Below are positions 1 through 64,000 of a DNA stretch of 64,000 nt, in pieces. This DNA is from Syntrophobacterales bacterium (GTDB taxonomy: Bacteria > Desulfobacterota > Syntrophobacteria > Syntrophobacterales > Thermodesulforhabdaceae). The notes under the pieces are model-generated. The model made no database searches, had not been told where the DNA came from, and worked only from the letters and a program-made list of their open reading frames with translations. Every line of letters starts with the position of its first letter. Positions within the stretch are counted from its first letter, which is position 1. The stretch spans positions 1 to 64,000 of the forward strand of contig JAOACS010000029.1 in assembly GCA_026417655.1 (NCBI GenBank). Direction: 5' to 3'. The position numbers and the translations under genes were made by a program.

Positions 1-19
1 AGATGTGTATAAGAGACAG
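1..19 (+). other. Nextera transposase mosaic-end adapter (artefact)
   Basis: The first 19 bases match the Tn5/Nextera mosaic-end read-through adapter exactly (begins AGATGTGTAT, ends AGAGACAG). The protease reading frame on the minus strand stays sensible down to position 20 and should continue past it, so these bases are library sequence rather than genome. Confidence 0.95.
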
Positions 20-640
20 GAATATAGCCGTGGTAATACCAATTATATTACCTGAAGTGTCGATAAGAGGGCCTCCAGAATTTCCGGGATTTATAGAAGC
101 ATCGGTCTGAATAATGTCCTCCACAAGAGCTCCAGTGGGTGATCGAAGGGTCCTACCAAGGGAGCTTATAACACCAGTTGTAAGTGTCTGGCCTAATCCG
201 AAGGGATTTCCTATTACCATAACCCTTTGCCCCACCTTAAGACGGCTTGAATCCCCCATAGTAAGCACCGTGAGACGTTCACCAGAGGGATTTATTTTGA
301 TAACAGCAATATCGGTATCGGGATCGGATCCCACCAATTGGGCCGTATATTTTTTGCCGTTTGCGAGAGTAACCTCGAGCTTTCTCGCATCTTCTATTAC
401 ATGATGGTTCGTAACAATGTAACCTCTTGCATCAATAATAGCTCCCGATCCAACACCCCGTTTAGGTATCACATTAAAGAAAAAATCCCTCTCAAGAACT
501 GTGCTTGTAATGTTCACTACCCCAGGAGAAAGTTTTTCATAGAGGGAAATTATAGTATCTTCTTCAGGTGTTAGAGCCAGGGCATGAAAATTCCACAAAA
601 CAAAAAATAACATCAGCCAAAAGCAGATCCTCCTACCCAT
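20..640 (-). CDS. HtrA/DegP-family trypsin-like serine protease, C-terminally truncated by the contig edge
   Basis: Periplasmic quality-control serine protease. The minus-strand frame opens with ATG at 640-638, four bases after AGGAGG (645-650). It starts with a hydrophobic signal peptide (RRICFWLMLFFVLW) ending near HALA. All three catalytic elements of the S1C/HtrA family are visible: the histidine in TNHHV, the aspartate in DPDTDIAV and the nucleophile in NPGNSGGPL. The frame runs about 207 residues to position 20, where the adapter begins, so the rest of the protease domain and any PDZ domains are missing. It lies 75 bases downstream of the UPF0280 gene on the same strand and may share its transcript. 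The family is clear; DegP, DegQ and DegS cannot be told apart without the C-terminus. Confidence 0.93.
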
Positions 641-715
641 ATATCCTCCTTTCTACCGAAGACATCATCCCTTTCATTTATAGCCATTCCTATCCTACCT
701 TGGAAGAACATATCG

Positions 716-1441
716 TCATACAAGTTCTATATCTCCCAGAAAACCTATGGCGTCTCCTACAATAGCTACCATAGCTATAATCTCTGGTCTTTTCCCCCAC
801 TCATATAAAATTGGCTCTATCTGGGACGAATCCCTAAGACTATTAGCAACGGCTGTTGCCACAGCATCGGCAAAGGCTCCGTTCTTTGCAAATACCGTTA
901 CTGCGTGGGCCTTCCCAAAACTAAGAGAATGCCCCACAGTTGAAGATGAGGTGCAAACACAGATTGGGAGCTGATCACGACGGATTCTAATCGCCAAGGG
1001 TCTAGGAATCTTAAATTCCCTTCCTCCATATATTCCTACAAAAAGATCCTCGTCGGAATGAATAAAACAATCACCCCCGTTCTCCACTATGACATTTCGA
1101 GGACTTAAGGGTATGAGCATCCTACCTACCCGCTCTGCAATAGCACCGGCTACAGCCGCCATAGGACCAACGCCTGCTTCAAGTGCCGCTTTGAACATGG
1201 TTTTTACAATGGGTGGAGCCGTATTATCAAAAGGTAGAGGAGTAAGAGAGGGAATAAAAGAAGGATTCCGAGCGGCATATCTTAATATCTCATTGTGAGA
1301 TTGAATCAAAAGAGCAGTTATTTCCCTATGAAAATCCCCATCGGTGCGAACCCAGAGATTGGTTTGTCTGTATCGCACTTCATAACAATTTCCCTTAGTA
1401 GATCCACGATGCCAATATCGGTAAAATCTCTCTTCGTATAT
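716..1441 (-). CDS. UPF0280 family protein (ApbE-superfamily related), probable ATA start
   Basis: About 241 residues, matching my recollection of the UPF0280/COG2122 family, whose function is unsettled. The glycine-rich core (AALEAGVGPMAAVAGAIAE, then NGGDCFIHS) and the TVGHSLSFGKA segment are characteristic. The first conventional start in frame is GTG at 1378, which gives 220 residues. The frame stays open upstream, however, and encodes YEERFYRYWHRGS, which resembles the conserved family N-terminus. A strong AAAGGAG (1449-1455) sits seven bases before an in-frame ATA at 1441-1439, and no ATG, GTG or TTG fits that position. I therefore place the start at the ATA, with GTG 1378 as the conservative alternative. 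The htrA-like gene follows on the same strand. Confidence 0.82.
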   Translation of the reverse strand: MYEERFYRYWHRGSTKGNCYEVRYRQTNLWVRTDGDFHREITALLIQSHNEILRYAARNPSFIPSLTPLPFDNTAPPIVKTMFKAALEAGVGPMAAVAGAIAERVGRMLIPLSPRNVIVENGGDCFIHSDEDLFVGIYGGREFKIPRPLAIRIRRDQLPICVCTSSSTVGHSLSFGKAHAVTVFAKNGAFADAVATAVANSLRDSSQIEPILYEWGKRPEIIAMVAIVGDAIGFLGDIELV

Positions 1442-1563
1442 GGTAGAACTCCTTTCTTGGGTTTTTAAATACCATCGGTATCAATACTAAACATAGTCAT
1501 AATAACATCCCTAGCAACAATCGCCTTAAGAAAGCAGAAAATTATTGACTATGAGAAGGGTTA

Positions 1564-1591
1564 TTGATAGTGAGTAAACAATGTTTACAAT
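1564..1591 (+). promoter_or_regulatory. Sigma-70-type promoter of the fatty-acid operon
   Basis: TTGATA (1564-1569), 16 bases, then TACAAT (1586-1591), about 36 bases before the start codon of the acyl-CoA dehydrogenase gene. Both hexamers match consensus at five of six positions. The spacer holds a palindrome that also overlaps the -10 element, which is the usual place for a repressor site. Confidence 0.65.
1574..1588. promoter_or_regulatory. 15-bp palindromic operator candidate (GTAAACA-A-TGTTTAC)
   Basis: A perfect inverted repeat with 7-base arms around one central base lies between the -35 and -10 elements and overlaps the -10. The operon it precedes encodes a TetR-family regulator as its second gene, so autoregulation through this site is the simplest reading. 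A near-repeat, TTATTGACTATGAG (1542-1555) and TTATTGATAGTGAG (1561-1574), lies just upstream and may be a second protein-binding element. Confidence 0.6.
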
Positions 1592-1626
1592 AAAAATTTA
1601 AGTTTTTGCAAGATAGGAGCATTTTC

Positions 1627-3210
1627 ATGGATAGACAAACCTTAATAAACCCCTACTCCTTTGAGCTCTTCTTAAGCCTTAGAGAAAATATGGATTTTTA
1701 CCTTTCGGATCCCTTCTCCCAAAGGGCCTTTCGCTACTTTCCACCTAGTGAGATCAAGGAGGAGGTTGAAAGGGCTGCCTGCGAAATATCTAAAAAGGTC
1801 TCCAATAGATGGCGAAAGCTTGTGGAAGGGATGGCCTCCTGGGAAAAAAGACCTTCTGTTTTACACTATGACCCCTATGGGAATCGAATCGATGAAATAA
1901 TTCGACCAATGGAAGTAGAAATCCTTGAAAAGGAGGTATTCTCTGAAGCCCTCTTTTCAAAAAGAACTCACCCCTGGGTAAGGTTGGTTAAACTATTTCT
2001 TATATACCAGTTAGGGGAGTCTTGCATAGCCTGTCCTCTTGTGTGTACAGAAGGACTTATTGCTCTCCTTGAGAATTATGCCGACACTTCGGAACTTAAA
2101 CGTATTCTTGTTCATTGCCGGGATGGAATAGATGGAGACTTTGGAATAGGAGCTCAGTACCTTTCAGAAATCCAAGGCGGGTCCGATGTGCCAGCCAATC
2201 GCGTAACGGCGATTAACGAGAATGGCCAATGGAGAATATACGGTGATAAGTTCTTTTGTTCCGCAGCCCACGCCGATTATGCCGTTGTTACCGCAAGGCC
2301 ACAAAACTCTTCAAGCATAGCTACCTTTGTGGTCCCCTCTTGGGAAGGCCTAGAGGGCAAATTCAAGAGAAAACGGAATAACTTCACCATAAACCGACTA
2401 AAATGGAAGATGGGAACCGTTGAACTTCCTACAGCTGAGATTACTTTTAATGGAAGTATCGCCTATCCCGTGGGACCTCTCGAAAAGGGGCTCGCTAATG
2501 TAGTTGGAATAGTCCTTGCTCACTCTCGAATGACTGTAGGGCTTTCAAGTGCCGCCTTCATGATACGAGGAGTCCGAGAAGCCAAACTTTATGCATCTTT
2601 TAGGGAAGCCTTTGGAACTAAAATAGAAAACTTTCCTCTCGTTGCAAGAACCCTTGAAGAAATAGACCATATTGCCAAGAGAAGCCTTGCTGGAGTTCTA
2701 AAACTTTACTCCCTATTTTTCGACCTACCTGGAGGATTTCAGGGAGGTCTTAAACCATCAAAGAAGTTCTTTGACTTATGGAGAAGGCGTTTTTTGGTTA
2801 GAGAGCTTGTGATGCTTCAGAAGATCACGGCAGCATACGATGCGCCAGACGTTCTTCGCAAGGCTATTTCAATCTTTGGCGGACATGGGGTTATGGAAGA
2901 CTTTTCTGCTCTTCCCCGACTTTTTCGTGATTCCATAGTTAATGAATTGTGGGAAGGTCCAAGAAATGTACTCCTTACCCAAATATATCGGGATCTTCAA
3001 AGGGTTAAGGACTTTTACTCGCCGATCAATTTTTGTAAAGACCTCCTGGGCAATGGTTTGGGAGAGGAATTAGGCAAAGAATGCATGGAACTTCTGGAAA
3101 AGGATGTTCTTTCTAGTCGTGAGGAATGTAAACTCTGGGATGAGTTTTGTGAAAAACTTTGCTGGGCCTTTCAAGAACAGGCCCTCGAAGAGGTTTATGC
3201 CTCAAAATGA
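1627..3210 (+). CDS. Acyl-CoA dehydrogenase, AidB-like
   Basis: Flavoprotein of about 527 residues, longer than the roughly 380-residue classical acyl-CoA dehydrogenases and in the size range of the AidB/ACAD11-like branch. The flavin- and substrate-binding strand shows GAQYLSEIQGGSDVPAN, and the C-terminal helix has FGGHGVMEDF and ELWEGPRNVLL, where the glutamate of WEG sits at the usual catalytic-base position. I chose ATG 1627 over the upstream in-frame TTG at 1606 because AGGAG (1614-1618) lies eight bases before it. It is the first gene of the operon with the TetR regulator, the acyl-CoA ligase and the second dehydrogenase, so a role in fatty or aromatic acyl-CoA oxidation is likely. The exact substrate cannot be read from the sequence. 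Confidence 0.87.
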   Translation: MDRQTLINPYSFELFLSLRENMDFYLSDPFSQRAFRYFPPSEIKEEVERAACEISKKVSNRWRKLVEGMASWEKRPSVLHYDPYGNRIDEIIRPMEVEILEKEVFSEALFSKRTHPWVRLVKLFLIYQLGESCIACPLVCTEGLIALLENYADTSELKRILVHCRDGIDGDFGIGAQYLSEIQGGSDVPANRVTAINENGQWRIYGDKFFCSAAHADYAVVTARPQNSSSIATFVVPSWEGLEGKFKRKRNNFTINRLKWKMGTVELPTAEITFNGSIAYPVGPLEKGLANVVGIVLAHSRMTVGLSSAAFMIRGVREAKLYASFREAFGTKIENFPLVARTLEEIDHIAKRSLAGVLKLYSLFFDLPGGFQGGLKPSKKFFDLWRRRFLVRELVMLQKITAAYDAPDVLRKAISIFGGHGVMEDFSALPRLFRDSIVNELWEGPRNVLLTQIYRDLQRVKDFYSPINFCKDLLGNGLGEELGKECMELLEKDVLSSREECKLWDEFCEKLCWAFQEQALEEVYASK

Positions 3211-3225
3211 AAGGTTATATAGCTT

Positions 3226-3840
3226 ATGGGACACGCTTTTTTGGAACTTAGAGAAGAGGAGCGAGAAAGAAGAAAGAGGCTCATACTTGATGCTGCCGAG
3301 AGGATTTTCGGATCCAAGCCCTTTCATAGTGTAGGCATGAGAGATATAGCTGAGGAGCTAGGTGTCTCTGTGGGAGCGCTATACCGCTACTTCCCCGATA
3401 AACAATCGCTCTTTGTGGAAGCTTTCATGAGAGGAGCAGAGGAACTCATAAGAATAATAGAAGGAGCGGTAGAGGAAAAGGCCGATCCTAAAAAGGTGGC
3501 CCGTCTTTACATGGGCTTTTTGCTAGAAAAGGATCACTACTTCAAGATGATGAGCCATTTTATGCTTGAGGGAAATCTCGAAGGAGAAGCTCTAGAAAGA
3601 CTAAATGCTATGGAAAAACGTCTTCTCGATACCCTACAGAGGCTTTTTGAGTCCCTCACTTTCGAGAAGAAAAGACTTATTACCCATGCCTTCTTCGCAG
3701 CATTAAATGGCGTCCTGATTACCTTTAGAAACTATCCAGGTAGAACCCAGAAGGAGGTTCATAATCACGTCTATCGACTCACAGACCTAATAGTAGATAT
3801 GTTTCTTGGAAGGATGGATGAGATAAAGAAAACCCCATGA
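3226..3840 (+). CDS. TetR/AcrR-family transcriptional regulator
   Basis: A 204-residue protein with a typical TetR N-terminal helix-turn-helix (ILDAAERIFGSKPFHSVGM, then DIAEELGVSVGALYRYFPDK) and a helical C-terminal ligand pocket of low conservation. Its start lies 15 bases after the acyl-CoA dehydrogenase stop, and the ligase gene follows 16 bases after its own stop, so it belongs to the fatty-acid operon. By analogy with FadR/PsrA-type TetR repressors, an acyl-CoA may be the effector; that is inference. The palindrome at 1574-1588 is the obvious candidate binding site. Confidence 0.92.
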   Translation: MGHAFLELREEERERRKRLILDAAERIFGSKPFHSVGMRDIAEELGVSVGALYRYFPDKQSLFVEAFMRGAEELIRIIEGAVEEKADPKKVARLYMGFLLEKDHYFKMMSHFMLEGNLEGEALERLNAMEKRLLDTLQRLFESLTFEKKRLITHAFFAALNGVLITFRNYPGRTQKEVHNHVYRLTDLIVDMFLGRMDEIKKTP

Positions 3841-3856
3841 ATTGAAAGGAGTTGGC

Positions 3857-5434
3857 ATGAAATCTTTGGTTGTCCATGAGTTACTTGGAAGAACTGTCTC
3901 ACTTTTTGGAGAAAAAGAGATTGTATCTGGCACTAGGAGGCTTACGTACCGAGATTTTCATGAAAGGACATGCCGACTTGCATCAAGTCTTAAACGTCTT
4001 GGAATAAAAAAAGGGACTGTGGTGGGAGTGCTCGATGCCAATACCCATCGTTATCTTGAGCTTCACTATGCCCTTTCTATGGTGGGTGCGGTTATTCATA
4101 CTCTCAATTTCAGACTTCCAGGAGAAGATCTAGTTTATACGATGGTACATGCTGGGGATGAATGGATTTGCCTATCCGATCTTTTCATTCAGTCTGTAAG
4201 TCCCGTTGTAAGTCGTTTCAAAAATTGGATTATAATGAGCGACGATGAAACCCTTAAGATTCAAGGAGCTGAACAGTGCCTTTCGCACGAAGACCTAGTA
4301 AGGGATGGAGAATTTTTAGATGGGCAAGAGAAAATAGAGGAAAATGACATCTATTCTATATTCTACACTACTGGCACAACAGGAAGACCAAAGGGAATAC
4401 GATACCGCCATCGTGATATTCTCTTGGGTTCTCTGCAACTATGCCATCATCTCGCACTCCACCAAACAGGTGGGCGCATTGAAAGTTCTGATGTTCTAAT
4501 GCCGCTTATCCCCTTCTTTCATATCCACGGTTGGGGAACGGTTTTCTTCGGTCCCTACATGGGTTCTAAGATGGTTCTTCCCGGAAGGGCTACCCCTTCT
4601 GAACAGGTTGAACTGATGAAACGTGAGGGTGTTACGTGGCTCAATATGGTTCCTACTCAGCTTCATATGCTGTTAGAGATCGAAGATTTTGGAAACGTGA
4701 AGATCGTTACTGGAGGGAGCGCTCTCCCGACAGGTCTTGCCCGTAGAGCTTTATCGAGGGGCGTTCGATATAGTCTCATTTATGGAGGTTCCGATCAACT
4801 GGGGGCTTCCATTTCTGTGGCTCCTGAAGGCATGACCCTTGGAACCGAATACTCTGAAGTGTGGGAACTTTTGCGAACCCGGATGAGACCTATTCCTATG
4901 GTGGACATTTCCATAAGAGATGAAGGGGGAAACCAACTTCCCCACGATGGAAAAACCATTGGAGAAATCTGGGTCTCGAGCCCCTGGCTCCCAGAAGGTT
5001 ATTACAATGATCCTGAGAGATCAAGGGAGGCTTATCCACCCAAACATCCCGGTTGGTTCAAAACGGGTGATTTAGGAAGTTTTAGCCCAGATGGCTGGCT
5101 CTCTGTAGCCGATCGACAAAAGGACGCTGTGAAAAGTGGCGGAGAATGGATTATGACAACAGTTCTTGAAGCGATTCTTTCGGAACACCCAAAGGTCTCA
5201 ATAGCTGCTGTTATTCCTGTGCCTGATGAACGTTGGGGAGAGAGACCCCTTGCGATTATAAAACCTCGAGAAACTGTTTCCGAAACTGAACTTCGGAGTT
5301 TCATGGAAGAAAAGGTTCTAGAGGGACGGATCGCAAGATTTTGGATACCCGACAGATTCGTTTTGGTTGAAGATATTCCTATTACAAGTGCTGGAAAACT
5401 AAACAAAGAATTACTAAGAAGGAGTTACCGCTAA
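3857..5434 (+). CDS. Acyl-CoA ligase (AMP-forming, FadD-like)
   Basis: A 525-residue adenylate-forming enzyme that would activate a carboxylic acid to its CoA thioester via an acyl-AMP. The P-loop-like motif is FYTTGTTGRPKG, the adenine-side motif lies around LIYGGSDQLG, the A8 hinge is KTGDLG with DRQKDAVKSGGEW, and the end carries ITSAGKLNKELLR, whose lysine is the usual catalytic one. ATG 3857 is preferred over the upstream TTG 3842 because AAAGGAG (3846-3852) precedes it at good spacing. Its position between a TetR gene and two acyl-CoA dehydrogenases points to fatty-acid or related acyl-CoA degradation. Chain length is unknown. Confidence 0.9.
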   Translation: MKSLVVHELLGRTVSLFGEKEIVSGTRRLTYRDFHERTCRLASSLKRLGIKKGTVVGVLDANTHRYLELHYALSMVGAVIHTLNFRLPGEDLVYTMVHAGDEWICLSDLFIQSVSPVVSRFKNWIIMSDDETLKIQGAEQCLSHEDLVRDGEFLDGQEKIEENDIYSIFYTTGTTGRPKGIRYRHRDILLGSLQLCHHLALHQTGGRIESSDVLMPLIPFFHIHGWGTVFFGPYMGSKMVLPGRATPSEQVELMKREGVTWLNMVPTQLHMLLEIEDFGNVKIVTGGSALPTGLARRALSRGVRYSLIYGGSDQLGASISVAPEGMTLGTEYSEVWELLRTRMRPIPMVDISIRDEGGNQLPHDGKTIGEIWVSSPWLPEGYYNDPERSREAYPPKHPGWFKTGDLGSFSPDGWLSVADRQKDAVKSGGEWIMTTVLEAILSEHPKVSIAAVIPVPDERWGERPLAIIKPRETVSETELRSFMEEKVLEGRIARFWIPDRFVLVEDIPITSAGKLNKELLRRSYR

Positions 5435-5451
5435 AAGGGGGAAGAAGAATT

Positions 5452-6696
5452 ATGATGGATCATCTTCTTACAGATGCGCAAAAATCATGGCGTAATGAAG
5501 TAAGAGATTTTGTTAAATCTATACCAAGACAAATGATCATAGATATGGATACCGAAAGGATTAGGTTTCCTAAGGAATTTCTTAGAGAGGCAGCTAAAAA
5601 AAATCTTCTTGGATGTCGTTATCCAAAAAAATGGGGCGGCCGTGAGATGGATTGGGTCAGCACCTGTGTTGCCATGGAAGAGGTGGGGACTCTAGGTTAC
5701 ATATTCGCCTGCGTTTTTGGAGTAGGGGCAGAACTTGTCTGTGACGCCATAGTGCTTCATGGGACAGATGAGCAAAAGGAGCGTTACGTTAAGCCACTTC
5801 TCAAAGGGGAAATATTTGCCGCCGAATGCCTTACGGAACCACGAGGTGGATCAGACTTCTTCGGAACCACGACCTACGCAATCGATAAAGGGGATTATTT
5901 TATCCTAAACGGACAAAAGCGTTTTATCGTTGGTGGAGAAGGGGCTGACTATTTTCTTGTCTACGCAAGGACAGATCCCAACGTGGATCCCCACAAGGGT
6001 ATCACCTGTTTTATTGTTGATCGGGGACCTGGTGTGGAAACCAAATATCTTTACGGTCTTATGGGATGTCGTGGCGGTGGAACGAGTAGATTGGTATTTC
6101 GGGATGTAAAAGTCCCTAAAGAAAATGTCCTAGGTGAGGTTAACGGTGGTTACGAAGTTTTCAAAACCATGATGATACCCGAAAGGCTCGGAACGGCAGC
6201 CATGACTATAGGGGCTGCAAGACCTGCATTGGAGATCGCAACCGGTTACTCAACGAGACGAAGGGCCTTCGGAAAAGTGATATATGAGTTCCAGGGTGTA
6301 AGTTTTCAAATCGCCGAAGCGATAATGCTTCTTGATGCATCGAGAGCAATGGTTTACAGCACAGCTCGGGCTGTCGATGAGAAGGCACCGGAAAATTATG
6401 TAAGGCGTCTGATCTCGGAAACAAAGAAATTTGTGACTGAATCGTGCCAAAGAGTCGTTCATAATGCCATGCAGGTTATGGGCGGAATAGGCTATACGAA
6501 CATTTTTCCGATTGAGCGCATCTATAGGGATATTAGACTCGCATCAATATGGACCGGCACAAACGAGATTATGTCCGTTGTGACAGCCCATGAGTGGTAT
6601 AAGGAATACTATAAGACTAAAAGCTTAGGCCTTACTCGGGATTGTGAGTTAGACGCTCCCGAAGCAGATGCGGAAGAAGAAAAGGTTTATGAGTAA
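5452..6696 (+). CDS. Acyl-CoA dehydrogenase with the catalytic glutamate in the isovaleryl-CoA-dehydrogenase-type position
   Basis: A 414-residue FAD enzyme of classical acyl-CoA dehydrogenase layout: helical N-terminus, CLTEPRGGSDFFG (flavin/substrate strand), RRAFGKVIYEFQG and the C-terminal QVMGGIGYTNIFPIERIYRD. Where most members have YEGT, this protein has WTGTNEI, so the usual base is absent. A glutamate at 244 (MIPERLGTAA) aligns with the alternative base used by isovaleryl- and long-chain-acyl-CoA dehydrogenases, so activity is plausible. The last residues are acidic. It is the last gene of the operon, starts 17 bases after the ligase stop and is followed by a strong terminator. Confidence 0.9.
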   Translation: MMDHLLTDAQKSWRNEVRDFVKSIPRQMIIDMDTERIRFPKEFLREAAKKNLLGCRYPKKWGGREMDWVSTCVAMEEVGTLGYIFACVFGVGAELVCDAIVLHGTDEQKERYVKPLLKGEIFAAECLTEPRGGSDFFGTTTYAIDKGDYFILNGQKRFIVGGEGADYFLVYARTDPNVDPHKGITCFIVDRGPGVETKYLYGLMGCRGGGTSRLVFRDVKVPKENVLGEVNGGYEVFKTMMIPERLGTAAMTIGAARPALEIATGYSTRRRAFGKVIYEFQGVSFQIAEAIMLLDASRAMVYSTARAVDEKAPENYVRRLISETKKFVTESCQRVVHNAMQVMGGIGYTNIFPIERIYRDIRLASIWTGTNEIMSVVTAHEWYKEYYKTKSLGLTRDCELDAPEADAEEEKVYE

Positions 6697-6715
6697 CTAG
6701 AAAGATTTTTTATAG

Positions 6716-6767
6716 ACCATCCCGGACATTGTGATGTAGTTCATAGATGTTTGGGATGGTTTTTTTA
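6716..6767 (+). terminator. Rho-independent terminator of the fatty-acid operon
   Basis: A 14-bp stem (6716-6729 with 6747-6760, two G-U pairs) is followed directly by TTTTTTATTT. It lies 20 bases after the stop of the second acyl-CoA dehydrogenase. Confidence 0.85.
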
Positions 6768-6808
6768 TTTAGAGCCTAGTTCACGAGATTCAAAAGGATA
6801 TGTAGGAG

Positions 6809-8635
6809 ATGGCGGTCCATCAGGAAAGTTACGAGGTTTTTCAAGATCTTAGTCGATACAAACAACAAATCTTAGAGGCTATCGACAGATTTGGTGAAAC
6901 TTCGGTAGCTCAAAGGTTTTCCCTGGAAGAAATAAGAAGTAGACTAAAACAGGAGACCTTCGAGCTTTTAGTGGTCGGTCAGTTCAAAAGGGGAAAATCC
7001 TACTTGATAAATGCTCTGCTTGGTGAAGACCTTCTTCCAACAGGAGTGGTTCCCCTTACATCTATCGTTACAGTTATTACCTACGGCGATAAGATTTCGG
7101 CTTCAGTCTTTTTTACCGACGGTAGTTTTAAAGAGATAGCAATTGAAGACTTAAATAAGTATGTAACCGAAATCGAAAATCCAAAAAATGAAAAAAACGT
7201 CAGAGAGGTCTGGATCACCTTTCCTTCCGATTATCTTCGAGGTGGGGTTCGATTGATTGACACACCAGGGGTGGGATCCTTCTACAGACACAATACGGAC
7301 GTTGCCTATAAATATCTTCCTAAATCTGACGCCGCAATATTTGTGCTTTCTGTAGATCAGCCAGCAGGAGAAGCTGAGATAGAATTTCTTAAGGATGTCA
7401 GGGGGTTTGCCCATAAGATATTCTTTGTTCTTAACAAAATCGATATAATTCCAAAAACTGAGCTCGATATGGTCGTAAGCTTTACCAAGAAGGTATTAGA
7501 AGAAGCCACAGGAAAAGAGGCAAAGATTTTTCCAATTTCTGCCAAATGGGCTTTGGAAGCTAGGAAAAATGGACATCTTCACTTGCTAAATGAAAGTGGT
7601 ATTCAAGCTTTTACAATAGCTCTAGAAAATTTTCTAGTCCAAGAAAAGGGATTAGTTATCCTATGTTCCAACACCCATCGAATACTTTGGTATCTCTCCG
7701 AAGCGGCCCTTTCTCTCGAACTTGAGCGTAAGGCCTTACTAAGCCCCATAGAGGAATTCAAACAGAAACTTTCAGTCTTTGAAAGAAAAAAATCCGAGAT
7801 GTCCTCTAGAATTGGGTATCTAAATTCCATGGTTGATCATACTATAAAAAATGTTATTTTAAAGCAACTAGATGAAGATCTTAAATCCTTTAAACATAAG
7901 CTTACAGAGCAAATAAGATCAGAGACCTTGAAAATTTTCGAAACCAATAAGGAAGGACCTCTGGAAGCACTCAACGAAACTCTAAAGCGCCATGTTACCG
8001 ATAGATTGTATGAAAGTTATATCTCTTGGTTTGAGAAAGAAAAGGAGTTCTTAGGTCAGAAATTAGGTGAGATCTTCGAACCCATAAGAAAAGAGATGGA
8101 CAACGAGATAAAGGAGCTTGTTAAGTTTTCCTCCGATCTCTTCGAAATATCCTCGGTTCACGATAGATTTTCCTTGGACAAGCCGATAAGAGAAGGTAGG
8201 GTTTTTAGAATCAAGGAAGAGCCGATGGCTCTTGAGTTCTTGGATTCGGTCCTTACCGAAAAGGTTCCTGGCTGGGTAAGTCGACGTTTTATTCGACTCA
8301 AGACGTTTCTAGAGCAAAAAGCTAAAGAGAGGATACTGAAAAGATGGCTGAATCATCTTGTAGATATGGCCGACATATACAATGGCCGAGTAAGGTTCGC
8401 TATAACTAGGTTCATCCAGGAACATGTGGAGCTATTTCGGAGGGAGATGACAGAAGGTATAAGTAGAACGATCAGATCTCTTTCCGATGCTATCAGCAAG
8501 GGGCTTGAGCTTAAGGAAAAGGGGGAACGTGAAGCAAAAGAAAGGCTTCACGTAATAGAGAGGGAGCTTTCTTTGGTTAATCTCTTAAGAACCGATTTAG
8601 GAGACCTTTATCAAAGAATAAGCTTTTCTGCTTGA
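6809..8635 (+). CDS. Dynamin-family GTPase (bacterial dynamin-like protein)
   Basis: A 608-residue large GTPase. The G domain shows G1 GQFKRGKS, a threonine-bearing G2 region around VVPLTSIVTVI, G3 DTPGVGS and G4 NKID. The rest is long, charged and helical, as expected for the stalk of dynamin-like proteins, with a coiled-coil-like end. Bacterial relatives bind and remodel membranes; what this one does is not known. It stands between the fatty-acid operon terminator and the pyrophosphatase gene. The SD region is unusual: AGGAG abuts the ATG, and a better-placed AAAAGGA lies 11 bases upstream. Only one dynamin gene is present, whereas many bacteria carry adjacent pairs. Confidence 0.88.
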   Translation: MAVHQESYEVFQDLSRYKQQILEAIDRFGETSVAQRFSLEEIRSRLKQETFELLVVGQFKRGKSYLINALLGEDLLPTGVVPLTSIVTVITYGDKISASVFFTDGSFKEIAIEDLNKYVTEIENPKNEKNVREVWITFPSDYLRGGVRLIDTPGVGSFYRHNTDVAYKYLPKSDAAIFVLSVDQPAGEAEIEFLKDVRGFAHKIFFVLNKIDIIPKTELDMVVSFTKKVLEEATGKEAKIFPISAKWALEARKNGHLHLLNESGIQAFTIALENFLVQEKGLVILCSNTHRILWYLSEAALSLELERKALLSPIEEFKQKLSVFERKKSEMSSRIGYLNSMVDHTIKNVILKQLDEDLKSFKHKLTEQIRSETLKIFETNKEGPLEALNETLKRHVTDRLYESYISWFEKEKEFLGQKLGEIFEPIRKEMDNEIKELVKFSSDLFEISSVHDRFSLDKPIREGRVFRIKEEPMALEFLDSVLTEKVPGWVSRRFIRLKTFLEQKAKERILKRWLNHLVDMADIYNGRVRFAITRFIQEHVELFRREMTEGISRTIRSLSDAISKGLELKEKGEREAKERLHVIERELSLVNLLRTDLGDLYQRISFSA

Positions 8636-8708
8636 CAACAATAAATCGCTAAATTAGTTATGGATTATGTGAAAAAAGTTTCTAGTAGAGGTAGGCTATT
8701 ATGTTTTG

Positions 8709-8740
8709 CTCTTTGCGTTGGTACGCGAAGAGAGGTTTTT
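8709..8740 (+). terminator. Hairpin with T-run between the dynamin gene and hppA
   Basis: A 9-bp stem (CTCTTTGCG 8709-8717 with CGCGAAGAG 8724-8732, one G-U pair, 6-base loop) is followed by AGGTTTTT. It may end the dynamin transcript, or act as an attenuator in the leader of the pyrophosphatase gene, which starts about 120 bases further on. A TTGACA at 8632-8637 could be a -35 element for hppA but has no convincing partner at normal spacing. Confidence 0.45.
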
Positions 8741-8857
8741 ATAGAAATTTTAGGATGTTTGAGGGGGTGATAGGCAAAGGAGAGCATTTTTGGATTTTGC
8801 CTCTAGAGGATGTTGAAATCGGGAAGGTGATGTTTTCTAGAAAAGGAGGATGAGTCA

Positions 8858-10903
8858 ATGGAGTTAAGCCAGATTTTGATGTTTGCATTAGTGTGTGGTG
8901 CCCTTAGTGTTGTTTATGCGCTTTTTACAGCGGCCTGGGTCGTTAAGCTTCCTGCCGGATCCGAAAGAATGCAGATGATTTCGGATGCTATCCACGAAGG
9001 AGCGAAGGCATTTCTAAACCGCGAATATAAAACTGTTGCTGTTGTTGCTGTGGTTCTTGCGGGAGCTCTTACCTATCTTGGAAAGTACGTCGCTCTTGGC
9101 TTTCTCATTGGAGCGATAGGTTCAGCTCTTGCTGGTTACATTGGCATGATGGTTACTGTTCGAGCAAATGTCAGGACGGCAGAAGCTGCGAAAGCTGGCC
9201 TTGATTCCGCCTTGAAGGTTGCTTTTAGAGGTGGATCGGTTACCGGTCTCATGGTGGTTGGCCTTGGTCTCTTGAGTATTGCCGGTTATTACGTAATCGT
9301 CAAATCGATAGCTCCCATAGATGAGGCCTTCCACGCTCTTGTAGGACTTGGATTTGGATGTTCGCTCATGAGTGTCTTTGCCCGAATCGCCGGTGGTATT
9401 TACACTAAGGCCGCCGACGTGGGAGCAGACCTGGTAGGTAAAGTAGAAGCTGGTATTCCTGAGGATGACCCGAGGAACGCAGCGGTTATCGCTGATAACG
9501 TTGGTGACAATGTTGGTGACTGCGCTGGTATGGCTGCAGACCTTTATGAAACCTACGTCGTGACCGTCGTTGCAGCTATGCTCCTTGCCAAGACGGTTTA
9601 TGGTCCCAAGAGTCTTTGGGTTGAATTTCCTCTTCTTATAGGCGGAGTCTCAATCCTTGCCTCTATCATTGGAACCTTCTTCGTAAGACTCGGAAAGAGC
9701 CAATACATTATGGGTGCTCTGTATAAGGGATTGGCCGTATCCGCTATCCTTGCTGCTATAGCCTTCTATTTCATCTCCCAATGGTTCCTGAAACTTCCAA
9801 ACGTTCAACCAGCCTTTACTCCTATGGGAGTTTTCCTAACCGCCGTAATAGGCGTTATACTCACTGGGCTTATTGTTATGATCACTGAATATTTTACTTC
9901 CAAGAGCTTCAAGCCGGTTCAGCACATTGCCGCCTCTAGCGTAACAGGCCATGCAACTAACATAATCGCTGGTCTTGCGGTAAGTATGAAGTCCACAGGA
10001 CCTCCAGTGATCGCTATAAGTGCCGCCATTATTGCAGCCTATTATCTTGGTGGTGGATTTTCTGGTAGTCCTGGTGGTGGCTTGTTCGCCATAGCCCTTT
10101 CCGCCGTCTCAATGCTTTCTATGACTGGTATTGTCGTCGCCATCGACTCCTACGGCCCCATTACCGACAACGCCGGTGGTATTGCTGAAATGGCTGAGCT
10201 TCCCGATAGTGTCCGAGCTGTAACCGATCCGCTCGACGCTGTTGGTAACACCACAAAGGCGGTAACTAAGGGGTATGCGATTGGTTCCGCAGGACTTGCT
10301 GCCCTTGTTCTCTTTGCCGAATATTCCAGGTCCTTCGGTGAAAGCATCGCCTTCGATCTTTCTAACCCCAAAGTGCTTGTTGGACTCTTTATTGGCGGTC
10401 TCCTTCCTTTCCTTTTTGGATCTCTTCTTATGGAAGCAGTTGGAAAGGCCGCCGGTGGTGTAGTTGAGGAAGTTCGTCGTCAATTCCGTGAAATTCCAGG
10501 CATTATGGAAGGGACTTCAAGACCTGAATATGGAAAGTGTGTTGACATCGTTACCAAGAGTGCCATCAAAGAAATGATGGTACCAGCCCTTCTTCCCGTT
10601 GTGACTCCTCTCCTCGTTGGGTTCCTTATTGGAAAGGAAGCCCTCGGTGGTGTTTTGATCGGAAGTATTGTTACCGGTCTCTTCCAGGCTATCGCAATGA
10701 CTAGCGGTGGTGGTGCTTGGGACAATGCCAAGAAGTATATCGAAGATGGAGCCTTTGGTGGTAAGGGTTCTGATGCTCACAAGGCCGCAGTAACCGGTGA
10801 CACAGTAGGAGATCCTTACAAGGACACTGCAGGTCCTGCCATTAACCCAATGATTAAGGTCGTAAACATCGTTGCCTTGCTCATTGTACCGTTACTAAAG
10901 TAA
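8858..10903 (+). CDS. hppA: Membrane-bound proton-translocating pyrophosphatase, K+-independent type
   Basis: A 681-residue integral membrane protein with about 16 hydrophobic segments that couples hydrolysis of PPi to ion export, recovering energy from acyl-CoA ligation and biosynthesis. The substrate motif is [13 protein letters not shown] followed by [20 protein letters not shown], and the C-terminal partner is [15 protein letters not shown]. The determinant segment reads [17 protein letters not shown]; lysine in GNTTKA is typical of K+-independent proton pumps, whereas K+-dependent ones have alanine there. A good AAGGAGG precedes ATG 8858. The gene is monocistronic by context, with a strong terminator after it. 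Its nearness to an AMP-forming ligase operon fits a metabolism that produces PPi. Confidence 0.97.
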
Positions 10904-10920
10904 GATTATAGGTAGTAAGA

Positions 10921-10948
10921 AACCGGGGGACCTCCCCCGGTTTTTTAT
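10921..10948 (+). terminator. Rho-independent terminator of hppA
   Basis: A perfect 10-bp GC-rich stem (10921-10930 with 10933-10942) with a two-base loop is followed by TTTTATTT. It also lies just past the end of the convergent nfnB gene and could help to stop that transcript. Confidence 0.9.
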
Positions 10949-10955
10949 TTATAGA

Positions 10956-12395
10956 CTACCATGAAGTAACTTCTCCCGAAAGAAAGCGATTTATATCTTC
11001 CGCAGATCTCTTCCCCGCCCCCATGGCACTCACAACTGTCGCAGCGCCGGTCACCAAGTCTCCGCCAGCCCAGACTCTATACATGGTAGTCCTTCCGGTT
11101 TCCCAGTCCTTCACTACTACCGTCCCATGAGGAGTTTTTTCAAGCCCTTTGGCTTCATTAAAGACAAGAGGATTAGGATTTGTGCCTATCGCAACTATCA
11201 CCATGTCCACTTCCATCTCAAACTCTGACCCCTTTATTGCGACAGGTTTTCTTCTTCCGGAACTATCGGGTTCCCCAAGTTCCATCCTGATACACTTCAT
11301 TGCTCGCACATTGCCCCTTTCATCGGTGAGAATTTCTAAAGGAGCCGTAAGATAGTCGAAAATAACCCCCTCTTCTTCTGCATGATGGATTTCTTCGGCT
11401 CTAGCAGGAAGTTCCTCCCTGGATCTCCTGTAAACTATCCTAACCTCTCTTCCTTCGATATCCCTAATCGCCTGAAGTCTTAAGGCGCATCTTGCGGCAT
11501 CCATAGCCACATTTCCGCCACCTATAACAGCAACTCTTCTTCCAATCTTTACAGGCGTATCGTATTCGGGAAAAAGATATCCCTTCATTAAATTCACTCT
11601 CGTTAAAAACTCATTGGCGCTGAGGACTCCACTGGCATTTATACCTGGGATGTTAAGAAAGACCGGAAGACCTGCTCCAGTCCCAAGAAATACAGCATCA
11701 TACTCCTCAAGAAGCTCCCCTACAGTGACAGTCTTTCCAACAATGTGATCTGTAAGAATTTTTATACCCAAACAGTTCACGGCGTAGGATATTTCTGAAG
11801 AAACGATCTCCTTTGGAAGTCTGAATTGAGGAATACCATAAGTTAGAACTCCTCCTGGTTTATGTAACGATTCAAACATCGTTACAGAATGACCCTCCCG
11901 AGCAACGTCCACAGCACAGGAAAGACCAGCAGGTCCCGTTCCCGCTATGGCAACTTTCTTGCCCGTTGGAGGCTTTGGCTCCAGAGGACAAACACGATGA
12001 GCGAGCTCATAGTCTCCCACAAACCGCTCAAGACGTCCAATGGCAACAGGTTGGCCCTTCTTGCTAAGAACACACTTAGCCTCACACTGAACTTCCTGAG
12101 GACAGACTCGACCACATACGGCAGGAAGGCTATTCTTCTCTTTCATGGCCGCTACAGCTCTTGCCATATCACCTTCCCTTAAAGCTTTTATGAACTGGGG
12201 AATTAACACACCAACAGGACATCCCTCTACACAGGAGGGTTTTTTACACTGAAGGCAGCGATTGGCTTCAGTTACAGCCAGCTCTTCTGTATACCCCAAG
12301 GCCACTTCGTTAAAGTTCTTTAGCCTGAGAACTGGATCCTGCGTAGGCATAGGTTGGCGAGGTATCTTCATCCGTTCTTTATTAGTGAGGGACAT
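10956..12395 (-). CDS. nfnB: NADPH-binding subunit of NADH-dependent reduced ferredoxin:NADP+ oxidoreductase (NfnB), GltA-like
   Basis: A 479-residue FAD/iron-sulfur protein of the glutamate synthase small-subunit (GltA) fold. The N-terminal cluster-binding region has RCLQCKKPSCVEGCPVG and later CGRVCPQEVQCEAKC. Two Rossmann folds follow: AGTGPAGLSCAVDVAR for FAD and IGGGNVAMDAARCALR for NADPH. It follows the nfnA-like gene by three bases, with its AGGAGG inside that gene. Together they match NfnAB, an electron-bifurcating transhydrogenase that balances NADH, NADPH and ferredoxin in anaerobes. The glutamate synthase small-subunit label is the main alternative, but no large glutamate synthase subunit is present. 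Confidence 0.88.
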   Translation of the reverse strand: MSLTNKERMKIPRQPMPTQDPVLRLKNFNEVALGYTEELAVTEANRCLQCKKPSCVEGCPVGVLIPQFIKALREGDMARAVAAMKEKNSLPAVCGRVCPQEVQCEAKCVLSKKGQPVAIGRLERFVGDYELAHRVCPLEPKPPTGKKVAIAGTGPAGLSCAVDVAREGHSVTMFESLHKPGGVLTYGIPQFRLPKEIVSSEISYAVNCLGIKILTDHIVGKTVTVGELLEEYDAVFLGTGAGLPVFLNIPGINASGVLSANEFLTRVNLMKGYLFPEYDTPVKIGRRVAVIGGGNVAMDAARCALRLQAIRDIEGREVRIVYRRSREELPARAEEIHHAEEEGVIFDYLTAPLEILTDERGNVRAMKCIRMELGEPDSSGRRKPVAIKGSEFEMEVDMVIVAIGTNPNPLVFNEAKGLEKTPHGTVVVKDWETGRTTMYRVWAGGDLVTGAATVVSAMGAGKRSAEDINRFLSGEVTSW

Positions 12396-12398
12396 GAC

Positions 12399-13271
12399 TT
12401 AGTTCCTCCTATCTTCCGCTTTCAGCATGTTATCCAAGTGACACTCATGTTCTTCCCAATGCTCAAGAGCTTTCTTTTCTTCTTCTCTGTAGAATGCAAG
12501 ACGTGCAAGAAGGTTCGACCAATCCACCTTATGGCCATCAAATTCTGGACCATCGACGCAAACAAAGCGAGGACCCTCTTCAAGGAGCACCCGACATCCA
12601 CCACACATTCCCGTGCCATCCACCATAACGGTGTTTAAACTAACCATCGTAGGAATTCCATAAGATGCTGTCACCTCAGAGACGGCTTTCATCATAATGG
12701 CTGGTCCTATTGCCCATATTTTTGATATAAGGTTTCCTTTTATATCGAGAATCTCCTTTAGAGGTGTTGTAACAATAGCTTTTCTACCGTAGGAACCATC
12801 ATCGGTGCATATGATCAACTCATCGGAGACCTCCCTCATTCGATCTTCCCAGAAAAGAAGTGACTTTGTTCGGGCTCCTATTATGGAGATAACCTCATTT
12901 TGGGCCTCCTTCAAAGCTCTAGCTATAGGAAATATAGGCGCTATTCCTACACCTCCACCAACACAAATAACAGTTCCATAGTAGGCGATCTCTGTAGGAT
13001 GTCCAAGAGGTCCAGCAACAGTAAGTAGCGCTTCTCCCACCTTAAGCATTCCCAATTCTCGAGTTGACTTGCCTATCTCCTGAAAAATAAGGGTAATGGT
13101 TCCTGCCTTACGATCAAAGTCCGCGATAGTTAGCGGAATTCGCTCTCCCTTTTCGTCAATCTGAACAATTACGAACTGTCCCGGTTTAGCCTTCCGGGCA
13201 ACATGGGGAGCTTCAACAACCATTTTTTTCGTGGTTTCGCTGAAGGCTTCCTTCTCTATAATTGGATACAT
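12399..13271 (-). CDS. nfnA: NAD-binding subunit NfnA (sulfide dehydrogenase/PyrK-like FAD-NAD protein)
   Basis: A 290-residue ferredoxin-NADP-reductase-like protein of the PyrK/SudB family. It has an N-terminal flavin barrel (RKAKPGQFVIV, ERIPLTIADFD), an NAD-binding segment (GGGVGIAPIFPIARAL) and a C-terminal 2Fe-2S motif (GTGMCGGCRV and, further on, a CVDGPEFDGHKVDW segment). The start is placed at ATG 13271, since AGGAGGGG lies just before it; an upstream in-frame codon at 13289 would place that SD inside the gene. It sits directly upstream of nfnB in the same operon. The pair would act in the cytoplasm as a bifurcating transhydrogenase. Confidence 0.88.
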   Translation of the reverse strand: MYPIIEKEAFSETTKKMVVEAPHVARKAKPGQFVIVQIDEKGERIPLTIADFDRKAGTITLIFQEIGKSTRELGMLKVGEALLTVAGPLGHPTEIAYYGTVICVGGGVGIAPIFPIARALKEAQNEVISIIGARTKSLLFWEDRMREVSDELIICTDDGSYGRKAIVTTPLKEILDIKGNLISKIWAIGPAIMMKAVSEVTASYGIPTMVSLNTVMVDGTGMCGGCRVLLEEGPRFVCVDGPEFDGHKVDWSNLLARLAFYREEEKKALEHWEEHECHLDNMLKAEDRRN

Positions 13272-13356
13272 CTTTCCCCCCTCCTGCATAGAGAATAAAC
13301 AAACTTCCCTCAGGACATAGCCCTTTAGGATGGCAAATCATTACAAATGACCATTA

Positions 13357-13385
13357 TTTGTATTTGCACGCCATTGGTGGGTCAA
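13357..13385 (-). promoter_or_regulatory. Candidate sigma-70 promoter of nfnAB
   Basis: Read on the minus strand: TTGACC (13385-13380), a 17-base spacer and TACAAA (13362-13357), about 86 bases before the nfnA start. The -35 matches at five positions and the -10 at four. Confidence 0.5.
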
Positions 13386-13403
13386 GAGGATAATATCAAT
13401 TAA

Positions 13404-14000
13404 CTAACTAATTTTTTTAACTCCCCAATGGTTTTTTCTCGTCTCAAACTGATCCCGCTCCCCTGGATACGCTAAATGCTCTCCGCAGGGTAAAAAGTTT
13501 GGACGTCTTTCTCCTCGAGGCTCCGGACCTTCGAGAGCTATCGGTGGTGGATCGGTATCCAATAGTTTTGGATTAAGATGAGGATTCAATTCCTCAACCT
13601 CCCAACTAAATTCTATAGCAATACCATTGGGGTCGAAGGAATAAACCGACAAAATGAAACCATGATCTATTACCTCCGAAACCCAGTAGCCCGCCTTTTC
13701 TAAAATTTGCTTTATCTCCCAGAGTTTTTCTTTTTCAGTTACCCCTATCGATACATGGTCGAATACAAAGGGTCCCTTTACAGGGAATCCATGATCCTTT
13801 TCTTCAATGGGTTCAACCTGGGGCCACTCAAAGAAGGCAATGGTATCATTTGAAGAAATCTCGAAAAAGTAATGACGGTAACCTGGTTTGCCTAGCCCTA
13901 GTATAAGTCGCATTCCAAGAATATCTCGCCAAAATTTTATGGTTTCATCCATATTACGGGTTGCCATTGCAAGATGGTGAATTCCTCTATAGGCTGCCAT
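13404..14000 (-). CDS. VOC-superfamily (glyoxalase/dioxygenase-like) protein
   Basis: A 198-residue protein. The first 130 residues form a recognisable vicinal-oxygen-chelate fold: GIHHLAMATRNMDETIKFW at the start, then a second half with FVFDHVSIGV and SVYSFDPNGIAIEFSW. The histidines in IHHLA and FDHVS and the glutamate of IEFSW are plausible metal ligands. The last 50 residues are proline-rich and outside the usual fold. ATG 14000 is preferred over GTG 14009 because GAGGTG precedes it at suitable spacing. The family spans glyoxalases, ring-cleavage dioxygenases and epimerases, and nothing in the neighbourhood fixes the substrate. Confidence 0.85.
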   Translation of the reverse strand: MAAYRGIHHLAMATRNMDETIKFWRDILGMRLILGLGKPGYRHYFFEISSNDTIAFFEWPQVEPIEEKDHGFPVKGPFVFDHVSIGVTEKEKLWEIKQILEKAGYWVSEVIDHGFILSVYSFDPNGIAIEFSWEVEELNPHLNPKLLDTDPPPIALEGPEPRGERRPNFLPCGEHLAYPGERDQFETRKNHWGVKKIS

Positions 14001-14099
14001 ATGATTCACCTCACCATAAAAGTTCTAAATTCTCCTCGCTTAGCTTTTACCATAGATTTTTATGGCGATTCTAACTTTTTGGCAAGATGTTCAGGAAAG

Positions 14100-14129
14100 T
14101 TGACAGAGGGTGATTCATGTCGTTAAAGT
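14100..14129 (+). promoter_or_regulatory. Weak candidate promoter of serC
   Basis: A perfect TTGACA (14100-14105) is followed after 18 bases by TAAAGT (14124-14129), a four-of-six match to a -10 element. It lies 60 bases before the serC start in an otherwise empty intergenic stretch. Confidence 0.35.
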
Positions 14130-14187
14130 GATCCGGCTAAAATTACCATCTTAGTATAGGTCTTATTTTTTAGGAGGAATGTTAGAA

Positions 14188-15270
14188 ATGGAAAAACGTG
14201 TCTATAACTTTAATCCCGGTCCTGCAGCCCTTCCTCTTCCCGTATTGGAAAAAATGCAGAAGGAGTTACTTAACTTCCGTGGAACAGGAATGTCGATTCT
14301 TGAAATGAGCCATAGATCCAAGGACTTTGAGGCCGTCCTTGACGATGCGATTTCAAGAATAAAAAGACTCCTAAAACTGGATGACCGCTTCGATGTTTTG
14401 TTCCTTCAAGGGGGAGCAAGTCTTCAGTTTTGTATGGTTCCTATGAATCTTGAAGTGCCGGGAAGGCCCGTTGATTATATTGACACAGGATCATGGGCAT
14501 CCAAGGCTATTAAGGAAGCTCAGATTCAGAAAAAACATGTAAGAATTATCGCTAGCTCAAAAGACAAGGGGTATTCTTACATTCCAAAAGGTTTCGTAAT
14601 TAATCCTGATGCTTCCTACCTCCACATCACATCAAACGAAACCATTCAAGGGACTCAATGGAAATCATTCCCCTCTACTGACGGCGTGCCTCTCGTTGCC
14701 GACATGTCCTCGGATATTTTAAGTAGGCCCTTTGATCCAAGCCCCTTTGGTTTAATTTATGCTGGAGCCCAGAAAAATCTAGGACCTGCTGGAGTAACTC
14801 TTGTGATCATTAGAAAGGACATGCTTGATCGTTCATCTGCCGATCTACCCACGATGTTGAAATACAAAACCTTCGCCGAAAAGAAATCTCTTTACAACAC
14901 ACCACCCTGTTTCGCCATCTACGCGGTGGATCTCGTGGTGGAATGGCTCGAGGAAGAGATTGGGGGCGTAGAAAAGATAGCTCTAATAAATGAGAAGAAG
15001 GCAAGGATGCTTTATGAATGTATAGATGAGAACGAAATCTATCGTGGAACCGCTGCACCCGAAGATCGATCGGTGATGAATGTTACGTTCCGTTTAGCAA
15101 CAGAAGAACTGGAGAAGGAGTTTTTAGCCAAAGCGGCGGAAAAGGGGCTCGTAGGGCTCAAGGGTCATAGATCTGTAGGTGGATGCCGAGCCTCTATCTA
15201 CAATGCTGTATCAACAGAAGCTGTAGAAGCTTTAGCGGATTTTATGAGGTCCTTTGCGAAAAGCCATTAA
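14188..15270 (+). CDS. serC: Phosphoserine aminotransferase
   Basis: A 360-residue PLP enzyme, the usual length for SerC. It converts 3-phosphohydroxypyruvate to phosphoserine in serine synthesis, and the same enzyme can serve pyridoxine synthesis. Landmarks are the N-terminal YNFNPGPAALP, FRGTGMSILEMSHRSKDF, FLQGGASLQF, and the Schiff-base segment YAGAQKNLGPAG, whose lysine binds PLP. The C-terminus has KGHRSVGGCRASIYNA. ATG 14188 is chosen because it lies 10 bases after AGGAGG, while the in-frame ATG 14179 is only one base from it. The gene stands alone, followed by a hairpin shared with the convergent CBS gene. Confidence 0.96.
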   Translation: MEKRVYNFNPGPAALPLPVLEKMQKELLNFRGTGMSILEMSHRSKDFEAVLDDAISRIKRLLKLDDRFDVLFLQGGASLQFCMVPMNLEVPGRPVDYIDTGSWASKAIKEAQIQKKHVRIIASSKDKGYSYIPKGFVINPDASYLHITSNETIQGTQWKSFPSTDGVPLVADMSSDILSRPFDPSPFGLIYAGAQKNLGPAGVTLVIIRKDMLDRSSADLPTMLKYKTFAEKKSLYNTPPCFAIYAVDLVVEWLEEEIGGVEKIALINEKKARMLYECIDENEIYRGTAAPEDRSVMNVTFRLATEELEKEFLAKAAEKGLVGLKGHRSVGGCRASIYNAVSTEAVEALADFMRSFAKSH

Positions 15271-15276
15271 AATTAT

Positions 15277-15301
15277 GGGCGCACCCCCATTAGGTGCGCC
15301 C
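15277..15301. terminator. Hairpin between convergent serC and CBS-ACT genes
   Basis: A perfect 9-bp GC-rich stem (GGGCGCACC 15277-15285 with GGTGCGCCC 15293-15301) and a 7-base loop. The T-runs on both sides are short, so termination is plausible in either direction but not certain. Confidence 0.65.
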
Positions 15302-15309
15302 TGTAGTTT

Positions 15310-15978
15310 CTATGGAAGGTAAGGGGTAAGATCCTTTACGTACTCCTTTAAGACCTTGTAACCACTTTCCATAAGGACTTGGGCAGCCTTGTCTATATCT
15401 TCTTTGCGGAATCGTAGTAGGATCTGCCATACCTTATCATGGCGAGGTAGAGGATGAATCAGTATGCTTTTAATGTTTATGGCATTATCCTTAATAATGG
15501 ACGTTATATGACTTAATATTCCCATACGCTCTTCTGAAAGGATAGTGATTCTTCCACTGTCATCACTCATCCCCATTGCAGCAAGCAGCACTGACATAAG
15601 ATCTGCTGTGGTCAACATCCCTACTAATTTTCCTCCGGAGACAACCGGTAAACATCCAATCTTTTCCTGATGCATTATAAAAGCTGCCCGTTCAATGGTT
15701 GTATCCTCAGTTACAGTGATAACCTTTTTTTTCATAATGCTTTCTACAGTAATTTTCTGTAGAATATAAGTGAGCTCATAAACGCTCAAGGTAGTGGCAG
15801 GTGAAGCCCAGGCTTCTCGTAAATCTCTATCAGTAACAAGGCCAAGTAGATGTCTTTCTCCATCGGTTACGGGAAGATGAGAGATGCGATGTTTATTCAT
15901 AATTTCTCGAGCCTTAATAATAGGTGTATCCGGCGATATTGTAACAAGATCGGTTACCATGTGCCATCCAACATACAT
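15310..15978 (-). CDS. CBS-pair and ACT-domain protein (AcuB-like)
   Basis: A 222-residue cytoplasmic protein. Residues 1-60 and 75-130 form two CBS motifs (TDLVTISPDTPIIKAREIM and KKVITVTEDTTIERAAFIM, each followed by LPV and a VG(L/M)(V/L)T strand). Residues 140-215 resemble an ACT domain (GRITILSEERMGILSHITS). CBS pairs usually bind adenine nucleotides and ACT domains bind amino acids, so a sensory or regulatory role is likely. The AcuB-like label rests on architecture alone. The start has AAAAGGAGG at good spacing. No linked enzyme reveals its partner. Confidence 0.85.
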   Translation of the reverse strand: MYVGWHMVTDLVTISPDTPIIKAREIMNKHRISHLPVTDGERHLLGLVTDRDLREAWASPATTLSVYELTYILQKITVESIMKKKVITVTEDTTIERAAFIMHQEKIGCLPVVSGGKLVGMLTTADLMSVLLAAMGMSDDSGRITILSEERMGILSHITSIIKDNAINIKSILIHPLPRHDKVWQILLRFRKEDIDKAAQVLMESGYKVLKEYVKDLTPYLP

Positions 15979-16068
15979 AGAAAAAACCTCCTTTTATAAG
16001 TGTTTAAACTACATCCCTTCAATGTTAAGCTATTCTATAGAAACAGAACATATAGGAGCAATAACCTT

Positions 16069-16476
16069 GTGACAAAAGAAAGACCTTTATCAAACCAGGA
16101 TCTATTCAAGAAACTCAGGGAAGAGGTGGCTCTGTGGGAAGGCTCTAAGTACTACATAGCGGAAAAAGAGCTCTTTAACATCGAACAGTTCCTAGACGAT
16201 CATGGAGCTAGTGACATAAAGGAGGAGCTAAAAAGGCTATATGGAATACCTCTTAATGAAAAATTCTGGCGATCCTTTTTAGCCTATCATCGTCTTAAGA
16301 AAGCCCGTGAAGAGATAAAGGAAGAGGAAAGACAGCAAGAGGAGAGAAGACGTCGTTATTTAGAAGCCGTAAAGGCCTACCAGGAAGCATGGAACGAATG
16401 GATAGATGCTTGGGTGAGGGAAGAACGAAAAAGGGAATGGAAAGTTATTCCAGGTAAAAAGAAAGAGGAAGAATAA
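16069..16476 (+). CDS. Small highly charged protein of unknown function
   Basis: About 135 residues starting with GTG 16069, ten bases after AGGAG; the open frame extends further upstream but without a ribosome site. I do not recognise the family. It is rich in Glu, Lys, Arg and Trp, and residues about 80-105 (AREEIKEEERQQEERRRR) should form a long charged helix or coiled coil. There is no signal peptide or membrane segment. It is divergent from the CBS-ACT gene and convergent with mreB, whose stop lies 15 bases away. Confidence 0.65.
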   Translation: MTKERPLSNQDLFKKLREEVALWEGSKYYIAEKELFNIEQFLDDHGASDIKEELKRLYGIPLNEKFWRSFLAYHRLKKAREEIKEEERQQEERRRRYLEAVKAYQEAWNEWIDAWVREERKREWKVIPGKKKEEE

Positions 16477-16491
16477 CCTCCTATCCCATTA

Positions 16492-17514
16492 CTAACTTAT
16501 AAATACTGGTCTATAATACTCCATGTCCTCAATAACAGCACCGGCCCCTCTAACTATGGCGGTAAGGGGATCATTAGCTATATAGACATTAAGAGTTGTT
16601 TCTCTATGGATGAGTTCGTCAAGTCCCTTAAGGAGTGCGCCTCCTCCTGCAAGCCATATCCCCCGTTCATAAATATCGGCAGCAAGATCCGGTGGTGTCT
16701 TTTCTAAAGCCCTCTTTACCGACTCTACTATAATGTTGACCGGCTCCTGAAGAGCTTCTCTTACCTCATCATCGGTGATTGTAAAGGTTTTAGGAATCCC
16801 TGTAAGAATCTCCTTTCCGGTAAGTTGGATCTTAACCGGATTACCCATTGGTATGGCCGAACCTGCTTGAATTTTTATCTGTTCCGCAAGGATTTCGCTG
16901 ATAATCATCTGATGCTTTTTTTGGATATAGCGAAGAATTGCTTCATTGGCTTCATCTCCAGCCACCCTTACAGACTCACTATAGGCGATAGCGAAAAGGG
17001 AAATAATGGCCACCTCCGTAGTCCCACCACCTATATCAACAATCATACTTCCCACAGGACGGTCCACAGGAAGCCCTGCACCAATCGCTGCAGCCATGGG
17101 CTCTTCAATAAGCATTACACTGCCAGCTCCTGCCTGTTCAGCAGCCTCAATCACGGCTCGTTTTTCCACCGACGTAATACCCGTTGGAACTGCAATAACG
17201 AGTTTTGGTTTTATAAAATGTTTTCTCTTCAATACTGAACTAAGAAAGCTCTTAATCATTATGCTGGTTACTTCAAAATCAGCAATAACACCATCCTTCA
17301 GAGGACGGATGATTACAATTCGTTTGCCATGTTTCCCCATCATTTCGCGAGCTGCACGACCTACCGCAACTACCCTGTAGTCCTCCTGGTTTATGGCGAC
17401 AACGGATGGCTCGTTTAGAACAATACCATGACCCCTAAGATAGATAAGAGTATTAGCCGTGCCTAGATCCATCGCTAGATCTTTAGCGAAGAAACGCAAT
17501 ATCCGTCCGAACAT
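16492..17514 (-). CDS. mreB: Rod-shape determining protein MreB
   Basis: A 340-residue bacterial actin that guides cell-wall synthesis in rod-shaped cells. ATPase motifs are clear: phosphate 1 DLGTANTLIYL, connect 1 around EEPMAAAIGAGLPV, phosphate 2 VDIGGGTTEVAI, and the adenosine motif LAGGGALLKGLDE. The N-terminal RILRFFAKD is the short amphipathic start seen in Gram-negative MreB. AGGTGG/AAGGAT precedes the ATG. The usual followers mreC and mreD are not downstream here, because the next gene is convergent. Confidence 0.97.
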   Translation of the reverse strand: MFGRILRFFAKDLAMDLGTANTLIYLRGHGIVLNEPSVVAINQEDYRVVAVGRAAREMMGKHGKRIVIIRPLKDGVIADFEVTSIMIKSFLSSVLKRKHFIKPKLVIAVPTGITSVEKRAVIEAAEQAGAGSVMLIEEPMAAAIGAGLPVDRPVGSMIVDIGGGTTEVAIISLFAIAYSESVRVAGDEANEAILRYIQKKHQMIISEILAEQIKIQAGSAIPMGNPVKIQLTGKEILTGIPKTFTITDDEVREALQEPVNIIVESVKRALEKTPPDLAADIYERGIWLAGGGALLKGLDELIHRETTLNVYIANDPLTAIVRGAGAVIEDMEYYRPVFIS

Positions 17515-17604
17515 ATCCTTTTTCCACCTCTAATTTATTCTTCATAAAACAATAAAAAAAAACACTTCCCAGCCAATCCTTTTCTTTTTAGACTTAGAAA
17601 CCCT

Positions 17605-17634
17605 TTGAGGTCAAATCCTTTTAGAAAGTATAAG
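17605..17634 (+). promoter_or_regulatory. Candidate promoter of the thermonuclease gene
   Basis: TTGAGG (17605-17610), an 18-base spacer and TATAAG (17629-17634), 19 bases before the ATG. The -10 matches five of six. It lies in the divergent gap between mreB and the nuclease gene. Confidence 0.45.
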
Positions 17635-17653
17635 AAAATAGGGAGGGGAAATA

Positions 17654-18295
17654 ATGACTTTCATGTTGAAAATTGTCGTAGGTTTCTTAATTTCAGTCCT
17701 TACTATTGTAGAAGTTTCTCTATCCTTGGATATCCCCGAAGTGGGAAGAGTTACCAAGGTCTTTGATGGAGATACCGTTGAACTAGAAAGCGGAATTAAA
17801 GTGCGCTATCTCGGCATCGATACCCCAGAAATTGCCCACGACAATGCCCCGGCCGATTGTTTTGGAAATGAAGCCAAAGTAAAGAATGCTTCCCTCGTCC
17901 TCGGAAGAAAGGTTAAACTTCGGTACGATGAAAACGAAAAGTTTGATCGCTACGGACGGCTGCTTGCCTATGTATTTTTGGAAGACGGAACCTTCATAAA
18001 CGAACTTCTCCTGAAGGAAGGCTACGCCTTTGTTTTAAGGGATGCTAGCGGATTTTCTCTCGTAAAATCATTTCTAGAGGCTCAGCGGGATGCCATTAAG
18101 AACAAAAGGGGGCTATGGGGACACTGCAAGTATAAAAAGGAACCCTATTACGTAGGAAACCTTAGAAGTTTTGTGTTTCATAGATCAAACTGCAGCGTCG
18201 TCAACACCATTTCCCCTTCTAACAGAGTGCGCTTTGAAACCCGTGAGGAGGCCTTTATAGAGGGATATCATCCATGTCGGAGGTGCAAACCTTGA
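17654..18295 (+). CDS. Secreted thermonuclease (SNase fold) with a C-terminal Ada-like cysteine domain
   Basis: A 213-residue protein with an N-terminal signal peptide (about residues 1-25, hydrophobic FLISVLTIV). The SNase domain (about 30-160) keeps the catalytic elements: the DGDTVEL calcium site, the arginine and glutamate in RYLGIDTPE, and the second arginine in FDRYGRLLAYV. Residues about 165-213 add a module with FVFHRSNCSVVN and GYHPCRRCKP, resembling the zinc-binding motif of the Ada N-domain. A phosphodiesterase acting on extracellular or periplasmic DNA/RNA is the likely role. The start of the Nudix gene overlaps its end by 22 bases, so the two are translationally coupled. Confidence 0.9.
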   Translation: MTFMLKIVVGFLISVLTIVEVSLSLDIPEVGRVTKVFDGDTVELESGIKVRYLGIDTPEIAHDNAPADCFGNEAKVKNASLVLGRKVKLRYDENEKFDRYGRLLAYVFLEDGTFINELLLKEGYAFVLRDASGFSLVKSFLEAQRDAIKNKRGLWGHCKYKKEPYYVGNLRSFVFHRSNCSVVNTISPSNRVRFETREEAFIEGYHPCRRCKP

Positions 18296-18786
18296 TACAA
18301 GAAAATAGCAATCCCAGGCTCTACCCACCAAGACCTATTGTGGGAGTAGGGGGGATAGTCTTTGATGGAGACAGGGTCCTTTTGGGTCTACGTGGTAAAG
18401 AACCGGGGATGGGCAAATGGTCGATTCCAGGAGGAGTTGTCAGACTTGGGGAAACTATAGAAGAGGCCCTAGTCCGTGAAATGGAGGAGGAGGTTGGAAT
18501 TAAAGTAAAGGTTAACCATGTCGTCGCTATACTAGATAGAATCATTAAAGATGAATCCGGCAATGTCGCCTACCACTATATTCTAGTTGATTTTCTATGC
18601 ACTCCGATATGTGGTCGTAAACCTAGAGCTGCCTCCGACCTTTTGGACTGTCGCTATATCCCTATTTCAGAATTGAAAACCTACCCCCTCACTAGAGGAA
18701 CTGCCTTCGTAATTGAACACTCCTTTAACCAACTGAAGAATCCCTTTCCACCCTACGTTATTTACGACAATGGATGGCTTTCTTAG
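18274..18786 (+). CDS. Nudix hydrolase
   Basis: A 170-residue cytoplasmic pyrophosphohydrolase. The full Nudix box is present, from GGVVRLGETIEEA to REMEEEVGI, fitting GX5EX7REUXEEXGU. The N-terminal stretch with RPIVGVGGIVFDGDRVLL is the usual lead strand. It resembles the ADP-ribose/MutT-like branch, but substrate cannot be assigned. The gene overlaps the nuclease gene by 22 bases in another frame. Pairing a nucleic-acid nuclease with a nucleotide hydrolase suggests, but does not show, nucleotide salvage or clean-up. Confidence 0.92.
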   Translation: MSEVQTLIQENSNPRLYPPRPIVGVGGIVFDGDRVLLGLRGKEPGMGKWSIPGGVVRLGETIEEALVREMEEEVGIKVKVNHVVAILDRIIKDESGNVAYHYILVDFLCTPICGRKPRAASDLLDCRYIPISELKTYPLTRGTAFVIEHSFNQLKNPFPPYVIYDNGWLS

Positions 18787-18929
18787 AGGAGTTAGGACGC
18801 TATAATCCAAGAATCCATCCAAGAATTACTACCTCTTGAAGCCTTTTTCATCCTATAAAACAATTTTCATATTACCTCAGAAATCTCTTTAGTCATAAAC
18901 TGGGGGCTTTTTCATCTCTAGGGCTACAT

Positions 18930-20207
18930 TTAAAGCGAAGGGTTGAAGTAACCAAATCTAATTTGGGGAAGTATTTCCCTAATCCGCTCCATCCAGGCCT
19001 TTATTCCTCTTGGCGATCCCGTTGGTTTAAAGCCTACGGCATCAATATACCACTCGGGGTCTATGTTGAAATTTCTCATTTGAATAAGGTCAATCGGGAC
19101 ATCCCTAAGAAACCTCTCCAGAGCTTCCACCTCTGCTGGATCATCCGTTACACCTGGAAGCATAAAATAATTCAAGGACACAAAAAGCCCCAAAGTTTTT
19201 GCAACGATGATGAATTCTTTTATGTTTTCGAAGGTGTAACCCTTAGGCCTATAATAGGCATGATAGTAATGGGGTTGGAGGCTATTGAGACTTACCCTTA
19301 CACTTTGAAGACCCGCCCTAGCAAGTTTTTCCAAGACTCTGGGAAGGCTTCCATTTGTGTTCATGTTTATCGTTCCAGAAGATGTCTCTTCCCTAATAAG
19401 CCTAATCGACTCCTCTATGGTGGAGGCCACAAGAAGGGGTTCCCCTTCACAGCCCTGCCCAAAACTTACAACCGGCCTTGTAGCCTTTTTCAAATGTATT
19501 ACCGCTACTTCAGCGATCTCCTCAGGAGAAGGGACAAATCTTATGCGCTGTTGAGTCGATGGGATAGGAGAGTTCTTTTGAAGGCTGATACAACCAATAC
19601 ACTGGGCATTACAGTAAGGAGACGATGGTAGAGGTGCCTCCCAACGCTTCAGGAAAAAATTCCTTGCTGCGGGGCAGGCATAGGTCAGAGCACAACGGCC
19701 AAGATGCTGGATCAGTCTATTATGGCGGTATCTTTTCATCCAGAGATTGGCCTGTTGCCTTACCTTCTCAAGATTTAGATACCTCACATCTTGGCGCTCG
19801 TCAGGATCCACTCTCATTGCTGCCACTACAAATTGACCCCTAAACCAACCAACGGCGGTGTAGGAAAATAGGGGAAGGACCGGTGCATTAGGCTGAGTCC
19901 TATAAGCGGTGGAAAGCAAAGCCGTATGGGCTGGAGCTACCGAAGCTGCAACGGCCTGCACCGTCGCATCCCTACCGTAAGGATTTTGGCTCAACACTAC
20001 AAATCTCTTCCTGATTGGATCAAACCCCACGGGAAGTCTTCCAGGAAGAACAAAGAGTTCACTCCCTTCAGGAAGGGGTATCCATTCATCGGGGTTAAGT
20101 CGCCTCCATTTCCCTGCCTCGCTTCCAACCATTTCTAATCGGGGGTGATCCATGATATTTCCAAATCTGTCGGCGAAAAGAAGACGAGGAAAATCTTCCC
20201 TACTCAT
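18930..20207 (-). CDS. Radical SAM protein with a long N-terminal extension
   Basis: A 425-residue protein. The radical SAM domain begins near residue 195 with PYCNAQCIGCIS, a CxxxCxxC motif for the 4Fe-4S cluster and SAM, followed by a glycine-containing strand (VVSFGQGCEGEPLL) and INMNTNGSLP. The first 190 residues are an extension with no family I recognise; it contains GRCALTYACPAARNFF. No SPASM-type cysteine cluster is seen at the C-terminus. Its start overlaps the end of the polysaccharide-deacetylase-like gene by eight bases, so the two are co-expressed and may act together. The product is unknown. Confidence 0.87.
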   Translation of the reverse strand: MSREDFPRLLFADRFGNIMDHPRLEMVGSEAGKWRRLNPDEWIPLPEGSELFVLPGRLPVGFDPIRKRFVVLSQNPYGRDATVQAVAASVAPAHTALLSTAYRTQPNAPVLPLFSYTAVGWFRGQFVVAAMRVDPDERQDVRYLNLEKVRQQANLWMKRYRHNRLIQHLGRCALTYACPAARNFFLKRWEAPLPSSPYCNAQCIGCISLQKNSPIPSTQQRIRFVPSPEEIAEVAVIHLKKATRPVVSFGQGCEGEPLLVASTIEESIRLIREETSSGTINMNTNGSLPRVLEKLARAGLQSVRVSLNSLQPHYYHAYYRPKGYTFENIKEFIIVAKTLGLFVSLNYFMLPGVTDDPAEVEALERFLRDVPIDLIQMRNFNIDPEWYIDAVGFKPTGSPRGIKAWMERIREILPQIRFGYFNPSL

Positions 20208-21036
20208 TTTTATTCAACATTTCTTTGAAAGATGTAAAGGCTATATAGGGACTCTTTGTGGCTACTTCGAGAAAGTTGGCTAGAAACAGAAATGCATTAA
20301 GGTTCATGCGGTTGTGATGAATCATTATACCTGCCGGTTCACGAACCATAAGAAGACGCCTGCAATTTTCCAACAGATCATCGAAGGCTGGTCTATAATT
20401 TACAACCTTTTGGGTATGTAAGTCCAGGTAGATTCTGAAATTCTTCAGCCTAGAAAGGTCCTTTCTTAACACAAGCCTCTGATCCGTCGAAACAGCTTTA
20501 AATCCCAGTTTTGAGAGGAGTCTGAAGGTATCGGGGCTTACTCGATTCCAAGGAGGGGTAAATACGGGAACAAAGTGTACGTTTAAGACTTCCTTCATCC
20601 TATTGAAACCTTTCCACAAATCTTGCCACTTCTGATTTTCATTTCGACTTGAACCAAACTCCGACTTCTTCCCATCCTTCTCCCAGTTGGTGTGTCTCCA
20701 TCCGTGTTGATGCCAGGACCATAAGTCTTCTGAAGGGGAGGCGATTTGAAACAAATAGTTAATCCGAGAGGTATTCAACCAGGACGGAACAACCGAGAGA
20801 GCAAGGGGCACATTAAAATGTTTGAATATACGACATAGGGCGTTAAAGGCAACACTAGGGACCCCAATGTCGTCGGCCCTAAAAAATATTGTGGTCTTTC
20901 TTGTTCGCTTTGATAAGATAAGTTTTTCAAGCTGTTCTCGCCAGTTCTTAGGTAGACTATGCCATATTGGGGTTACCTGTTTTGCACGGTATGTTCTGGA
21001 AAGTTCGGCAATCTCAAGTAGTTCCTTTAAATCCAT
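20200..21036 (-). CDS. Polysaccharide deacetylase-like protein (NodB-fold)
   Basis: A 278-residue protein of the carbohydrate esterase 4/NodB-like superfamily. Supporting motifs are the FFRADDIG strand (acidic pair at the catalytic-base position), SWHQHGWRHTNW (metal-binding histidines) and FTPPWNR (the downstream proline-tryptophan motif). There is no signal peptide, so it is probably cytoplasmic or membrane-surface rather than secreted. AGGAAAA precedes ATG 21036. It is the middle gene of a three-gene minus-strand cassette with the CxxCH protein upstream and the radical SAM gene overlapping downstream. Substrate unknown. Confidence 0.8.
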   Translation of the reverse strand: MDLKELLEIAELSRTYRAKQVTPIWHSLPKNWREQLEKLILSKRTRKTTIFFRADDIGVPSVAFNALCRIFKHFNVPLALSVVPSWLNTSRINYLFQIASPSEDLWSWHQHGWRHTNWEKDGKKSEFGSSRNENQKWQDLWKGFNRMKEVLNVHFVPVFTPPWNRVSPDTFRLLSKLGFKAVSTDQRLVLRKDLSRLKNFRIYLDLHTQKVVNYRPAFDDLLENCRRLLMVREPAGIMIHHNRMNLNAFLFLANFLEVATKSPYIAFTSFKEMLNKNE

Positions 21037-21047
21037 TTTTCCTAAAA

Positions 21048-21536
21048 CTACTTCTTGCTTGCAGCGGTATTAGAAAGTTGTTTATTAAACAAATATCTTA
21101 ACCTAATATCTACTTCTTCCTCTGAAAAACCATCTTCTAACTGTAAATACGGTGCCGAATCTCCATGGATGGAAAGCATCTCAAAGGCCGTATTTATTGC
21201 GTTCCATGCCCAAAGGCGCCACGCCTCAAAAGCTTTCTGGTCCCCTTCCAGTAGACCCTCAAGCTCTACCCCCCTATCCATCCCATTCATTTCTAACTCT
21301 TCTTTTATCGCTTGAATTAGATCTTCATCTATTTTCGATCTTCGCTCCGATATACATTCTACAACAAGGTCCAGAAAAAAAAGAGAACTGTTACCTTTTA
21401 TCGCTTCCGGATGGCATACCAGACAGCGATCTCTATCATGAGGAATCCTATCATTTTCTGGGAAGCGATTCTCCCGAGCAAGCCTAATAAAATGATCCTT
21501 AGTATAGCGTAACAGCTCTTCGTAACCCACTTCCAT
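21048..21536 (-). CDS. Uncharacterised protein with a CxxCH motif
   Basis: About 162 residues from ATG 21536, with GTGGGG seven bases before it; an upstream in-frame GTG (21548) is the alternative. I do not recognise the family. A short motif, DRCLVCHPEAI (near residue 41), gives CxxCH, but there is no signal peptide, so covalent haem c is unlikely and metal binding is more plausible. The rest is acidic and helical. It lies 11 bases upstream of the deacetylase-like gene and is probably in one operon with it and the radical SAM gene. Confidence 0.7.
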   Translation of the reverse strand: MEVGYEELLRYTKDHFIRLARENRFPENDRIPHDRDRCLVCHPEAIKGNSSLFFLDLVVECISERRSKIDEDLIQAIKEELEMNGMDRGVELEGLLEGDQKAFEAWRLWAWNAINTAFEMLSIHGDSAPYLQLEDGFSEEEVDIRLRYLFNKQLSNTAASKK

Positions 21537-21567
21537 AGCAAACCCCACATTTTGAAGATTTTTACTT

Positions 21568-21596
21568 TTGCTAGAATGACTTTTCTATCATACAAT
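21568..21596 (+). promoter_or_regulatory. Candidate promoter of nth and the following glycosyltransferase genes
   Basis: TTGCTA (21568-21573), 17 bases, TACAAT (21591-21596), 64 bases upstream of the endonuclease III start in the divergent gap with the CxxCH gene. Confidence 0.45.
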
Positions 21597-21660
21597 TCCT
21601 AATGAAGATGTTCAATGATACTTTTCTACGGACTAATGTGAACTCTTACGGAGCTACAAA

Positions 21661-22305
21661 ATGGATGGCCCTCATGTAGTAGAAGTTCTCGAAGCCCTTA
21701 AAAACCTCTATGGAACTAGACCATGGAACTGGCACACCCAACAAAAACCCTTCTATGTCCTTATAGCAACAATTCTTTCCCAAAGAACCAGGGATTCTCA
21801 AACCGATGAGGCTGCCCAAAGGCTCTTCTCCAGATATTCTTCACCTCAAGCACTGGCTTCCGCTCCCATTGAGGAGATAGAAAAACTCATAATCCCCGTA
21901 AATTTCTACAGAACTAAGGCAAAACGAATCAAGGAAGTGAGTAGCCTCATAGTCAGGGACTTTGGGGGAGAAGTGCCTCGCTCCTTCGATCTTCTTACAA
22001 GACTTCCCGGTGTAGGTCGTAAGACCGCAAACTGTGTGCTCCTTTATGGATTCCATGAAACGGCTCTTCCTGTAGATACTCATGTTCACCGGATAGCTAA
22101 CCGCTTAGGGTGGATAGAAACTAATACGGCAGAAGACACAGAAAGGCTCCTGAAAAGTATCGTTCCTAAAGAATGGATCCCTCTAGTTAACGACCTTTTC
22201 GTAAAACATGGGCAGACCCTTTGCAGCCCAGTAAGACCTAAGTGTAGTGATTGCCCTATTGCCTACTTATGTAAATATGGGAAACAGGCTTTTAAGGGAA
22301 AGTAA
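21661..22305 (+). CDS. nth: Endonuclease III (DNA glycosylase/AP lyase)
   Basis: A 214-residue base-excision-repair enzyme that removes oxidised pyrimidines and cuts at abasic sites. The helix-hairpin-helix is LPGVGRKTAN, with the catalytic lysine in GRKTA, and the catalytic aspartate is in VDTHVHR. The C-terminal cysteines CSPVRPKCSDCPIAYLC follow the classic CX6CX2CX5C pattern for a 4Fe-4S cluster. ATG 21661 has only a weak upstream GGAG. Length and motifs are all normal. The neighbouring glycosyltransferase gene begins 40 bases on and may share the transcript. Confidence 0.95.
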   Translation: MDGPHVVEVLEALKNLYGTRPWNWHTQQKPFYVLIATILSQRTRDSQTDEAAQRLFSRYSSPQALASAPIEEIEKLIIPVNFYRTKAKRIKEVSSLIVRDFGGEVPRSFDLLTRLPGVGRKTANCVLLYGFHETALPVDTHVHRIANRLGWIETNTAEDTERLLKSIVPKEWIPLVNDLFVKHGQTLCSPVRPKCSDCPIAYLCKYGKQAFKGK

Positions 22306-22345
22306 ATCTAGTGGTATAAGCTAATCCTTAGGGAGGAGGAAGTTA

Positions 22346-23575
22346 TTGTCCTTTGGGGACCAAGCGAGAATTCTAATGTATTCTCACGATACATACGGTT
22401 TGGGACACCTTCGAAGATCTCTTGCTATTGCTAAGAGTGTCCGATCCATTCCAGCAAGCGTTATCATTATCACCGGATCTCCCCTAGTAGGTCGCTTTGC
22501 CATACCAAAAGGTATAGACTTTGTTAGAATTCCAGGAATGATCAAGGTATCCAATGAAGAGTATACACCCCTTTCCATTAAACTTCCTCCATCAAACGTT
22601 CTCTCTATTAGGGAGGAAATTATTCTGGCGACGATAAGGTCCTTCAGGCCTCACTTTTTCCTTGTCGACAAGTCTCCCCTTGGCCTTAAACGGGAGATTC
22701 AATCTTCCCTAGAGTGGATCAACGCTAACCTTACGGAGTGCACAACTATCTTGGGACTCAGGGACATTATGGATAGCTCTGAAGAAACGATTCGAGAATG
22801 GACCGAAAAAAACATTTACGAAGCAATGAAGAACCTTTATAAGGAGATATGGGTTTATGGGGTTAGAGATTTTTACGATCCTATAGAGGAATATCAAATT
22901 CCTCCAAGCATCTCTAAAAAGCTTTATTTCACTGGCTACATACCTCGTTATGTTCCCTCCGATGAGGAAATTGAACGGGTGAGAAAAACCTTTCTGAAGA
23001 AGATCAAACCGATCAAGGGTAACTCTCAAATTCCCATTGTGCTTATTACTGCCGGAGGTGGAGGAGATGGATATCCTATATTCGATACATTCCTAAAAGC
23101 CTTCGAGGAAGACAAAACCGCAAGTTCAAACCTTTATACTATACTGGTTACAGGCCCCTTTGTGGAGCCTGAAGTCTTTTTAGAAATAAAAAATAGGGCT
23201 TCCCGTTTTGGGTGGAAAACTATAAAGTTTTACCGGCATATGGAAACCCTAATCGCACTAGCTACAGTTGTTGTCAGCATGGGGGGCTATAACACTTTAT
23301 GCGAAATTCTAACTCTACGTAAACCTGCCCTAATCGTTCCGAGAACGATTCCGAGAGAGGAACAGCTTATAAGGGCTCAGGTTCTCTGTAAACATGGTTT
23401 CTGCGAGTTTATTCCACCAAAGCACTTAACTCCTAAAGTTTTCAAGGAAAAGCTTTTTCAACTTTTCGAAAAAAACGTCATTGACGCCACAAAGTTCGAA
23501 AGGTTTCCCTTTACAGCCTTTGAAATAATTAAAGATCGACTTCTCCATCACCTCTCCCGAAAGGGTTTGGTATGA
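22346..23575 (+). CDS. Predicted glycosyltransferase, COG4671/MurG-like
   Basis: A 409-residue protein resembling COG4671, a family of predicted glycosyltransferases with GT-B/MurG-like fold. It opens with ILMYSHDTYGLGHLRRSLAIA, the acceptor-side glycine-rich loop, and has a C-terminal donor domain with ITAGGGGDGY and SMGGYNTLCEILTLRKPALIVPR, the latter like the MurG sugar-nucleotide motif. The start is TTG 22346, seven bases after GGGAGGAGG; the first ATG in frame (22376) has no SD. Its stop overlaps the next start as ATGA. Donor and acceptor are unknown. Confidence 0.85.
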   Translation: MSFGDQARILMYSHDTYGLGHLRRSLAIAKSVRSIPASVIIITGSPLVGRFAIPKGIDFVRIPGMIKVSNEEYTPLSIKLPPSNVLSIREEIILATIRSFRPHFFLVDKSPLGLKREIQSSLEWINANLTECTTILGLRDIMDSSEETIREWTEKNIYEAMKNLYKEIWVYGVRDFYDPIEEYQIPPSISKKLYFTGYIPRYVPSDEEIERVRKTFLKKIKPIKGNSQIPIVLITAGGGGDGYPIFDTFLKAFEEDKTASSNLYTILVTGPFVEPEVFLEIKNRASRFGWKTIKFYRHMETLIALATVVVSMGGYNTLCEILTLRKPALIVPRTIPREEQLIRAQVLCKHGFCEFIPPKHLTPKVFKEKLFQLFEKNVIDATKFERFPFTAFEIIKDRLLHHLSRKGLV

Positions 23576-24867
23576 ATAGGACGTCACCGAGACTTGGCAT
23601 GGTTTTAAAGGGATTTCCTAGGATCTCTGAGACCTTCATTAGCAATGAGATTCTCGCCATGGAGAAAATGGGACTTAACATTGGGATCTTTTCTCTTCGG
23701 AAACCTCGAGAACCCTTCGCCCACAAAAGTGTAGCTAAGATAAAGGCTTCCGTGGCCTACCTTCCAGAGTATATACTTCCTTTCTGGAAAATACTTCTAA
23801 AGAGTAATACTAGACTCTTTCTATCGAACCCCCTACGTTATCTCATCCCATTTCTTAGTGCACTAAGACGTTCCTTCATCACCTCTTCTCCCCTTGTTCC
23901 TACCATAAGACATTTTCTTCAGGGAGGCTATTTAGCTAGGAACTATCTAATTGATCACTCCATACATCATCTACATGCCCACTTCGCCCATACCCCAACC
24001 TCGGTTGCCCTCTTTGCCTCGGAGTTGGCCAGGATACCCTTTAGCTTCACCGCCCATGCTAAGGATATCTATACATCTCATCCGGTAAAACTTAGGTATA
24101 AAATTTCCAAAGCTCAATTCGTAATCACCTGTACAGAATATAACCGTAAGTACCTAATAAAAATCGCCAACGGCTCGCCAACACCTATATACAGGATCTA
24201 CCATGGTATTGATCTATCTCTTTTCTCCTTCGGAAGGGAACCTTTACCTTCTCCCCCCTTCAGAATTCTATCGGTCGGAAGATTGGTAAAGAAAAAAGGT
24301 TATGACGATCTACTGAAAGCCCTCAAGATTCTTAAATCCGAAAATTTCCCTTTTGAGTTTTTTCACGTAGGTGACGGAGAACTCAGGGAGAACATACTCA
24401 GGATGGCGGAAGAACTAGGTCTTACCGACAGAGTCCACTTTCTTGGCACTTTGACCCATGAGCGATTGTTACCTCTTTATAGACAAAGCCATGCCTTTGT
24501 GCTCGCATCAAAAATTGCACCTAACGGAGACAGAGATGGCCTTCCAAATGTGATTCTAGAAGCGATGGCTGTAGGCCTTCCGGTAGTAGCTACAGATGTG
24601 TCAGCCATTCCTGAAGCGATCGAACACGAAAAAACAGGCCTTCTCGTGCCACCAGAAAACCCCCACGAAATGGCCAAAGCTATCCGAAGGATTTTGACTG
24701 ACTCTAGCGGAACCTCCGCCATAATTTCTGAAGCAAGGCGGACTGTGGAAAGACGTTTTGATTCAACAGTTTGGAATTCAAAACTTTATGAGATTTTTCA
24801 TGAAGCCCTGGTAGGTAAAGCTTTGAAACATGAAAGTAGCCTTCGCCTTTCCGAACAAACCCCTTAA
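23572..24867 (+). CDS. Glycosyltransferase family 4 (exopolysaccharide/WcaL-like)
   Basis: A 431-residue GT-B enzyme. The N-terminal acceptor domain begins with MVLKGFPRISETFISNEI, typical of the colanic-acid-type WcaL group, with HLHAHFAH; the donor domain has FRILSVGRLVKKKGYDDLL and GLPNVILEAMAVGLPVVAT, the usual GT4 EX7E region, ending VPEAIEHEKTGLLVPP-like. It starts on an ATGA overlap with the COG4671-like gene and overlaps the next glycosyltransferase by 38 bases, so three transferases are coupled. It probably helps to build a surface polysaccharide. Confidence 0.92.
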   Translation: MNRTSPRLGMVLKGFPRISETFISNEILAMEKMGLNIGIFSLRKPREPFAHKSVAKIKASVAYLPEYILPFWKILLKSNTRLFLSNPLRYLIPFLSALRRSFITSSPLVPTIRHFLQGGYLARNYLIDHSIHHLHAHFAHTPTSVALFASELARIPFSFTAHAKDIYTSHPVKLRYKISKAQFVITCTEYNRKYLIKIANGSPTPIYRIYHGIDLSLFSFGREPLPSPPFRILSVGRLVKKKGYDDLLKALKILKSENFPFEFFHVGDGELRENILRMAEELGLTDRVHFLGTLTHERLLPLYRQSHAFVLASKIAPNGDRDGLPNVILEAMAVGLPVVATDVSAIPEAIEHEKTGLLVPPENPHEMAKAIRRILTDSSGTSAIISEARRTVERRFDSTVWNSKLYEIFHEALVGKALKHESSLRLSEQTP

Positions 24868-25999
24868 TCTTAAGACCCCTTCTGGCGATAGAACCATAGC
24901 TAACGGAATTGTTGAATCCTTTGAAAGACATGGCCATCTTTGGCAGGAGATGACCGATTTTAGAACTCGATGGTTCTGGCTAAACCTTTCCCACCTAGTT
25001 AAGCTCCCTCTAGCCCTACACAAAACCGTAAAGTGCTATAAAGACTTTAGACCCCATGTGTGGGTTACCTACCATAGCTATTACAAATCACCAGATATTT
25101 TTGGATGGTGGCTTACATCAAATTCCATCCCTTACGTGCTCATTCAACCCATGAGAGCAAGAAAGAGATTAAGAGTAGCTCGAACTAAAATTGGAGCTCT
25201 AATAAATGATATGGCCATCAGACGGGCCGATATGTTGATTTCTAACAATTTAAAAGACCTAGAAGCTTTAAGGGTCTTTGTTCCTGAAAAACCTCTCTGT
25301 TATATTCCACCAGGTATATTTCCAGAAAGGTTCTCTACTAATACCGAAGTAGCCTCATATTTGCGTTCAAAGCTGTCAATTCCTTATGACGCTTTTGTAC
25401 TCCTTACCGTTTCTAGATTTCGGGAAGGAGCGAAATGGAAGAGCTTAAAATTCCTCTTTAAATCCCTTGAAATACTACTGAGGATGAGGAAAAATTTTTT
25501 ATTACTTGTAATCGGTTCAGGACCTATGGAATTAAGGTTAAAGAAATGGGCTTACCAAGCTCTCCAAGATCGGGTTATGTTTTTAGGAGAGATAAATCGA
25601 TGGGAGCTTTCTTCATATTACTCGCTTGCAGACCTCTTTGTTTTTCCTGGCATAGGAGAGTCCTTAGGTATGGTTTACCTCGAAGCTCAATCCTGTGGTT
25701 GCCCTGTGGTCGCTTTAGATGGGGAAGGCGTGAGACAAGTCGTTTCCAATGGCAGGACAGGAATTCTTGTTTCTCCAGAAGATCCTATGGCTTATGCGGA
25801 AGCTATAGAGTTTTTACTAAATAATCCTAATATCCGCATAGGAATGGGCGAGGAAGGCAAAAAATTTATTTTGGAAAGCCACAATGCCCATGTAAATAAT
25901 GCCCTACTAGTGAAAGTTATCGAAGAGTTAGTAATGAAAAGAGAGGGGAGTACATCTAAAAAATGGGAGAGCGCAAGGAAGCTTCTACATTCCATCTGA
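24830..25999 (+). CDS. Glycosyltransferase family 4 protein
   Basis: A 389-residue GT-B protein with a short acceptor domain (MKVAFAFPNKPLNLKTPSGD) and a donor domain holding FVLLTVSRFREGAKW, FLGEINRWELSSYY and GESLGMVYLEAQSCGCPVVAL, matching the EX7E region of family GT4. The middle has MRARKRLRVARTKIG, a basic segment that could touch the membrane. Its start lies inside the end of the preceding glycosyltransferase gene (38-base overlap). The third member of a tightly coupled set; product unknown. Confidence 0.9.
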   Translation: MKVAFAFPNKPLNLKTPSGDRTIANGIVESFERHGHLWQEMTDFRTRWFWLNLSHLVKLPLALHKTVKCYKDFRPHVWVTYHSYYKSPDIFGWWLTSNSIPYVLIQPMRARKRLRVARTKIGALINDMAIRRADMLISNNLKDLEALRVFVPEKPLCYIPPGIFPERFSTNTEVASYLRSKLSIPYDAFVLLTVSRFREGAKWKSLKFLFKSLEILLRMRKNFLLLVIGSGPMELRLKKWAYQALQDRVMFLGEINRWELSSYYSLADLFVFPGIGESLGMVYLEAQSCGCPVVALDGEGVRQVVSNGRTGILVSPEDPMAYAEAIEFLLNNPNIRIGMGEEGKKFILESHNAHVNNALLVKVIEELVMKREGSTSKKWESARKLLHSI

Positions 26000-26013
26000 A
26001 TAAGGAGAGGATT

Positions 26014-26445
26014 ATGAAAATTGCGGTAATTGATGGCCAAGGTGGAGGCATAGGTTCTGTGATTATAAAAAAGATCAAGGAAACATATGATGAAAAGGTG
26101 GAGGTTTGGGCTCTAGGGACAAATGCTATTGCCACTTCACAGATGCTTAAATCCGGAGCCAATCGAGGTGCCACGGGAGCCGCGGCAATTTGTTACTCTG
26201 TCTCCAAGGCGGATATAATCATAGGCCCCATTTCAATCCTTATAAGCCATGCGATGATGGGTGAAGTTACGCCTGAAATAGCCGTAGCGGTCGGCTCCTC
26301 ATCTGCAACTAAACTTCTCCTGCCTCTTACACAGGAGCCAATTGCTATAGTCGGAGCCGTAAAAGAACCTCTTCCCCATTTGGTGGATAAACTTGTTAAT
26401 GAATATCTTGGAAATCTTATGGCTACAACTCAGGAGGAAAAATAG
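26014..26445 (+). CDS. DUF3842 family protein
   Basis: A 143-residue protein beginning MKIAVIDGQGGGIGSVIIKK, the opening I associate with the DUF3842 family of clostridia and deltaproteobacteria. The glycine-rich GGGIGS suggests a nucleotide-binding Rossmann-like loop. The rest is small and non-polar, with GANRGATGAAAICY and GEVTPEIAVAVGSS. TAAGGAG precedes ATG 26014. Its stop overlaps the GTG start of cobU, so it is translated with the cobalamin genes, which is the main clue to its role. No biochemical function is known to me. Confidence 0.85.
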   Translation: MKIAVIDGQGGGIGSVIIKKIKETYDEKVEVWALGTNAIATSQMLKSGANRGATGAAAICYSVSKADIIIGPISILISHAMMGEVTPEIAVAVGSSSATKLLLPLTQEPIAIVGAVKEPLPHLVDKLVNEYLGNLMATTQEEK

Positions 26446-27023
26446 TGAAATATTGGCATCTCATACTCGGAGGCGCTCGGAGTGGTAAAAGTCGTTATGC
26501 TGAAAAGATAATTTCATCCTTCCCTTCATCTCCTCCTTACCTCTATGTTGCCACAGCCAAAGCGCTCGACGAAGAAATGGCTGAAAGGATAAAAAGTCAT
26601 AAAGCTCGCCGCGGCAAAGAATGGATAACCTACGAAGAGCCATTAAGGCTTGGGCAGCTTTTAGAGAAGCTAAATTCTAGTCAATCGCCAGTCCTAATTG
26701 ATTGTTTGACTATTTGGCTTTCCAATCTACTTATTGCCCAAGAAAATATTGAAGAGGAGGTTGAAAAGCTATGCGATTCAATCCATGATGGAAATTTTCC
26801 TCTGGTGGTCATGGTTTCCAACGAGGTGGGGCTTGGAATCGTCCCAGAGAATGAATTGGCAAGGAAGTTTCGAGACGTGGTGGGATGGGTCCATCAAAGG
26901 ATCGCCTCACAATGCACCCATGTTACTTGGATGATTGCAGGAATCCCAGTTATGGTAAAACATCCCTCGGGGGGAATACCTTTTTCGGATCACAAAGATG
27001 GAAGCATTTTTCCTGGCTATTAG
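26445..27023 (+). CDS. cobU: Adenosylcobinamide kinase/adenosylcobinamide-phosphate guanylyltransferase
   Basis: A 192-residue bifunctional enzyme of the cobalamin nucleotide-loop pathway that phosphorylates adenosylcobinamide and then transfers GMP to it. The P-loop is GGARSGKS, the covalent-histidine region is ERIKSHKARRG, and LIDCLTIWLSNLL plus VSNEVGLGIVPEN are family motifs. Translation starts with GTG overlapping the DUF3842 stop (TAGTG), and its end overlaps cobS by 26 bases, so the three genes are coupled. Length matches the family. Confidence 0.94.
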   Translation: MKYWHLILGGARSGKSRYAEKIISSFPSSPPYLYVATAKALDEEMAERIKSHKARRGKEWITYEEPLRLGQLLEKLNSSQSPVLIDCLTIWLSNLLIAQENIEEEVEKLCDSIHDGNFPLVVMVSNEVGLGIVPENELARKFRDVVGWVHQRIASQCTHVTWMIAGIPVMVKHPSGGIPFSDHKDGSIFPGY

Positions 27024-27744
27024 TTTTTTAACCCGATGTCCGGTCCCCTCCAGATTCCTTGTATCTAGAAACCTTGCAAAATCCTTTATATTTTTCCCAC
27101 TAGTGGGAGCATCTATTGGAGGAGTAGTTGTTGTCTTTCTCGTTGTATGTAGATATGTGTTCCCATCATCCATTTCCGGGCTCCTTGCTGTAGCCCTTTT
27201 ACTATGGCTTACTAGAGCCCTTCACCTTGATGGATTCGCCGACTGGATTGATGGATTGGGGGGAGGATACACACCTGAAAGGCGTCGTGAGATTATGAAG
27301 GATAGCCGTGTTGGAGCATTTGGAGCCGCATCTATTGCGATAATAATTGGCCTTAAAGCTTTTTCCATAGCCTCCCTTCAGGAACTAGAAGCTTGGCAGG
27401 GAGTAATTATAGCCCCTACTTTAGGACGTTTTTCTATGATCCTTCTAGCCTGGCGTGCTCCTTCACTTAACAACCATAAAGGACTAGGGTCACAATTTAT
27501 CGAGAGTTTTTCCTGGAAAATCCTTGCTCTTTCTTCTTTATGGCTTATGCCTCTTCTTGTATACCATCCCTCCTTTTTTTTGCTGGCTCTCTTAATTACT
27601 ACTTCCAGTGTTTTACTCCTTAGAAGAAGCTACATAGCTTCCTTCGGAATCATAAGCGGAGACCTCTTTGGCGCTACCTGTGAAGTAGTGGAAACTGAAA
27701 TACTCCTTGCCGCCGTAGTCTTTTTCAAGGGGGCAGGCCTATAG
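26998..27744 (+). CDS. cobS: Adenosylcobinamide-GDP ribazoletransferase (cobalamin synthase)
   Basis: A 248-residue inner-membrane protein with several hydrophobic segments. It joins adenosylcobinamide-GDP to alpha-ribazole (or its phosphate), the last assembly step of the cobalamin lower loop. The catalytic segment LHLDGFADWIDGLGGG with REIMKDSRVGAFG is diagnostic and carries the metal-binding acidic residues. It begins within the end of cobU. No cobT or cobC is seen here. A hairpin follows at 27731-27752, partly inside its end. Confidence 0.95.
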   Translation: MEAFFLAISFLTRCPVPSRFLVSRNLAKSFIFFPLVGASIGGVVVVFLVVCRYVFPSSISGLLAVALLLWLTRALHLDGFADWIDGLGGGYTPERRREIMKDSRVGAFGAASIAIIIGLKAFSIASLQELEAWQGVIIAPTLGRFSMILLAWRAPSLNNHKGLGSQFIESFSWKILALSSLWLMPLLVYHPSFFLLALLITTSSVLLLRRSYIASFGIISGDLFGATCEVVETEILLAAVVFFKGAGL

Positions 27745-27752
27745 ACCTGCCC
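27731..27752. terminator. Hairpin between convergent cobS and formyltransferase genes
   Basis: A 7-bp stem GGGCAGG/CCTGCCC (27731-27737 and 27746-27752) with CTATAG able to pair inside the loop. No strong T-run follows on the plus strand, so its role as terminator is only suggested by its place between convergent genes. Confidence 0.4.
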
Positions 27753-27763
27753 ATAAAAAGGAG

Positions 27764-28714
27764 TTAGACCCTAGGAACAAGGGATTCGAAGAGATCTCCC
27801 TTCTTGATATCGGAAGTCTTTGCAAAATCGGCTGCATTAACCTTTCCGGTCTCTTTACTCTGGATCTTTCTTATGAGGAGGGAGCCTAATCCGGCCTGGA
27901 CTAGAATACCATCTTCTGAAACATCTAAAACCTCACCTGGAAGCCGGGGTGGTTTCTCCCATATATCAGTATCTTGAACCGACGCCTCAACAATAGCAAA
28001 GTCTTTACCCTTCAGCCGAGTTATTGCTCCTGGGATTGGAACACTACCTCTGACTAGGTTATATATACTCACAGCCATCTGACGCCAATCAACAACGGTA
28101 TGCTCGGGTTTAAGGGCGGGCTGAAAGGTTGCAAGTCTTGGATCTTGGGGAATTCTAGGCGCCCTTCCTTCCTTTATAAGTTTTACCGCTTCTGAGACAA
28201 GTCTTACTCCGAGGGGAAAGAGTTTATTATAGTAAAGTGTCACCGTTGTATCACCAAAATCTATTGGGACACTTTCCTGGAGAATAATGTCCCCCGTATC
28301 AACTCCTTCGTCTATGTAATGGATGGTCACGCCTGTTTCCTTTTCACCATTTATGAGAGCCCAGGAGATAGCACTTCCTCCTCGATATTTAGGAAGAATT
28401 GAAGGATGGTAATTAATACCTCCGTAAGTGGCCAGATCGATTATCTCTTTAGAAACGAACTGGGTCACAAAAACAAGGACCAAAAGATCGGGTCTTTTGT
28501 CTTTGACCCATTCGTAAAGTTCTTTGTTTTTGAGGTTCTTAGGTTGAATAAGAGGTATGTTTAACTCTAAGGCAAGTTCCTTAAAGGGGTTAGGTTTTTT
28601 AGCGCCTGGAACATCCGGCACAGTTATGGCTCCAACTATTTCTTCTCCTTGGTTAACAAGAGCCTGAAGGCACTCCCGTCCAAAGGGGGCCTGGCCTATA
28701 ATGACAAGACGCAT
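27764..28714 (-). CDS. Formyltransferase, methionyl-tRNA formyltransferase-like (Fmt/ALDH1L hydrolase-domain family)
   Basis: A 316-residue enzyme of the 10-formyltetrahydrofolate-using fold. Motifs are the MRLVIIGQAPFGREC start, the catalytic asparagine and histidine in INYHPSILPKYRGG, and the aspartate in IDEGVDTGDI. The C-terminal domain has the RGSVPIPGAIT segment. The GQAPFG start and QPKNL region look more like the N-terminal hydrolase domain of 10-formyl-THF dehydrogenase than like housekeeping Fmt, and no def gene is next to it. It may act on Met-tRNA, on a nucleotide sugar or on formyl-THF itself. GGGAGG precedes the ATG. Confidence 0.75.
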   Translation of the reverse strand: MRLVIIGQAPFGRECLQALVNQGEEIVGAITVPDVPGAKKPNPFKELALELNIPLIQPKNLKNKELYEWVKDKRPDLLVLVFVTQFVSKEIIDLATYGGINYHPSILPKYRGGSAISWALINGEKETGVTIHYIDEGVDTGDIILQESVPIDFGDTTVTLYYNKLFPLGVRLVSEAVKLIKEGRAPRIPQDPRLATFQPALKPEHTVVDWRQMAVSIYNLVRGSVPIPGAITRLKGKDFAIVEASVQDTDIWEKPPRLPGEVLDVSEDGILVQAGLGSLLIRKIQSKETGKVNAADFAKTSDIKKGDLFESLVPRV

Positions 28715-28890
28715 AATTTTCCCTCCCTTTTATAGTTTAAAAAAATATTTTAAAGGAGAACTACTTTTCGAAGTGAAATGGAGGCTCCAACTTGGCGACG
28801 TGAAATAGAAACTTAGGAGATCGACGGAAATAACTTTTAGCAGACCTTAATAAAACACCACATTGATATATCTCTCTATGTCTGACAGAC

Positions 28891-28919
28891 TTGTCAAGAA
28901 AATTATCAAAATTTTTAAT
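28891..28919 (+). promoter_or_regulatory. Strong sigma-70-type promoter of the EAL-CBS-GGDEF gene
   Basis: TTGTCA (28891-28896), exactly 17 bases, then TTTAAT (28914-28919); both hexamers match consensus at five of six. It lies 86 bases before the start codon in a 290-base gap with no other gene. Confidence 0.7.
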
Positions 28920-29004
28920 CCATTGTCCCCCGGTCGTAATAAAACCGTAATGTTTTTTCTTTCTATAGACTATGAGAAAATTTCTAAAAGATAGGAAAAG
29001 ATCG

Positions 29005-30837
29005 ATGTCATCGAAAGTTTTCATGAATTCAAACCGTATAGAACTAGCAATTGATAACTTTATCGATATAAATAGAGATTACATCATTGAGCTCATTGAA
29101 GGTAACTTCATCACAACCCACTTTCAGCCCATTTTCTCTTCCTCGGATGGTTCTGTTGCAGGCTATGAGGCTTTGGCTAGGATTGAAGCTAAGTTTAATA
29201 TTCACGTAGGTAAACTTTTCGAGAGGGCCATTCACACAAATCTTATATCGATCCTAGACGTTGCCTGTAGAGAGAAGGCGATCGAAAGAGCATCATTTCT
29301 CGGCCTTACCAATACCAGGGCCCTTCTCTTCATCAATGTATGCCCTGAAGCTCTTACTGACTCTACTCATAGAGTGGGTATTACCGATGAATTAGCGGAA
29401 GAATGGGGTATTCCAAAAGAGCGTATTGTCCTAGAAATAACAGAAAGTCGAGCGATCCATAGGTATGAGTTGCTTAAAAAAGCTATCATCTACTACAAGA
29501 ATAGAGGCTATAGGATCGCTCTTGATGATTTTGGGGCAGGATATGGTAGTATTGGTATGTTTCTTTCTGTGGAGCCGGATTTTGTCAAAATAGATCGCAG
29601 TTTGATCTCCAATATAGAAAAGTCATCAACTAAACTAAACATAGTAGATTGTGCAGTTTCTGCCTGCCATAGAATGGGGATAAAGGTCGTTGCGGAAGGG
29701 ATAGAACGTCCTGAAGAACTTAATATCCTTCTATCAATGGGAGTGGAATTTCTCCAGGGGTATCTATTATGTAAACCACTACCGGAACTTTTTATTGGAA
29801 ATGCTAGTATTATTTCCCGAGATAAAGAAAGAATTAACTGTTTGTGTTCTAACGGTTGCGAAACCTGTTTAATAGGAGAAATTTCAGCTCGAGTTGAACC
29901 CATTCCACCCTATGCTGGAATTATGACCGCCTTCTATAGATTTATGAACGATCCTACCTTAAGAAGCCTTCCCGTCGTTGACGGAAACAGACTTGTGGGG
30001 CTACTGCAAAGAAACAGGTTTCTTGAATGTTGCATCCTTGGAAAGTACGGTTATGGTATGCACCTAAACGCAACTAAACTGGTAAAAGATGTAATGGAAC
30101 CTCCATCCCTCGTGGTAGAGGCCACAACGGCTATCGAAGAGGTTTCAAGAAAGGTCCAGCTCAGACGATCAGAAAACATCTACGACGACGTTTGTGTATT
30201 AAACCATGGCCTGTATCACGGCATGGTTCCAATCCACGTTATATTAGACGCTATCACCGAAAGAAGTCTCATACTAGCTAAAAATGCAAACCCCTTGACA
30301 GGTCTCCCTGGAAATGAGTTTATCCAAAGGGAGATAAGTAAAAGACTTTCTCAGAATATTCACTTCGACGTTTGCTACATAGATATAAACAATTTCAAGC
30401 CCTATAACGATTACTACGGCTTTGAAAAGGGGGATATGGTCATAAAGGCTCTGGCCGATATCTTAAAGGATCCAGAAATTGCAGATCGAATCTACTTTGC
30501 AGGTCATATAGGAGGCGATGATTTTATCATCCTTACCGCACCTAGGCTATCATCCTTGGTATGTCATAGGATTGTATCTAAATTTGAATCAATGCAACTC
30601 GAATTCCATGGCCAGGAAGACTACGAAAGGGGTTATTATGTAGCAAAAAACAGAAGAGGTGAGGAAGAAACCTTTTCCCTTCTCTCGCTTTCCATAGGAA
30701 TTATAAGCACCGAAATACGCCGTATCGAATCCTTTTCGCAGCTTGCCTCAATAGCCACTGAAGTAAAAAGGGCCGCAAAGGCACAAGCCTCTCTCCTAAA
30801 GGGGTCCGTAATATTTAGGGACCGTAGAGCTGGCTAA
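29005..30837 (+). CDS. EAL-CBS-GGDEF cyclic-di-GMP protein
   Basis: A protein of about 610 residues combining cyclic-di-GMP hydrolase and synthase domains. The EAL domain (about 25-265) looks intact: the glutamate in YEALARIE, the asparagine in FINVCPEAL, LEITES, the DDFGAGYGS pair, VKID, the glutamate in AEGIE and LQGYL. A middle region (about 300-410) resembles a CBS pair (SLPVVDGNRLVGLLQR and VVEATTAIEEV). The GGDEF domain has GGDDF, a permitted variant, in HIGGDDFIIL. ATG 29005 follows AGGA at eight bases, while ATG 28972 has no SD. It stands just before the phosphonate operon. Confidence 0.88.
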   Translation: MSSKVFMNSNRIELAIDNFIDINRDYIIELIEGNFITTHFQPIFSSSDGSVAGYEALARIEAKFNIHVGKLFERAIHTNLISILDVACREKAIERASFLGLTNTRALLFINVCPEALTDSTHRVGITDELAEEWGIPKERIVLEITESRAIHRYELLKKAIIYYKNRGYRIALDDFGAGYGSIGMFLSVEPDFVKIDRSLISNIEKSSTKLNIVDCAVSACHRMGIKVVAEGIERPEELNILLSMGVEFLQGYLLCKPLPELFIGNASIISRDKERINCLCSNGCETCLIGEISARVEPIPPYAGIMTAFYRFMNDPTLRSLPVVDGNRLVGLLQRNRFLECCILGKYGYGMHLNATKLVKDVMEPPSLVVEATTAIEEVSRKVQLRRSENIYDDVCVLNHGLYHGMVPIHVILDAITERSLILAKNANPLTGLPGNEFIQREISKRLSQNIHFDVCYIDINNFKPYNDYYGFEKGDMVIKALADILKDPEIADRIYFAGHIGGDDFIILTAPRLSSLVCHRIVSKFESMQLEFHGQEDYERGYYVAKNRRGEEETFSLLSLSIGIISTEIRRIESFSQLASIATEVKRAAKAQASLLKGSVIFRDRRAG

Positions 30838-30920
30838 GTCAGGATCCCAGTAAATCTCACCTATTTCTTTGAGTAAACAACAATAGAAAGCAGGCTTTTA
30901 ACCAAATCGTCATTTCCTAG

Positions 30921-30938
30921 AAATAAAAATTTTTATTT
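30921..30938. repeat. 18-bp AT-only palindrome upstream of phnC
   Basis: AAATAAAAATTTTTATTT reads the same on both strands, with its centre between 30929 and 30930. It lies 51 bases before the phnC start in a gap of about 150 bases. It may be an operator or AT-rich upstream element, or chance in AT-rich DNA. No Pho box could be recognised nearby. Confidence 0.5.
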
Positions 30939-30988
30939 TCCATTATATGCCGCTATTGGGTGTAGCATTTAAGGAAGGGAGAAAACCA

Positions 30989-31792
30989 ATGACACAAATA
31001 AAGGCTACGAATTTATCCATAGGATATAATGGTAAGGTTGTGGTTAAAGAAGTTAACATTGAAGTTACCAAGGGGGAACGGATAGCCATAATAGGCCCCT
31101 CTGGGGCAGGCAAGACCACACTTCTCTTGGCATTAAATGGCACTACCCAGGTTTTGGGTGGTGAACTTTCGGTGCTTGGCATTAACCTAATTAGGCCATC
31201 TAAAAGGGATCTTAAATATCTCAGACAAAGGACGGGGATTATTTTTCAAGCACTCCATCTGGTTGATAGACTCCATGTGGTTGATAACGTCATAAGTGGG
31301 ATGCTTTATAAAAAACCCCTATGGCGAGCACTTATTAAATGCTACACTTCCCGAACAATTGAGGAGGTCTATGAATATCTCAGGATAGTGGGTCTTACGG
31401 ACTACGCTCTTCAAAGATGTGACCACCTTTCGGGAGGACAAAGACAACGGGTTGCAATAGCCCGGGCCCTTGCTCAAAGACCAGAGATTCTTCTTGCCGA
31501 TGAGCCTGTTTCATCCCTCGATCCAGTTAGTGCCCAAACCGTTATGGAGATCCTTCGAGAAACCAACGAAAGGTATGAGATAACCATTATAATGAATCTC
31601 CATCAACTCCATTATGCAAAGGAATATGCATCACGCATTATAGGGATGAAGGACGGTCAGATTGTCTTTGATGGAACCCCTCGAGAGATAACCCCGGACG
31701 TAATCCAGGAAATATACGGGAGTGAGCTAGAGGGATACGGACCGGGATTTAATAACAACTATGTCGACTTAAGTCGGGTTGTTCATTGGTGA
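30989..31792 (+). CDS. phnC: Phosphonate ABC transporter ATP-binding protein
   Basis: A 267-residue ABC ATPase that drives phosphonate import. Walker A is GPSGAGKT, the signature is LSGGQRQRVAIARAL and Walker B is LLADEP, with NLHQ for the H-loop. ATG 30989 (MTQIKATNL) is preferred over ATG 30947, as AAGGAAGGGAG precedes it. It is the first gene of a phn operon and is followed 39 bases later by the binding-protein gene. Order phnC-phnD-phnE and match to the family support phosphonate rather than phosphate transport. Confidence 0.93.
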   Translation: MTQIKATNLSIGYNGKVVVKEVNIEVTKGERIAIIGPSGAGKTTLLLALNGTTQVLGGELSVLGINLIRPSKRDLKYLRQRTGIIFQALHLVDRLHVVDNVISGMLYKKPLWRALIKCYTSRTIEEVYEYLRIVGLTDYALQRCDHLSGGQRQRVAIARALAQRPEILLADEPVSSLDPVSAQTVMEILRETNERYEITIIMNLHQLHYAKEYASRIIGMKDGQIVFDGTPREITPDVIQEIYGSELEGYGPGFNNNYVDLSRVVHW

Positions 31793-31831
31793 TTTTTTAA
31801 CCTCAAACAATTATATAGGGGGGTAAGGGCC

Positions 31832-32719
31832 ATGAAAAGAGTCGCCTTTACAGTTCTTTTTATTAGCCTAGCATTGTTTACTACATGGGGATGGAGCGCA
31901 TCGTCTATTCCAGCCGATTGGCCAAAGAAACTCGTATTTGCCGTAGTACCTACCGAATCGGCAGCTAACATGAAGGAACACTGGGGATCATTGGTTGCCT
32001 ATCTCGAAAAAAAGCTTGGGATTCCTGTGGAATTTATGGTTGCCAATGATTACGCAGGGGTCATTACCGCAATGCAGTTTCAACATGCCCATCTAGCCTA
32101 TTTTGGTCCCAAGTCATATATTGAGGCGGCGCTCCGAGCCAATGCAGAAGCCTTTGCTAAAGAAGTAGGGGAAGAAGGTGTCCCAGGATACCATGGCCTT
32201 ATAATAGCCAGAAAAGACTCTCCCATTAACTCCATTGAAGATGCAAAGGGTAAAATATTCGCCTTCGTAGATCCAAACTCCACCAGTGGAACCCTTGTTC
32301 CTATGGTTTACTTCATAAAGGAGAAGAACATTGATCCCGATAAATACTTCTCTAAGGTGATCTACTCAGGAAGTCATGAAGCCTCTATCCTAGCGGTAAA
32401 AAGCGGAAAGGTTGATTTGGCCTCTACTAATGATCTAGATCTAAAAAGAGGAGAGGGGAAGATGTGGCAAACAGAAAAAGATTTCAAGATATTGTGGAAG
32501 TCTCAGCTGATACCTGCCTCTCCCATGGCCTATCATAAGTCACTTCCCGATTCTCTAAAAAAGGCCCTTAAAGAAGCCATCCTCTCTTTCAATGATCCAG
32601 AAGGATTAAAGAAATTAAAAATAAAAGGCTACGTGGAGGCCTCTGATGGAGACTACGATCCCATACGAAAAATAAACGAAGTGAAAAAAGAGCTCGACCA
32701 GAAGAAAAAATCAAACTAG
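31832..32719 (+). CDS. phnD: Phosphonate ABC transporter substrate-binding protein
   Basis: A 295-residue periplasmic protein with an N-terminal signal peptide (hydrophobic FTVLFISLALFTTW, cleavage after about residue 24). The mature part starts with KKLVFAVVPTESAANM and contains the ligand-binding DPNSTSGTLVPMVYF and YSGSHEASILAV segments seen in PhnD proteins. There is no lipobox cysteine, so it should be a free periplasmic protein. GGGGGTAAGG precedes the ATG. Phosphonate class specificity (methyl-, aminoethyl-, others) cannot be read off. Confidence 0.93.
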   Translation: MKRVAFTVLFISLALFTTWGWSASSIPADWPKKLVFAVVPTESAANMKEHWGSLVAYLEKKLGIPVEFMVANDYAGVITAMQFQHAHLAYFGPKSYIEAALRANAEAFAKEVGEEGVPGYHGLIIARKDSPINSIEDAKGKIFAFVDPNSTSGTLVPMVYFIKEKNIDPDKYFSKVIYSGSHEASILAVKSGKVDLASTNDLDLKRGEGKMWQTEKDFKILWKSQLIPASPMAYHKSLPDSLKKALKEAILSFNDPEGLKKLKIKGYVEASDGDYDPIRKINEVKKELDQKKKSN

Positions 32720-32763
32720 GCGAGGCGGAATGGGTAAAAATCCAAGGAGCAAAGAGCCTGATT

Positions 32764-33621
32764 ATGTCCATTGAGGATCTCAAACGCCGGATATCCCCCT
32801 TCACCCCTTTCAACCTCTTTATAGTTGGCTGTTTCATTCTAATTGGCTTCTGGAGTTGGAAAGGAACGGATATGAAAATCTCCGATCTGATTAAAGGATG
32901 GCACAACATGATAGTCTACATAGCTGGAAACCCGCAGATCCCCGATAGCGGATTTCTACCGCCCAATATAACCAAGAGAAATATATTCCAATACCTCGGT
33001 GCCATGGTTGAAACAGTTCAAATGGCCTTTCTTGCTCTTGTTATATCCGTAATAATAGCCTTTCCTTTATCATTTCTAGCTGCAATGAACACTGTTGAAT
33101 TGTTGATCCCAGGAAATGGAGTATTCCAAAAAGCTATCCGTTCCTGCCTATACTGGACAGTAAGGATAATTGCCAACTTTGCCCGATCTATAAACGAGAT
33201 GGTATGGGCTCTCATTTTTGTATCAGCTGTAGGATTAGGTCCAATGCCGGGGATCCTCGCTCTTGGTGTCCATACCTCAGGAGTGTTAACAAAACTTCTT
33301 GCAGAAGGAATTGAAAATATACAGCCTGGACCGATAACCGCCCTTTCTTCGACCGGCGCTGGCTTTTTAAAGGTGATCCGATTTGCCGTCATTCCACAAA
33401 TTATGCCCTTCTTTGTTTCCATGACTCTTTATAGATTTGAGTCAGATGTTCGCTCGGCAACTATCCTAGGACTTACAGGAGCTGGGGGAATAGGTATGTA
33501 TCTTTATGACAATCTAAGAGGCTATAACAACAAAGACGTTACAACAATCCTTATCATTATCGTTATTACCGTAGCTTTAATAGATAAACTCTGTGCCCTA
33601 ATTCGTGCCCGATATACCTAA
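32764..33621 (+). CDS. phnE: Phosphonate ABC transporter permease
   Basis: A 285-residue inner-membrane permease with about six hydrophobic segments. The cytoplasmic coupling loop is ALSSTGAGFLKVIRFAVIPQIMP, as in other binding-protein-dependent permeases. A single permease serves the transporter, probably as a dimer. The SD is weak; AAGGAG lies about 15 bases before ATG 32764, and 44 bases separate it from the phnD stop. A short ATG (32730) frame in that gap ends after 14 codons and is not a gene. Confidence 0.93.
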   Translation: MSIEDLKRRISPFTPFNLFIVGCFILIGFWSWKGTDMKISDLIKGWHNMIVYIAGNPQIPDSGFLPPNITKRNIFQYLGAMVETVQMAFLALVISVIIAFPLSFLAAMNTVELLIPGNGVFQKAIRSCLYWTVRIIANFARSINEMVWALIFVSAVGLGPMPGILALGVHTSGVLTKLLAEGIENIQPGPITALSSTGAGFLKVIRFAVIPQIMPFFVSMTLYRFESDVRSATILGLTGAGGIGMYLYDNLRGYNNKDVTTILIIIVITVALIDKLCALIRARYT

Positions 33622-33630
33622 GGAGAAACC

Positions 33631-34131
33631 ATGAAGAATCTCACTATAAAAGAGGCAAAAAAGGAGGATCTACCAATAATACTTCGATTATACAGCTACT
33701 TGGATCTCGAAGATAGCGATCCCATACTCCCTCAGGAAAAGGCAGCATCAATCTTCAATCGGATCGCCTCCTATCCCTTCTATCATATTTACTTGGCTTT
33801 CCTTGATGATGAGCCTGTTGGAACCTTTTCCATTCTAGTAATGGACAACCTCGGCCATGGGGGAAGACCTATAGCGATTTTAGAAAATATCGTGGTTGAA
33901 GAAGCCTTTAGAGGGAAGGGTATTGGAACAGTCATGGTTCATTACGCCATGAATGTCGCAAAAGAAAAGGGATGCTACAAAATCATGTTCTCAAGTAACC
34001 GTAATCGGCATAGAGCTCATAAGTTTTATGAAAGATTAGGGTTCAAAATACACGGCTATAGTTATGAAATAGAGGAGATAGGTGATGTACCTAAATTTAC
34101 AGGAACTTCAGGAAGCAGTGACCTACCTTGA
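33631..34131 (+). CDS. GNAT-family N-acetyltransferase, PhnO-like
   Basis: A 166-residue acetyl-CoA-dependent N-acetyltransferase. The acetyl-CoA loop is EEAFRGKGIGTVMV, followed by the typical CYKIMFSSNRNRHRAHKFYERLGF. In enteric phn operons PhnO acetylates aminoalkylphosphonates such as aminomethylphosphonate and allows their use. Here a GNAT gene lies between phnE and phnG, so PhnO is the natural reading, but the name is inferred from position and family only. Its end overlaps phnG by 47 bases, which couples them in translation. Confidence 0.8.
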   Translation: MKNLTIKEAKKEDLPIILRLYSYLDLEDSDPILPQEKAASIFNRIASYPFYHIYLAFLDDEPVGTFSILVMDNLGHGGRPIAILENIVVEEAFRGKGIGTVMVHYAMNVAKEKGCYKIMFSSNRNRHRAHKFYERLGFKIHGYSYEIEEIGDVPKFTGTSGSSDLP

Positions 34132-34516
34132 AAATTTTGAAGTGGAAAGAATTCTAAAACTTATCGAGAAACTACCTATAAGATTTGTCCGCAAGCCATC
34201 GAGTGGTGTTGTTATGATGACTTTGACGGACACCTTCGACACCCCCTTTCATATCGGAGAGATACTAGTTACAGAGGTAGAGGTGGAACATAACGGTATC
34301 AAAGGCTATGGGATGGTCTTAGGCCAAGACAAAGATAGAGCATTTATAAGGGCAGTTCTGGAATTTCTAGAATCTTCCGAAGCCTATGATGTGATTAAAG
34401 AAAGCATTAGAGTGATTCTCACCAATGCATGGAAACGAGAAAAATTGGAGCGAAGCAAATACGAAAGTCTAATAGATCTTTCTCGAGTTGAATTCGATAT
34501 TCTCCCTGGGAGATAA
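34085..34516 (+). CDS. phnG: C-P lyase complex subunit PhnG
   Basis: A 143-residue subunit of the PhnGHIJ core complex, which with PhnI displaces adenine from ATP by a phosphonate to give ribose-triphosphate-phosphonate. The segment SGVVMMTLTDTFDTPFHIGEILVTEVEV fits PhnG. ATG 34085 sits eight bases after GAGGAG; GTG 34082 is an alternative. It overlaps the acetyltransferase gene and is followed by phnH after five bases. Length agrees with the family. Confidence 0.9.
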   Translation: MYLNLQELQEAVTYLENFEVERILKLIEKLPIRFVRKPSSGVVMMTLTDTFDTPFHIGEILVTEVEVEHNGIKGYGMVLGQDKDRAFIRAVLEFLESSEAYDVIKESIRVILTNAWKREKLERSKYESLIDLSRVEFDILPGR

Positions 34517-34521
34517 AATTT

Positions 34522-35118
34522 ATGGTCAAGGCCAGGAAAGATGTCCTCCTAGATCCCATCATTCTACACCACTTGGTCTTTAGAAGGGTTCTTGAAGCCA
34601 TATCAAGACCGGGAACTATTATGGAACTGCCAGTAGCCAAAACCGGAGAGGATTGCCTTCTTTTAATCCTAGAAAGTCTCTACGACAACAATAACACCTT
34701 TGCTGTGATCAGTGTAGAAGAGAGCTATAGAAAGATGTGGTCTGAAAATATCAAGATTCGAACAAGAAGTTTGGAGACATCCGTAGAAGAAGCTGACTTT
34801 GTGGTTTTCCCAGATGGAAAGGGTAAAGGAATGCTTTCCCAAGTACGGAGAGGTAATTATCTTTATCCAGAACTAGGGGCTACGGTATTTTTCCTCATAG
34901 AAGGATTATCGGACAATAGGGGTATACCCCTGAAAATTTCTGGTCCAGGAATAAAGGGTGAATCCATCATCGCCCTCAATGGAATAGGGAAGGAAGATCT
35001 TGAGATACTACAAGAGCTTAACAAAGAGTTTCCCTTAGGAGTAGAAAGTATATTTATAGACAAAGGGGGTCGGTTCCTTACTCTTACTCGCGCCGTTAGG
35101 GTTGAGATAGGAGCCTGA
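34522..35118 (+). CDS. phnH: C-P lyase complex subunit PhnH
   Basis: A 198-residue protein. PhnH is a PLP-transferase-like fold lacking its cofactor and is a structural part of the PhnGHIJ complex. The start FRRVLEAISRPGTIMELP is a family hallmark. Middle and end are less conserved. The gene follows phnG by five bases and precedes phnI by two, so all are cotranslated. The N-terminal length is normal. No sign of truncation. Confidence 0.92.
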   Translation: MVKARKDVLLDPIILHHLVFRRVLEAISRPGTIMELPVAKTGEDCLLLILESLYDNNNTFAVISVEESYRKMWSENIKIRTRSLETSVEEADFVVFPDGKGKGMLSQVRRGNYLYPELGATVFFLIEGLSDNRGIPLKISGPGIKGESIIALNGIGKEDLEILQELNKEFPLGVESIFIDKGGRFLTLTRAVRVEIGA

Positions 35119-35120
35119 AA

Positions 35121-36227
35121 ATGGGATATGTTGCTGTAAGTGGTGGACTAGAGGCCATTGAACAGTCCAATATTCTCTTCAATATTGAACGTTACAAAGG
35201 AAAGTCCAGACCCTTAGAGGTCTCTCAGGTTAAAGAACAGCTATACCTTCTTGTTGATCGTGTAATGGGCGAAGGGGGGCTTTATTCCCCCGAACTTGCA
35301 TCAATCGCTATAATCCAGAGTGGGGGAGATACCTTTGAGGCCTCATTACTACTTAGAGCTCATCGAGTAACCCTTTCAAGACTTACTACCTCCCTCCCTA
35401 TAACCACAGAAAGAATGAGAGTAATTCGTAGAATTTCCTCAGCCTTTCAAGAAATTCCAGGAGGTCAGATACTTGGTCCTACGACCGACTACACTATACG
35501 CTTACTTCAAATGGAACTTCTTATATCACCTGAAGAAGAATGGACCAAATATAGAGCACTTTTAGAAGATGCTAACATACGATTAAAAAACATTCCCCGC
35601 TCTTTTCCAAAGATAGTAAAGATCCTTAAAGAAGAAGGACTTATAGAAGAACCCGAAAACCAAGCTTCAGGCGAACCACCCTTTGACATTACAAAGCACT
35701 CTTTAACCTTTCCTGCTCCAAGATCAGCTATTCTTCAATCTCTTGCGAGAGGGGAAACGGGAGGACTACTCCTTCTTGCTTACTCTAGCATGCGAGGATA
35801 TGGAAACATCCATCCAACCCTTGGAGAACTGAGAGTTGGTTACGTGCCTCTTATAATCGCTCACCCTCACAATGGTAATCCCTACACGGTAGGAGAGATA
35901 AAGGTCACAGAGGCTGAGGTTATATCTCGCTACGAAACTGCCGAGGGACTTCCCCGGTTCTCAATGGGCTATGGCGCATGCTTTGGCCAAAATGAAATAA
36001 AGGCCATATCGATGGCTATCCTTGAAAGATGTGTGCGAACAAAAAATCCAAAGGCACCTGCTGAAGATCAAGAATTTGTGCTGTCCCACATTGATGGGAT
36101 TGAATCCATGGGTTTTTGCAATCATTGGAAATTACCCCATTATGTCGATTTTCAATCGGATCTAGATAGACTTAGAAAGGCTCAGAACAAGTGGAGAGCG
36201 AGTAAGAAACCATATGAAGAGGCTTGA
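35121..36227 (+). CDS. phnI: C-P lyase complex subunit PhnI
   Basis: A 368-residue subunit that acts with PhnG, PhnH and PhnL in transferring the phosphonate to ribose of ATP. Family segments include MGYVAVSGGLEAIEQS, RRISSAFQEIPGGQILGPT, LTFPAPRSAILQ and SMGYGACFGQNEIKAISMAI. The length matches E. coli PhnI closely. It starts two bases after phnH and overlaps phnJ by 14 bases. All conserved regions that I can recognise are present, so the complex should be functional. Confidence 0.95.
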   Translation: MGYVAVSGGLEAIEQSNILFNIERYKGKSRPLEVSQVKEQLYLLVDRVMGEGGLYSPELASIAIIQSGGDTFEASLLLRAHRVTLSRLTTSLPITTERMRVIRRISSAFQEIPGGQILGPTTDYTIRLLQMELLISPEEEWTKYRALLEDANIRLKNIPRSFPKIVKILKEEGLIEEPENQASGEPPFDITKHSLTFPAPRSAILQSLARGETGGLLLLAYSSMRGYGNIHPTLGELRVGYVPLIIAHPHNGNPYTVGEIKVTEAEVISRYETAEGLPRFSMGYGACFGQNEIKAISMAILERCVRTKNPKAPAEDQEFVLSHIDGIESMGFCNHWKLPHYVDFQSDLDRLRKAQNKWRASKKPYEEA

Positions 36228-37077
36228 TCACATAGAAATGTTCTACAACTTTGCCTTTATAAATGATGAGGTTAAAAGGGAAGTCAGACGAGCTATATTC
36301 AAAGCTATAGCTATTCCCGGTTATCAAGTGCCCTTCGGTTCCAGGGAGATGCCCTTTGCAAGAGGTTGGGGGACTGGTGGCATCCAAATTACCCTCTCGA
36401 TAATTACCCCTACAGATGTGCTAAAGGTGATAGATCAGGGGAGCGATGAGAGTGTAAATGCTGAAAACATAAAAAGGTTTGTGGCAAGAGTCTCTCCAGG
36501 AATAGGAATAACAACAGATACCACCCAAGCAACAATTATTCAAACCCGCCACCGTATCCCTGAAGAACCGATGAGAAGCGATCAGATCTTAGTTCTTCAG
36601 GTACCCTATCCGGAAGCCCTTAGAGAAGTAGAGCCATCAGAAGTGGAAACCAGAAGAATGCATGCGGAAGGGGATTATGGTCGGATGTGGCTTTATCTTT
36701 ATGAGGACATAGTTCGATTTGGTGAAGTTAGGATAAGTTATCGCTATCCCGTAAGGGTCAATGAACACTATATTATGGATCCAAGCCCTATTCCAAGATG
36801 GGATGTTCCAAAACTTAACATGGCAGAGTCCCTCTTTCTATTTGGGGCAGGAAGGGAAAAGCGTATCTACGCTGTTCCACCCTTTACGAGGGTAGAGCCT
36901 CTTACTTTCGAAGATCATCCATTTAGAATTGAAAATTTTAATGGGGCGAAGTGTAAACTCTGTGGTTCCTTTGATACATACCTTAACGAAATAATTATGA
37001 CCGAAGCCGGAGAAAGAATATTCCTTTGTTCCGATACTTCCTACTGTAAGAAACGAAGAAAACAATTAGGAGTTTGA
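36214..37077 (+). CDS. phnJ: Alpha-D-ribose 1-methylphosphonate 5-phosphate C-P-lyase
   Basis: A 287-residue radical SAM enzyme that cleaves the carbon-phosphorus bond, releasing the alkane (methane from methylphosphonate). The unusual C-terminal motif is exact: C247, C250, C272 and C278 give CX2CX21CX5C. The glycine radical site corresponds to G36 in IPGYQVPF, aligned with G32 of the E. coli enzyme, and the cysteine after the cluster motif (C278) aligns with E. coli C272. The ARGWGTGGIQIT and LFLFGAGREKRIYAVPPFTRVE blocks are conserved. This is a complete C-P lyase. Confidence 0.97.
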   Translation: MKRLDHIEMFYNFAFINDEVKREVRRAIFKAIAIPGYQVPFGSREMPFARGWGTGGIQITLSIITPTDVLKVIDQGSDESVNAENIKRFVARVSPGIGITTDTTQATIIQTRHRIPEEPMRSDQILVLQVPYPEALREVEPSEVETRRMHAEGDYGRMWLYLYEDIVRFGEVRISYRYPVRVNEHYIMDPSPIPRWDVPKLNMAESLFLFGAGREKRIYAVPPFTRVEPLTFEDHPFRIENFNGAKCKLCGSFDTYLNEIIMTEAGERIFLCSDTSYCKKRRKQLGV

Positions 37078-37142
37078 CTTTCTAAAAGTTTTCCCGAAGA
37101 CCTCAAGATTTTTAATCTCAATGTAAAGGGAGCGAATAGAGG

Positions 37143-38018
37143 ATGGAACCGCTTCTAAGAGTCGAAAATTTAACTGTTTTTTTCGGTAAAGAATGTAATC
37201 ACTGTCTGAAAACAACAGGCCCCAAAATGGAAACAAACAGATGTAGAGCGTGTGGAACCATCGTCGCCTGTCAAGACGTAAGCTTTGACCTTTTTGAAGG
37301 AGAATCTCTAGGAATTGTTGGAGAAAGCGGTTCGGGAAAAAGCACTCTTATAAATGTCTTACACTTCAAGACACCTGCTAAGGGTTCAATGTTTATTAGA
37401 TCCGAATTTTTGCCGTCTTCGCTAAAAGCCTTTTTAAGTAACCATAGGGATGGTTATTGGAGTAAGAACCTTCTTTCCATCTCTCCTTACCACAAAAAGA
37501 GACTTCGTGAAGCCATCATGGGTATAGTTTATCAACAACCTTCGCTAGGCTTGCGTATGGAGGTAAGCGCAGGCGGAAACATTATAGAAAGGTTACTTGA
37601 TGCTGGTTGGCGCCATGTAGGGCTTATGCGTACTAAGGCTTCAGAACTCCTAAATAAAACGGAGGTTCCTCCGGAAAGAATGGATGAACCTCCCCGAGTT
37701 TTTAGTGGTGGAATGCAACAACGAGTTCAAATCGCTAAAGCTCTAGTCCATACCCCCCTTTTGCTTCTTCTCGATGAGGTTACAACAGGCCTAGATCTCT
37801 CTGTCCAGGCCCGTGTGCTTGATCTCATCCGTAATCTGAAAAATGAGTTTGGTTTTTCTATGCTGGTGGTCTCTCATGATCTTAACGTTGTAAAAATCCT
37901 TTGCGAACGGACCATTGTAATGAGATACGGTAGAATAGTAGAGGCAGGTCTTACAGATCAAGTCTTTGCTGACCCCATACATCCCTACACACAGCTATTA
38001 GTTGCCTCAAGGCTTTAG
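37143..38018 (+). CDS. phnK: C-P lyase ABC-type subunit PhnK with a four-cysteine insert
   Basis: A 291-residue ABC ATPase that docks on the PhnGHIJ core. Walker A is VGESGSGKST, the signature is FSGGMQQRVQIAKAL and Walker B is LLLDEV. Unlike E. coli PhnK, the N-terminus holds cysteines at 18 and 21 (CNHC) and 34 and 37 (CRAC), with a further one at 43, before the Walker A. This looks like a zinc-knuckle or similar metal site and is seen, to my knowledge, in some non-enteric PhnK proteins. The 65-base gap after phnJ is the largest inside the phnG-phnM block. Confidence 0.94.
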   Translation: MEPLLRVENLTVFFGKECNHCLKTTGPKMETNRCRACGTIVACQDVSFDLFEGESLGIVGESGSGKSTLINVLHFKTPAKGSMFIRSEFLPSSLKAFLSNHRDGYWSKNLLSISPYHKKRLREAIMGIVYQQPSLGLRMEVSAGGNIIERLLDAGWRHVGLMRTKASELLNKTEVPPERMDEPPRVFSGGMQQRVQIAKALVHTPLLLLLDEVTTGLDLSVQARVLDLIRNLKNEFGFSMLVVSHDLNVVKILCERTIVMRYGRIVEAGLTDQVFADPIHPYTQLLVASRL

Positions 38019-38027
38019 GAGAAGGGT

Positions 38028-38705
38028 ATGATGCTTCAGGTTATGGATCTTTCAAAAGTCTTTTTACTCCACCTCCTTGGTGGAAAGGAGATAAGGGGTT
38101 GCGAAAATGTTTCCTTTAATGTGGATGAAGGGGAATTTCTCCTCATAAAGGGTCCTAGCGGAAGCGGCAAGAGTACCATCTTAAAATGTATCTATAGATC
38201 CTATTTGCCAACAAAAGGTGATATCCTCTATCACTCAAAAAAATTTGGGAAAGTGAACTTAGCTTCGATCTCCGACAGAATGGTGATAGAATTAAGGCGC
38301 TCCGAGATTGGCTACGTTTCTCAGTTTCTCAATGTGATCCCAAGAGTTCCCGCTTTGGAAATTGTTCTAGAACCACTAATTCAAAACCATTCCATCCTAA
38401 AACGAGAGGCTAGGAAACGGGCTGAAGAACTTTTGGAACGGTTAAATATTCCTAGACAGCTCTTTGATGCCTACCCAGCTACCTTTAGTGGAGGTGAACA
38501 GCAGCGGATAAACATAGCAAGAGCCCTTATTTCAAACCCTAGGCTTTTGCTATTGGATGAACCAACCTCTTCATTAGACGAAAGAAATACAGCCACAGTT
38601 ATAGAGTTACTTAAAGAGATTAAAAACCAAGGCACGAGCATCATAGGTGTTTTCCATGATCATCAGACAGTAATGCCCTTTGCAGATAAGATCTTTTCAA
38701 TATAA
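38028..38705 (+). CDS. phnL: C-P lyase ABC-type subunit PhnL
   Basis: A 225-residue ABC ATPase that binds the C-P lyase complex through PhnK in the known architecture. Walker A is GPSGSGKST, the signature is FSGGEQQRINIARAL, Walker B is LLLDEPTSS. The start is ATGATG; MMLQVMDLSKVF lies nine bases after the phnK stop, with AGGAG before it. The D-loop and H-loop (VFHDHQ) are intact, so it should bind ATP. The next gene, phnM, starts 18 bases after its stop. Confidence 0.93.
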   Translation: MMLQVMDLSKVFLLHLLGGKEIRGCENVSFNVDEGEFLLIKGPSGSGKSTILKCIYRSYLPTKGDILYHSKKFGKVNLASISDRMVIELRRSEIGYVSQFLNVIPRVPALEIVLEPLIQNHSILKREARKRAEELLERLNIPRQLFDAYPATFSGGEQQRINIARALISNPRLLLLDEPTSSLDERNTATVIELLKEIKNQGTSIIGVFHDHQTVMPFADKIFSI

Positions 38706-38723
38706 CAAAAGGAGGCAAAAACT

Positions 38724-40043
38724 ATGGGTAAGATCACAATCCTTCGAAACGCAAATATCGTAAGATCCTACGGAGTATTATCCCAAGGAACTGTTGTAAT
38801 TGAAGATGGGATTATCTCGGATATTCTCCCATCATCCAAGTATAGGGAAGGAGTAGATATTCGAGGGCTATACCTTATCCCAGGATTTGTAGATATACAT
38901 TGCGATGCTATCGAGAAGAGAATCGAACCGAGACCAAACGTTAGAATGCCAGAAAACTTGGCTCTTATAGAGCTTGATAAAGAACTTGTCAGCTGTGGCA
39001 TTACTACAATATTCCATTCCATATCCTTTGCTGGGGTTGAACTTGGCCTTAGAGCGAATAGCATTGCGGAACATATCGTCCAAGTAACTAACGACTTACG
39101 GGATTTTCTAGCGGTAAACACCTACGTTCATGCCCGTTTCGAGGTTACAAACGGGGAGGCTCTCCCAATTCTACTTAGGTTAGCTAGCGAAGGGCTAGTC
39201 CAGCTTCTTTCTTTTATGGACCATACCCCCGGGCAGGGACAGTTTAGAACTCTTTCGGCATTTAAACACTATTATAGATCGGTGTATGAGAAGGAAGATA
39301 GGGAACTAGATGAGATTGTAGAGATGAAGTTAAGAGCCAGAAGCCAGGTAGTTAAAGTAGTTGAAGAAATTGCTAATCTCTGTTATGTAGCTAGAATTCC
39401 CATGGCCGTTCATGACGCCGATCGAGCTGACCAGATAAGATGGTTTAAGAGTCTTGGCGTAAAGATTTCCGAATTTCCGGTAACTCAAGAGGCTGCAGAG
39501 GAAGCCCAGAAGGAGGGTTTATTTCTTTGTCTTGGAGCCCCAAATGTTCTTCGAGGAGTATCACAGGCCGGAAACCTTAGCGCTAGAGAGTTAATAAGCA
39601 AGGGCCTCGGTTCTATTCTCTGCTCAGACTATTCTCCCATGACCCTTCTTCATGCTATGGTAACACTTGTTAGAGAAAACCTTCTTCCCCTTCATAGGGC
39701 CGTTGAAATGCTATCCCTTAACCCAGCAAAAGCCGTTAAACTTGATAATAGAGTCGGTTCCATTGATAAGGGTAAGCAAGCCGATCTCCTTATTGTGGAC
39801 ATAGAGGGACTCTATCCAAGAGTCTTGGCAACAATAATTAGAGGTGAAAAGGTCTATAGTGCAATTCCACGTTGGTATATAAATCGAAATGATCATTTCA
39901 ATGATGAAATTCGTGTAGCATCTATAGATGAGATGTATTATAAATATAAAGTGGTAGAAGAAATTCCTATGAACAATATAAAGCAAGGTGAGGATGATAA
40001 GTTTATCGACTCAAAAATACAAAATCCTATGTGTGGACGATGA
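38724..40043 (+). CDS. phnM: Alpha-D-ribose 1-methylphosphonate 5-triphosphate diphosphatase
   Basis: A 439-residue amidohydrolase-superfamily enzyme that removes diphosphate from ribose-1-phosphonate-5-triphosphate to give the substrate of PhnJ. Metal-binding landmarks are [30 protein letters not shown] and [10 protein letters not shown]. About 20 residues are added after a typical end, and this tail is encoded in the overlap (50 bases) with the following REC-HD-GYP gene in another frame. AAAAGGAGG precedes the ATG. No phnN or phnP follows. Confidence 0.93.
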
Positions 40044-41592
40044 ACCCTCCAATTTAGCATTACTCGAGGCTATTCTTACCTCAACAGGCTACGAAGTTGT
40101 AAAAGCCCCCGATGGCGTATCGGCCTTGGAAATCCTCAAGAAAGATAAGATTGATATAGTTCTTCTAGACGTTATTATGCCCGGAATGAACGGGTATGAG
40201 GTCTGCAGAAAAATTAAGGAGGATGAGCTTCTTAGCCATATCCCTGTAATAATGATTACCGCTCTAGATTCGAAGGAACATAGGATAGTGGGAATAGAAG
40301 CTGGAGCAGAGGAATTTCTTACAAAACCCTTTGATAAAAGTGAAGTTCTAGCTCGAGTAAAGATGCTTCTTAAGGTAAAAAACCTTAATGAAAAACTAAA
40401 GCTTGCCCATCTTAACGTTGAAAGGCTTACAGAGTTTGTACATAGTGCAATGTTACACTTCGATCCAACGAGATTCCAACTCCTTACCACCGTGGAAGGC
40501 ATGATGGAACAGCTTTTAAAAAGACACACCCTTTTCTCTGATACACCGCAAACAATAATTTTAAGGTTGGAAAGCGATGAAATAAGTTTATGGTATAGCT
40601 ATTCCGTAAAGGGAAATCAGCTAGAGAAGAATAGACTTCCTATCCCCCAGGGGTTATACTTTAGACCATGCAACAAAGCCTTGAGCCCAGAGGAAAACGT
40701 TGTGTGGGGATTTTACAACTATGGAGACCCAATAGAAGAAACTCTTTTACCAGTATTTGATGTATTATCTATTTGGAAGATTAGAGTAAAGAACATGGTC
40801 TATTTCATATCCCCTAGGTTATGTATATTCGCTCTAAATTACGATCGAGAGGTAAACTTCTACGACGCCAGTGTAATAAGAACGTTATTTATGCAGATAT
40901 TTTTCCTAAATTCTCTAGCAAATCAAATAATTGAAGTGGAAAAAAGTTACCTATACGCGATAGAAGTTCTTGCAAGAGCTGCAGAGGCAAACGATGAAGA
41001 AACAGGAAATCACATAAAGAGAATAGGCGAGTATGCCGCCCATATCGCCAGTTGTCTTGGACTGCCGGATGATTTTATTGAGAAAATAAGGTTTCAAGCA
41101 ATCCTTCATGATGTAGGTAAAGTGCATATTCATCCTGATATACTCCGAAAGCCAGGACCTCTTACCAAGGAAGAATTTGAGATTATAAAAACCCACACAA
41201 TATTTGGTGCTAAGATAGTAGGGGGACACCCAAGATTAGAAATGGCGTCTACTATATGCCTATCCCATCACGAAAGATACGACGGATCAGGTTATCCCAG
41301 GGGATTAAAGGGCAACGAAATACCTGTGGAAGCGAAAATAGTAAATATCGTTGATCAGTATGATGCACTTCGTAGTAAAAGGCCCTATAAACCAGCACTA
41401 GATCATGAAACAGCATTTCGGATAATAACTGAGGGGGATGGTCGAACTATGCCTTACCACTTCGATCCTGATGTTCTAAAGGCCTTTAAAACCAACATAA
41501 GCGCCATAGAAGATATATATGAAGCCCTAAAGGATACCACGCCTTCAGAATCTATAGACGCTATTGAAATAAACAATGTAAGCACCAAATAA
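39994..41592 (+). CDS. Response regulator with HD-GYP cyclic-di-GMP phosphodiesterase domain
   Basis: A protein of about 532 residues. REC (about 8-125) has the CVDDEP acidic pocket, [11 protein letters not shown] with the phosphorylated aspartate, and TKPF. Residues about 150-300 are an unassigned input or linker region, predicted alpha/beta. The HD-GYP domain (about 325-500) keeps LHDVGK and [11 protein letters not shown], so it should hydrolyse cyclic-di-GMP. Its start lies inside the end of phnM (50-base overlap), so it is translated with the phn operon. ATG 39994 and in-frame GTG 39988 are both possible starts; no clean SD decides between them. Confidence 0.9.
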
Positions 41593-41624
41593 TCTTTCGG
41601 TTCCTCACCAAGATGATAAGGATC

Positions 41625-42584
41625 TTACAATCTTAAGCCGAGCATCACAGTCCCAATAGCAAAGGCAATATAGAATAAGATCAAAATAAAGCCAACCCAC
41701 CGAGGGGTTTGGCGACACCAAACGATAGTGAGTAAAACAACCCAACAAAAGATAACAGCGGGGATGAGATACTGAATGGCTGCTCTGCTTACCTGCACTG
41801 GATGGATCAGAGAGCAAATACCTGTAGTAAATAGTAGTTGAAAGAAGGAGCTTCCTACTACATTGCCTATTACAACCTCAGGATGCCCTTGTTTAGCAGG
41901 TATAATGGCCTCTACTAACTCCACCGAATTAGCTGAAACGGCAAGAAGAGTGAAACCAAGAATTGTTTCTTCAATGCCTGACCAGTAAAGAACAGCTTTA
42001 GTCCCTCTTATAACGAGAAGAGCACCAATTAAGAGCCCTGCAAGCCCACTAATAAACATGAAAGGAAAATACCAATTGGGCCTTTTAAGAATCTTCTTTA
42101 CCTCCTCTTCTGCCTCCTCTATTTCCATTTTCGCAGCTCGAGTTCTTCTCATATCTCTTATTAGGTAACCTAGAAAGGTAACGTAGGTAGCCAGTGTTAC
42201 TAGACCATCCCCACGGCTGATAAGGCCATCTAATGAAAGGATAAAAATTAAAAATATTACTCCCCCTAACATCCAAATGTATTTGATAGGAAAATCAGGG
42301 TGTTTTATAGGGAATAGAAAAGCTGCTGAGCCAAGAGCTAACAGAATTAGAAATATCACTGTCCCTAAGATGCTTCCGTAGGAAAGAGCGGTCAAATGCT
42401 GATAAGAACCTATTACAGCGGGGGCAAATTCCTCCAAGTCAATACTAATAATTAACATGGCTAAAATGAATGGTTGGACAGCCAGACGGGCGGCTATACC
42501 AATTAATCCTTCCACTAAGTATTTTGCAGAAAAAATTAAAAAAACTACCCCCCCTATCAACGCACTAATATCAAAAATATTCAT
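41625..42584 (-). CDS. Na+/Ca2+-exchanger family membrane protein
   Basis: A 319-residue protein with about ten hydrophobic segments, in the CaCA exchanger superfamily. The second alpha-repeat is recognisable: LAVSANSVELVEAIIPAKQG then EVVIGNVVGSSFF. The first repeat is degenerate (ISIDLEEFAPAVIGS, then YGSILGTVIFL); it keeps acidic residues but not the GNxxGSN motif. The loop between halves is long and charged (AKMEIEEAEEEVKKIL). AAGGGG precedes ATG 42584. It is the last gene of the large minus-strand block, 75 bases after the fused kinase gene. Transported ion unknown. Confidence 0.8.
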   Translation of the reverse strand: MNIFDISALIGGVVFLIFSAKYLVEGLIGIAARLAVQPFILAMLIISIDLEEFAPAVIGSYQHLTALSYGSILGTVIFLILLALGSAAFLFPIKHPDFPIKYIWMLGGVIFLIFILSLDGLISRGDGLVTLATYVTFLGYLIRDMRRTRAAKMEIEEAEEEVKKILKRPNWYFPFMFISGLAGLLIGALLVIRGTKAVLYWSGIEETILGFTLLAVSANSVELVEAIIPAKQGHPEVVIGNVVGSSFFQLLFTTGICSLIHPVQVSRAAIQYLIPAVIFCWVVLLTIVWCRQTPRWVGFILILFYIAFAIGTVMLGLRL

Positions 42585-42659
42585 CTATTTCCCCTTTATC
42601 TTATAGCGGTATTTCCTCGATTTATAACATGGAGATTAAAGCTTAGCATTTGTTACATT

Positions 42660-45600
42660 TCAGTTTAACCAGCGTTTCAATTTAAGCTTTAATCCCTCTA
42701 CGCTTATTGGTTTCAGTATGATATCGTTCATACCAGCTGCTAAGCATTTTCTGAGATCCTCCGTTAGAGCATCCGCCGTGAGTGCAATTACAGGGATCTG
42801 TTTTGCTGCAGGAATGTCTAGGGATCTAATAATCCTTGTGGCTTCTATACCATCCATTTTGGGCATGTGAACATCCATCAGTATAAGATCAATAGGTTCC
42901 CCCCTTTTAACAATCGAAATGGCCTGCACCCCATCTGATGCTAATAACACTTCATAATTTAACTTCTGTAAAAGCTTCTCTATCACCATAAGGTTTACCT
43001 TATTATCTTCAACAACAAGTATGCGCTTTACCTTACCTTCCTGAACCTCTAGACTTCTAGTCTCCTGAGGGATTTCTGCCGAGAAATAGTTGATAATTAT
43101 TGAATGTACTTTGTGGTATGTTATAGGTTTCAAAACAGGCTTTACCTTACTTAGATCAAAGTTATTACCCCCGATCCCCTTAAACACATATACCATCGGG
43201 GCTCTATCCGTTATATCAAGTTTTACAAAGTCACTATAAAATCTTTCATCCATTATGATCATATCATAATTTTTCCTACTTAATCGTTCCGCTAGATCCT
43301 TACTCTCCATCACAATCTCATGATTAATCCTCCATCTTGTAAGCCACTGAGATATATTTTCTGTCCTGTTCGGGAAGGGATCACAGTAAAGAACTGTAAA
43401 ACCAAGAGATATTTCTGGGAACTCGAGGAGCTCTCCCACCTCATCAATTTTCAAAGTGATGTATAGAGAAAAGTTAGACCCTTTGCCTGGTTCGCTCTCA
43501 ACCTCTATCCTACCTCCCATAAGCTCTGCAAGCTTAGAGGAAATAGCAAGCCCTAACCCCGAACCTTCATACCTTCTAGCTTTCGAATCATCTAATTGTC
43601 TAAACTCCATAAATATTTCCGATAACTTATCCTTAGGAATGCCAGGGCCTGTATCATAGATAGAAATCCTCAGATCCACTTCAGTGACTCTCTTTCTTAC
43701 CACATCAACTACTATACCAACTTCGCCCTCCTCGGTAAATTTTATAGCATTACTTAGAAGATTTACGATTATTTGCTGAATTCTCGTCTCATCCCCAATA
43801 AGTTTAAGTGGAATATCTGGTGACACTATCTGTATTAGCTCTAACCCCTTTTTCAATGCATTATTTCCCATCAACTGAGTTATCCTTTCGACCATATGAT
43901 AAATATCAAAGGGTAGTGTCTTAAGAGCAAGTTGACCCGCCTCTATTTTCGATAGATCCAACACATCCTCAACAAGCCCCAGAAGCACTTCACTGCTTGT
44001 TTGGATTATGGACACATACTCCTTCTGTTCCGGCGTAAGATTAGTTGTTTCAAGAAGATGGGTCGCTCCAATTATGCCATTTAATGGGGTTCGTATCTCA
44101 TGGCTCATATTGGCAAGAAATCGGGACTTTGCTTCATTTGCTTCGTGAGCCTTCCTAGCCATTTCCTCAGCCATTTTAAGAGCTTTCATTAACTTTTTCT
44201 CATTTTCGACCCTTTCTGTTATATCTTGAACCATCCCAAAGGATCTAACTATTCTTCCCTCGCTGTCCTTTTCGTGTATACATTTTTCAAAAAGATATTT
44301 TACCTTGCCTCGAATTATACTTCTGTGCTCAACCTGATATTCGTCCATATTGTTACTAATAGAGCTGAGCCAGGCCTCTTCAACCTTTTCTCTATCCTCT
44401 GGATGTACCATATTGATGAACTTGAAGTAGTTTATCTTCTCTTGATAAGGCTCAAGACCAAATATTCTGTATGTCTCTTCAGACCATATTATTTCCCCAG
44501 AGGAATGTTCAAATACCCAACTGCCGACTTTTCCTAACTCCTGAGCCCTTTTTAGAATAACCTCCTTTTCTCTTAGCTCCCTCGTCCTATCCAGAATGAT
44601 TTTCTCCTGTTCTTCCTTTATTCTTATAAGCTCCTGAGATAGCTGCTTAAGCTCCGTTATATCCGTGGCAATGCCAACCCTTACAGTCCTTCCGTCCGTC
44701 CATGTAATGAAGGTATTTCTACAGCTAAACCATCTACCTTTGTAGTAAACTTCTCTATCATAGATATTTTCTAAACCAATTGGACTTGAGCCGGTTTCTA
44801 ATGGGATGCAGAATAAACATTTACCCGTTTCATCATTATAAACTTCATTACACTTTTTACCTTCAAATTCTCCAAAGATGTTAACACTGTATTTGTTCGC
44901 AAAGATCATACCTCCCGTCAACGGATCCATCACGAATACGACCGCCTGAATACTGTCCAGTACAGTCTTAAGCCTTTCTTCGCTTTCTCTTAGGACATTT
45001 ACAGCTTTGACCTTTTCGGTAATATTGATATGGGCGATAACAGCCCCACCCTGTGGTCTATTAAGGGGGGTTACTCTCATTAAAAACCACCTTTCCTCAA
45101 AGGGGGAATGGCAGGGATATTCCATTTCAAAATATTGGCTTCTCCCGCTAAGGACTCCCCTTATACCGGCCATGGCTTTTTGAGCATCTTCATAGGCAGA
45201 ATCATCTACAGAACAGGCACAGGCTGCGAAATAATTGGCTCCTATATCCATGGTCCTAAAATCTCGAGCCTGGTTCTGTTTGGCAAACTCCCTCCAGGCT
45301 CTATTTATGGCAATAATATTTCCTTCTCTATCAATAACAGCTATATGAGCATCCATTGAATCAAGAATGGATTGGCGGAGAAGTTCCGCTTCTTCCTTCT
45401 TCCTTTCAGCTTCTTTGACCTTCGTTATATCAACATAGGTAATTACGACCCCTCTTACATTACCCGTTGAATCCCTATAAGGACTAACTCTTTGGAGAAA
45501 ATAGGAACCGTGTTCCGCCATAATCTCCGTTTCCTCAGTTCTGTTAATCTCGTAAACTCTTTTGGCAACTTCTAAAAGGTCCTTATCGGAATAAAGAAGA

Positions 45601-47918
45601 CTCTTTATCTCAGCAAGGGGCCTTCCTATATCCTGCTCTCTTAAAAAGAAGGTTCGTGATATAGAAGGAGTAAATCTCCTAACGGTAAATCGCTCATCTA
45701 GAAATATAAGGCCTATGTCTGTGCTGTTTATCATATTTTGAATATCATTATGAAGCTCCAAAAGTTGACGATTCTTCTCTTGATATTCCGCATTTACACT
45801 GAACAATTCTTCGTTAACCGACTGAAGCTCCTCATTACTACTTTGAAGTTCTTCGTTTGCTGCAAGTAGCTCCTCATTAGTGGCCTGAAGTTCTTCATTG
45901 CTCGCTTCTAATTCTTCGACTACCGTCTGTAAATTTTCTCTAGCTTCCTTCAATTCCCGTTCTAACTGCTCTATTCTAGCCTTCGCGGCAGCATCCAAAG
46001 AAAGTGAATCTTCTTCGGAAAAGGCTGGAACTAAACAACCCGTATCTAATCGCACAAAGAAGTAATCAGGATCCTCATCTATTAATGATTCCGTGGTTCT
46101 CTTCTTTAAGGGTTTTATCGTAACATCTAGAAGTTCATGCTGGCCGTCAGAAAACATGTGGATTATATTGCTAAACCTAACAATATCCTTTGTCCTTTGG
46201 CATCTCTCTATAGCTGCACCTATCGCTACCCGTATGTTGCCTTTAAGAAGGCTTAATAACTCGCTCTTTAAAGGTCCTTGCAAATTAAGATATTTATAGG
46301 CATCTCCAAAGGTATGTAGTAAAATACCTGATTTATTTATTAAAAATCCAGAAGGAACACACTGCTCAAACAGCTCATAGTAATCTGTTTTATAGAAATC
46401 TCCAGGGATAGACTTCTCTTTCTGCTGCCCAGTAAACTTTTTATGGCGGTAATAGTGATAAATCTTTACAGGAAATGTTTCATACTCCTTTTTAAATATC
46501 TTCAGCTTAGCATTTACGAGACTTAAACCATCTTCCATATCGCTTAGGCTTTCACTCATTCCCAAAACAAGTATTCCACCCTTTTCTAAGGCAGCATGAA
46601 AGTTTCTAATGACCCTTTCTTGGGCTTCCTTCTTGAAGTATATGAGCACATTTCGGCAGAGTATAAGCTTAAGATGTAGGAAAGGGGGATCTTCCAAAAG
46701 GTTGTGGGGAGCAAATGTTATTAGTCTCCTTATGAAAGGTTTTACCATAAAGTGGTCTTCCGACTCTATGAAAAAGGCCTTTAGTCTATCCTCTGAGACT
46801 GACTTCAACTCATTTTTGGAATACCTCCCTATACCTGCGTAACGAAGAGAGGTCTTATGGATGTCCGTTGCAAAGATTTTTATAGGTGGCCTCACCGATA
46901 GGGCAGCACAAACCTCCTCCAACACGATGGCTATGGAATAGGCCTCTTCACCAGTTGCGCATCCAGCAACCCATACTCTAAATTCCTGATCCTGGGGATG
47001 ACCCATTAGAAGTTCTGGTAGTATCTCTTCCTTAAGCTTTGCGAAGACTTCAGGATCTCTAAAAAACTGGGTCACTTCAATTAATAGATCGTGGTATAGA
47101 TTATCAAGCTCATTCGGGTCGGAAATCAGTATCTCTAGGTACTTTTCAATATTTTCTGCTTTGGAAAGCTGAATTCGTCTTTCGAGGCGTCTTGTAATGG
47201 TAGCCTCTTTATAGAGGGAAAAATCTATATTATAATTAGTGCTTAAAAGCTGAAGAACGAGTTGTTTTGGATCTTCAGACTCTACAAATTTCTGCCTATT
47301 ACTAGCAACATGTTTTTCTACGAAATTCTTCCCATAAAAAATATATTCACATATCTCCTCGGGTGTTCCAACAAAATCTACTGAACCTGTCGAAATGGCA
47401 TTTCTAGGCATACCATCGAACTTTGCACTCTCTGGAGATTGAACGAGCCCCATCCCCCCCGCTGAACGAACCGCCTCTACCCCTCTAGATCCATCACTTC
47501 CCGTCCCAGAAAGAATTACCGCCGTGACCTTGTCCTTTAATTCCTTTGCCAAACTAATGAGAAAGATGTTTATGGGCATATGAGGTTCATGGGGTTTCCT
47601 ATCGAATAGCACAAAGACACCGTTTTTTACCATCATATATTTCCCAGGGGGAATAAGGTAAATTCTATTGGGCTCAGGCTTCATACCATCCGATACTATA
47701 GTACTTGGTATTTCGGTGAATCTAGAAAGGAGTTCGCCCATAACACTTTTATAATCCGGTGCTAGATGTTGTATTATAACAATAGCTTGAGATATTTTAG
47801 AAGGTATTCTTCTAAAGAATCTCTCTAGGGCTTCCAGTCCTCCTGCCGATGCACCTAGGCATATAATTGGCACGAGTGAAGTATCATTTTCTTTTGGTAG
47901 ACTATTCGTATTTCCCAT
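42660..47918 (-). CDS. CheB-CheR-PAS-histidine kinase-REC fusion protein
   Basis: A 1752-residue fused chemosensory protein. Residues 15-200 are a CheB methylesterase without a REC domain, with catalytic S24 (GASAGG), H51 (QHLAP) and D142 (GTGSDGS). Residues 215-480 are a CheR methyltransferase (CATGEEAYSIA). A heptad-like coiled coil at 645-722 repeats NEELQ. PAS-like regions lie around 735-835, 850-970, 985-1090 and 1130-1240. HisKA carries H1273 (SHEIRTP), the ATPase domain runs to about 1490 (DTGPGIP, GSGLGLAIS), a degenerate REC spans 1505-1615, and an intact REC holds D1682. It has no HPt domain. It is cytoplasmic with no membrane span. Confidence 0.92.
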   Translation of the reverse strand: MGNTNSLPKENDTSLVPIICLGASAGGLEALERFFRRIPSKISQAIVIIQHLAPDYKSVMGELLSRFTEIPSTIVSDGMKPEPNRIYLIPPGKYMMVKNGVFVLFDRKPHEPHMPINIFLISLAKELKDKVTAVILSGTGSDGSRGVEAVRSAGGMGLVQSPESAKFDGMPRNAISTGSVDFVGTPEEICEYIFYGKNFVEKHVASNRQKFVESEDPKQLVLQLLSTNYNIDFSLYKEATITRRLERRIQLSKAENIEKYLEILISDPNELDNLYHDLLIEVTQFFRDPEVFAKLKEEILPELLMGHPQDQEFRVWVAGCATGEEAYSIAIVLEEVCAALSVRPPIKIFATDIHKTSLRYAGIGRYSKNELKSVSEDRLKAFFIESEDHFMVKPFIRRLITFAPHNLLEDPPFLHLKLILCRNVLIYFKKEAQERVIRNFHAALEKGGILVLGMSESLSDMEDGLSLVNAKLKIFKKEYETFPVKIYHYYRHKKFTGQQKEKSIPGDFYKTDYYELFEQCVPSGFLINKSGILLHTFGDAYKYLNLQGPLKSELLSLLKGNIRVAIGAAIERCQRTKDIVRFSNIIHMFSDGQHELLDVTIKPLKKRTTESLIDEDPDYFFVRLDTGCLVPAFSEEDSLSLDAAAKARIEQLERELKEARENLQTVVEELEASNEELQATNEELLAANEELQSSNEELQSVNEELFSVNAEYQEKNRQLLELHNDIQNMINSTDIGLIFLDERFTVRRFTPSISRTFFLREQDIGRPLAEIKSLLYSDKDLLEVAKRVYEINRTEETEIMAEHGSYFLQRVSPYRDSTGNVRGVVITYVDITKVKEAERKKEEAELLRQSILDSMDAHIAVIDREGNIIAINRAWREFAKQNQARDFRTMDIGANYFAACACSVDDSAYEDAQKAMAGIRGVLSGRSQYFEMEYPCHSPFEERWFLMRVTPLNRPQGGAVIAHINITEKVKAVNVLRESEERLKTVLDSIQAVVFVMDPLTGGMIFANKYSVNIFGEFEGKKCNEVYNDETGKCLFCIPLETGSSPIGLENIYDREVYYKGRWFSCRNTFITWTDGRTVRVGIATDITELKQLSQELIRIKEEQEKIILDRTRELREKEVILKRAQELGKVGSWVFEHSSGEIIWSEETYRIFGLEPYQEKINYFKFINMVHPEDREKVEEAWLSSISNNMDEYQVEHRSIIRGKVKYLFEKCIHEKDSEGRIVRSFGMVQDITERVENEKKLMKALKMAEEMARKAHEANEAKSRFLANMSHEIRTPLNGIIGATHLLETTNLTPEQKEYVSIIQTSSEVLLGLVEDVLDLSKIEAGQLALKTLPFDIYHMVERITQLMGNNALKKGLELIQIVSPDIPLKLIGDETRIQQIIVNLLSNAIKFTEEGEVGIVVDVVRKRVTEVDLRISIYDTGPGIPKDKLSEIFMEFRQLDDSKARRYEGSGLGLAISSKLAELMGGRIEVESEPGKGSNFSLYITLKIDEVGELLEFPEISLGFTVLYCDPFPNRTENISQWLTRWRINHEIVMESKDLAERLSRKNYDMIIMDERFYSDFVKLDITDRAPMVYVFKGIGGNNFDLSKVKPVLKPITYHKVHSIIINYFSAEIPQETRSLEVQEGKVKRILVVEDNKVNLMVIEKLLQKLNYEVLLASDGVQAISIVKRGEPIDLILMDVHMPKMDGIEATRIIRSLDIPAAKQIPVIALTADALTEDLRKCLAAGMNDIILKPISVEGLKLKLKRWLN

Positions 47919-47966
47919 ACTTTCTAGATCTCCAAAATTGGAATTCCCATAAAAATCATATAAAAT

Positions 47967-47980
47967 CGGCTAAGAAGCCG
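47967..47980 (-). terminator. Weak hairpin after the REC-zinc-motif regulator gene
   Basis: A 5-bp stem CGGCT/AGCCG with a four-base loop; on the minus strand it is followed by ATTTTATAT. It lies in the 76-base gap between the response-regulator gene and the fused kinase gene and may cause partial termination. Confidence 0.35.
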
Positions 47981-47994
47981 TAAATTTTTTAATT

Positions 47995-48606
47995 TTACTT
48001 CATTTTACTTCCTGAGACAACTTCAGGGAAAAACTTTTCAAGGCACTCGGGACATAAGGCATGGCTAAATTCAGCTTCAGTTCGGGAACAAATATATTTT
48101 TCAATTTGAATCCACTCACCCTTCTCACTTCGTATTTTCTTACAATGGGCACAAATGGGCAATATACCCCGAAGGGTTTTTATCTCTGCTAATGCTCGAC
48201 TTAACTCTTGAATCTTTTCCGAGAGAGCATCCTGCATTCCGATTATTCGACGACCAACCTCTAATCGGGCCTTTAATTCATTTAGATCACAGGGTTTCGT
48301 CAAATAGTCGTCAGCTCCAGCCTTCAAGGCAGCTACAACATCACTTTTATCCATTTTGCTTGTCAGCATAATTATGTAGGGAGGCTTATCACTAGAATTA
48401 GTCCTAACAAGGCGTAGCACCTCTAACCCATCCATCTCCGGCATTATCCAATCTAGGATGACAAGTCGAGGCGCATCCGGTCTTTGAAGAATTTTCCATG
48501 CCTCAAGACCGTTAGATACTGTTATAACCTCATAACCAGCCTTGCTTAGAATCGCCTTTAAGACTGAGCAGGTTGTGGGATCGTCTTCAGCTATTAACAC
48601 ACGCAT
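47995..48606 (-). CDS. Response regulator with C-terminal cysteine-rich (zinc-ribbon-like) domain
   Basis: A 203-residue protein. REC occupies 1-120, with AEDDPT, D52 in ILDWIMPEMDG and LTKPC in place of the usual KPF. A helix joins it to a C-terminal module with LPICAHCKKIR (C152, C155), FSHALCPEC (H182, C185, C188) and a free C173. Such CxxC-plus-CxxC ends occur on some two-component and PAS proteins and probably bind zinc; their role is not known to me. AGGTG precedes the ATG. It follows the CheY-like gene by seven bases. Confidence 0.88.
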   Translation of the reverse strand: MRVLIAEDDPTTCSVLKAILSKAGYEVITVSNGLEAWKILQRPDAPRLVILDWIMPEMDGLEVLRLVRTNSSDKPPYIIMLTSKMDKSDVVAALKAGADDYLTKPCDLNELKARLEVGRRIIGMQDALSEKIQELSRALAEIKTLRGILPICAHCKKIRSEKGEWIQIEKYICSRTEAEFSHALCPECLEKFFPEVVSGSKMK

Positions 48607-48613
48607 AATTCAC

Positions 48614-49009
48614 CTAAGCTATCAAACGAAGTTTTTTAAGTTCATCCAACAACTTATTCTTATCCAGTGGTTTGATGATATAAGCATCGCAAAGATTTTT
48701 GTATGCAAGGCTGATATTTTTTATGTTGTGAAGAGCCGTCACCATCACAATCTTTGCTCCACGCTTTGAGAAAAAACCGTGCCTTTCCTCAATTTCCCTT
48801 ATTTTTTGAAGGGCTTCATGGCCATCCATTCCGGGCATCATGATGTCAAGGCAAATCAAATCGTAGGGTTCACCAGCCTCGATTGCGACCTTTACAGCCT
48901 CTACAGCTTCCTTGCCATTTACGGCGATGTGACATGGTCCGTAATGGCAAAGTATTTCCTGAAGTAATACCCTACTTGTAAAATCATCCTCGACAATTAA
49001 TGTTTTCAT
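48614..49009 (-). CDS. CheY-like single-domain response regulator
   Basis: A 131-residue stand-alone REC domain with IVEDDFTSR, LDIMMPGMDG (phosphorylated aspartate), VTALHN and KPLDK. There is no output domain, so it should act by protein contact, as CheY or as a phosphate shuttle. AGGAGG lies six bases before ATG 49009. It sits between the HPt gene and the REC-zinc-motif regulator, which fits a phosphorelay intermediate. Confidence 0.92.
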   Translation of the reverse strand: MKTLIVEDDFTSRVLLQEILCHYGPCHIAVNGKEAVEAVKVAIEAGEPYDLICLDIMMPGMDGHEALQKIREIEERHGFFSKRGAKIVMVTALHNIKNISLAYKNLCDAYIIKPLDKNKLLDELKKLRLIA

Positions 49010-49019
49010 AGGATACCTC

Positions 49020-49358
49020 CTATACAGGAGATGTAACAGCCTTTACAAACTCTTGAAATTCCTTTTCTAAAAGGGGAAGATTCTGTAATGTAAATGTAAG
49101 GTCTCCATTTTTAAGACTCTCTTCCATCTTAAGTGCTAAGGCTTGAAGGCGTTCCGCCGAAACGTTTGAAGATGCTCCCTTTATAGAATGGGCATATCTT
49201 ACAGCATCTTGAAGTCTACCCTCTTTAAGAGCATCCTTCAAGGATTGGAACTGATTAGGAAAATCCGATATGAATACTTCAACCACTATCTTTACTAACT
49301 CCTCATCCCCTTCAAGTCTTGCGAGAATCGCCTCTTTATTAAATACAGACGAACTCAT
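49020..49358 (-). CDS. Stand-alone HPt phosphotransfer protein
   Basis: A 112-residue helical HPt domain. The phospho-accepting histidine is in RYAHSIKGASSNV, the typical AHxLKGxxxxxG-like motif. The start is ATG 49358, with GGAAGG directly before it; TTG 49379 in the same frame overlaps the preceding stop but has a poorer context. It lies immediately after the hybrid kinase gene. Neither large hybrid kinase in the cluster has its own HPt, so this protein is the likely shared relay. Confidence 0.88.
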   Translation of the reverse strand: MSSSVFNKEAILARLEGDEELVKIVVEVFISDFPNQFQSLKDALKEGRLQDAVRYAHSIKGASSNVSAERLQALALKMEESLKNGDLTFTLQNLPLLEKEFQEFVKAVTSPV

Positions 49359-49375
49359 CTTCCTTCCCCCATTTG

Positions 49376-52189
49376 TCAAAAACCTCTTCTATTTACCCAC
49401 TTATTTATAACCCTTTTCAGATCATCTAGAGACACCGGTTTAGATATGTAATCGTTCATCCCAGCAATAAGACAGGCTTCCTTTATATCCTTTATAGCAT
49501 GGGCAGTCATAGCAATTGTAGGCACATCCTTAGATTTTAGATCCAGTGCAGGATCTCTTATTAGCTTAATAGTGTCAAAACCATCAAGTCCAGGCATTTC
49601 TATGTCCATAAAGACTATATCATAGTAGTTATCCTTCATAAGTGATATGGCCTCATCACCTCCAGAGGCAATATCTACTTTAACCCCAAGCTTTTGTAAC
49701 ATCGCTTGAGCTACCTTCTGATTCACTACGTTATCTTCAACTACGAGAGCTCTTATCTCATAAGGTAGAACCTCCAACCCATTGTCCAAACGATTGTAAG
49801 AAGAGTCGAATAGCTCTTTTAAGGCGCCCTCCATATTTCTTATTCTTATAGGTTTGGATATAATTTTACAATTTCTCAATTCTTCAAGCTGGGACTCATC
49901 CAGTCGGTCACCTATGGAAAGGACTAAGAGTAACTTAATATTAGAAAAGTGGGGGTTTTCTCTTATTTTTTTTATAAACTCAGTCCCCTTTATTTTCGGC
50001 ATTTCTTGATCTATAATTAGTAGTTCAAATCCTTCGCTTGAGATTACCGCCTCGTTAAGTTTTACAAGAGCTATATAAGGATCCTCGACAGTTTCCTGCT
50101 TCATGCCCATGTGTTTCAAAATAATTTCAAGAACCACTCTATCTCCATAGAAACTACCTACTAGAAGACATCTTTTCCCCTGAATCTCGGGTATAATGGG
50201 AAAAGTTGACTTCCCTTCGTCTAATAACCTAAGAGGTATCTCTACCCAGAAAAGGGACCCCTTTCCAAGAGTAGATTCTACTCCTATTTTACCCTGCATT
50301 AGATCTACAAGCCTCTTAGTTATAGCGAGCCCAAGTCCTACGCCTTCATGGATCTTCTTTGTGGTGCGCCCTATTTGTTCAAAGGGGTCAAAGATCGCTT
50401 CAACTTTATCCTTCGGAATACCCGGGCCAGTGTCTTTTACCACAAATCGAACTACCAGCCTATCCCTATGATGGGAAAGAAGATATGAACTAAGTTCTAC
50501 ATAACCACTGTTGGTAAATTTAACGGCATTTCCCAGGAGGTTTAAAAGGACCTGTTTAGTTCTCCTCGGATCTCCTAAGATTTTGGGAGGAATCCTCATG
50601 TCAGGTGCATAGATCAATTCAATCCCCTTTTGTCTTGCCTTTAAAGAAACTGCAGTTATGAGATCGTCCAAAAGCTTGAATAAATCGAAGGGTTCTATTT
50701 CTAGCTCTAACTTACCTGCTTCTATTCTGGAAAAGTCCAAGATATCGTCGATTAACTCCATTAAAAGTTTTGCACTACTCGAGATCAAGTTTACGTAGGA
50801 CCTTTGCTCTTCGCTCATGGACTCGGTCATAAGAAGTTCGGAGAAGCCTATCACGGCGTTTAATGGTGTTCTTATCTCATGGCTCATGGAAGCCAAAAAC
50901 TGCGTCTTAGCTTCTGAGGCAGCCCTCGCCTGGGCTGCCAGTGCTTCGGCTCTTTCTTTCTCCCTAAGAAGTTGCATATTTAACTTTTCTGCTAAAGCAT
51001 TAGCATCGGCAAGCTGAGCATTTAGAGCCGTAAGCTCAGTAACATCGGTAAGCGTAACAATTATGTAATTGAATCCATTCGCCTTTCTTAAGATTTCATT
51101 ACGTATAAATGTCCTTAAGGTGCCATCCAACATTTTTATTTGGGTCTTGGCGCTTATAACCGATTCGCCATCTCCGGACAAGGGACATTCATTGACGGAT
51201 CCTTTGCAAAACAGGTCAAAACATTTGCTTTTCAAGATATCTTCGCGACTCATCTTGGAAGTATCTAACATCTCTGAATTGACCAAAATGACCCTATGAG
51301 TAGCTGGATTTACAACGGCTATGCCTATTGGTATGCTGTTTAGCACATCCTGAAAAAAGGCCTTTTCTTCTATTAACATTTCGGAGTATCTTTTTAATTC
51401 CCGAGCTTGGGCGTAATACTCCGTTACATCTACAAGATAATGTAGAAACTTATCCCCCAAAAGGGGTATCCACCAGATCTCCATGTATCTGGAATCGACC
51501 TTAATAACTTCCTTCTTGGGTAACATGGTATGAAAGGCTTCCTTGGACTTACAATGGATGCATCTTATATCCCTTTCTGAAATTAATCCACCTTCGAAAA
51601 GCCTTCTATCTTCTTCAGAAATGCATCTACCTTCCATTATACCAAGCCAGCAGGGAAGCCCTTCCTTCATTCCCAAGGCCTTCGCGGCCTTATTAGCTTT
51701 AATAACAATACCGTCTCTAGATATAAGGAAGGCAGGCGAAGGAAGCTCATTTACTAGGTTAAATAGCTCTAATTCTTTGGAAACATAATGGGTTATATCA
51801 TCTAAGATGGCGCCCACTATTCTTTCGCCAATCCCGAATACACTAATGACTATATAGGTGCCATTCAGTTCAATCCGAAAGGTCCTGTTTTTCTTGCTCC
51901 TAAGGGCTGAATTGAAGGTTTCGAGTAAACCTTTTAATTCTTCGGGAGGAAGCGAATTAAATACCGAGGCTAGGGTAGGAGAAGTAGATCCTTTTATATT
52001 TAAATTCGGATTCGCCTCAAGGACCCAATTAGTGTAAATGAAAACATAGTCCTCTATCTCACCAGTTTTAGATATAATAGGCTCAAGAATAGCCATTCCT
52101 ATGGGAGACATTAAAACCAGGTCATTCAAGGCCTTTTCGCTAATAGCAGAAATATATTCCCTAAGTTCCATTCTAAAGCTTGACTCCAT
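49376..52189 (-). CDS. Hybrid histidine kinase with PAS and two REC domains
   Basis: A 937-residue cytoplasmic kinase. Residues 15-270 hold two weak PAS-like regions and a cysteine-bearing stretch around 180-213 (C180, C189, C210, C213). A clearer PAS lies at 275-390. HisKA has H437 (SMSHEIRTP), the ATPase domain shows DTGPGIP and GVGLGLAIT. A first REC (670-795) keeps D727 (IIDQEMP) but lacks the acidic pair, so may not be phosphorylated well. The second REC (812-930) is intact with D862. No HPt follows in the protein, but a separate HPt gene begins 18 bases after it. Its start overlaps cheR by 17 bases. Confidence 0.9.
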   Translation of the reverse strand: MESSFRMELREYISAISEKALNDLVLMSPIGMAILEPIISKTGEIEDYVFIYTNWVLEANPNLNIKGSTSPTLASVFNSLPPEELKGLLETFNSALRSKKNRTFRIELNGTYIVISVFGIGERIVGAILDDITHYVSKELELFNLVNELPSPAFLISRDGIVIKANKAAKALGMKEGLPCWLGIMEGRCISEEDRRLFEGGLISERDIRCIHCKSKEAFHTMLPKKEVIKVDSRYMEIWWIPLLGDKFLHYLVDVTEYYAQARELKRYSEMLIEEKAFFQDVLNSIPIGIAVVNPATHRVILVNSEMLDTSKMSREDILKSKCFDLFCKGSVNECPLSGDGESVISAKTQIKMLDGTLRTFIRNEILRKANGFNYIIVTLTDVTELTALNAQLADANALAEKLNMQLLREKERAEALAAQARAASEAKTQFLASMSHEIRTPLNAVIGFSELLMTESMSEEQRSYVNLISSSAKLLMELIDDILDFSRIEAGKLELEIEPFDLFKLLDDLITAVSLKARQKGIELIYAPDMRIPPKILGDPRRTKQVLLNLLGNAVKFTNSGYVELSSYLLSHHRDRLVVRFVVKDTGPGIPKDKVEAIFDPFEQIGRTTKKIHEGVGLGLAITKRLVDLMQGKIGVESTLGKGSLFWVEIPLRLLDEGKSTFPIIPEIQGKRCLLVGSFYGDRVVLEIILKHMGMKQETVEDPYIALVKLNEAVISSEGFELLIIDQEMPKIKGTEFIKKIRENPHFSNIKLLLVLSIGDRLDESQLEELRNCKIISKPIRIRNMEGALKELFDSSYNRLDNGLEVLPYEIRALVVEDNVVNQKVAQAMLQKLGVKVDIASGGDEAISLMKDNYYDIVFMDIEMPGLDGFDTIKLIRDPALDLKSKDVPTIAMTAHAIKDIKEACLIAGMNDYISKPVSLDDLKRVINKWVNRRGF

Positions 52190-53024
52190 TTCTCAATTGA
52201 TAGAATACGGCTCTTAAATACCTCTTCGCTTCGAATTCAGGAGCGATACCCGCAAGGGACTCTGTAGCACCAAGTATAAGAGCGCCATGGGGCTCTATAA
52301 CCTTTGTCATTCGTTTAAACAAAACAATTTTATCCTTTTCTTGAAAGTATATGGCAACGTATCTACAAAATACTATATCGTGCTTTCCTATGAAGGTGAA
52401 GTCCTGCATTAAGTTTATCTTTTTAAAGGTAGCAAGGGCTCTAATCTCATCTATTATTTTATAACCGTGAGGGGTTAGGACAAAATATTTTTGAAGCTTG
52501 TCTGGAGGAAGCCCTCTTTCCACTTCAAGCTTAGTATAGATCCCTCGAGATGCCCTCGCGATGGCTTCATCCGATATATCCGAACCGAGGATTCTTATGT
52601 TATACCCGTTGAAGTTGCCCAAAAGCTCCTTTAGCACTATTGCTATACTGTAAACCTCCTGCCCTGAGGAACATCCTGCCGACCATATCTTTATGGAAAT
52701 GGGTCCCCTAGGATTTTGACTTTTTTTCTTATCTATAAGTTCGGGAAGGATTTTGTTCTGAAGGAGTTGAAACACGGGAGGGTCTCGAAAGAACATGGTT
52801 TCGCCAGTAGTAATCGCATCTATAATCTTTTGGGCTATCTTTCCCGAGGTATCACTTTTAGCCTTTACATAGAGCTCAGAAAAGGTACCACAACCAAGCT
52901 CCCTTATCAGATTGGAAAGCCTAGTTTCAAAGAGATAAGCCTTTGTATCACCCAGGGTAATGCCAGTTAAGTCATATATATACTTTGAAAATACCTTCAA
53001 CTCTTCTGGCAGGATTTTTATCAT
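52173..53024 (-). CDS. cheR: Chemotaxis protein methyltransferase
   Basis: A 283-residue SAM-dependent enzyme that methylates glutamates of the chemoreceptors. The N-terminal helical domain is followed by GETMFFRDPPVFQLL, the SAM-binding WSAGCSSGQEVYSIA and FCRYVAIYF. It starts on a four-base overlap with cheB and runs 17 bases into the hybrid kinase gene. A second CheR domain exists in the 1752-residue fusion, so receptor methylation may have two sources in this cluster. Confidence 0.95.
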   Translation of the reverse strand: MIKILPEELKVFSKYIYDLTGITLGDTKAYLFETRLSNLIRELGCGTFSELYVKAKSDTSGKIAQKIIDAITTGETMFFRDPPVFQLLQNKILPELIDKKKSQNPRGPISIKIWSAGCSSGQEVYSIAIVLKELLGNFNGYNIRILGSDISDEAIARASRGIYTKLEVERGLPPDKLQKYFVLTPHGYKIIDEIRALATFKKINLMQDFTFIGKHDIVFCRYVAIYFQEKDKIVLFKRMTKVIEPHGALILGATESLAGIAPEFEAKRYLRAVFYQLRNGVKL

Positions 53025-54127
53025 AAAAGGATACCCCTTACAGACTTCACTATCTCCATCGCTATCCTATCAAGAGGTATCACCAGGTCTACAACACCTG
53101 CCTTAATAGCTTCTCCTGGCATACCAAAAACTACGGAGGTAGCCTCATCCTGGGCTATTACTCTAGCCCCTTTTCTCTTTAGTAATCGGAGGCCCATTAC
53201 TCCGTCATTTCCCATACCCGTCATTATTACCGCAATAACCCTTCCCGTATAGTAGTTGGCAATTGACCTAAAGAGATAATCGACGGATGGTTTACAATTG
53301 TTTTCGGGAGGATCGTCTGTTATGATTATTACATATTTGCTATTATCTTTGGGGGATATCTTCATCTGTTTTCCCCCTGGCGCTATGTATACAAAACCCT
53401 GTTGAAGTTCCTCCTGATCTTCTGCTTCCTTCACTCTGAGAGAGCTTTTTTCATTGAGGCTGTTTGCCAGAGATTGAGTAAATATAGGGGGCATATGTTG
53501 GACAATCAAAACGGGGGATGGTAAATCCTTTGGAAGAGCGGGGATCACTTGACTCAGGGCGTTAGGACCACCAGTGCTTATCCCTATGGCTACCAATGGT
53601 TGTTTTACCAAGGTGGTGGCAGGTTTGTCGAAGACTTCCAGGGGAGTAGACTCTGGCATGGAAACTGGTGTAGAGGGAAGGGGGGATGGCTTAGTTTTAA
53701 GGATCTTCCTTATTTCCCATTTTCTTCTGTAAGAACTGATTATAGGACCTAGGGCTTTAACCAAACAATTGAGACTTTCCTGGGGTCCCATGCCCGTAGG
53801 CTTAGTGATAAAATCGAAGGCCCCAAGCTCTAGAGCCTTTATAGTAAGAGCAGAACCGGCCTTCGTAAAACTACTAACAACAATTACTCCTACATCTAGC
53901 ATCTGTTTCTTAAGTTCTGCCATGACTTCCAGGCCGCCCATCTCCGGCATTTCTATATCCAAAGTGATCATGTCAGGCTTATGAAGCTTTATCATTTCGA
54001 GAGCTTTTCTACCGTTGTGGGCGAAACCAATAACCTCCACATCAGGGATTCTACTTAGAGCCTCTGTAATTATTTTCCTATAAAGGGCTGTATCGTCAAC
54101 GACTAAGATACGGATCTTCCTATGCAT
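53021..54127 (-). CDS. cheB: Chemotaxis methylesterase with REC domain
   Basis: A 368-residue protein. The REC domain (1-120) has VVDDTALYR, LDIEMPEMGG and a TKPTG loop. The C-terminal esterase has the serine in IGISTGGPNAL, the histidine in IVQHMPPIF and the aspartate in GMGNDGVMGL, the complete CheB triad. Linker about 145-180 is proline-rich. Phosphorylation by CheA would activate demethylation of receptors. Its start overlaps cheW by eight bases and its end overlaps cheR by four. Confidence 0.95.
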   Translation of the reverse strand: MHRKIRILVVDDTALYRKIITEALSRIPDVEVIGFAHNGRKALEMIKLHKPDMITLDIEMPEMGGLEVMAELKKQMLDVGVIVVSSFTKAGSALTIKALELGAFDFITKPTGMGPQESLNCLVKALGPIISSYRRKWEIRKILKTKPSPLPSTPVSMPESTPLEVFDKPATTLVKQPLVAIGISTGGPNALSQVIPALPKDLPSPVLIVQHMPPIFTQSLANSLNEKSSLRVKEAEDQEELQQGFVYIAPGGKQMKISPKDNSKYVIIITDDPPENNCKPSVDYLFRSIANYYTGRVIAVIMTGMGNDGVMGLRLLKRKGARVIAQDEATSVVFGMPGEAIKAGVVDLVIPLDRIAMEIVKSVRGILL

Positions 54128-54581
54128 GGAACATAACCTCTAGGTTCAGAATGGATATGGTTTTATCACTCTTTCTAAGGATACCCACAAAATAGGGTCT
54201 TGCCATTTCGGGAATATTAGATGGGACTTCTCCTAAATCACTGGACTCTGCTTCCGTCACTTCACCTACATCCTTTACTGCTATACCGATTTGTTCATTT
54301 TTGAGGTTAAGAATGATTATTTTGGTATAGTCTCTATGATATTGTTGTGCATATTCGCTGTCTTCAAAAAGCTTGGTAGGTATATCCATTATAGTAACGA
54401 TTTGTCCTCTAAGGTTTATAACACCAAGAATATATGGGGCTGCTTTGTAAACTTTGGTGATCTCCGTCCATGAGATGACCTCTTGAACCACTTCCATCTT
54501 AACGCCAAAGAGTTCCTCCCCAATCCAGAATGTTATGTATTGGGTGTTCGTATTGTCTGAAAATAGGCTAGTAGAGTCCAT
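54120..54581 (-). CDS. cheW: Chemotaxis coupling protein
   Basis: A 153-residue CheW adaptor linking receptors to the CheA kinase. Typical segments are QYITFWIGEELFGVKM, WTEITKVYKAAPYILGVINLRGQIVTIMDI and ILNLKNEQIGIAVKDVGEV. GAGGGG precedes ATG 54581. It lies between the first receptor and cheB with short gaps and overlaps, so one transcript is likely. Normal length. Confidence 0.94.
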   Translation of the reverse strand: MDSTSLFSDNTNTQYITFWIGEELFGVKMEVVQEVISWTEITKVYKAAPYILGVINLRGQIVTIMDIPTKLFEDSEYAQQYHRDYTKIIILNLKNEQIGIAVKDVGEVTEAESSDLGEVPSNIPEMARPYFVGILRKSDKTISILNLEVMFHA

Positions 54582-54594
54582 CCCATCACCCCTC

Positions 54595-56391
54595 TCACAC
54601 CTTGAAACTGGCCATAAGAGCCTTAAGTCTCATTCCGAGCTTGGAAAGCTCCTTCGCATTCTCAAAGAGTTCTTCACTTCTTCCCTTAAGACTATCCCCT
54701 ATCATTCTTATCTTTCCTATATCAGAAGCCACACTCTCTAGAGCCCCTGAGACATCTTTTACCTTCCTATTGGAATCGTCCACCTCCTCTGTGGCTCTAC
54801 CGATGTTTTGAGCAATATCTTTCATAACAACCGATTGTTCTTCTATAGCAGCCGCGATGGTGGAAACTAGTTCTCCCACCTCTTTAATGACCGAAATTAT
54901 TTTTTCTATGTCTTCTACAGCCTTCCTAGTCGTGTCCTGAGTAGCCAATACTTTCATCTTTATATCCTCGGTCGCCTCACCCGTTTGTTGAGCAAGTTCC
55001 TTTATTTCTGAGGCCACTACTTGAAACCCCTTTCCTGCTGCACCAGCTCTTGCTGCCTCAATTGTAGCATTAAGGGCAAGAAGATTCGTCTGATTGCTAA
55101 TACTCGTTATGGCATCCACTACTTTCCCTATTTCCTGGGCGGATTGTCCCAACTCCCTGACTATTGCGGAAACCTTTTCGCCATGGAGCATAGCATCTTC
55201 ACTTATTCTTCTGGCCTTTTCCGTGCTGGAAGCGATCTCCGTTATAGTATAGGTCATCTCTTCAGTACTCTGAGCAACTACACGAAGATTCTCTGTCACT
55301 CTGTCCATATTTGAAACCAGCATAACAACACTGGCACTCACTTCCTCTGCAGCTGCAGCAACCGACTGGGTTCTTTCGGAGGTTTCGGCGGAAGTATTCT
55401 TCAACTCCTCACTGAGATCCTTTAGCTTATTGGAAGCCCTATTCAAGGCCTCTGTGCCTCTTGTGACTTCGCTAATGGATCCCCTTAGGTCAGCCGTTAG
55501 AACCTCAATAGCCTTAGCTATCTCACCCATTTCATCGCGTTTATGCCTTAGCTCTTCCGGAATCGGACTAGAAAAGTCACCCTTTCCCAGGACCTTTAGG
55601 TAGCTAGATGCAATGGAGATAGGTTTTGTCACATAGCGATTTATTAAGACAATAAAGAGCACAGCCATAATCATAAAGGCTATAGCACCCGCTATACCCC
55701 TTTTAACTACGTAAGACCTTAGATACGCGTTCACAGGTGCAAGGGACTGAATCACCTCAAAGGCACCATGAACTTCCCCCTCCTTCCACCCTTCCATTCT
55801 ACCACCGGTTATATCTACTCCCCTGTCGTTACCCCAGATCTCCTTAGAGGTTTTTGGATCCCCGTGGCAATACAAACAGTTCTTCGAAAGCACTACCGCC
55901 CTGAAATAGCGAACCGTGTTCTTTTCACGATCCAAAACCCATTTTTCCAAAACCTCTCCCCTTTCAAGCTCTTTAAGAACCTCCATCTCTACAGGATCTG
56001 GTTCATTTTTAGGATTTCTAGCCTGAAGTTTAGGCGTTCTTAAGGTGTAACCTGCTTCATCTTGCCTTTTTTGAACCGCCTTCCATGAGGAAACCACAGG
56101 GACTGCTTCCATAACCTTGTCTATCTTTCCCTCTTGGGTCCATGATTTTAATTGATCCACAGTAAAGAGTCCCGCTTCCCACTTGTCCTCCATTCCATCC
56201 CTTATTGCCTCTGCAGTAAGACACAGGGCCCTCGCCCTATCAACATATGCTCTTATGGCATCTTCTTTTGCACCTTTATAGCCAGTAATCATTATCCCTG
56301 AAACAAGCGCTAGAGGTAGCAAAATGCCAACCAGAACAACCTTCCACCTTATGGACAAACTATTTAAAAACAACAAAGGGTTAAATTTCAT
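54595..56391 (-). CDS. Methyl-accepting chemotaxis protein with CxxCH (Tll0287-like) sensor
   Basis: A 598-residue receptor. An N-terminal membrane segment (17-39) and a second (about 233-252) frame a periplasmic sensor that contains CLYCH (C172, C175, H176), a haem-c attachment motif found in the DUF3365/Tll0287-like family. HAMP follows (VTKPISIASSY), then the cytoplasmic signalling hairpin with the conserved [17 protein letters not shown] tip. There is no C-terminal CheR-tethering pentapeptide. A redox or gas ligand is a fair guess. It lies between cheW and the second receptor. Confidence 0.9.
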   Translation of the reverse strand: MKFNPLLFLNSLSIRWKVVLVGILLPLALVSGIMITGYKGAKEDAIRAYVDRARALCLTAEAIRDGMEDKWEAGLFTVDQLKSWTQEGKIDKVMEAVPVVSSWKAVQKRQDEAGYTLRTPKLQARNPKNEPDPVEMEVLKELERGEVLEKWVLDREKNTVRYFRAVVLSKNCLYCHGDPKTSKEIWGNDRGVDITGGRMEGWKEGEVHGAFEVIQSLAPVNAYLRSYVVKRGIAGAIAFMIMAVLFIVLINRYVTKPISIASSYLKVLGKGDFSSPIPEELRHKRDEMGEIAKAIEVLTADLRGSISEVTRGTEALNRASNKLKDLSEELKNTSAETSERTQSVAAAAEEVSASVVMLVSNMDRVTENLRVVAQSTEEMTYTITEIASSTEKARRISEDAMLHGEKVSAIVRELGQSAQEIGKVVDAITSISNQTNLLALNATIEAARAGAAGKGFQVVASEIKELAQQTGEATEDIKMKVLATQDTTRKAVEDIEKIISVIKEVGELVSTIAAAIEEQSVVMKDIAQNIGRATEEVDDSNRKVKDVSGALESVASDIGKIRMIGDSLKGRSEELFENAKELSKLGMRLKALMASFKV

Positions 56392-56463
56392 ACCTATGCC
56401 CCCATAGCCATGCGTTGTTCTAAGTCCTATGTCATATACCCACCGTCCGATTTCTAGTCTTGA

Positions 56464-58797
56464 TTATCTCGAAATCCTATCCAAAATTTCATAAAGCTCC
56501 TTCGACAGTTCGAAGCTCTTATTGTAAAGCTCAAAGGCGCTCCTTTTATCTCCCCTATTAAAGGCTACAACTGCCTCCTTTATGGACTTATGGAAATTTT
56601 CATGTATAATACCTAATCTCCTAAAATCTTCATCTCTTTGTAGGTCCTTTAACTCTACACTATAATACCATTTACCCAGTTCGCAGGAAGTATGGTCTGC
56701 AATCTCTGATTCCGAAACTGTAATCTTCCCATTTAATGCGTCGAGGAGTTTAGCTCTTATAGTGGCATGAGCCCGTTTTATATTAACTATATCTAGGACT
56801 AATCCTACCTTAAACCCTCTCAAACTTTCACTCATACTATTTGCGCTCTTTGCGAGTAAATCTACTACCTGCTTCATCTGATAACCTACCTTCATAAGTT
56901 CCCCTGCCAAAGCGTTCACACCAGCGACCTCTTGGGTTACACTTTCTGTGGCAGTAGCATTTTCATTTAGCATGCGAGCCGTATCGGAAATTCCTACCGA
57001 GATCTGGGCTACATTGTTCGCTATATCCTTTGTTACAACGGATTGTTCCTCGATAGCGGTGGCGATTGTATGCACTATTTCGTTCATTTCCTTTGTAACC
57101 GATACCACCTCTAGGATATCGTTACTTGCGCTCTTTGTGCTCTCCTGCACTGCTTGTATTCTTTTTTTAATATCCTCTGTGGCCAAAGCGGTCTGTTGTG
57201 CTAGTTCTTTTATTTCCGTAGCAACAACGGCAAAGCCCTTTCCCGCAGCGCCGGCTCTGGCCGCCTCTATAGTCGCGTTAAGGGCCAATAGGTGGGTTTG
57301 GTTAGAAATACCCGTTATCGTCTCTGTAACCTTTCCTATATCTTCTGCCGCCTGGGACAGTTTATCCATAATTTCTGAAAGAGCTTGGGCCTTATAGGTG
57401 GCTTCATCGGTTATTCTCCTCGCCTTTTCAGCATTGCTAGCTATTTCCGTTATGGTTGCTGTCATCTCTTCCGTAGCGCTGGCAACGCTATTGATACTAC
57501 GACTAGCCTCTTCCATGGCCCGGGATACAGAATTAATATTGGCCGACATCTCTTCCGCTGCAGCAGCAACTACGGCAGATTTAGAAGCTGTTTGATCCGT
57601 AGAGGTCTTTACCACATCACTACAGGAAAAAAGTTCCTGGGACATAGCACCTACTGTTGAGGCGGTCTTTATAAATGAGGCAAAGAGTTTTCTGAGAGTG
57701 TCCACAAAGCTATTAAAATAAGTTCCCATTGTTCCAAGTTCATCATTTGTAGTAACAGGGATTGATTTTGTAAGATCCCCTTCACCCTGTGAAATCTCCT
57801 TTAGCATTGTTATCATGTTATTAATTCTGGTGCTTATATCTCGAATAAATATAATATTCATAAAGATAATACCTATGGATATGATAACTAGAGTGGCTAC
57901 GATGATTACCATCTTCTTGAAGATATTAGAATAGGCCCTCTTCACAAACTCTTCCGATGCCTTAAGCTCTATTGAAGTAATCTTAAAAAGTTTTTCGATA
58001 GCCTTTGTTGAAACATCAAAATACTTCTCAGGACTTAACCCATATTGTCCCTCTTCAGCCCTGACGAAAACATGCTCTATCATGCTCATCATGTCAGCAT
58101 ACTCTTTCGACTTCATTAGATCTAACATCGCCTGTTGTCCCTGTTCTGACAATACGAGAACTCTGGATTTTAGAGTGGAATTAACAAGACCTACCTTCTC
58201 CATTATAAAGGCCTTGTTTTCTGAAGATATGGGCTGATTTGCGGCTATTATACTCGAAACGGTTCCTCTAAGAACTGCTAGACCCTCCTGAGCCGATCTA
58301 ATAAGAGCTAAGCTTACAAATCTCTTTCCCATACCAGCAGCAGTTCTCGCATTGGTTATATCTCCATCTATAGCCAAAATACCTTCCGTAACCTTTTTAA
58401 ACTCCTCCACAACCTTTTGAGGGGGATTACCAGGCTGCACCAATTTCCTTGTGTATTCTAAATTCTGGAGGGCCTTATCCACCTTACTAAGCCATTTGAA
58501 GCTAGGTTTTTCCTTCTGAACATAATCCTGGTAAGCCTTTATGGCGATATCGGTATTAGATCTCTGGGAAATAACATCGCCCATGTTACCAGTTATAACC
58601 GCCATAGCGCTTAAACCGCGCTCCTTTTGAAGCTCCGTTAATATATTGGACGTATACAGTAAAATACTGTTCAACTCCTTCATGTCATCAAAAATTCTTT
58701 TATCCTCCACTTGCTTCACAACCATTATGGCTGTTAGAACCAGAGAGAATAAAAGGGGTATCGCGGTAGAAATAATAATTTTCTTTTTGATCGTCAT
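56464..58797 (-). CDS. Methyl-accepting chemotaxis protein with NIT-like sensor and C-terminal CZB zinc domain
   Basis: A 777-residue receptor. Membrane segments lie at about 10-27 and 295-320. The region between has [10 protein letters not shown], the hallmark of the nitrate/nitrite-sensing (NIT) domain family. The signalling domain has the [17 protein letters not shown] tip. The last 110 residues fit a chemoreceptor zinc-binding domain: H677, [12 protein letters not shown] with H702 and C705, and H732/H736. Zinc bound there can report on oxidants such as hypochlorous acid in known cases. AAAGGAGG lies eight bases before the ATG, overlapping the cheA end. Confidence 0.9.
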
Positions 58798-58798
58798 C

Positions 58799-61700
58799 TT
58801 AGATGCCTCCTTTCGCTTTGGTAAAAATAAGATCCTTCACTGCCCTAACTAGATTTTCCCTATCCAACTTTATCTGATATTCATCGACTCCCACTTTTTT
58901 ACCCTTTTCTATGTCTTCCTCCGATGCAAGGGAAGTAAGAGCTATTACTGGAAGGTGTGAAAGCCTAGGATCTGACTTTACAATCTTTGTGAGGCTGAAC
59001 CCATCTAGTCTGGGCATTTCTATATCTGTCAGAAGTAAAGATATCTTACTGGATTGTTCCCTTAATATATCCAGAGCTTCCTGTCCATCATGAGCTTCAA
59101 TGACCTGATAACCCTCTTCGATTAAAAATCCTTTTACATATTGTCTAAAGAAGTCAGAATCCTCTGCCAGTAAGACTATGGGTCCCTGGTGGAAGGTTCT
59201 TTCTCTATCTAATTCAACCTCCTCAGATACCCATTCTGGGAAGAGGTTTTCTATAAGCTCGTCCACATTAATAAGCAGAGTAGTCCTCCCATCCATTATT
59301 ATGGATCCGGCGATCCCAGGCTGCCTCAGGGTTTTTTCGTCTAAAACCACTCTAACCTCCACCGCATCTACAGGCATTGTTCCTAGAAGACCTACTTCAT
59401 GATTTTTATACTTTAAAAGAATCACCACCTTTTCATCCTCAAGATCTAATTCCTTAACCCTGGCCAAATCGGAAAGAGTTACTAAAGGCAAAGAGACCTT
59501 ACCATGTTTAATGGTTCTTCTTCCTCCTATGTATTCTATTTCTTCCCCTTTTATCTTCATTATTCTCTCAACCCGGGAAAGAAGCACTGCACAGGGCTCA
59601 TCTTCCGAGTTATAGAAAGTAAGAAGATTCAATCTATCTTCCGCTTCCTGAGCCATAACCTCTGAAGCCAACTCTTCAGCCCTTTTGGTTCCTTCCATTG
59701 AAACCAGTCCACATTGAGCCGCTATTCCTGCTGCATCAAGAACTAAAGCAACCTTTCCATCTCCCATTATGGTTGCCCCTGCATATTCCTTTAGATCCTT
59801 AAGATGTTTCCCCAAGGGCTTAACAACTATTTCTACGGTATCATGAAGCTTATCCACAATAAGTCCGTATTCTAGGGCACCTGCATTAAGCACAACTATA
59901 TGGATACCACTTTGAAGGGATCTCCTATCTTTTAGTGATCTCCTATCAAAATGGACAACCTTCTTGCTCTCTATCTCCTTTGCAGATGTTTCCAGATCAA
60001 GATGAAGAGATCTTCTATCGGCTATACGTTTTCTCCTATCGGGCTCTAGTTTTCCTGTCTTAGGATCCAGGTAGAATCTAGGCATATTTAGCGCGTCAGC
60101 TAATCTTACAAGAGGAATTAGTTTTCCTCTTAGAACTAGCACCTCTGCATTTCCTACCACTTCTATTCTATTTTTTATTTGGTCCGGAGGGATAAATATA
60201 AGTTCCTTGACATGAACCTGCGGTATGGCAAATCTATCTTGCCCAACGGCCACCATGAGGCTTGGAAGAATTGCCAAAGTAAGAGGAAGTCTGATTCTAA
60301 AGGTAGTTCCTCTATCAATCTGGGATTCTATTTCTATTTTACCTCCCAGCTTTTCCAAATTGGTCTTTACAACATCCATTCCAACGCCTCGGCCCGATAG
60401 ATCGGTGACCATTTCCTTTGTAGAAAGTCCAGGGAGAAAAATAATCGCCAGCCTTTCCTTTTCCCCCATCGCCCTAGCTTGATCGGGAGTTATAAGACCC
60501 TTCGCTATCGCTTTCTGGGTAACTCTTTCGGCGTCTATGCCTGAACCATCGTCTTTTACTTCTATCACCACCTGACCTGCTTCATGGTAAGCCCTTAAAA
60601 CCAACTGGCCTACCTTTGGCTTTCCCTTTTTTAATCTCTCCTCGGGAGGCTCAATACCATGATCTATAGCATTTCTAACCATGTGAGTAAGGGGATCGCT
60701 TAAACCTTCAACGAGAGTCTTATCCATTTCTACATCAGAACCATAGATCTCTAGATTGATCTCTTTTCCAAGTTTTCTTGACATGTCCCGCACCACCCTT
60801 GGAAACTTATTAAACACGTTTCCAATAGGCTGGAGCCTTGTAAGCATTATAGTCTCCTGAATATCCGAGGTGACAACATTTATCCTCTGAACAGAGGTTT
60901 GGAGTATTCTCTTGTCTCCACTACTTAGAGCTTCAAGGAGTTGGTTCCTTGCCAGAACCAATTCCCCTGCCAAATTCATCAGATCTTCCAAAAGCTCCAC
61001 TCTAATTCTTATAGTCGTATCCTTAGGGGTTTCCTTTACAAGGGGCTCCCGTTGAGCTTCAGCGTAAAGGATTTCCCCTCTTTGTTCTGGAGTTTTCTTA
61101 ATTGGCATCTCTACCTGGGCAACGGTAACCTCCGGGATGGGTAGAGCTTCATCTCTTACTTCTACCTCCTGCTTGGATTCCTGAGCCCTTTGCATCTCCA
61201 TTAAGTTTTCGTTGGGATCAAAAATAAGATGGACCTTCTCCCCATCTATGTCGAAGAGAATTTGGGCGTGTTCTGGTTCTAAAATCGTGGAGAAAAGGAC
61301 TAACCAATTAAGCTGACTTGTAGGTAGGTCATCGAGAGATCCCACCGTTGTAATATCAAATGCTGTGCCCACTATCTCACCCGTTTCTTTCAATTCCCTC
61401 AATATGTCTATAGGTTTCTTGCCCCTTCTTTGAACGTCGTCTATTAGGTCATAACACACTAAATATAGATATTTCCCATTTTCCTTCACCCGTTGATAGT
61501 CTAGCTCCGTAATTACTACCTCTCCTTTTACGCCTGGAGCAGTTATCTTTACTTCCTTTTGGATCGACTGTTTCATAGAGGGAGGTAGATTGGCGGAAGT
61601 AAGTCCCAGCAAGGAAACTATAAGCTCAGAAACGTCTATCTCATTACTTTGAGCTGGGTTATTTATCATCTCCTTTAGCTTATCGAAGGCAAGAAGAAGG

Positions 61701-61966
61701 ATATTTACCACATCGGGGGTAGGAACAAGCCTCCCTGATCTAATAAGGTCCAGCACATTTTCTGTCTTGTGGGCAAGTTCCTGGATGTTTTTGAGATCAA
61801 AAAAGCCGGCACCGCCCTTAATACTATGGGCAGCCCTAAACACCTTGTTTACCAGCTCGGGGTTTATGTTTTCCCCCATTGATTCTATCTCTAGAAGATC
61901 AGCCTCAATGTTTTCCAAATGCTCTCTCGACTCGGCAATAAACTCATTCAAAAGACTATCGTCCAT
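58799..61966 (-). CDS. cheA: Chemotaxis histidine kinase with two CheW domains and REC
   Basis: A 1055-residue kinase, far longer than E. coli CheA. The HPt domain holds H47 ([12 protein letters not shown]). Residues 150-250 form an unassigned region in the P2 position. P3 dimerisation and P4 ATPase lie at about 320-560 ([29 protein letters not shown]). The first CheW-like domain (about 565-750) has an insert rich in DRRSL repeats. A second CheW-like domain lies at about 775-910. A REC with D981 ([12 protein letters not shown]) is C-terminal. This architecture is like CheA of Pil/alternative cellular function systems. GAGGG precedes the ATG. Confidence 0.93.
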
Positions 61967-61986
61967 GATTTTCCCTCAGAACCTTT

Positions 61987-62307
61987 TTAGTTACCTTGGA
62001 TAAGGAAATACTTATCTAACCTCAGGGCCTTAAAAAGCTCGAGGTTTCTTTCGGAAATATTCTTAATGATAAGTTTCCCCCTAAATTTCGATAAAGAATT
62101 ATAGACTGCAACCAAAAAACCGATCCCTGAGGAATCTACAATCTCCACATCCTTCATATCAAACTCTAATTCTGTAACCCCTGAACTTATCATGCCCTTT
62201 ACGGCATCTCTCATGGAGCCTACCGTCGTTGCCGTAAGGTCAACCCTTGGATTAAAATAACCTTTACTACCCTGTTTCTTTATCTCAAAACCAAACTGAT
62301 TTTCCAT
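61987..62307 (-). CDS. STAS-domain anti-sigma factor antagonist
   Basis: A 106-residue single STAS domain of the SpoIIAA/RsbV type. The regulatory serine is in VEIVDSSGIGFLVAV, the usual DSSG site for phosphorylation by the partner kinase. CAGGAG precedes ATG 62307. It lies between the RsbW-like kinase gene and cheA, so the partner-switching module joins the chemotaxis operon directly. Confidence 0.93.
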   Translation of the reverse strand: MENQFGFEIKKQGSKGYFNPRVDLTATTVGSMRDAVKGMISSGVTELEFDMKDVEIVDSSGIGFLVAVYNSLSKFRGKLIIKNISERNLELFKALRLDKYFLIQGN

Positions 62308-62311
62308 AGTC

Positions 62312-62719
62312 TCACTCCTGAAATGTTAATCTCCTTATCAGAGAAACCGAATTACCCTTTCTATTAAAGACCACTTTATCAGAATAGAGCTTATATATGC
62401 AAATACCTCTACCAGACGTATCGGTCGGTTCAGTGCATCTATTGAGCCGCTGTCTCCAGTCAAAACCAGTCCCATCATCCTTCACCGTTATTCTAATCCT
62501 GGAGTCCTGAATCCTTATTTCACAAAATACCGATAAGGAATTATCGGACTTACAGCCGTGAATTATGGCATTATTTAAGGCCTCCCTCAAAAGGAGGGTA
62601 ACGGCAAATATTTCCCCCTCTAGATTCAATTTACTAAACCAGGTTTTAACAGAGCTACACAATATATCCACCGACCTAAGGTCGGCAGGTAATATCCAAA
62701 TTTTCCTATGTTCTTTCAT
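62312..62719 (-). CDS. RsbW-like ATP-binding protein (anti-sigma-factor serine kinase type)
   Basis: A 135-residue HATPase_c-like protein of the anti-sigma-factor/serine kinase family. The N-box is REALNNAIIHG, and VKDDGTGFDW and GRGICIYKLYSD form the rest of the nucleotide pocket. It would phosphorylate the STAS protein encoded next and be counteracted by the PP2C protein encoded upstream. The start codon overlaps the end of that phosphatase gene by four bases. No sigma factor is encoded in the window, so its second partner is unknown. Confidence 0.9.
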   Translation of the reverse strand: MKEHRKIWILPADLRSVDILCSSVKTWFSKLNLEGEIFAVTLLLREALNNAIIHGCKSDNSLSVFCEIRIQDSRIRITVKDDGTGFDWRQRLNRCTEPTDTSGRGICIYKLYSDKVVFNRKGNSVSLIRRLTFQE

Positions 62720-63834
62720 AACTCCACTGCTAAAAGTGTTATGTCATCATCTTGGTTGGCTTTCTCTTCCACTATAGATTCCACCAACCTTTCGACAAAA
62801 AGATCGAGAGAAAGATTCATGAGCCTTCTGGCCCTATCTGAGATCAAGTCTACAGCCTGCTTTATATTAAAGTATTTCATCTTCTTGTGTTCAAGTAGTC
62901 CGTCGGAATAGAGTATTATCCTATCTCCAGCCTTTAGGAAAATCTCTTCTTCAGAAAGCGAAATAATGGGGAAAGCGCAAAGAAGGTCCCCGTCGGTTTT
63001 AAGAATTTGAACATCCCCATCTCTTCTAAGAACTAATGCGGGGGGGTGCCCTGCGGTAATATATCTTACGTGGCGAGTATTACGATTAATCCTAACGGCC
63101 ACAGCACTCAGAAACATCTCTTCCGGCATAAGGGGACAAAGGGTATTTTGGATGTTTTTGAAAAGTTCCGTTAAGGTATTTACCATATTAAAATTTTGCC
63201 TAATGATTACCTTAAGAGCCGACGTCACAAAGGCCGATTTAAGATCGTGGCCAGAAATATCTCCTAGAAAAAATCCATAGATATTGTTTCCTATCTCGAC
63301 AACATCGTAAAAATCTCCCCCTGCTCCACTTAGGGGGCTATAATAGACAGCAAAGCGAGCCTCAGGAAGATCCTCAGGTTTTACAAGAATAGCCTTTTGA
63401 GCAACCTCTAGGGTCTTTAACTGTTCCTTCTGAAGGACCTGTAACCTCTCAATCGCCTCCCGTATCTTGAGGTGGACCTTTATCCTAGCAAGCAGTTCCT
63501 GCACTTCAACGGGTTTGGTAATGTAGTCTACTCCTCCTAAAGAGAGGCCTTTGACCTTATCTTCTACCTTGTCTGCTGCAGATAGGAATATAACGGGTAT
63601 GTCAGTTAAAGACGGCTCTTTTTTCAGGGATTTTAGAGTCTCATAGCCATCAAGCCCTGGCATAATTACATCTAAGAGTATTAGATCTGGAATGTTCTGT
63701 AGAGCAACTTCAATAGCCTGGTAGCCATCTTCCGCATATGTTATAGAAAAACCCTCTTTCCTGAGAATATTCCCTATGATTAGCCTATCTATCTTCGAAT
63801 CATCAACAATAAGTATCATGGGGGGTTTTCTCAT
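62716..63834 (-). CDS. Response regulator with PP2C-type phosphatase domain (RsbU/SpoIIE-like)
   Basis: A 372-residue protein. REC (1-120) has IVDDSKIDR, the aspartate D55 in [11 protein letters not shown] and TKPVEV. A coiled coil joins it to a PP2C/SpoIIE phosphatase (about 155-372): GAGGDFYDVV, GDISGHDLKSA and NQDDDITLLAVEL carry the metal-binding acidic residues. By analogy it would dephosphorylate the STAS protein when its REC domain is phosphorylated, tying a two-component signal to partner switching. A second in-frame ATG (63819) cannot be excluded as start. Confidence 0.92.
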   Translation of the reverse strand: MRKPPMILIVDDSKIDRLIIGNILRKEGFSITYAEDGYQAIEVALQNIPDLILLDVIMPGLDGYETLKSLKKEPSLTDIPVIFLSAADKVEDKVKGLSLGGVDYITKPVEVQELLARIKVHLKIREAIERLQVLQKEQLKTLEVAQKAILVKPEDLPEARFAVYYSPLSGAGGDFYDVVEIGNNIYGFFLGDISGHDLKSAFVTSALKVIIRQNFNMVNTLTELFKNIQNTLCPLMPEEMFLSAVAVRINRNTRHVRYITAGHPPALVLRRDGDVQILKTDGDLLCAFPIISLSEEEIFLKAGDRIILYSDGLLEHKKMKYFNIKQAVDLISDRARRLMNLSLDLFVERLVESIVEEKANQDDDITLLAVEL

Positions 63835-63837
63835 CTT

Positions 63838-64000
63838 CTATCTATCTCTCTCCAGGCTCTCCAATTTATCTTCCGACCCTTTTGGTAACCACTTTTCCAG
63901 CATCTCGGCCAAAGCTCTGAGTGATACCGGCTTGGACACATAGTCATTCATACCAGCTTCTAAACACTTCTCTCTATCTTCCTGAAAAGCCCGGGCAGTC
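63838..64000 (-). CDS. C-terminal end of a REC-domain protein, cut by the window edge
   Basis: The final 54 residues of a minus-strand gene whose start lies beyond 64000. The segment [20 protein letters not shown] followed by SKPVSLRAL is the end of a receiver domain like those on hybrid kinases in this cluster, and [17 protein letters not shown] closes it. The stop TAG (63840-63838) lies three bases before the REC-PP2C start, so it is the preceding gene of the same operon. Whether it is a regulator or a hybrid kinase cannot be seen. Confidence 0.85.

Follow-up and report, generated by a model that had tools for sequence, protein, structure and literature searches.

The window, i.e. the whole analysed stretch of 64,000 nucleotides, carries on its minus strand three genes of a putative partner-switch module directly before a cheA gene, within a long run of signalling genes. 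In the direction of transcription, the features are as follows:

63838..64000, minus strand: C-terminal end of a 1645-aa dCache/CHASE/PAS hybrid kinase, ending 3 bp upstream of the PP2C gene
62716..63834, minus strand: REC-PP2C (SpoIIE-type) serine phosphatase response regulator, 372 aa (Pfam)
62312..62719, minus strand: RsbW/SpoIIAB-like serine kinase/switch protein, 135 aa (Pfam)
61987..62307, minus strand: RsbV/SpoIIAA-like protein with a single STAS domain, 106 aa (Pfam)
58799..61966, minus strand: CheA, 1055 aa, with Hpt (H47), ferredoxin-like P2-position domain, kinase core, three CheW-like domains and REC (Pfam, P2-position domain excepted)
61193..61537, minus strand: P2-position domain of CheA, without a Pfam family
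56464..58797, minus strand: chemoreceptor with NIT sensor (nitrate/nitrite), HAMP, MCP signalling and C-terminal CZB zinc-binding domain
54595..56391, minus strand: chemoreceptor with Tll0287-like sensor and CLYCH (c-heme) motif, probably a c-type-heme receptor
54120..54581, minus strand: CheW (best match of the relatives' cheW genes)
53021..54127, minus strand: CheB (matched in relatives)
52173..53024, minus strand: CheR (matched in relatives)
49376..52189, minus strand: hybrid histidine kinase, 937 aa, with PAS, HisKA, HATPase and two REC domains (domain matches)
49020..49379, minus strand: stand-alone Hpt protein, 119 aa

The preliminary description had the module running directly into cheA with overlaps. 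The three genes, their coordinates and the strand hold, but only the PP2C and RsbW genes truly overlap (4 bp), whereas gaps of 4 bp and 20 bp separate RsbW from STAS and STAS from cheA; in several relatives the STAS gene and cheA overlap by 4 bp. The operon starts upstream of the module: ahead of the PP2C gene and past the window edge lie two hybrid kinases that resemble each other, both of the dCache/CHASE/PAS kind (1645 and 1842 aa). Downstream of cheA follow the two chemoreceptors, CheW, CheB, CheR, the hybrid kinase, which is a possible second input via the Hpt protein, the Hpt protein itself and two REC proteins. One REC protein (47995-48606) has a C-terminal CxxC...CPxC motif, a possible zinc site, and the next gene along the minus strand (42660-47918) encodes a 1752-aa CheB-CheR-PAS-HisKA-HATPase-REC fusion. 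From 42660 to about 74288 all large genes of the contig lie on the minus strand and all are signalling genes. A domain-complete CheA together with CheW, CheB, CheR and MCP in a single gene run makes this a CheA-type chemosensory system. It is not a classical flagellar chemotaxis operon, as a cheY adjoining cheA is absent in the window and was also undetected in what is visible of the relatives' module operons; the window carries a 131-aa REC protein farther downstream of cheA.

The existence of a REC-PP2C phosphatase, an RsbW-like kinase and a STAS protein beside cheA was borne out by strong Pfam matches (REC 1e-28 and SpoIIE 5e-36 for the phosphatase, HATPase_c_2 2e-17 for the kinase, STAS 2e-11 for the STAS protein). 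In the phosphatase, the phospho-site residues of the receiver (D11/D12/D55/S85/K107) and all four aspartates of the PP2C metal site (D174/D192/D311/D364) are intact. The kinase has E46, N50, D81, G83 and R104 with intact E/N and GRG boxes, and S59 of the STAS protein, located in VDSSG, aligns with the DSSG serine of SpoIIAA. In the PDB, the STAS protein matched SpoIIAA and the kinase SpoIIAB, and the closest full-length match of the phosphatase was the REC-PPM response regulator 3eq2/3f7a. This is RssB of P. aeruginosa, in which crossing linkers join REC to the PPM phosphatase domain (PMC12143880), and by analogy it is a structural precedent for the REC-PPM phosphatase fusion. For SenB (PDB 9qih), also met among the PDB matches, no paper was traced in the open-access literature. 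The kinase stays below the NCBIfam equivalog cut-offs for RsbW/SpoIIAB. An intact phosphatase, a GHKL-type kinase and a phosphorylatable STAS serine are all present, and the module is thus a predicted partner switch of the RsbU/RsbW/RsbV type.

In CheA, Pfam recognizes Hpt with its histidine, H-kinase_dim, HATPase_c, three CheW stretches and REC. The P2-position domain gave neither a Pfam match nor a significant PDB sequence match, and its model is ferredoxin-like without a significant fold match. The best match of a joint Hpt-P2 model was a P1-CheY/P2 complex, but its overall TM was low, which does not suffice to identify the domain as a classical P2.

The genome of the organism (96% complete) encodes three CheAs. 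Its only SpoIIE domain and its only HATPase_c_2 protein over the cut-off are those of the module. Of its two STAS proteins the second, a neighbour of MlaE, MlaD and an ABC ATPase, is therefore MlaB-like. The absence of a sigma factor from the window, already noted in the preliminary description, extends to the contig, which carries none of the six sigma-70-family genes of the genome (RpoD, a 434-aa group-2 sigma, an RpoH-like protein, FliA and two small ECF-sized proteins). FlgM is also encoded, and the group-2 sigma, FliA/FlgM, RpoH and the ECFs are candidate clients of the RsbW-like kinase.

Conservation of the gene order, suggested earlier as a check, was found in 16 loci from eight families: the window's own, three of Bryobacter and twelve of further relatives. 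As the order is kept in all of these at roughly 25-47% identity, the arrangement of module and cheA is not due to chance. Bryobacter, whose PP2C proteins are 41-42% identical to that of the window, provided the only close matches among named genomes. In the PP2C tree the window's protein falls into a clade of 20 members (support 98/90), 19 of which adjoin CheA or a CheA Hpt-P2 fragment. A module unlinked to cheA in relatives, which had been named as evidence against a connection, was thus not what was seen. In the sole exception (L074, genome G301) the neighbours of the module are hybrid kinases, and CheA is absent. The converse linkage fails, since many CheAs of the wider class retain only STAS or nothing of the module. 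Within the taxonomic order of the window, CheA of the close class (score over 1600 bits) and a close PP2C occur together in exactly five genomes and are both missing in the other 34; a congener (G037) has neither, and the operon is also missing in other family members. The CheA tree requires the module to have been gained or lost several times, and we tentatively favour an old module with repeated loss. At one locus (L132) a PP2C of another lineage adjoins the same CheA class, so a PP2C was recruited or replaced at least once more. Mirror-tree correlation with the CheA core was weak for PP2C (0.20) and reached 0.55 for RsbW and 0.38 for STAS. Apart from that of the window, module operons showed no second response regulator in the part of the cheA gene run that is visible; several of these runs are cut where the contig ends, fall into pieces under the gap rule or have cheB/cheR on the opposite strand. 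Owing to the same gap rule, the gene-run script lists L127 and L132 as STAS-only, although both carry PP2C and RsbW. The ORFs called in the GC-rich DNA of three loci (L127, L130, L131) are untidy, yet the SpoIIE-RsbW-STAS-CheA order still holds.

Further evidence comes from variant loci. In L076, RsbW and STAS are fused, and in L077 (9417-11330) REC-PP2C-RsbW-STAS form one protein, the only fusion of all module parts; both loci adjoin an Hpt-P2-STAS_2-like protein without a kinase core. In L069, L070 and L072 an Hpt-P2 protein lies between the module and a 700-770-aa CheA. The P2-position domain thus accompanies Hpt next to the module also at loci that lack the kinase core, and the constant neighbour is the phosphodonor half of CheA and not the kinase core. 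In the clade g41 (L127, L130, L131) the link to CheA is kept, but the PP2C receiver lacks any phospho-acceptor residues, so phosphotransfer cannot be the link there, and the link is either different or lost.

A STAS gene alone, with conserved serine, precedes cheA in operons of the groups f45, f12 and f37. In all seven f45 genomes searched a module-type RsbW was not found while the STAS serine is intact; five of the seven gave a weak RsbW match to a protein of about 300 aa elsewhere, a REC-HATPase protein in the two that were read. The REC-PP2Cs of f45 (L094, L095, L156) were considered as trans partners of STAS and rejected, as they have no adjoining RsbW and the next gene is Hsp20-like as read. 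L135 has only STAS, with the serine changed to alanine, plus a REC protein, and looks intermediate. Where relatives of CheA occur without the module, the gene next to cheR on its downstream side usually encodes a REC-coiled-coil or REC-REC protein, and the former is apparently an alternative output. In L136, L141, L142, L144, L145 and L146, where a partner switch is absent, it is an uncharacterised protein of about 190-220 aa. The P2-position domain was undetected in many module-free operons, but L133, L136 and L138 have it though STAS is absent. A second arrangement was seen in f19 (L092, L098, L100, L101, L106), namely STAS-(STAS-like)-cheY-cheA-cheW-cheR-x-cheB-REC.PP2C-REC.RsbW, with a PP2C of a different lineage from that of the window.

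Taken together, we consider it fairly likely that the locus encodes a chemosensory array with a partner-switch output, in which the signal runs from phosphorylated CheA via REC-PP2C, STAS and RsbW to a client. The receptors, whose signals are probably of redox or nitrogen-oxide type as judged from the c-heme motif and the NIT and zinc domains, would set CheA autophosphorylation, and the CheA Hpt domain would hand its phosphate to the receiver of REC-PP2C, which would take the usual place of CheY. The phosphorylated receiver may then reorder the helical linker and switch on the PP2C domain, which would strip the phosphate from the STAS serine, and the dephosphorylated STAS protein would bind the RsbW-like kinase, which drops its client. 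At low CheA activity RsbW would rephosphorylate STAS and hold the client, and the REC domain of CheA together with CheB/CheR would serve signal termination and adaptation. The client would probably be a sigma factor encoded elsewhere (the group-2 sigma, or FliA through FlgM), but may be another protein. We infer phosphotransfer, direction of control and client from gene content, intact residues, uniqueness, linkage and fusions. The chemosensory route to a sigma factor or other STAS target that the preliminary description had suggested is supported in part.

Parts of this scheme have counterparts in known systems. In P. aeruginosa, HptB phosphorylates the REC-PP2C protein HsbR, which dephosphorylates the STAS protein HsbA (PMC6482189); this HptB-HsbR-HsbA(-FlgM/HsbD/RpoS) pathway resembles the one proposed here in leading from an Hpt donor via REC-PP2C to STAS, but HptB is fed by hybrid kinases instead of CheA, and phosphatase and kinase are fused there. 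The che locus Che1 of Shewanella oneidensis contains CrsR-CrsA, which controls RpoS (PMC6482189, PMC9855816), and a role of Che1 itself in RpoS control is described as possible only (PMC9855816; PMC6482189). Here, too, partner-switch genes (the REC-PP2C-kinase CrsR and the STAS protein CrsA) lie within a chemosensory locus; however, CrsR is one multidomain protein and the locus has CheY and CheD, whereas the window has three separate genes directly before cheA, and its CheA carries several CheW domains and is fused to a REC. A single REC-PP2C-kinase polypeptide of the CrsR/HsbR type is found only in the fusion locus mentioned above. The Bacillus systems RsbU-RsbW-RsbV and SpoIIE-SpoIIAB-SpoIIAA share the PP2C, HATPase kinase and STAS proteins with conserved catalytic residues, but the phosphatase of the window has a receiver and sits in a che operon, with no dedicated sigma gene adjoining. 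STAS-only proteins in chemotaxis operons are mentioned in passing in a review (PMC8256260), and CheS of Sinorhizobium/Agrobacterium (PMC12654446) is likewise a single STAS protein encoded in a che cluster; it is said to act together with CheA and CheY, whereas the window has adjacent kinase and phosphatase genes and keeps the phospho-serine. A description of the PP2C-RsbW-STAS-cheA gene order was not found in the open-access literature.

The output of the array via the partner switch is supported by the uniqueness of the module, the order in 16 loci, the PP2C clade, the Hpt-P2 and fusion loci, the intact residues, the PDB matches and the HptB-HsbR-HsbA precedent, and by the contrast between module operons, in which no further response regulator was detected outside the window, and module-free relatives, which usually have one after cheR. 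Against this reading count the receiver loss in g41, the module without CheA in L074, the weak PP2C mirror-tree and the hybrid kinases and Hpt protein of the window as a possible donor. It is conceivable, but in our view not likely, that the phosphate comes from a phosphorelay of the hybrid kinases (1842, 1645 and 937 aa) and the 119-aa Hpt protein, the che genes being merely co-expressed or a second input. Two of these kinases lie directly upstream (3 bp) and the Hpt gene downstream, G301 combines the module with hybrid kinases alone, and in the precedent HptB drives HsbR (PMC6482189); on the other hand, in relatives with module and cheA the cheA gene run always contains CheA but no hybrid kinases were found in it, and the Hpt-P2 part of CheA remains a neighbour of the module also at loci lacking the kinase core.

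We regard it as quite improbable that STAS acts mainly on CheA as a CheS-like accessory, possibly via the P2-position domain, with PP2C/RsbW setting its phosphorylation and no sigma-type client. The lone STAS genes of f45, f12 and f37 and the f45 genomes without module-type RsbW fit this idea, as do the binding of CheA by the STAS protein CheS in S. meliloti (PMC12654446), the STAS_2-like ends of the Hpt-P2 proteins in L076/L077 and the many STAS-free operons in which the P2-position domain was undetected. However, the conserved serine implies a phosphocontrol that would be superfluous for plain CheA binding, and some STAS-free operons do have the domain (L133, L136, L138). A combination, in which STAS switches RsbW and also docks on the P2-position domain, also seems unlikely to us. 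The output would then feed back on the kinase as a memory or gate, and the feedback half would be all that STAS-only operons have retained. The patchy occurrence of the operon, which may move as a block, would suit a common stress partner switch that was transferred along with the che genes and is functionally unlinked to them. Against this stand the same order at such low identity in at least eight families, a PP2C clade almost confined to CheA neighbours and a different output regulator in operons that lack the module, and we give it hardly any credit.

As the module stands in place of a motor output and the pairing is kept in distant relatives, the target of the array is probably gene expression or another cell programme. 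If the proposed partner-switch output is true, these operons would represent a class of chemosensory systems with a serine-phosphorylation switch, not the motor, as main output, in which chemoreceptor arrays with adaptation are linked to gene expression. The genes, residues and natural fusions described here would also be concrete material to test the chemosensory-to-sigma link proposed for Shewanella.
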